Source of the DNA: Syntrophorhabdaceae bacterium
Lineage (GTDB): Bacteria; Desulfobacterota; Syntrophorhabdia; Syntrophorhabdales; Syntrophorhabdaceae
Assembly (NCBI GenBank): GCA_026415015.1
Contig: JAOAHW010000151.1
Location: 1 to 32,051 of the forward strand
DNA: 32,051 bases
Direction of reading: 5' to 3'
Part shown: piece after piece, positions 1-32,051 of the stretch
Position numbering within the stretch: the stretch's first letter is position 1
Layout: every line of letters begins with the position of its first letter
Made by a program: the position numbers and the translations under genes
The notes under the pieces: generated by a model
The model's database searches: none
What the model was told of the DNA's origin: nothing
Seen by the model: only the letters and a program-made list of their open reading frames with translations

Positions 1-837
1 CCTTATACTCTCCTCGTTCCTTTTAGGTTTCTCCACCAGAAAGGTAGGGGAGGCACTCCTTAGCATCCTGGGAGAGAAGACAAGCCCATCTACTGTAAGT
101 AGGGCAGCCCAGAGTTTTGGCCTTCCACAGAAGGAAGCTATCCAACAACTACAAGGCCCTTATCCTTGACGGAGTGGTACTTACCAGGAAGACAGGGGGA
201 GGGTCAATTAAAAGACCTGTCCTTGTTATCCTAGGGATACGCCATGACGGGAAGAAAGAGATCATCGACTTTAGGTGTGCATCCTAAAGAGAGTACAGAT
301 GAGTGGGAGGCATTTCTCGTTGATGCCATAAGAAGGGGACTTACAGGAGAAAAAATTGAGGTTATCTCTGTTGATGGAGGCAAGGGGCTTATAAATGCTG
401 TGCGTTCTGCCTATCCCCTTATCCCTATCCAGAGATGTTGGGCTCATAAGATGAGAAACATCCTTGATAAGGTAAAGAAAGGGGATCATAAGGCAGTGAA
501 GAAAGGCCTTGTGGCTATCTATACTGCAAAGAATATGAATGAGCCCCTAGTGCTGCAAAACAATGGATCACCACATGGAGTAATATATATCCCCAGGTGG
601 TAAAGTGTCTTAAAGAAGACCTTGATGAACTCTTAACTTGCTATGTCTTTACCGATCCTGTCTTCATAAGGAAGATAAGGACTACCAATGCCATAGAACG
701 TATCTTTCGTGAGGTGCTTAAGGAGAACAAGGCCCATGGGGGTCTTTGAGAACAGAGCAAGTATTGAACGGATACTCTATGCAGTATTCCTATATGAGAA
801 CATACGCTATGGGGCACACTATGTTTTTGGGTGCTGA
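1..837 (+). pseudogene. IS256/Mutator-family transposase remnant, frameshifted, 5' end outside window
   Basis: Fragments in different frames resemble IS256-family transposase: LILSSFLLGFSTRKVGEALLSILGEKTSPSTVSRA (from nt 2), ILDGVVLTRKTGGGSIKRPVLVILGIRHDGKKE, VISVDGGKGLINAVRSAYPLIPIQRCWAHKMRNIL (ORF 244-603), RKIRTTNAIERIFREVLKENKAHG, GVFENRASIERILYAVFLYENIRYG to a stop near 835. Frame changes near 155, 270, 550 and 735. Confidence 0.85.
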
Positions 838-1083
838 CAAAAAATATTTGACATTGCCGATAACAATGTTCGTGTACATTAAAGGCAACATTGCATAAAA
901 TATAATTGGATATTTATTAAAATCGGGCCAATACCTACTCAGGAGGTAAACGAAGGGGTCACAGTGCCTCATGCTGAACTCTCAAAAAGCAATCCAAAGG
1001 TTCTTTCCACGTGGTTCTGTGCCAGGCGGGTTTCTGAAAAATCTCGAATAATTGATAATTTTAGAAGTTGGGATCTTCCAGAG

Positions 1084-2592
1084 CTATCCCTCTATCCTCC
1101 TCTGCTCTTTTTGAACAACTTCCTTTAGCCATGTCGCATTATCACCGTATGTAGTAATTACATCATAGTCAACCTTGAAGTTGTTAAGATATTGCATAGT
1201 GAGTGCATAGGGATACGGCATCATAGGGGTAAACCCTGCAATGAAAAAGCCCATAGATTCTGCATATTTCACGCACCATTGAACATTTGGATCCTCTAAA
1301 TCAACCACGAGGTTGATTACATCCACTTTCTCTCTACAGAGTCTCTTTTTTTCAAAGGCAAGGATATTGTTTATATTACTGCCAATTCTATCAATGAAAA
1401 TTAGTGCCATATTTATACTACTTAATATCCTTGTTGAGTAGGTGGTATTGGTTTCATGCCCGATGTGAGCAGAAACATCCATACTTATTAGTGCATCTAT
1501 CGACATATCCAATGTTTCAAATATCTTTGAAAGTGTTTCTTTATGCCAAGAAGGTGGATAAATCTTATCCATTTCAATGGGTTTCATAAATTTTAAAGAT
1601 ATAAATGTGCTTTCTCGCTGTTTTAGACGCTCGTGAATATTTCTAAACTTAAGGGTATCTGGTGCAAAACCGACAAACAAGGCTGTGGTCTTAAAACCAA
1701 ATCTTTCACATGTCTTTTGAGTAAAGGTATGATTTGTTACCGCATGGGCAAAGAATACTGATTGAGTCCTATTTTGCATCTCCTTTATGGCAAACTCAAG
1801 GAGTCTATTCATAAGCCCTTTGCCCCTGTAGGCTGGATCAACAACTACTACCCCCCACTCTACTGCCTGTGAGTCTGGGGCATCTTTCATTAACGCAAGA
1901 TGGCCTACAATCCTATTTGATGTGGTTACAGCGCCTATGGACTCAAAAAGACCTGATTGAAGTTTTGCCCTCAACCTATCAGGATAATAGATGTCCTCGT
2001 TTACATAACTTAAGCCATAACTCTTGTAAACAAGCCTTGAGATATTGATTGCATCATCAGGAGATAGCATCTTGATTTCTTTTATCTCCTCAACTACCTC
2101 TATCCTATATGGCTCTATCCTACCTTGCTCACTCTCTTGTATATCTTCTACATTTTCAAAGTGGATATTCCATTTTAGCTCAAAGACTATGCCCTCTTTC
2201 CCTCTGTTGATGAAATTATACTCATCAACAGATTCTTTTATCATATGCATAGATAATCCAGTGGCATCCTGTTCGGTCATTTCGATCAGTTTTGTGGGCT
2301 CATATTCTGGTAGTAAGGAGAGGTCAAAGGGCATCCCTTTGCTTATGAACTGCACCCTGAAGTGAGGAGGTTGACACCTTATATCAACCATTATATCTTC
2401 AGAGACATCATCACTGTAAGCAAGATTGAAAACCATCATAAATGCCTCTTCAATGTTTAGCCTTATGAAGACGATCTTTTCTTCGGTAATGCCTACTTTT
2501 CTGGCGATGTTTGAGGCGGCATCCTGGATAATGGATATACAGTGCTTATTAGGCGGGCAGGTTATTTTTATCCAAAGATTTTCTTTGCTCAT
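1084..2592 (-). CDS. RsbW/SpoIIAB-like HATPase domain fused to GNAT N-acetyltransferase
   Basis: 502-aa ORF. The N-terminus looks like an anti-sigma/serine kinase ATPase (NIEEAFMMVFNLAY..., DATGLSMHMIKESVDEYNFINRGKEGIVFELKW); the middle has a GNAT acetyl-CoA loop (VEWGVVVVDPAYRGKGLMNRLLEFAIKEM). Overlaps the upstream gene by 4 nt. Confidence 0.75.
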   Translation of the reverse strand: MSKENLWIKITCPPNKHCISIIQDAASNIARKVGITEEKIVFIRLNIEEAFMMVFNLAYSDDVSEDIMVDIRCQPPHFRVQFISKGMPFDLSLLPEYEPTKLIEMTEQDATGLSMHMIKESVDEYNFINRGKEGIVFELKWNIHFENVEDIQESEQGRIEPYRIEVVEEIKEIKMLSPDDAINISRLVYKSYGLSYVNEDIYYPDRLRAKLQSGLFESIGAVTTSNRIVGHLALMKDAPDSQAVEWGVVVVDPAYRGKGLMNRLLEFAIKEMQNRTQSVFFAHAVTNHTFTQKTCERFGFKTTALFVGFAPDTLKFRNIHERLKQRESTFISLKFMKPIEMDKIYPPSWHKETLSKIFETLDMSIDALISMDVSAHIGHETNTTYSTRILSSINMALIFIDRIGSNINNILAFEKKRLCREKVDVINLVVDLEDPNVQWCVKYAESMGFFIAGFTPMMPYPYALTMQYLNNFKVDYDVITTYGDNATWLKEVVQKEQRRIEG

Positions 2593-3857
2593 ATCTGATG
2601 TCTCTTGTCTATGAGATGGATGAGTTTCCCTGTCCTTTTGTTTGTTGCCAAACCTTCACTTGTCGTCCACTCTATGATTAGTGGATGAACTATGTCTCCT
2701 TTTATAAGGTCAGGAAACATGTGCCTTTCTTGGTATATTGCATTGGTTATTTTGTCGGATAAACCAGCGGGTATCTCTTTTGGTAAAGGCACTGCAATCA
2801 TAAGGGTGCATCTGTCTTTTTTATCCACATGGTCAATGATCAGCTGAAAATTAATATACCCTGTCTCATCCTTGAACCCCTCAAGTATTCTTCTAATGTC
2901 TTGGATATATAAGGTCATAGGTCCAACCCGGGCACCAACTTCAGAGCGTCCAAGGAGCCTATATCGTCTATTTGAGGTCGTAGGTTCATCAATCCACATG
3001 CCTCTATCACCTACAGGATAGCGGATGATAGGCATGAGCCTTCTTCTTAGATTGGTAATGTAGAGATTGCCTTCAATATTAGGTGTATCAATCACGTTGC
3101 CACTATCATCTATGATCTCAAGGATGGTGCTCTCATCATAGCAATGAAATTCACCAATTTTACAATCCTTGCTGACCCAACCCATTTCTCCGTAGTCAAC
3201 CCCTGCAATGCCTATAGATTGTACATGACAGTGAGGGATTATGCCCTTTATAAAGTCAACCTGGTCTTGATACATTGCCTCACCACCATAAAGTATTTTT
3301 TTTACATTCAACTTTTCTTTAGGCACATTTTTAAGGTGATTAAAGAGATTAACAATCGTTGTAGGCACACCTGCAATGGTATCTATCTTAAAAAGAATTA
3401 GGGCATCAATTATCTCATCCGTTGGTGCAAAGCCTGCTATGGGATAGTTGATCCCCACCCCTGCCTCTTCTAAACACTTTGTGATGAAAAGTAAAGATGC
3501 ATATAACTGACCTCCATAAAAGATATTTGCCACCTTCTCACCCCTTGATAGACCTCCACGCACCATACCATTGCCAAAGACCTTGCAGAAATTACGCCAA
3601 TCATCAACACTAAAATATGAAAATTTCGGTGCCCCAGTAGTTCCACCGCTTTTAAAGACAACACCATGTTCATGGCTACCTGTAAGGAGTGTGTTGTCTA
3701 AAGGGGTGTTGGCATTCCAAAAACCCGTCTGTTCCGTAAGGGGGAGTCTCTGTAAACCAGGGAAATCCTCTCCTTTTTTCCACACTTTATACCATAATTC
3801 TCGATAATACCTTGAATTATCAAGCACAAAGGTCAGATGTGACTTCAATATTTCCAT
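2589..3857 (-). CDS. PaaK-like adenylate-forming ligase (phenylacetate-CoA ligase family)
   Basis: 422-aa ORF with the P-loop-like motif FKSGGTTGAPKFSYFSVDDW, plus GVPTTIVNLFNHL, KKILYGGEAM, IIRYPVGDRGMW and YRLLGRSEVGARVG, typical of the PaaK/ANL group. Confidence 0.8.
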   Translation of the reverse strand: MEILKSHLTFVLDNSRYYRELWYKVWKKGEDFPGLQRLPLTEQTGFWNANTPLDNTLLTGSHEHGVVFKSGGTTGAPKFSYFSVDDWRNFCKVFGNGMVRGGLSRGEKVANIFYGGQLYASLLFITKCLEEAGVGINYPIAGFAPTDEIIDALILFKIDTIAGVPTTIVNLFNHLKNVPKEKLNVKKILYGGEAMYQDQVDFIKGIIPHCHVQSIGIAGVDYGEMGWVSKDCKIGEFHCYDESTILEIIDDSGNVIDTPNIEGNLYITNLRRRLMPIIRYPVGDRGMWIDEPTTSNRRYRLLGRSEVGARVGPMTLYIQDIRRILEGFKDETGYINFQLIIDHVDKKDRCTLMIAVPLPKEIPAGLSDKITNAIYQERHMFPDLIKGDIVHPLIIEWTTSEGLATNKRTGKLIHLIDKRHQI

Positions 3858-3864
3858 AAATTCC

Positions 3865-6396
3865 CTACCCCCTATGGTCGCATATTGGCTTTATTTTGCC
3901 ACTTGCAGATACCCTCTGGATTTCACTGTCAGATACTGCCTTGACCTTAAACTTAAAGGACAGACCACTACTTAGACAATACTCTAATTCACTGTAATCT
4001 TCCCTTAATACCTCTTGAGCCTTCTGTGGTGTTATGCCTGATGTATCTATAATCCACACCTCAAGCACAGTAAAGGCCCCTTCATTTTTGATGTGTATCT
4101 GCACAGGCCCTGTGTAATTAAGCTGATTATCAAGTATGTCCACAAACCTACGGTAGTTAAAAAACGGTCCCCCTGCCTTAAACACATCGCCTATCCTCCC
4201 TACAATCTCAAAGAGGGGGTCTTTGCGTCCACAGGGACATTCCTTATCAATCCACCTGCCTGTATCTCCAATCTCATAACGGAGGACCTGGGGATACTCC
4301 CGGGCCTTGGAGGTAAAAAGAAACCTTCCTACACTGTCTTTTTCCACTGGCTTGTCATTATCTAATTCCACTATCTCAAGGTGTTGTAATGAGCGTATAA
4401 GGTGATGTACAGTGCCTTTACAGTATTCACACTGATAGCCCATAGGTCCGGCATCGTTTGAGCCATAGGCGGCTGAGCGGATCACACTTACACCAAAGCC
4501 TTTTAAAAACTCGATCTGTGAGTCAGATATCCTCTCACCACCATAAAGGAACTTTGTAATCTTACCTTTTATGCTTTCACCATATGCGTTAAATAGCCCT
4601 AATATGTGTGATGGTGCACCTATTAATACATTTACATCGTTGTCAATGATTGCCTGGGCGATCTCTCCATAGTCCTCTATAAGTGCCATTGGTAGCAATG
4701 GGACCTTGAGATACTCAAGGATACTCCAAAAGCTGATAAAACCACCGTATAGGTGACCTGCAGCAAAGAGATTCATAACCCTGTCTTTTTCAGGATCAAG
4801 CCCTGCTGCCACAAGCCCATGGGCTGTTGTGTGCATCTGTAGATGATAATCATCCCAGGAAAACCGTGAATACACAGTCTGACCGCTTGAACCACCACTG
4901 CGGACTACAAGATCTGCGTCTCTTATTGCCATGGACCTTGCCTGAAACTCTTTTTTTGTAAGTATTGGAGGCCTATATGTATCAATATCAGTCGGGATCA
5001 ATGTATCAAACTCTGAGATGCTGCCAATGGAGGATGTATAAGGGGCATCGAGGGTCACCCTTTTTGTAAGTTGCTGGAGTTCATATACACCGTCATGGGG
5101 AGAGCCGATGTAGCTATCAACCATCTCACCAACCCTACAAATCCTTGTAACACCAGCACTATAAAAGAGCCTGCTTAGGGTAGCAAGGGATTTGACATCA
5201 GCTGCAAGCCCACAGCTTTGAAGCCATGCACGCATTGGTCTTAAGGTATCTAAAACCTCATTTCGTCTGATAGGCTTCACCCAAATAGTTCTATAAAGTG
5301 GCGATGGGCTTAAGCCTCCACGCATATCATAGATTACCCTGAACCTCCCTTCAGTATCCTCAAAGACCCTTGTGAGACCTAATGCCTCCTCTGCCCGTGC
5401 AACGGCTACCACTGAAGTAATCTCAGCCTGTTCAGAGGTATCAGGCATCTTTGCTGGGATTGTTGGGGCGATAGTTTTAAGCCTATCAAAGAGCATCTGA
5501 GCAAACCTGAATGCCTGCGCCTCATCTCTATCAATCTCTACAAACACAGTCTGAGGACTTGAACAAGCCTGTTGGTCAAGTCTACAGACATCACGGGCTA
5601 CACCAATGAGAATATCATCAAGGCTCTGTCGTGTGGGAGAGATGTTAGGGTCTTGAGGTTTAAAAATTTCATCTGCCACATAGCCAAAGGAAATCTTATG
5701 ACCCCAGACAATGAGCCTCACACCATCAGGGGTCATTGACTTAATCACACTAATTGCCTTCTCACCACCCCAAGCGGATATTGCATCAGCACAGCTGAAT
5801 AGTCTTTGTAATCTCTCTGGCTGTGAACTAGGGATCTTTACAACTGAGATGTAGTCTTTGAGAAGACCTGATGTATCTGACCTGCACAGAGTATCAGCAA
5901 ACAGGGCGGTAAAGTCTGAATCCTCTTCACTGAGTTTAACAATATTGATATTGCCCACTATTAATGATTCTACCAACCCCAAGGCCCCAACACTAAAGAT
6001 ATTCGCAGGCATCACATGGACAACACATCCCATTGGCATCCACGCCTCAAAGTATCTTGTTGGATAGAGCCTGCTAAGAAAGTTAGGATGAGAGGTGCCA
6101 AGCTCTAATCGAATCTTTTTCTTGAGATTTTTCTCCTCAAGCATCTCAGTAATGGCACCCATCATCACCTCTACATCTTCTGGGGTGGTAGTCTTTATTG
6201 CCTCATTGTAGAGGGCTTTGTAAATCCCATCCTTTTTCATCAAACTTTCGTTAAGCGTCTTTAAGGCATGCATCAGACACTCAAAAGGAAAGGGCTTTGA
6301 AAGGGTCTTTGAGATATGGTTATTTAGTGTTGAAATAGCATCATCTAACTGTTTATCAGTAAGCCATTGGTTAAACCAAAAGTGTCTTTTTATCAT
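3865..6396 (-). CDS. LuxC-like acyl-CoA reductase fused to PaaK-like adenylate-forming ligase
   Basis: 843-aa ORF. N-terminal half: LuxC/aldehyde dehydrogenase-like, with active-site Cys context RDVCRLDQQACSSPQTVFVE and WGGEKAISVIK. C-terminal half: VRSGGSSGQTVYSRFSWDDY, LIGAPSHILGLFNAYG, KFLYGGERISDSQ, LRYEIGDTGRWIDKECPCGRKDPLFEIVGRIGDVFKAGG. Confidence 0.85.
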   Translation of the reverse strand: MIKRHFWFNQWLTDKQLDDAISTLNNHISKTLSKPFPFECLMHALKTLNESLMKKDGIYKALYNEAIKTTTPEDVEVMMGAITEMLEEKNLKKKIRLELGTSHPNFLSRLYPTRYFEAWMPMGCVVHVMPANIFSVGALGLVESLIVGNINIVKLSEEDSDFTALFADTLCRSDTSGLLKDYISVVKIPSSQPERLQRLFSCADAISAWGGEKAISVIKSMTPDGVRLIVWGHKISFGYVADEIFKPQDPNISPTRQSLDDILIGVARDVCRLDQQACSSPQTVFVEIDRDEAQAFRFAQMLFDRLKTIAPTIPAKMPDTSEQAEITSVVAVARAEEALGLTRVFEDTEGRFRVIYDMRGGLSPSPLYRTIWVKPIRRNEVLDTLRPMRAWLQSCGLAADVKSLATLSRLFYSAGVTRICRVGEMVDSYIGSPHDGVYELQQLTKRVTLDAPYTSSIGSISEFDTLIPTDIDTYRPPILTKKEFQARSMAIRDADLVVRSGGSSGQTVYSRFSWDDYHLQMHTTAHGLVAAGLDPEKDRVMNLFAAGHLYGGFISFWSILEYLKVPLLPMALIEDYGEIAQAIIDNDVNVLIGAPSHILGLFNAYGESIKGKITKFLYGGERISDSQIEFLKGFGVSVIRSAAYGSNDAGPMGYQCEYCKGTVHHLIRSLQHLEIVELDNDKPVEKDSVGRFLFTSKAREYPQVLRYEIGDTGRWIDKECPCGRKDPLFEIVGRIGDVFKAGGPFFNYRRFVDILDNQLNYTGPVQIHIKNEGAFTVLEVWIIDTSGITPQKAQEVLREDYSELEYCLSSGLSFKFKVKAVSDSEIQRVSASGKIKPICDHRG

Positions 6397-6400
6397 TGTT

Positions 6401-7567
6401 TCATCTTCCTTTCAAAAATTCTGCCGCTGCCATTGCACAGCTCTTATTCGTAGATGTCCCTGCCCTGCCTAATATCTCAAACCATGCCGTGGGGTATTCT
6501 TTTAGGGGACATGATTGAGCTGTGTGTTTGACTGCCATATCTCCCATGACCACACTATGAGCAGGCACTGATGTTATATATGGAGAAAGAAATGATAAAA
6601 ACCCCTTCTGACCGTCAGGCACTGGCTTTAGGGTCTTAACATCCCTGATGATAACCCTTGACCATACGGGTTGGTGTAGATGATGCATCGGACAGTCAAT
6701 GTATGGGATGCTGTGTTCCACAGAACCGTAACTTTCTACAATATTTTGAGACTCAATGCCCAATTGGTTTTGTATCTGCTCATAAAACTGTGCCTTTGGG
6801 ATTTCCCTGTCAGCATACCCCTTCCATCCGCCACCGAAGAAGATAAGGCTCCCTCTTGGCAATTTTAAGTCTTTGAAGTTTATCTCACGCATCCTCTCAA
6901 GGATGAAGTATAAAAAGGCTGGAAAGCCCATGATACGCACAGGTTTGTCTTCATATTGCCATTTTTTAAGTGTCTCAATACATCCAAAGAGGTCAAAATC
7001 GTGCCTGCCGCCACCAATATAACGAAGTGACCAAAACTGCCCTGCCACAGGCGCATACTTCATAAGGTAGCTATTAGTATTTGATGTCCCCACCTCAAAG
7101 CCTTCGTAGGGCTCATAGGCGTTCATCAGGTAATTTGCCGGCTCAACACTGATGACACCACGATATTTCATAACTGTATCCACCATATCCCTTGCCTTTG
7201 TAATGGTGAATTCATCAAAAAATATCTGAGACCTTTGACCTGTAGTACCAGAGGAGGTCAGGTGAAGAAAGACCTGTGAGGCATGTATTGACCTAATCTC
7301 ATGGTATTTAAAGAAATTAGCATGCACAGGCGGTATAGCAATCAAATCATCCATGGTCTTGATTTTGTCAGGTTTAATGTCATTTTGCCTTGCAAACTCC
7401 CTATACCACGGTGAGTGGTCAATATGAAGTGATATCACATCCCGCATTACCTCGATAAAAAGACTATCCGTATTTTCATCTGTTTCATAAGGACTGTCTA
7501 AACTGCAGAATTTAATTACCGATTGAGGGATAATGCTATCCACTGGTTTTAATGGTTCACTTATCAT
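6401..7567 (-). CDS. LuxE-like acyl-protein synthetase
   Basis: 388-aa ORF with FLHLTSSGTTGQRSQIFFDEFT, LIFFGGGWKGYADREIPKAQFYE, ESYGSVEHSIPYIDC and a C-terminal Cys region (GRAGTSTNKSCAMAAAEFL) resembling LuxE. Confidence 0.85.
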   Translation of the reverse strand: MISEPLKPVDSIIPQSVIKFCSLDSPYETDENTDSLFIEVMRDVISLHIDHSPWYREFARQNDIKPDKIKTMDDLIAIPPVHANFFKYHEIRSIHASQVFLHLTSSGTTGQRSQIFFDEFTITKARDMVDTVMKYRGVISVEPANYLMNAYEPYEGFEVGTSNTNSYLMKYAPVAGQFWSLRYIGGGRHDFDLFGCIETLKKWQYEDKPVRIMGFPAFLYFILERMREINFKDLKLPRGSLIFFGGGWKGYADREIPKAQFYEQIQNQLGIESQNIVESYGSVEHSIPYIDCPMHHLHQPVWSRVIIRDVKTLKPVPDGQKGFLSFLSPYITSVPAHSVVMGDMAVKHTAQSCPLKEYPTAWFEILGRAGTSTNKSCAMAAAEFLKGR

Positions 7568-7601
7568 GGCTTATTTCCTTTGAAACTTAAAAATTTTTAT
7601 A

Positions 7602-8813
7602 TTACCCCTTCTTTATCATCACATTCCAATACTCTCTATCAGGGTCAATGTGTAGGAAGCCAAACTCTTGGGCGCATTCAAGGATGAAAAAGACTATAAA
7701 GATGATGAACATGACAATTGCCAGCATCTTTTGCCTTGATGTGTTTGCCTTTTTATACGCAATCAGGCTTGGCAGTATGCCAAATAAAGACACAATCCCA
7801 AAGCCCCCCACTATATCCATAGCCTTTAAAAAGATGTTTGGATAGACGATCGCAATGATTATTGGTGGTCCAAAGGCAAGGAGTCTGCTTGCTAATGGGT
7901 TTGTTCTACCTGTCTGTTGATAACTTAAATCATCCATAAAACCAATAAGCGCCATAACATTTGAAAGATAGGCTGTGCTTATTGAAACTGCTGCAAATCC
8001 TGTAGCTAAAAGCAAGAAAAGTCGCGAGTTCAAAAACTCTGACATCGGCACTGTAGCGGGTAGATTTTCTTTGAATGCGTGGATAATCCCTACAGAACTA
8101 TTGTCCATCGGTAAAACCCCTAATGTTACTATTATCCAAGATGTATTCATCGCAAGACCAATCAACATGCCTACAATAATTGCCCTTTTAATGGCAACTG
8201 CATCCCACTTCAATGACTGACATACATTAGGGATTATATTATGAAAATGAAAGGCACCAATCATAATTGGTATGCCTGCCGGGAAGAAAGGCCAGTAGGA
8301 ATATGCAAGATTATTGATATCTACTTTTAACTCTGCCATAAAACAGATTATGGCAAAGGCAACACACTTCACCACAACAAGCACTGCAATGTATTTTTGG
8401 ATCGTCTGTATTTTAAAAAATGTGATGATGGTAATAATTGAAAAATAGCCAAGGCTTACCCATATTGGAGGGATTGTCAGATGAAATGTATTTATCACAA
8501 TAGTAGCAATAGCGGTTAGATAAGCAGTGAGTATGCCGTAAAGGATTATGAGATTTGCTAATATGGCTATCCATTTCCCTAAATTACCTAAATAGCTCTT
8601 ATACAAACTCGGGTAGTTGAAGTTGTCCAGCTTTTGTTCAAGCGCCTCTCTGCTAAGCACAAAGGCACTGAGTAACATTGCAAACCCTGTTAATAACAGA
8701 CCAATCATTGTGGGCATAAATCCAGCAATCCCTGTTGAGATAGGCAATGCAAGTATGCCTACGCCTACAAGATTACCCACTATCAACAGTGACATGCCAA
8801 AGATTTGTTTCAT
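7602..8813 (-). CDS. amino acid permease, tryptophan/tyrosine (HAAAP-like) family
   Basis: 403-aa hydrophobic multi-TM ORF. The N-terminus MKQIFGMSLLIVGNLVGVGILALPISTGIAGFMPTMIGLL resembles Mtr/TyrP-type permeases; HFHNIIPNVCQSLKWD also fits. Confidence 0.75.
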   Translation of the reverse strand: MKQIFGMSLLIVGNLVGVGILALPISTGIAGFMPTMIGLLLTGFAMLLSAFVLSREALEQKLDNFNYPSLYKSYLGNLGKWIAILANLIILYGILTAYLTAIATIVINTFHLTIPPIWVSLGYFSIITIITFFKIQTIQKYIAVLVVVKCVAFAIICFMAELKVDINNLAYSYWPFFPAGIPIMIGAFHFHNIIPNVCQSLKWDAVAIKRAIIVGMLIGLAMNTSWIIVTLGVLPMDNSSVGIIHAFKENLPATVPMSEFLNSRLFLLLATGFAAVSISTAYLSNVMALIGFMDDLSYQQTGRTNPLASRLLAFGPPIIIAIVYPNIFLKAMDIVGGFGIVSLFGILPSLIAYKKANTSRQKMLAIVMFIIFIVFFILECAQEFGFLHIDPDREYWNVMIKKG

Positions 8814-9329
8814 GGTCTCAATTTTTTATTATACCCATATTAAATAAAAAAGAATAGATTAAAATTGACAGGAAAGACCTTGAGATATAAACCTTAATCT
8901 CTTCAACATTATAGTAATCTTATATTCCAATACACACATGATGAACTATTTAAATTATATAAAAAATATTTCAGTTTTTTGTATATACAATACTCTCCAG
9001 AAGCAAAAGAAAAGAAGATTATCTGCTACCGGGAATGGATGTTTTTAATCTGCAGTGATCTTGAACTTTTTAACCTGTCTTCACCTCAAACCGAATTTCC
9101 TTTTGTGGTATATACCTACGTTTGCAACGGATGAGGAAAAGTTGCGCCACTGAACTGTATCGTTAGTCTCACAAAATATCAGATTTATCAGTTCTACAAA
9201 GGCATCTTAAGGCCTTATTACATTGAACCCTAAAATATCTTGACAAATAAAAACCTCATTGATAAGCTTCTAAAATCATTAAGTGATTTTATTATTCTAA
9301 AACATCTATAAAGAGGGGGGGGTAATAAG

Positions 9330-10556
9330 ATGAAAATAATATTTACATTTATTTGTTGCCTTATTTTATTTACTACCACCTTTGCCTTGGCAACGGATGT
9401 TGAAATCGGTGAAGCAAAGGCTCGGCTCGTCTCGGCTGATGATTCCCGCACCCATGTCAATTTCTTCGTTGATCCTGCTCCGAAGACAAAAATCGTTGAT
9501 TTAAACCCGCCAAATAGGCTGTTTTTCAAGGTCGTCTATCAAGTCCAGGACGACAGCAGGTTCGCTGGCGCAAGTCAAAGGGCTTATGCTGCCTTTAAGG
9601 CCTATGACTTAACGACCTTTAAATGGATAGAGCCTGGTCAACTGATAAGCCAGGATGGCGGAGATCTATATGCAGGAATATATAATCATCATGGTACGTG
9701 GACAATTTTTCCAACATTCACAGGGAACATCACAAGATACTATGGCAGGCTTTACGCAAAGACCAAAGGCCATGACAAGACCAGAGAGCGTATCTTTTAC
9801 ATAGCCAATAAGCCCATCAACTCAGCGATAACCCAGATACAACAATCAGCTGCACCTAAATGGATTGCCAACCGATATGAGAATGCAATCAACATGATGC
9901 ACCTCAGGGAGGCGCTCAGGAAGATGGCAGCACCTGACTTAAACATCAATTTCAATGCCGAGATGCTTGAGCTGTTAGTGAGCACCGCTGGACTCATTGC
10001 GCCGACAACGCCTGTGGACTACGCCAAGGACTCAGGTATGGAAATCTTAGGCCTTGTAACAACCCTGTATACCTCACCCTACATTGCAAACGCTGTGAGC
10101 GGTGCGAGCGAGATAATAAATGCCTATCAATACATTAAATGGGCACAGCAGACACTCCAAAACTCTTTTAACAAGTTCTTTGACGTCTACAATAGTTTTA
10201 TTATTAAGAGTAGTCTGGACGGAGCAGACTCACTTATAATCGCGATGCAACAGGCAGCGAACGCAATGGTCGCAGAAGGAAAGGCGCTTGAAGCCTATGT
10301 ATATAGCACAAATGACCCAATAAAATTGTCCCAGTGGAAGGCTGCGCTAAAGGCTGAACGTGATGCCATATATAATGTAGCAGCCAAGTCGTTCCAGCTG
10401 GAGCAGAGTGCAACGACTTACTTCTTTACTCAAGGGAACGAACCATATAAATATTTAGGGGATCAGAAGGTCTATCCTTTCCTACAGACTATAAATAAGT
10501 TGGCCCTTATGGATTATTTAGTTCTTGATAAGGTGGTAAAAACAGGGGGGTTTTAA
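9330..10556 (+). CDS. secreted/periplasmic protein of unknown function
   Basis: 408-aa ORF beginning with a signal peptide (MKIIFTFICCLILFTTTFALA). No recognised domain. Confidence 0.7.
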   Translation: MKIIFTFICCLILFTTTFALATDVEIGEAKARLVSADDSRTHVNFFVDPAPKTKIVDLNPPNRLFFKVVYQVQDDSRFAGASQRAYAAFKAYDLTTFKWIEPGQLISQDGGDLYAGIYNHHGTWTIFPTFTGNITRYYGRLYAKTKGHDKTRERIFYIANKPINSAITQIQQSAAPKWIANRYENAINMMHLREALRKMAAPDLNINFNAEMLELLVSTAGLIAPTTPVDYAKDSGMEILGLVTTLYTSPYIANAVSGASEIINAYQYIKWAQQTLQNSFNKFFDVYNSFIIKSSLDGADSLIIAMQQAANAMVAEGKALEAYVYSTNDPIKLSQWKAALKAERDAIYNVAAKSFQLEQSATTYFFTQGNEPYKYLGDQKVYPFLQTINKLALMDYLVLDKVVKTGGF

Positions 10557-10588
10557 TATTGAGCCAATCCTTAACATCTATCTATATA

Positions 10589-10618
10589 TTGACAGGGTAG
10601 ATAAAATTCAAGTATAAC
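10589..10618 (+). promoter_or_regulatory. candidate sigma-70 promoter for glmS
   Basis: TTGACA (10589-10594), 18-nt spacer, TATAAC (10613-10618), upstream of glmS at 10706. Confidence 0.55.
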
Positions 10619-10705
10619 AGGTTACCCTGACAAGGAGGATATAACTAAAAACCTTGAAATGAGGCAGTAATAGATTTTTATAAAAAGAGAAACGGAGAAG
10701 ATTTT

Positions 10706-12526
10706 ATGTGCGGAATAGTGGGTTATCAGGGCAGAAGTGAGGCCTTCAGTATACTAATTGATGCCTTAAAGAGACTTGAATACAGGGGTTATGATTCTGC
10801 AGGCATTGCCATATGGCACGATAGAACCATAGAGAAAATAAGGAGGAAGGGTAAGGCTGATGACCTGAGAAAGGCTGTCTCAGAAAAAAAGATAAAAGGG
10901 ACAATGGGGCTTGCCCACACAAGATGGGCTACCCATGGTATACCATCAGAGCGAAATGCCCATCCCCACAGGGCAGGAGATGTAGTTGTTGTCCATAATG
11001 GCATAATAGAAAATTATATGGAGATCAAGGAGAGGCTAAAAAAACAGGGACGAAAGTTTACATCAGATACAGATACAGAGGTGATACCCCATCTAATAAA
11101 CAGCTATATTGAAAAAGGAGAGGGTTTTATTGATGCAGTAAGGCTCGCCATTAGAGAGCTTGAGGGCTCTTATGCCCTGGGCATCATGAGGCAGCAGGAG
11201 AGGGTATTGATTGCTGCCAAGAAGGAGAGCCCTCTTATTGTTGGTGTTGTAGATGGCGAATCCATATTTGCCAGTGATGCCCCTGCCATAATTGACATGA
11301 CCAACAGACTCATATTCCTTGAGGATAATGATATTGTGATATTTAAAGACAGTGGTTTCACGATTATGGATATGGATGGCAAAGAGATAAATCGGAAGGT
11401 CCATGCTGTAAACTGGACAGGTGCCATGGCCCAGAAGGGCGGATTTAAACACTTTATGCTCAAGGAGATACATGAACAACCAAGGGCAATAACAGAGACC
11501 CTTATGGGAAGGGTAAGGGAGGAGAAGGCAGAGGTAGATTTTGATGAACTAAAACTCCCTGATGTGAAAGATATAAAAAAAATCTGGATGGTGGCCTGCG
11601 GCACATCTTATCATGCCTGCCTTATAGGAAAGTATATCTTTGAGTCATCCTTAAGGATACCTGTGGAGACGGATATAGCCTCTGAATTTAGATACAGGGA
11701 GCCTATTATAGACCCCAGCGACATGTTAATCCTTGTATCCCAGTCAGGGGAGACAGCAGATACAATAGCAGCAATGAAGGAAGGTAAAAGAAGCGGTGCC
11801 TATACACTGTCTATATGTAATGTTCTTGGCAGTACCCTGGCAAGGGAATCTGATGGTGTAATATTTACCCATGCAGGACCTGAGATAGGTGTGGCATCAA
11901 CAAAGGCATTTACAACCCAGATATCTGTTCTATTTATGCTCATGCTCCATATGGGTAGACTCTTGGGCGTATTGGATAAAGAGACCGTAAGGGAAAAGAT
12001 TGTTGAATTTAAAAAGATACCCCATAAGATCCAGTCAATACTCAATAATGCCCAGAAGATAGAGGAGTTGGCAAGGCGCTTTATGACATACAAAAACTTC
12101 CTTTATATTGGTAGGGGTATAAACTACCCATCCATGATGGAAGGGGCACTAAAATTGAAGGAGATATCATATATCCATGCCGAGGCATATGCTGCCGGCG
12201 AGATGAAACACGGTCCCATTGCCTTGATAGATGAGAGCCTACCTGTTGTTGTCCTTTCTCCTCATGACAGGACATACCAGAAGACATGCAGTAACATAGA
12301 GGAGGTATTTGCAAGGAGGGGCAAGGTAATACTATATACAGATACCCCTGACCATGAGATGGCAGATAGGGCAGATTCTATCTTTGTCATGCCCAAGACA
12401 ATATATGAATTGCAGCCCCTTTTATCTGCAGTTCCACTGCAACTGCTGGCATATAATATAGCGAATCTATTGGGTACAGATGTAGACCAGCCCAGGAATC
12501 TTGCCAAGAGTGTCACTGTAGAATAA
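10706..12526 (+). CDS. glmS: glutamine--fructose-6-phosphate aminotransferase (isomerizing)
   Basis: 606-aa ORF: MCGIVGYQGRSEAFSILIDALKRLEYRGYDSAGIA, LAHTRWATHGIPSERNAHPH, two SIS domains (ACGTSYHACLIGKY; SQSGETADTIAAM), C-terminal PRNLAKSVTVE. Confidence 0.98.
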   Translation: MCGIVGYQGRSEAFSILIDALKRLEYRGYDSAGIAIWHDRTIEKIRRKGKADDLRKAVSEKKIKGTMGLAHTRWATHGIPSERNAHPHRAGDVVVVHNGIIENYMEIKERLKKQGRKFTSDTDTEVIPHLINSYIEKGEGFIDAVRLAIRELEGSYALGIMRQQERVLIAAKKESPLIVGVVDGESIFASDAPAIIDMTNRLIFLEDNDIVIFKDSGFTIMDMDGKEINRKVHAVNWTGAMAQKGGFKHFMLKEIHEQPRAITETLMGRVREEKAEVDFDELKLPDVKDIKKIWMVACGTSYHACLIGKYIFESSLRIPVETDIASEFRYREPIIDPSDMLILVSQSGETADTIAAMKEGKRSGAYTLSICNVLGSTLARESDGVIFTHAGPEIGVASTKAFTTQISVLFMLMLHMGRLLGVLDKETVREKIVEFKKIPHKIQSILNNAQKIEELARRFMTYKNFLYIGRGINYPSMMEGALKLKEISYIHAEAYAAGEMKHGPIALIDESLPVVVLSPHDRTYQKTCSNIEEVFARRGKVILYTDTPDHEMADRADSIFVMPKTIYELQPLLSAVPLQLLAYNIANLLGTDVDQPRNLAKSVTVE

Positions 12527-12529
12527 TTT

Positions 12530-13912
12530 TTATTGACGGGAAAAAAGCTCCATCTGTTCCATGTCCATGGCCCTGGGAAAGGGTATAAAGTAATCACCAG
12601 TAAAACAGGCATCACAGAAGGTATAATCGCCTCCATCAAGGGCATCCTTCATCTCCTCTACTGTGAGGTACCTCAAGGAATCACACTGCATATATGTTTT
12701 GATGTCTTCTACAGTATGGGAAGAGGCAATAAGCTGTTTCCTCGATGGTGTATCAATACCGTAGAAACAGGGATACTTTGTAGGGGGTGAGCTTACCCTG
12801 AAATGGATCTCCCTTGCCCCGTAATATCGCAGCATGGATATAATCTTTCTTGAGGTGGTAGCCCTCACTATGGAGTCATCTATGACAACGAGTTTCTTGC
12901 CTTTTACCAGGTCATGGATGGCATTGTGCTTGAGCTTTACTCCAAAGTGTCTTATAGATGGTTCAGGCTCAATAAATGTCCTTCCAACGTAGTGATTCCT
13001 TATTAAACCGAGTTCAAAGGGTATACCTGATGCCTGTGAATAACCAATAGCAGCTCCTATCCCTGAATCAGGTATAGGTATTACCATATCTGCTTCAACA
13101 GTATCTCCTTTTGCAAGCCCCCTGCCGAATGCCTTTCTTATTGTATAGACAGTCCTTCCAAACATAAAGCTGTCAGGTCTTGCAAAATATATATATTCAA
13201 AGATGCAGTGTTTTCTTGGCACTTTTTTAAAAGGAAAGAGGCTATGGGTACCTTTTTCATTTATCACCAGTATCTCCCCTGGTTCTATCTCCCTTAAAAA
13301 CTCTGCCTCTATCAGGTCAAAGGCACAGCTCTCACTGGATATGATGTGTGAATCCTTTAGCCTTCCAAGACACAAAGGTCTTATCCCGTATGGGTCTCTT
13401 GCAGCTATTAGCTCGTTCGGGGTAAGGAGGACTAAGGAATAAGAGCCCTCAATGGTATTTAGTGCACCTGTAAGCCTATCTGCAGTATTCCTCTCCTTAG
13501 ACCTTGCTATGAGATGGACTATTACCTCTGTGTCAGTGGTGGTCTGGAATATAGAACCTGAGTCCCTCAGGTCATCCCTTATGATTCGGGCATTGGTGAG
13601 ATTTCCATTGTGAGCCAGTGCAAGGTGTCCTTTTAGATATTCAACTACAATGGGTTGGGAATTCTTTAGATCACTTGAGCCTGCTGTAGAGTATCTTACA
13701 TGGCCAATGGCATTAGTCCCCTGTAATGTTTTTAATACATCCGCTGTAAATACATCAGATACAAGCCCCATCTGTTTATGGAGGTGTACTGTGTTTTCAT
13801 CAAAGCATGCTATCCCAGCGCTCTCCTGTCCCCTGTGCTGGAGCGCATAGAGTCCAAGATAGGTTATATTTGCTGCATCTTTATGGTTATAAATCCCAAA
13901 TATCCCACACAT
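12530..13912 (-). CDS. purF: amidophosphoribosyltransferase
   Basis: 460-aa ORF: MCGIFGIYNHKDAANITYLGLYALQHRGQESAGIA, IFEYIYFARPDSFMFGRTVY, PRPP motif KLVVIDDSIVRATTSRKI, CDACFTGDY. Confidence 0.98.
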   Translation of the reverse strand: MCGIFGIYNHKDAANITYLGLYALQHRGQESAGIACFDENTVHLHKQMGLVSDVFTADVLKTLQGTNAIGHVRYSTAGSSDLKNSQPIVVEYLKGHLALAHNGNLTNARIIRDDLRDSGSIFQTTTDTEVIVHLIARSKERNTADRLTGALNTIEGSYSLVLLTPNELIAARDPYGIRPLCLGRLKDSHIISSESCAFDLIEAEFLREIEPGEILVINEKGTHSLFPFKKVPRKHCIFEYIYFARPDSFMFGRTVYTIRKAFGRGLAKGDTVEADMVIPIPDSGIGAAIGYSQASGIPFELGLIRNHYVGRTFIEPEPSIRHFGVKLKHNAIHDLVKGKKLVVIDDSIVRATTSRKIISMLRYYGAREIHFRVSSPPTKYPCFYGIDTPSRKQLIASSHTVEDIKTYMQCDSLRYLTVEEMKDALDGGDYTFCDACFTGDYFIPFPRAMDMEQMELFSRQ

Positions 13913-14140
13913 CTTAAGAGGTCTTCCATAGGAGATTTATCAATGTTCTCATAAACGAGACCTTTGCAAGAGTCTCAGTGCTTTTATGCATGAATGTCCC
14001 ACCAACATTATTTTACACTATTACTTCTTTTGGGCAAATATAGATTTTATGAAATTTTTATGCAAAAAAAAGACCAGAGAGACCTTTTCATAAGGCCTAA
14101 AATTTGCAAAGTTCTTATGTTGTTGATTTGGAATGTTTAA

Positions 14141-15754
14141 ATGACTATACTAAGTGGACTGGATATGGATACAAAAACAGTAACCATCCTCGATTATGGT
14201 GCAGGTAATGTAAGGAGTGTTATAAATGCAGTAACACGACTTGGCTATAAAATAAAACTCGTCAAATCACCTTTTGATCTAAAAGAGGCTGAGATACTCA
14301 TCTTCCCTGGTGTTGGGTCATTTGGGGAGATGATGAAGACCCTGAAAGATAAAAACCTCATAGAGCCACTTCTTACATATCTTAGTTCAGGGAGGCCATA
14401 TCTCGGTATATGTCTTGGGCTCCAGGCACTCTTTGAATATAGCGATGAATCCCCTGGGATCCCTGGCCTTGGTTTTTTAAAAGGCAGGGTGAGGAGATTA
14501 AATACCAGCTTCTCTATACCCCATATAGGCTGGAATGGCATAAAACCAAAAAAGGCCTCTAAGTTATTTAATTCCTTGAGTGGCAATGAGTATCTATATT
14601 TTGTCCACTCTTATGTGGTTGACCCACAGGATAAGACATGTATCCTCACCACAACAGATTATGGAGAGGAATTTGTAAGCTCTGTTGAGGTAGGTAATGT
14701 AATGGCCACCCAATTCCACCCAGAAAAAAGTGGAGATGTGGGCTTGACGATACTGAAAAACTTCCTTGAGGATGGTATAAGTCCAGTTATCCCTGACTCT
14801 GCGTTAGAGACCACAACCCTTGTAAAACGTATAGTAGCATGTATGGATGTGAGAGAGGACGATGAGGGTAGGCTCGTTGTTACAAAGGGAGACCAGTACG
14901 ATGTAAGGGATACCAGGACAGGGCAGGTAAGGGATCTGGGCAGTCCTGTAAAGCTGGCACAGAGGTATTATGAAGAGGGGGCAGACGAGATTGCATTTTT
15001 AAATATAACAGGTTACAGGAATTTCCCCCTTCTCAATCTCCCCATGCTCGATGTATTGAAGGAGACATCTTTGAATGTCTTTGTCCCTTTAACCATCGGT
15101 GGTGGCATAACATCATACACTGATGAAGAAGGTAGATATTATTCTGCCCTTGATGTGGCATCTGCATATTTCAGGTCAGGGGCAGACAAGATATCTATAG
15201 GTAGCGATGCAGTCCTCATTGCAGAGCAGTTTTTGCAATACGGCATAAGGGGTAACACATCCATAGAAGAGATATCAAGGGTCTATGGTAATCAGGCTGT
15301 AGTTATATCCATTGACCCTAAAAGACATTATGAATCCTCTCCCCACGGTGTCCCTCACCATTTGATAGTCACAGATGAGCCAGGCCCGAATGGAGAGAGA
15401 TACTGCTGGTTTCAGTGTTTCATAAAGGGTGGCAGGGAACCAAGAGATATAGATGCCATAACCCTTGCAAGGATATGTGAGGAACTCGGTGCAGGAGAGA
15501 TACTCTTAAACTCCATTGATAGGGATGGGACAAATTTAGGTTTTGACCTGGAGCTTATAAAGGCAGTATCTGAGCATGTAAGTATCCCTGTCATTGCCTC
15601 AAGCGGTGCAGGTAGCCCTGCTCACTTTCTTGAGGTATTCGAGAAAACAAAAGCTGAGGCAGCCCTGGCCGCAGGTATATTGCACCGAGGCGAGACAACA
15701 ATAAAAGAGATAAAAGGACACTTATCAGGGAAGGTAAAGGTAAGATATTACTAA
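14141..15754 (+). CDS. hisHF: bifunctional imidazole glycerol phosphate synthase (HisH-HisF fusion, eukaryotic HIS7-like)
   Basis: 537-aa ORF. HisH part: ILDYGAGNVRSVINAV, FPGVGSFGEMM, YLGICLGLQALF, ATQFHPEKSGDVG. HisF part: KRIVACMDVREDDEGRLVVTKGDQYDVRDTRTGQVRDLG, FVPLTIGGGI, RSGADKISIGSDAV, LLNSIDRDGTNLGFDLELI, PVIASSGAG. Translation may start at ATG 14165. Confidence 0.95.
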   Translation: MTILSGLDMDTKTVTILDYGAGNVRSVINAVTRLGYKIKLVKSPFDLKEAEILIFPGVGSFGEMMKTLKDKNLIEPLLTYLSSGRPYLGICLGLQALFEYSDESPGIPGLGFLKGRVRRLNTSFSIPHIGWNGIKPKKASKLFNSLSGNEYLYFVHSYVVDPQDKTCILTTTDYGEEFVSSVEVGNVMATQFHPEKSGDVGLTILKNFLEDGISPVIPDSALETTTLVKRIVACMDVREDDEGRLVVTKGDQYDVRDTRTGQVRDLGSPVKLAQRYYEEGADEIAFLNITGYRNFPLLNLPMLDVLKETSLNVFVPLTIGGGITSYTDEEGRYYSALDVASAYFRSGADKISIGSDAVLIAEQFLQYGIRGNTSIEEISRVYGNQAVVISIDPKRHYESSPHGVPHHLIVTDEPGPNGERYCWFQCFIKGGREPRDIDAITLARICEELGAGEILLNSIDRDGTNLGFDLELIKAVSEHVSIPVIASSGAGSPAHFLEVFEKTKAEAALAAGILHRGETTIKEIKGHLSGKVKVRYY

Positions 15755-15902
15755 TGTTGTCTCGATGCAGGCCACGATTTTAATGATTCTTCATCCTTTT
15801 ATCCCATGTTATCTGTGGCAATATTTTTTATTAGCATGAAAGACCTTTGGAGACCATCAAGGCAAATAAGACAGGCATAAATCTCCAGCAAAACCGTGTT
15901 AT

Positions 15903-15930
15903 ACAATTTTGTCATTATCTACAATTTTGT
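15903..15930. promoter_or_regulatory. two direct copies of ACAATTTTGT, candidate activator (UAS) site
   Basis: ACAATTTTGT at 15903-15912 and 15921-15930, 18 bp apart, about 70-100 bp upstream of the start predicted from the sigma-54 site at 15975-15990. Confidence 0.4.
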
Positions 15931-15974
15931 TACAAAAAAACCTGGTTATCCTGGTCTTAATCCTTTTATGACTG

Positions 15975-15990
15975 TGGCATTACTTTTGCT
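15975..15990 (+). promoter_or_regulatory. candidate sigma-54 promoter
   Basis: TGGCATTACTTTTGCT: GG-N10-GC with near-consensus TGGCA...TTGCT. Confidence 0.6.
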
Positions 15991-16003
15991 TATTCATTTT
16001 TGT

Positions 16004-16267
16004 ATGGAGACATCGGCAAAGATAATATTTCTAAACAGAAAAAACCTCAATGTAGGTAACAAGAATATTGAAAGCCATGGTCTAAGAGATACTACCTGGG
16101 ACGATATCAGTACTGTCCTTACAAATGCCCAACATCAGATAAAAAAGATAGAAGAGGAATGGGAGATTGACCACAACAAGGTAACCTTGAGGGATGAAAT
16201 ACATCTCATGCGTTTTTATCTTAATCTGCTCATAGCCCACCTTAAAGATAATAAGACCACTGATTAA
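16004..16267 (+). CDS. small hypothetical protein; true start uncertain
   Basis: In-frame part of ORF 15896-16267 downstream of the sigma-54 site. The C-terminal half is hydrophilic and helix-prone (WDDISTVLTNAQHQIKKIEEEWEIDHNKVTLRDEIHLMRFYLNLLIAHL). No clear ribosome-binding site at 16004. Confidence 0.35.
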   Translation: METSAKIIFLNRKNLNVGNKNIESHGLRDTTWDDISTVLTNAQHQIKKIEEEWEIDHNKVTLRDEIHLMRFYLNLLIAHLKDNKTTD

Positions 16268-16279
16268 TACAACTGCAAC

Positions 16280-16295
16280 TGGCATAACAATTGCT
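16280..16295 (+). promoter_or_regulatory. candidate sigma-54 promoter for amidotransferase-glnA
   Basis: TGGCATAACAATTGCT: GG-N10-GC, 60 bp upstream of the start at 16356. Confidence 0.7.
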
Positions 16296-16355
16296 TAAAA
16301 GTGTTTATGGAGCTTTTATGATGCACAGTAAAATTTTAAATATAAGGCAGGTAAT

Positions 16356-17045
16356 ATGACTGCTTTAATTATAAAGAATACCCCTGATGAGGGGCCAGGG
16401 AATCTATTGTGTTTTTTTAGATCCCACGGGATCGATTATGAGATAATAGAGGCATATATGGCTAAAAAAATAAATATCTCAGATAGCTGTAGATACCTGG
16501 TTATCCTGGGCGGACCTATGGGTGTCTATGAAATGGATAGATACAGTCACCTGAAAATAGTGGCCAGGGCCATAGAACGTGCCCTTAAAAGGGAGATTAA
16601 GATACTCGGCATATGCCTGGGCGCCCAGCTTTTTGCCCATGTCTTAGGGTCAAGGGTCTATAAAGGCCCATACGAGGAGATAGGCTGGTGCCATATAGAT
16701 ATTACCCAATCAGGGCTATGTGACTTTTGTTTCAGTAAATTTGCAGGGGAACAGGGAAATGGTAAGGTCTTTCAATGGCATCACGATACCTTTGACCTTC
16801 CAGGTGGTGCAACAAGGCTTGCATCCTCTTCCTGTTATCCCCAACAGGCCTTTAGATATAAAGATTCCTATGGCATCCAGTTTCACCCAGAGATTACAAC
16901 AGAGATGGTGCTGGAGTGGTTTAAGGATAGGGGAGATTTAACAGATATAATAAATGACACAGATCTGCTGTATTATTCGTATAGATTGAAGGCAAGGCTT
17001 TTTTACAGTGCATTTTTTAATGGATTGAACGATGCTTTTTTGTGA
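16356..17045 (+). CDS. stand-alone class I glutamine amidotransferase (GMP synthase-like)
   Basis: 229-aa ORF with LVILGGPMGVYE, nucleophile elbow ILGICLGAQLFAHVLG, FQWHHDTFDLP, YGIQFHPEITTEMV. Confidence 0.9.
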   Translation: MTALIIKNTPDEGPGNLLCFFRSHGIDYEIIEAYMAKKINISDSCRYLVILGGPMGVYEMDRYSHLKIVARAIERALKREIKILGICLGAQLFAHVLGSRVYKGPYEEIGWCHIDITQSGLCDFCFSKFAGEQGNGKVFQWHHDTFDLPGGATRLASSSCYPQQAFRYKDSYGIQFHPEITTEMVLEWFKDRGDLTDIINDTDLLYYSYRLKARLFYSAFFNGLNDAFL

Positions 17046-17080
17046 TGAAAGGGTCAAATAAATTAAACAAGGAGGAAAAT

Positions 17081-18412
17081 ATGGAAAGACCAAGAGACAA
17101 ACAGGATGTGATGAAGCTCTTAAAGGAAAAGGATGTGCGGTTTATAAGGTTCTGGTTCTGCGATATACTTGGCCAGCTAAAAAGCTTTGCCATCCATGTG
17201 GATGAACTGGAGGTTGCCTTTGAGGAGGGCATGGGCTTTGATGGCTCATCTATCAAGGGTTTTGCCCGAATTGATGAGAGCGATATGGTGGCTATCCCTG
17301 ACCCAAAGACATTTACCCTTATCCCCTGGAGGCCAAAGGAAAAGGCAACAGCAAAGATGTTCTGTGATATATATGAACCTGACGGAAGCCCATATAAAGG
17401 CGACCCTCGATACGCCTTAAAAAAGGCCCTGGAAAAGATGAAGGCTATGGGATTTACAAACTACTATCTCGGGCCAGAGCTTGAGTTCTTCTATTTTAAG
17501 TCAGACAATGCCACAGAGATACTCGATAAAGGTGGTTATTTTGATTATCCCGCTGATGCTGCAGAGGACCTAAGAAGGGATACCATACTTGCCCTTGAGG
17601 AGATGGGTGTGGCGGTTGAGTATTCACATCATGAGGTGGCACCATCACAGCACGAGATAGATCTGAGATACACCGATGCCCTTGAGATGGCAGATACAGT
17701 TATGGCATACAGGGTCACAGTAAAAGAGATAGCAAAGAAATACGGTGTTTATGCCACTTTTATGCCAAAACCCATATTCGGTGAAAACGGCAGTGGCATG
17801 CATACCCACCAGTCTCTTTTCAAGGGAGATAAAAATGCATTCTTCAACGCCACGGATAAATACCATCTTTCTGAAGATGCAAAGGCATTTACAGCAGGGC
17901 TGCTCACCCATATCAGAGAGATAACCCTTGTCCTCAATCAGTGGGTCAATTCATATAAAAGGCTCGTCCCTGGTTATGAGGCCCCTGTGTATATCTGCTG
18001 GGCAAGGAGAAACCGCTCTGCCCTGGTTAGGGTGCCCATGTATAAACCTGGCAAGGAAAAGGCAACAAGGATAGAGCTTAGATCCCCTGACCCTGCATGT
18101 AACCCATATCTTGCATTCGCCGCCATGCTCCATGCAGGTCTAAAAGGTATAGAAAATAAATACCCACTACCTGAACCTACTGAAGTGGATGTATATCATC
18201 TTGCCCCTGAACAGAGACAGGGCATGGGTATAAATGAGCTACCTGGTAGTCTTATCGAGGCCATAGAATTAGCTGAAAAAAGTGAACTCCTGAAAGAGGC
18301 CTTAGGAGAGCATATATTCAATGAGCTTATCCAGAGCAAGAAGGTCGAGTGGGATGACTATAGGATAAGGATACAACCTTATGAGCTGGAACGCTACCTA
18401 CCCATAATCTAA
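17081..18412 (+). CDS. glnA: glutamine synthetase, type I
   Basis: Within ORF 17042-18412; ATG 17081 is preceded by AAGGAGG, giving 443 aa plus stop. Motifs: FWFCDILGQLKSF, MGFDGSSIKGFARIDESDM, GPELEFFYF, FMPKPIFGENGSGMHTHQSL, NSYKRLVPGYEAP, ELRSPDPACNPYLAFAAML. Confidence 0.98.
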   Translation: MERPRDKQDVMKLLKEKDVRFIRFWFCDILGQLKSFAIHVDELEVAFEEGMGFDGSSIKGFARIDESDMVAIPDPKTFTLIPWRPKEKATAKMFCDIYEPDGSPYKGDPRYALKKALEKMKAMGFTNYYLGPELEFFYFKSDNATEILDKGGYFDYPADAAEDLRRDTILALEEMGVAVEYSHHEVAPSQHEIDLRYTDALEMADTVMAYRVTVKEIAKKYGVYATFMPKPIFGENGSGMHTHQSLFKGDKNAFFNATDKYHLSEDAKAFTAGLLTHIREITLVLNQWVNSYKRLVPGYEAPVYICWARRNRSALVRVPMYKPGKEKATRIELRSPDPACNPYLAFAAMLHAGLKGIENKYPLPEPTEVDVYHLAPEQRQGMGINELPGSLIEAIELAEKSELLKEALGEHIFNELIQSKKVEWDDYRIRIQPYELERYLPII

Positions 18413-18443
18413 TCAGAGTTTTTTCATACATAACCCCCCCATT

Positions 18444-18468
18444 CTGGTCCCGTGCATAGCGGGACCAG
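18444..18468 (+). terminator. hairpin downstream of glnA; possible terminator
   Basis: Perfect 9-bp stem CTGGTCCCG-TGCATAG-CGGGACCAG, 32 bp after the glnA stop. No strong U-tract follows. Confidence 0.5.
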
Positions 18469-18495
18469 CCCCTCTTTACTATTGGGATATAGCCC

Positions 18496-18524
18496 TTGAC
18501 GTCTGAAGTTTTCCTTTATAAAAT
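18496..18524 (+). promoter_or_regulatory. candidate promoter for higBA
   Basis: TTGACG (18496-18501), 17-nt spacer, TAAAAT (18519-18524); a TTTATAAAATTTATAAAAT repeat overlaps the -10 region. Confidence 0.45.
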
Positions 18525-18540
18525 TTATAAAATTTGTCAG

Positions 18541-18822
18541 ATGATAAAATCATTCAAAGACAGGGAGGCAGAGAGAGTATATACTCGTGAAGGGTCGAAC
18601 AAATTGCCAAAGGAAATTCAACAAGTTGCATTAAGGAAATTGCGTATGATAAACAATGCAAAAAATATTAATGACCTTAGGATACCACCAGCTAATAGGC
18701 TTGAAAAATTAAAAGGCACACGTGAGGGTCAATACAGTATCAGGATCAATGACCAATGGCGTATCTGTTTTATATGGGAACAAACTGATGCCTATGATGT
18801 AGAAATAACTGATTATCATTAA
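18541..18822 (+). CDS. higB: HigB/RelE-family toxin
   Basis: MIKSFKDREAERVYTREGSNKLPKEIQQVALRKLRMINNAKNINDLRIPPANRLEKLKG...QYSIRINDQWRICFIW is typical HigB. ATG 18541 is in frame with ORF 18496-18822. Confidence 0.93.
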   Translation: MIKSFKDREAERVYTREGSNKLPKEIQQVALRKLRMINNAKNINDLRIPPANRLEKLKGTREGQYSIRINDQWRICFIWEQTDAYDVEITDYH

Positions 18823-18831
18823 GGAGAGATT

Positions 18832-19134
18832 ATGAAAAAAAAACTTAATCCTGTTCACCCTGGAGAGGTTCTTTTAGAAGAATTCCTTAAGCCAATGGGT
18901 ATAAGTCAAAATAAATTGGCTTTAAATATTGGGGTGTCACCTAAGAGGATTAACGAGATTGTCCTTGGCAAGAGGGGGGTTACTGCTGATACTGCCTTGA
19001 GGCTTGCAAGATTCTTTGGGACATCAGCAGAATTCTGGCTTGGACTTCAATCACAGTATGACCTTGATATCGCTGCTGAAGAACTCGGTGAAAGGTTAGA
19101 TAAAGAAGTAAAGACATATGCAAATGCCTTATAG
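18832..19134 (+). CDS. higA: HigA-family antitoxin (HTH)
   Basis: 100-aa ORF NPVHPGEVLLEEFLKPMGISQNKLALNIGVSPKRINEIVLGKRGVTADTALRLARFFGTSAEFWLGLQ, directly after higB. Confidence 0.94.
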   Translation: MKKKLNPVHPGEVLLEEFLKPMGISQNKLALNIGVSPKRINEIVLGKRGVTADTALRLARFFGTSAEFWLGLQSQYDLDIAAEELGERLDKEVKTYANAL

Positions 19135-19142
19135 AGATCACA

Positions 19143-20645
19143 TCATTTTATCCCGTATTTCTGTATCTTGTATCCTATCTGACGCTGGGTTATACCCAGT
19201 AGCCTCGCTGCCTTGGACTGGTTGAAGTTACATTTTTTTAAGGCCTCTATTATCCTTTCTTTCTCAAGCCTCTCTTTCTCAGCAATGAGGGAATCGTTGT
19301 GGTCATGAACCTTCATTGTTTTATGTTCTTTTATATATGATGGTATCTCCTCTTCATTGATTACACCCTTATCATTCAGGACAACAAGCCTCTCTATGGT
19401 ATTTTCCAGCTCCCTCACATTCCCTGGCCAGCTATAATCCATAAGACTTCTCAAGGCATCGGGGTTGATGGCAATATCCTTTTCGTATTCTTTATTGAAT
19501 CTTTTGAGAAAGTGGTCTATGAGGGGCGGGATATCCTCTTTTCTCTCCCTTAAAGCCGGAATAAATATAGGCACGACATTGAGCCTCCAGTATAGGTCCT
19601 CTCTGAATCTCCCATCTTTAACCATCTCCTCAAGGTCTCTGTTTGTGGCTGCCACAACCCTCACATCCACATGGATAGACCTTGTCCCGCCAAGACGTTC
19701 AAAGGTATGCTCCTGTAATACCCTTAAGAGCTTTGCCTGTATGGATAGGCTTATATCTCCTATCTCGTCGAGGAATATGGTGCCCTTGTTGGCAAGTTCA
19801 AATCTCCCCAATTTTGTTCCAGTGGCACCTGTAAATGCACCTTTTTCATAACCAAAGAGCTCTGCCTCAAGGAGTGTCTCAGGCAAAGCAGCACAGTTTA
19901 TTGCTATGAAAGGCATACTGGACCTTTCACTTTCATAATGTACTGCCTTTGCAATGAGCTCCTTTCCTGTGCCGCTTTCTCCTCTTAAGAGGACATTTGC
20001 CCTACTCTTTGCCACCTTCAGGCATATCTTTATTACATCCTGCATCTTATCAGATATGGATATAATGTTTGGCAGGCTATAGCGAGACCTCAGTTCTGTT
20101 GACAGCACCTCTTTTTCCTGCCTCTCCCTCTCATATGCCCCATGTATTTTAATGGCCTGGCCTATGAGGGTTGCTATAATCTGTAAAACCCTTAAGTCTT
20201 CATCCATTGCCACCATTTCATTAAATATCCTGTCCACAGACAGGACACCGAGTATCTCGTCCTTAATCACTATGGGGACACAAAGAAAGGATATGTTGTC
20301 TTTTTCAATCCTTGCCTGGGTTCTGTTTAAAAAAAGCGGCTCCTTACCAAGGTCAGGGATCACCATAGGGGAGCCTGTCTCTACTACCCTGCCTACAATA
20401 CCCTCCCCTATCCTGTATTTACCCCTTGCTATCTGCTCTTTTGTAAGGCCATATGCCACAGCTATCCTGAGTTCGCCTGTCTTCTTATCTATTAAGGTCA
20501 CTGTACCTCTATTCATATCAAGCTGGTCAGAGAGGGTCTTCATGGCATCTAAGAGGTTTTTTTCAAGCTCAAAGGATGAGTTCAGTATCATACTCACCTC
20601 GAGCAAGGCTGAAAGCTCTGCATTTTTTCTCTTTAAGGTCTCCAT
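19143..20645 (-). CDS. NifA-like sigma-54-dependent transcriptional activator (GAF-AAA+-Fis HTH)
   Basis: 500-aa ORF: N-terminal GAF; AAA+ with LLRGESGTGKELIAKAVH, ELFGYEKGAFTGA, GTIFLDEIGDIS, NVRELENTIERLVV; C-terminal KKCNFNQSKAARLLGITQRQIGYKIQKYGIK as in NifA. Confidence 0.93.
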   Translation of the reverse strand: METLKRKNAELSALLEVSMILNSSFELEKNLLDAMKTLSDQLDMNRGTVTLIDKKTGELRIAVAYGLTKEQIARGKYRIGEGIVGRVVETGSPMVIPDLGKEPLFLNRTQARIEKDNISFLCVPIVIKDEILGVLSVDRIFNEMVAMDEDLRVLQIIATLIGQAIKIHGAYERERQEKEVLSTELRSRYSLPNIISISDKMQDVIKICLKVAKSRANVLLRGESGTGKELIAKAVHYESERSSMPFIAINCAALPETLLEAELFGYEKGAFTGATGTKLGRFELANKGTIFLDEIGDISLSIQAKLLRVLQEHTFERLGGTRSIHVDVRVVAATNRDLEEMVKDGRFREDLYWRLNVVPIFIPALRERKEDIPPLIDHFLKRFNKEYEKDIAINPDALRSLMDYSWPGNVRELENTIERLVVLNDKGVINEEEIPSYIKEHKTMKVHDHNDSLIAEKERLEKERIIEALKKCNFNQSKAARLLGITQRQIGYKIQKYGIK

Positions 20646-20659
20646 TAACCATTTTTATA

Positions 20660-20688
20660 ACATATTTGTAAAAAAATTACAATTTTGT
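20660..20688. promoter_or_regulatory. paired ACATATTTGT / ACAATTTTGT motifs, candidate activator site
   Basis: ACATATTTGT 20660-20669 and ACAATTTTGT 20679-20688, 19 bp apart, about 85-113 bp upstream of the start predicted from the sigma-54-like site at 20747. Confidence 0.4.
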
Positions 20689-20746
20689 TTTAAAGCCCTG
20701 TAAATTGGAAAGCAAAAAAACCTAATGATTTTATGATGTTACTGAA

Positions 20747-20762
20747 TGGCACAGTATTTGAT
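20747..20762 (+). promoter_or_regulatory. candidate sigma-54 promoter for outer-membrane protein gene
   Basis: TGGCACAGTATTTGAT: consensus -24 (TGGCAC); -12 has GA instead of GC at the right spacing. Confidence 0.5.
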
Positions 20763-20804
20763 TTAAGAATAGACATTTTTATTACAAACCCAGGAGGTGC
20801 TTTT

Positions 20805-21635
20805 ATGAAGAGTCTTAAGGCAATGGCGGTGTTACTCATTTTAGCTGCTCTATTTTTTCCACGATTATCCCTGTGTGAGCAAACCAAGGATGTAACAGGT
20901 TCAGTATCACTGGGTACCTATAACCAGTATATCTTCAGGGGTTATGAGATAGGTAAAAGCGGCCTTGTTATTCAACCCTCAATGTCTTTATCTTTAAAGG
21001 GTTTTTCAGCTACTATCTGGGGTAATCTTGATACAAACCAGAGAAACACAAAGACAGCCACATTTAACCAGGAGTTTAAAAAAGGCTGGAATGAGACCGA
21101 CCTCACCTTGAGTTATACATACACCATCAAGGACTTATCCTTTACAGGTGGATACATCTATTATGGGACAAAATATGCCGATGAGACAGAGGAATTTTTT
21201 ATCACACTGGCATACAAGACCATAGCCAACCCCACCATCACAGTATATAGAGACATAACAAACTATAAAGGCACATATATAAACCTAGGGCTATCCCATT
21301 CATTCCCCCTTCCTAAAGATATAACCTTCGATGTAGCGTCAGGGTTTGGATATTTCATAGGCGAGAGCGACTATTGGAAGACCTATAATAGGTCTACAGC
21401 ATCATACACTGGGAGTAAATACAAGGGTTTCCATGATGGCATGGTAAAGGCCGGGCTCACCATACCTATAAAAAAGGTGTTTACTATCCAGCCATCTGTC
21501 CAGTACTGGTTCCCCCTGTCATCAGACGCAAAAAGAGAATACCCCACTGTGGGAGACATAAAGGACTCCTATAACCCCAATGGCCCTGTGAAATACAACC
21601 TCGTATATGGTGTAGGGTTTACTTACAACTTCTGA
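20805..21635 (+). CDS. TIGR02001/TorF-like outer-membrane protein
   Basis: ATG 20805 preceded by GGAGG. Signal peptide MKSLKAMAVLLILAALFFPRLSLC, then SVSLGTYNQYIFRGYEIGKSGLVIQPSMSLSLKGFSATIWGNLDTN with alternating beta-strand pattern and C-terminal YGVGFTYNF. Confidence 0.8.
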   Translation: MKSLKAMAVLLILAALFFPRLSLCEQTKDVTGSVSLGTYNQYIFRGYEIGKSGLVIQPSMSLSLKGFSATIWGNLDTNQRNTKTATFNQEFKKGWNETDLTLSYTYTIKDLSFTGGYIYYGTKYADETEEFFITLAYKTIANPTITVYRDITNYKGTYINLGLSHSFPLPKDITFDVASGFGYFIGESDYWKTYNRSTASYTGSKYKGFHDGMVKAGLTIPIKKVFTIQPSVQYWFPLSSDAKREYPTVGDIKDSYNPNGPVKYNLVYGVGFTYNF

Positions 21636-21644
21636 TTTGGTCTT

Positions 21645-21660
21645 TGGTATATGTTTTGCT
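21645..21660 (+). promoter_or_regulatory. candidate sigma-54 promoter for amtB
   Basis: TGGTATATGTTTTGCT: GG-N10-GC, about 75 bp upstream of amtB. Confidence 0.6.
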
Positions 21661-21735
21661 TATTAAAATATAGGACTGTTGATAGGTCCTTTTAAGATAG
21701 AGATAAAAAATATCAATAGATGAAAGGAGAAAAAA

Positions 21736-23402
<1,667 letters not shown>

Positions 23403-23426
23403 ATAGACTGTTTAAGAGGAGATATA

Positions 23427-24566
23427 ATGTGCAGGCTTGCTGCTATAACATCCAGTAGATATATATCCCCTGAGGAGAATATTTATGCCCTTGAGACCAT
23501 GAAAGAAGGCCATGATGGCTCAGGTATGGGGTTGATTCTAAAGGATCTGGGAGGGGTATTCGAAGGTCTAAAGGGATACCCCATCCTATCTGGGATATGC
23601 ACAGATAAAGGGCTGAACATGTTAGATGAATTTATGGACATGCACGGATTCAGGCTCATTTTTCAATGGTCTCCGCGGATAAGACCTGTAAGGGGTATCA
23701 TGAAGAGGGGGCATTATTTTGCAAGGGTATATGAATATCCAGAGAACTGCAAAGACATGACAGAGGAACAAAAAGAGATGCTTCTTTTAAATATAAGGGT
23801 TAGCCTCCGCAAGATGGGTGAGGATGATGGTTCTATTATCGTGTTCAGCTTTTACCCTGATGTCCTTTCTTTAAAAGAGGTGGGCGACCCCCTTGAGCTC
23901 GGGGAATTCTTTAGCCTTGATAACAGAGAGGTTACAGCAAAGATTATCCTTGCCCAGGGCAGACAGAATACTAATTATTCTATAAACCTCTATGCATGTC
24001 ATCCCTTTTTTATCCAGGGATTTGCCACCATGACAAATGGAGAGAACACTGCCTTTGTCCCTATAAGGGAGTTTTTGCTATCCAGGAGATTTGTGGGCTA
24101 TATGGGATACAATAGTGACAGTGAGGTGTTTACCCACATCCTCCATTATACAGTAAAGAGGCTTGGTCTGCCTATCCAGTATTACAAAGATGTAATAACA
24201 CCCCTTAATCAGCAAGAGATAGACCTAAGGCCTGAAAAAGAGTCGTTGAATCTTATGAAGATGTCCCTTAGATACCTTGTCATTGATGGGCCAAACTGCG
24301 TAATAGGTTTTACACCAGATGGTACATGTTTTATGGTCCAGGATTCTAAAAAACTAAGGCCTGGTGCTGTAGGCGGTGTCCCTGGTAAATACTGCCTTAT
24401 GTCAGAGATATGCGGTATAGATAAGGTTGTTTCTGAAAGGGATAGGACAAAAGATATATTTCCCATGAAATACCATATGGTGATTATCCCGCCCGAGGCC
24501 CAAGAGGTTCTTGTCTGGGACCAGCTAAAAGGTGAGTTTATAAGAGAATTGAGGCTTGCAGCATGA
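23427..24566 (+). CDS. glutamate synthase class II glutamine amidotransferase subunit (split GOGAT)
   Basis: 379-aa ORF beginning MCRLAAITSSRYISPEENIYALETMKEGHDGSGMG, with Cys2 as N-terminal nucleophile, and GENTAFVPIREFLLSRRFVGYMGYNSDSEVFTHIL. Directly upstream of the GOGAT synthase subunit. Confidence 0.88.
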   Translation: MCRLAAITSSRYISPEENIYALETMKEGHDGSGMGLILKDLGGVFEGLKGYPILSGICTDKGLNMLDEFMDMHGFRLIFQWSPRIRPVRGIMKRGHYFARVYEYPENCKDMTEEQKEMLLLNIRVSLRKMGEDDGSIIVFSFYPDVLSLKEVGDPLELGEFFSLDNREVTAKIILAQGRQNTNYSINLYACHPFFIQGFATMTNGENTAFVPIREFLLSRRFVGYMGYNSDSEVFTHILHYTVKRLGLPIQYYKDVITPLNQQEIDLRPEKESLNLMKMSLRYLVIDGPNCVIGFTPDGTCFMVQDSKKLRPGAVGGVPGKYCLMSEICGIDKVVSERDRTKDIFPMKYHMVIIPPEAQEVLVWDQLKGEFIRELRLAA

Positions 24567-26230
24567 CAGGTTTAATTAATGTAAATTGCGATTTTAATCA
24601 TCAGCTATCCATTAAAGAGTTTCCATATATAGTCCGCTGGAGGGATGACAGATGCAAGAGGTGTGGCCAGTGCCTATCAGTATGCCCTACAGGCGCTATT
24701 AAACCATCTGTAAAGTCGGTCAGGATTGTTGAGTCTCAAGGGCAGATACCCAAACCAATAGTAAAGACAAAGGTCATCCATGTGATAGAACAGGCAAAGG
24801 ACATGGAAAACTACTGCACAGGTTGTGCCATGTGCCAGCTTGTATGCCCCAACGATGCCATAGAACCTGAATTTAACCCCCAACATAAATTCTATACCTT
24901 TAAAAATAAAGGTGGCGAACCATACAAAAGGGGTGGAAGGAGAAATGACCCAAATCCTTCAACCCTTGACAGGATAAAATTCACCCGTATCTCCATGCTC
25001 ACTGACCCTGCCCTTGATGCAGGCAGGCATGAATTCAGGGTAAGGACATATCTCGGGAGGTTACTTCAGCCCGAGAACCTGCCATTAACAACAAAAAATG
25101 GGCTCATAACCATCGACAGGGAAAAAGAGGAATTTATCCCGCCAGTAAGGGAGATATTTCCTGTTATGATAGGCTCCATGTCTGTAGGTGCCCTGTCTCC
25201 TCCCATGTGGGAGGGCCTTGCCATGGGTGTTGCCTATCTTAATGAGGTAGATGGCATACCCATTGTTATGTGTACAGGAGAGGGTGGTGTACCTCCAAGG
25301 CTTTTACGCTCCAGGTATCTGAAATACTTTGTCCTCCAGATAGCATCTGGTTATTTTGGATGGGATGAGATAATCCATAGCCTTCCCCATATGGTTGTAG
25401 ACCCGGCAGCCATAGAGATCAAATATGGTCAAGGTGCAAAACCTGGTGATGGTGGCCTGCTCATGGCACAGAAGGTAATAAAACTCATAGCAAAGATACG
25501 AGGCGTGCCTGAGAGGGTAGACCTTGCATCGCCTCCAACACATCAGACCAAATACTCTATAGAAGAGGCAGTGGCAAAGATGATCCAGTCCATGTCCATG
25601 GCCTTTGGGTTCAGGGTCCCAGTGTATCCAAAGATATCTGGCACAAAGACAGCAACAGCAGTCCTCAATAACCTTGCCAGAAATCCATATGCAGCAGCCC
25701 TTGCCATAGATGGAGAGGATGGAGGAACAGGTGCGGCATATAATGTATCCCTTGATAAGATGGGCCATCCTATTGCATCCAATGTAAGAGACTGCTATCT
25801 CGAACTTGTAAGGCAGGGCAGACAGAATGAACTGCCCATTATTGCTGGAGGCGGTATAGGTAAAAAGGGAAACCTTGCCTCTAATACGGCAGCCCTAATC
25901 ATGCTCGGCGCATCAGCTGTTCAGGTGGGAAAATACATAATGCAGGCAACTGCAGAATGCCTCGGGGATGAATATAACAGGTGTAATCTATGCAATACTG
26001 GAAAGTGCCCTAGAGGCATTGCCACCCAAGATCCAAAACTATACAGGAGGCTCGATTCAGAAAAGGTGGCAGAGAGGCTTGTTGAGGTGATAAGGGCATG
26101 TGAGATGGAGTTGAAAAAGATATTTGCACCTATGGGGAGAAGCACAGAACTACCAATAGGTATGTCTGATGCATTAGGGATTGACGATAAAGATATGGCA
26201 GAGAGGTTACAGATAAACTATGTATGCTAA
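24563..26230 (+). CDS. gltB: glutamate synthase FMN-binding synthase subunit with N-terminal 2[4Fe-4S] ferredoxin domain
   Basis: 555-aa ORF: CKRCGQCLSVCPTGAIK and CTGCAMCQLVCPNDAIE; then IEIKYGQGAKPGDGGLL, DLASPPTHQTKYSIE, ALAIDGEDGGTGAAY, CNLCNTGKCPRGIATQDP. Confidence 0.93.
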   Translation: MTGLINVNCDFNHQLSIKEFPYIVRWRDDRCKRCGQCLSVCPTGAIKPSVKSVRIVESQGQIPKPIVKTKVIHVIEQAKDMENYCTGCAMCQLVCPNDAIEPEFNPQHKFYTFKNKGGEPYKRGGRRNDPNPSTLDRIKFTRISMLTDPALDAGRHEFRVRTYLGRLLQPENLPLTTKNGLITIDREKEEFIPPVREIFPVMIGSMSVGALSPPMWEGLAMGVAYLNEVDGIPIVMCTGEGGVPPRLLRSRYLKYFVLQIASGYFGWDEIIHSLPHMVVDPAAIEIKYGQGAKPGDGGLLMAQKVIKLIAKIRGVPERVDLASPPTHQTKYSIEEAVAKMIQSMSMAFGFRVPVYPKISGTKTATAVLNNLARNPYAAALAIDGEDGGTGAAYNVSLDKMGHPIASNVRDCYLELVRQGRQNELPIIAGGGIGKKGNLASNTAALIMLGASAVQVGKYIMQATAECLGDEYNRCNLCNTGKCPRGIATQDPKLYRRLDSEKVAERLVEVIRACEMELKKIFAPMGRSTELPIGMSDALGIDDKDMAERLQINYVC

Positions 26231-28607
26231 AAAATTAGAATTTTACTCAGAGACCCAGGGCATTATCGAGTGGATAGATAAAAAAGAGGCCATAATACGG
26301 GGTAATATAGGTGGCAGGCGTATATCCTCCCGTATACTTGAGGAGTATATCCAGCATGCAGTAGAAGATGGTGCAAGGGTACTAAATATCGAGCCGGATG
26401 GACAGCATGGCATAGGTGGGAGGATCTGGCCCAAAGGAGATCCAGTAAAGATAAATGTATATGGTCCTGTAGGTCAGAGATGCGGTGGTATGGGTATGTC
26501 GGGGACAGAGATCATTATTTTTGGTTCAGCCTCTGATGATGTAGGCTGGTTAAACTGCGGTGCAAAGATAACTGTCCTCGGTGATGTCACAAACGGTGCA
26601 TTCAATGCCGCTGCCCAGGGAATCCTCTATGTTCAGGGTAGTGGTGGTGCAAGGTGCGATACCCTTACAAAACACAACCCAAGATTTGACCCGCCTCAAT
26701 CCTGGTATTTCAGGGATGTAGGAGATAGCTTTGCCGAATTCAAGGCAGGAGGTATATCTGTTGTATGCGGTGTCAACCCGAGAAATCAGGACAATGTCCT
26801 CGGATATAGGCCCTGTGTAGGTATGGTGGGAGGGGTAATCTATTTCAGGGGGAAGATAAAGGGATTCAGTGAAAAGGATGTAAAGCTCCTCGATATATCA
26901 GAACAGGATTGGCAATGGCTTAAGACAAATATGGTTCCCTTTCTTACCGCCATAAATAGGTTATCATACTACGAAGAGCTGACAAGCTCACAGTACGATT
27001 GGAAAAAGCTTATCCCCTATACACCAGAGGAGAAGCGTTCAAGGCAGTGGTTTAGCATATCCCTGACAGATTTCAGAAGAGATAGCTGGGAGAAAGAGAT
27101 AGGTGAAGGAGGTCTCTTTGCAGAATATATAGACCACAGCAGGTGGGAGGTCATACCCTACATTGCAACAGGTGAATTGAGGAGGGTAAGGCCTGTATGG
27201 CTAAACGAGAGGTACCTGCCACCCTGTGCGTATGCCTGTCCGACCCATATACCCACCCATAAGAGGACAAGGCTTATAAGGGAGGGGAAACTAAGTGAGG
27301 CATTAGAGCTGATGCTCGAGTATTCGCCTCTTCCAGCAACAGTGTGTGGTGAGATATGCCCCAATCTCTGTATGGATGGGTGCACAAGGGCAAGACACGA
27401 CAGGCCTTTACATATAGACAGGCTTGGACAACTAAGCCTTGAGATGCCTGCACCAAAAAGGGCTGCTACAACAGGGAAGAATATTGCAGTTATAGGTGGT
27501 GGGCCTGCAGGTATGAGCGTTGCCTGGCAGCTTGCTTTAAAAGGCCATCATGTAGAAATATACGAGGCATCAGGGGGATTGGGTGGAAAGATTGAGCAGT
27601 GTATCCCCAGGGATAGGTTCTCCCACGAGGTCCTTAAAAAGGAGGTAGAACGTTTTAAACAGATAGGCGTGGATATCCATCTCCATACAAGGGTGACAAA
27701 GGAAATATTTGAGGAGATACATAAAGGCCATGATACAGTGGTGATTGCCTGTGGTGCCCATAAACCAAGGACAATAGAATTCCCTAACTCTCAATATACT
27801 GTAAGTGCCTATGATTTTTTAAGGGATATAAATGCTGGTAAAAAACCAGACCTAAAAGGAAAAAAGGTAGTAGTTATAGGTGCTGGAAATGTGGGTATGG
27901 ATGTGGCCTCAGAGGCATTCCTATCTGGGGCAGAATCAGTAACAGCAATAGACATCCAGAGACCTGCTGCCTTTGGCAAGGAACTGGATATTGCAAAGAA
28001 AAAGGGCACCCAGATTATCTGGCCGAAGACGGTAGAGCGATATGAACCAGAAGATAAAAGGATATACTTTACCGATGGCACATCCTTGGATACAGATTAT
28101 GTGGTGATGGCAATAGGTGATATGCCCCTTCTGGACTTTATACCTCACTACATACATTCTGAGAGGGGGTGGCTTACAGTCAATGAATTTTATCAGACCT
28201 CTGACCCCAAGGTATATGCCATAGGTGATGTAACAGGGCTTGGGCTTGTAACCCATGCAATAGGACAGGGTAGGGTTTTAGCCGAGCACATACATTCAAA
28301 ACTCACATCTGCCCCATATTCCTATGTTAAAAAGGATGTTATACCCTATGATAGGATAAAAAGGGAGTATTACGAGGCCTGTCTTGCTGGATACGATAGC
28401 CCTTTCTCAGAGGCTGACAGGTGTCTGTCCTGTGGTACATGCAGGGACTGTGGTATCTGTGAGGCCACCTGCCAGTGGGGTGCCATTGCAAGGCTCGAGC
28501 ATGCTGATGGCACATACGAATATGTGGTTGATGATACAAGGTGTATAGGTTGCGGATTTTGTGCAGGCGTATGTCCCTGTGGTGTGTGGGAGATGAGAGA
28601 AAATTAA
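26220..28607 (+). CDS. glutamate synthase GXGXG domain fused to GltD-like FAD/NAD(P)H oxidoreductase and C-terminal ferredoxin
   Basis: 795-aa ORF. N-terminal GXGXG repeats (NCGAKITVLGDVTNGAFNAAAQGILYVQGSGGARCDT, GMVGGVIYFRG); middle GltD (CAYACPTHIP, ATVCGEICPNLCMDGCTR, IAVIGGGPAGMSVAWQLALKGH, VVVIGAGNVGMDVASEAF, VYAIGDVTGLGLVTHAIGQGR); C-terminal CLSCGTCRDCGICEATCQWGA and CIGCGFCAGVCPCGVW. Confidence 0.92.
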   Translation: MYAKKLEFYSETQGIIEWIDKKEAIIRGNIGGRRISSRILEEYIQHAVEDGARVLNIEPDGQHGIGGRIWPKGDPVKINVYGPVGQRCGGMGMSGTEIIIFGSASDDVGWLNCGAKITVLGDVTNGAFNAAAQGILYVQGSGGARCDTLTKHNPRFDPPQSWYFRDVGDSFAEFKAGGISVVCGVNPRNQDNVLGYRPCVGMVGGVIYFRGKIKGFSEKDVKLLDISEQDWQWLKTNMVPFLTAINRLSYYEELTSSQYDWKKLIPYTPEEKRSRQWFSISLTDFRRDSWEKEIGEGGLFAEYIDHSRWEVIPYIATGELRRVRPVWLNERYLPPCAYACPTHIPTHKRTRLIREGKLSEALELMLEYSPLPATVCGEICPNLCMDGCTRARHDRPLHIDRLGQLSLEMPAPKRAATTGKNIAVIGGGPAGMSVAWQLALKGHHVEIYEASGGLGGKIEQCIPRDRFSHEVLKKEVERFKQIGVDIHLHTRVTKEIFEEIHKGHDTVVIACGAHKPRTIEFPNSQYTVSAYDFLRDINAGKKPDLKGKKVVVIGAGNVGMDVASEAFLSGAESVTAIDIQRPAAFGKELDIAKKKGTQIIWPKTVERYEPEDKRIYFTDGTSLDTDYVVMAIGDMPLLDFIPHYIHSERGWLTVNEFYQTSDPKVYAIGDVTGLGLVTHAIGQGRVLAEHIHSKLTSAPYSYVKKDVIPYDRIKREYYEACLAGYDSPFSEADRCLSCGTCRDCGICEATCQWGAIARLEHADGTYEYVVDDTRCIGCGFCAGVCPCGVWEMREN

Positions 28608-28674
28608 TAGTGTTTGCAAATATGTGAGAAATCTGGTTTACTATATGGCTAAAAAATAGAACTGGAAGGATAGA

Positions 28675-29811
28675 ATGGTTGAACCTAAAAAGGCAATCCT
28701 TGCTTTAGCTGACGGGACTGTGTTTGAGGGTTATTCATTTGGTGCAGAGGGAGAGGTGTTAGGGGAGGTAGTATTCAATACATCCCTAACAGGCTATCAG
28801 GAGATACTCTCTGACCCATCCTATAAAGGCCAGATAGTAACCATGACTTACAGCCAAATAGGAAACTATGGTGTAAACATAGAAGATATAGAATCCCGCA
28901 GACCCTGGGTGGAGGGCTTCATTATAAAGGAGCCATGCCCATATCCCAGCAACTGGCGAGCATCAGAATCCCTTGATAATCATCTAAAAAAACACAATAT
29001 TGTGGGTATATTCGCCATTGATACCAGGGCACTGACAAAACATATAAGACAGATTGGTGCATTAAACGGCATCATCTCTACCAGTGACTTAGATCCATTG
29101 AGCCTATTAAAGAAGGCAAAGACACATCCATCTATGGCAGGTCTAAATCTCGTTGACCATGTAACCTGTAGCAGTCCATATGTATGGGATGAGGGTCTCT
29201 GGGAATTAGAGACAGGCTATAAAAGACCTGCCGGGGGAGTAAAATTCCATGTTGTGGTCTATGACTTTGGCGTAAAGTATAATATCTTAAGAAACCTTGT
29301 GAGTGCAGGATGCAAGGTAAGTGTTGTACCTGCCCATACGCCGGCATCTGAGGTTTTAGATATGGACCCTGATGGGATTGTCCTCTCCAATGGACCAGGT
29401 GACCCAGAACCAGTAAGATATGCCATTGAAAATATTAGACAATTAATAGAAAAAAAGCCCATATTCGGTATATGCCTTGGCCATCAACTAATAGGCCTTG
29501 CCCTGGGAGGTAAGACCTACAAGCTCAAGTTCGGTCACAGGGGTGCAAATCAACCTGTTATGGACTTAAGGACAAAGAAGGTGGAGATAACATCTCAAAA
29601 CCATGGATTTGCAGTGGATATGGATAGCCTTGCAGGTATTGCAGAGATTACCCACATAAACTTAAATGACAGGACAGTGGAGGGTCTTGCCCATAGAGAA
29701 CTCCCAGTATTCTCAGTGCAGTATCACCCTGAGGCATCCCCTGGGCCCCATGATGCAACCTATCTCTATGGACTATTCATAGAGATGATGGAAAGGCACA
29801 GAAAATCATAA
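28675..29811 (+). CDS. carA: carbamoyl-phosphate synthase small subunit
   Basis: 378-aa [123 protein letters not shown]. Confidence 0.98.
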
Positions 29812-29823
29812 AGAGGGTAACAG

Positions 29824-32051
29824 ATGCCAAAAAGAGATGACATAAAGAGCGTCCTCATCATAGGGTCAGGCCCAATTATCATAGGACAGGCATGTGAATT
29901 TGATTATTCTGGCGCCCAGGCCTGTAAGGCATTAAAAGAAGAGGGCTTTCGGGTAATACTCGTTAACTCAAACCCCGCAACAATCATGACAGACCCTGAG
30001 CTTGCTGATGTGACTTACATAGAGCCTATAACACCTTACATGGTTGAGAGGATTATAGAAAAGGAGAGGCCTGATGCAATCCTGCCCACCCTTGGTGGCC
30101 AGACAGCATTGAATGTCTCTTTGAGGGTTGCAGAAGATGGTTTTCTTGACAGATATGGTGTTGAGATGATAGGGGCAAATGTGGAGGCCATAAGAAAGGC
30201 AGAAGACAGGAGTCTCTTTAAAGCGGCAATGGAAAGGATTGGGCTTTCTGTGCCTCGGAGTGGATATGCAAAATCTGTATCTGAGGCCATGGAGATAGCT
30301 GAATGGATAGATTTTCCCCTTATCATCAGACCATCTTTTACCCTGGGAGGGACAGGGGGAAATATTGCATACAACAGGATAGAGTTTGAGAGATATGTCC
30401 AGTATGGCCTTGATGCAAGCCCTTATCATGAGGTCTTAATTGAAGAGTCTGTAATAGGCTGGAAGGAATTTGAGCTCGAGGTGATGAGGGATAAAAAGGA
30501 TAATGTAGTAATTATCTGTTCCATAGAGAACCTCGACCCCATGGGCGTCCATACAGGTGACTCCATCACAGTGGCACCTGTCCAGACACTTACAGACAAG
30601 GAATATCAGGTAATGAGGGATGGGGCAATAAAGGTCATAAGGGAGATAGGGGTTGACACTGGCGGGTCAAACATACAGTTTGCTGTAAACCCCAGAAACG
30701 GTCAAATGTATGTAATAGAGATGAACCCCAGGGTATCGAGGTCTTCAGCACTGGCCAGTAAGGCCACAGGTTTCCCTATAGCCAAGATAGCAGCTAAACT
30801 CGCTGTGGGGTATACCCTTGATGAGATACCCAATGATATTACAAAAAAGACACCTGCATCCTTTGAACCCACCATAGATTATGTGGTCGTTAAGATCCCC
30901 AGGTTTGCCTTTGAGAAGTTTCCTGAATCAGACCAGACACTGACAACGCAGATGAAGTCAGTGGGCGAGGTCATGGCAATAGGTAGGACATTCAAAGAGG
31001 CATTACAGAAGGCAATAAGGTCCCTTGAGATAGGCGAATATGGCCTTACTAAAAAATTAGGTGATGGAGAGGCCATAAAAAGAGATGCCATAATAGAAAA
31101 ATTGAGGATACCCAACTGGGAGAGACTCTGGTATATCAGGGCTGCATTGAGAGAAGGTTTGTCAATAGATGAGATATATGAATATACAAACATAGACCGT
31201 TGGTTTTTAAACAATATAAAAGAGCTTGTGGACTTTGAGGATATTTTAAAAGGCCATTCTGTTCTCCATGAGCCATCTGTCTTGAGGAGGGCAAAAGAGC
31301 TTGGCTTCTCTGATAGATACCTATCAGGTCTATTAAACTCAGATGAGGATGCCATAAGAGATAGAAGGATAAAGGCAGGTATCATACCTGTTTATAAAAC
31401 CGTTGATACATGTGCTGCTGAGTTTCCTGCCTATACACCCTATCTTTATTCAACCTATGAGAGACCCTTCTTCTCTATAGATGAAGGGGGCAACTCTATG
31501 AAGACTGTCCTCGAGTGCGAGTCAGAGCCAACAGAAAGAAAAAAGGTGATGATATTAGGTAGTGGCCCAAATAGAATAGGTCAGGGTATAGAGTTTGATT
31601 ACTGCTGCGTCCATGCTGCATTTGCATTAAAGGACGAGGGTTTTGAGACCATAATGGTGAACTGCAACCCTGAGACAGTATCCACAGATTATGATACATC
31701 AGATAGACTCTACTTTGAGCCCCTTACATACGAGGATGTCCTATCCATTGTGGAGAAGGAAAGGCCTTATGGTGTCATTGTCCAGTTTGGTGGACAGACC
31801 CCTCTAAAACTTGCAGTGCCCTTATCAAAGGCAGGGGTACATATACTCGGGACATCCCCTGATTCCATAGACAGGGCAGAGGACAGAAAGAGATTCGATG
31901 AGCTCCTTACAAAGCTTAATCTTAAAAGGCCTGCAAGTGGGACAGCAAGGACACCAGAAGAGGCCGTAAGTGTAGCAGAAGCCATAGGTTATCCTGTCAT
32001 GGTAAGACCCTCCTATGTATTAGGGGGAAGGGCTATGGAGATCGTCTATGA
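29824..32051 (+). CDS. carB: carbamoyl-phosphate synthase large subunit, truncated by window end
   Basis: ATG 29824: [69 protein letters not shown]...; the second half begins near 31540 ([26 protein letters not shown]). Open to the end of the window. Confidence 0.97.

Follow-up and report, generated by a model that had tools for sequence, protein, structure and literature searches.

Which product is made by an operon that encodes LuxC- and LuxE-like proteins together with additional ligases and no luciferase? This question is raised by five tightly packed minus-strand open reading frames (ORFs) at positions 1084–8813 of the window, which here means the whole 32,051-nucleotide stretch of DNA analyzed. 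The ORF coordinates confirm the arrangement described in the initial annotation, and its domain assignments are borne out by Pfam and NCBIfam, with gaps of 34, 4, and 7 nt between the permease, LuxE-like, fusion, and PaaK-like genes and a 4-nt overlap between the PaaK-like and HATPase-GNAT genes. The permease (7602..8813, minus strand, 403 amino acids) belongs to the Trp/Tyr (HAAAP) family (Pfam Trp_Tyr_perm, 8.4e-51) and has about 10 hydrophobic segments in its hydropathy profile. On the same strand lie a LuxE-like acyl-protein synthetase (6401..7567; Pfam LuxE, 9e-39); a fusion (3865..6396; Pfam LuxC, 3e-90, plus a weak AMP-binding match) of a LuxC-type reductase (approximately residues 59–445) and an AMP-forming ligase (approximately residues 480–843); a stand-alone PaaK-like AMP-forming ligase (2589..3857); and a HATPase-GNAT protein (1084..2592; Pfam HATPase_c_2, 3e-9, and Acetyltransf_1, 8e-10) in which an N-terminal RsbW-like HATPase domain (residues ~20–140) is followed by a GNAT domain (~172–315) and a C-terminal region. 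No luciferase (luxA/luxB) or luxD family was found with Pfam among the window ORFs scanned, in agreement with the initial annotation, and light production is not supported. Promoter and terminator scans gave matches no better than those obtained with shuffled sequence.

A possible answer comes from the biosynthesis of leupeptin (acetyl-Leu-Leu-argininal), a protease inhibitor that is a short capped peptide with an aldehyde end. Li et al. (2020) reportedly traced leupeptin in Gammaproteobacteria to leupABCD, an operon that does not encode a nonribosomal peptide synthetase (NRPS). Three papers that cite Li et al. 2020 place leupABCD in the Klebsiella oxytoca complex, Photorhabdus, and Xenorhabdus (PMC8283571, PMC11480411, PMC11212599). 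In this non-NRPS pathway, separate AMP-dependent ligases generate the amide bonds and a reductase generates the aldehyde (PMC11212599). The leup cluster of K. oxytoca CAV1374 is located at CP011636.1 315,353–321,183 with a transporter adjacent to it, and the published primers leupA_f and leupB_r give a product of 1,235 bp (PMC8283571).

The reference genus was located by core_f, a flanking-gene primer of the K. oxytoca complex, and a LuxE relative was present in two of its genomes. At locus L128 (the same place as L126), leupA_f and leupB_r both matched with 0 mismatches and delimited a product of exactly 1,235 bp, and the cluster measured 5,837 bp compared with the published 5,831 bp. Among the loci compared, the next-best primer match, in a relative of L128 (L125/L127), had six mismatches, and no other locus came near; the identity of L128 as the published leup cluster rests on this primer match. 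Since leupA_f falls about 52 nt inside the LuxE-like gene of L128 and leupB_r inside its LuxC-ligase fusion, LeupA is the LuxE-like protein and LeupB the fusion, and from the gene order in L128, LeupC is the PaaK-like ligase and LeupD the GNAT protein. An assignment of LeupA as an ATP-grasp enzyme, which came from reading the leupA primer as the start codon, was dropped because the primer sits inside the LuxE gene. Searches for leup in E. coli genomes and in viral contigs found none.

Measured against L128, the LuxE-like protein of the window shares 47% identity with LeupA (373 amino acids), the fusion 37% with LeupB (836 amino acids), the stand-alone ligase 34% with LeupC (411 amino acids), and the GNAT domain, to which this alignment is limited, 28% with LeupD (149 amino acids). 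The gene order LuxE, LuxC-ligase, ligase, GNAT is identical in the window, in L128, and in the Salmonella plasmids. In a quick tree of LuxE proteins, the window falls inside a leup set of 50 rows that also contains L128 and Streptomyces roseus ATCC 31245; this set is separated from a Streptomyces europaeiscabiei plasmid locus (L135) with moderate support (SH-aLRT 80) and from more distant rows with an SH-aLRT of 95. The closest relative is the Thermodesulfovibrionales MAG L008 (88% in the fusion), from which the window most likely derives from a member of the Nitrospirota. In the LuxE tree, the two group with Alcaligenaceae and Comamonas (five rows, SH-aLRT 100).

The residues expected of these enzymes are also in place. 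In the LuxE-like protein, C377 is conserved across both the leup rows (50/50) and the other LuxE rows (9/9) and lines up with the cysteine near the C terminus of the LuxE structure PDB 7xc6_E (5.9e-26), and the LuxC motif DQQACSS of the fusion, which contains the catalytic C278, aligns with DQQACFS of LuxC in PDB 7xc6_A (3.9e-17). Invariant in the alignment of relatives are the SGGSSG motif, D711, and K834 of the fused ligase domain and the SGGTTG motif, GD283-284, and K411 of the stand-alone ligase. Four acidic residues are specific to the leup clade when compared with other LuxC/LuxE proteins (E117 and E143 in the fusion, D190 and D291 in LuxE), and it is only suggestive that they could bind a basic side chain.

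The likeness to leupABCD thus comprises the four core genes, their order, the unusual LuxC-ligase fusion, the catalytic cysteines, and the ligase motifs, with no NRPS involved. In our reading, to which we assign a probability of about 0.86, the operon is of the leupeptin (leupABCD) type and directs the non-NRPS synthesis of a short peptide aldehyde with an N-terminal cap, which most likely acts as a protease inhibitor. The initial annotation had stated that prior description of the same five genes as a characterized pathway would count against its proposal, and this is largely the case: four of the five correspond, in kind and order, to the published leupABCD set. The locus would represent a new branch of a characterized system rather than an unknown aromatic-aldehyde pathway.

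In the pathway that we propose, (i) the LeupD-like GNAT protein would acylate the N-terminal amino acid and so provide the cap, (ii) the C-terminal domain of LeupB and LeupC would convert carboxyl groups to adenylates and form two amide bonds, (iii) LeupA would adenylate the C-terminal carboxylate and hold it as a thioester on C377, and (iv) the LuxC domain of LeupB would take the acyl group onto C278 and, using NAD(P)H, reduce it to the aldehyde. Either amino acid building blocks or the product would be the cargo of the permease. We infer this division of labor among the enzymes, as well as the tripeptide length, the amino acids used, and the role of the permease. The expected product, a short capped peptide whose C terminus is an aldehyde, resembles antipain, MAPI, and livipeptin, whereas those compounds are made by an NRPS with a reductase domain or by a tRNA-using transferase (PMC10548850).

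The initial annotation had proposed that a carboxylic acid, possibly aromatic or amino acid derived, is activated and reduced to an aldehyde with possible acetylation. The match to the leup pathway supports the activation and reduction, and the possible acetylation and the amino acid origin of the substrate are also supported, but neither its identity as an aromatic acid nor a CoA ligase role for the two PaaK-like proteins is. A pathway in which CoA ligases activate a free carboxylic acid, aromatic or otherwise, which is then reduced to an aldehyde while the product is acetylated, would agree with the PaaK-like ligases and the Trp/Tyr-type permease, and with the known conversion of acids to aldehydes by the LuxC/LuxE pair. 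However, the similarity of the ligase parts to PaaK and DVU1553-type AMP ligases lies far under the family cut-offs (for the PaaK equivalog TIGR02155, 59 bits vs a cut-off of 646); they are orthologous to the ligases of the leupeptin pathway, and the entire gene set and its order fit leup, leaving the aromatic-acid pathway very improbable. Because this set and order match leup and the producer S. roseus carries the same set, the predicted "CoA ligases," as the two PaaK-like proteins were first labeled, most likely form peptide bonds. Fatty-aldehyde or lipid synthesis of the lux type in a role other than light production would likewise explain the LuxC and LuxE domains, and in luxCE (PDB 7xc6) the acyl group is also adenylated and cysteine-held by LuxE and then reduced by LuxC. 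Nevertheless, the window proteins are distant in sequence from those of 7xc6 (the alignment values given above), luxD and luxAB were not found among the window ORFs scanned, the two extra ligases and the GNAT protein are absent from lux operons, and the window LuxE groups with leup, so that we regard a lux-type role as extremely improbable.

A reading closer to leupeptin biosynthesis is that the operon belongs to the leup family and has as its main product a signal rather than a protease inhibitor, such as a pyrazinone formed after cleavage and cyclization of the peptide aldehyde. Activation of leup in K. oxytoca leads to leupeptin and to an Arg-Leu pyrazinone with signaling effects (PMC11480411). 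This pyrazinone, however, lies downstream of the same peptide aldehyde, and no companion protease was identified adjoining the window operon; a signal as the main product therefore seems unlikely to us.

Full-length copies of the fusion were found on plasmids of Salmonella and Streptomyces and at 80 loci of public genomes, and the LuxE, fusion, ligase, and GNAT genes were clustered at nearly every locus fetched (Actinomycetota, Pseudomonadota, and Nitrospirota), which argues that the gene set is not a chance grouping; the co-occurrence that the initial annotation had suggested looking for thus extends across several phyla. The order LuxE, fusion, ligase, GNAT was found in Salmonella, in Klebsiella-type and other Enterobacterales, and in Burkholderiales, as in the window. 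Streptomyces leup-like clusters have the same four enzymes and a transporter, whereas most are ordered ligase, MFS, GNAT, LuxE, fusion, and the GNAT protein is without a HATPase domain where checked (L005). Leupeptin of Streptomyces is attributed to NRPS genes. S. roseus ATCC 31245, which has been employed as a leupeptin producer (PMC10548850), carries the leup-type gene set (L064).

Several further loci carry related genes in other combinations. Two other Nitrospirota genomes (L130:4316-13456 and L131:4654-13813) hold a diverged sister cluster of HATPase-GNAT, MFS, an extra ligase-like ORF of 454–458 amino acids, a PaaK-like ligase, LuxE, and a LuxC-ligase fusion; with one ligase beyond leup, this cluster perhaps makes a longer peptide. 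On the S. europaeiscabiei plasmid NZ_CP109155.1 (L135:6277-10483), LuxE and LuxC directly follow MBL-fold and DUF692 genes with YcaO nearby, possibly forming a RiPP cluster whose C-terminal aldehyde would be the work of LuxE/LuxC; a literature search on this gene combination found no match. Pairs of LuxE and LuxC without a fused ligase are present on a Chloroflexota plasmid (CP069395, L133) and on an unverified fecal phage scaffold (MT835565, L134). The Salmonella plasmids CP053407.1 and NC_019126.1 contain remnants of leupA that are truncated to 44% of its length (~90% identity), which suggests that the plasmid-borne leup operon decays.

The window operon differs from leupABCD in its permease, in the RsbW-like HATPase domain attached to the GNAT protein, and in the divergence of its proteins (34–47% identity for LeupA/LeupB/LeupC). 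The leup loci of Klebsiella-type genomes carry an MFS transporter, which in L128 (MFS_1) lies upstream of leupA; the window has the Trp/Tyr-family permease in that place instead of an adjacent MFS transporter, and no relative of this permease was found in the 80+ other loci scanned. Since the core genes of L108 and of two Salmonella plasmid loci lack an immediately adjacent transporter gene, the transporter is counted as accessory and not as defining. The HATPase-GNAT build is the same in L108 and L011 and related in L130, and the RsbW-like domain is shared with Burkholderiales. In the window protein, the N-box and the first glycine-box residues look substituted when the alignment is read by eye, and because the ATP-binding motifs look degraded, kinase activity of this domain is doubtful.

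Horizontal transfer appears to have brought in the operon. None of the 38 family relatives searched has the fusion; in the congener G003, the window sequence is syntenic from ~10,695 rightward (84%), and to the left glmM-like and glmU-like genes (named by eye from sequence) occupy the operon's place, while the congener G002 also has different genes left of glmS. Together with the betaproteobacterial placement and a Mutator-family transposase fragment beside the operon (244..603, plus strand; Pfam Transposase_mut, 8e-18), these differences argue for horizontal gain, and the fragment is possibly linked to it. Adjoining the operon, the window also encodes a divergent 408-amino-acid protein with a signal-like start (9330-10556), for which there was no Pfam match and no counterpart in the two congeners searched. 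Farther to the right (10706-29811) is a nitrogen-metabolism cluster with glmS, a purF-like glutamine amidotransferase, glutamine synthetase, an ammonium transporter, glutamate synthase parts, a carbamoyl-phosphate synthase small chain, and a HisH-HisF fusion.

The identities of LeupB (37%), LeupC (34%), and the GNAT domain (28%) are low enough to allow a different cap and different amino acids, and the Trp/Tyr-type permease hints at an aromatic residue in the product. To our knowledge, no such product has been described from any Nitrospirota. We tentatively suggest that a new peptide aldehyde with residues unlike those of leupeptin (e.g., aromatic ones) is made in a Nitrospirota lineage and that the RsbW-like domain regulates the pathway, a proposal whose chances we put at well below even. 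For an odd gene set, the leup assignment provides a concrete and testable identity, and it would extend the range of leupeptin-type pathways to Nitrospirota and Burkholderiales. It also draws attention to the leup-type cluster of S. roseus ATCC 31245, although Streptomyces leupeptin has been ascribed to an NRPS. More broadly, the LuxE/LuxC pair would act as a portable peptide-to-aldehyde module, and diverged ligases of the leup type may be a source of new protease inhibitors.
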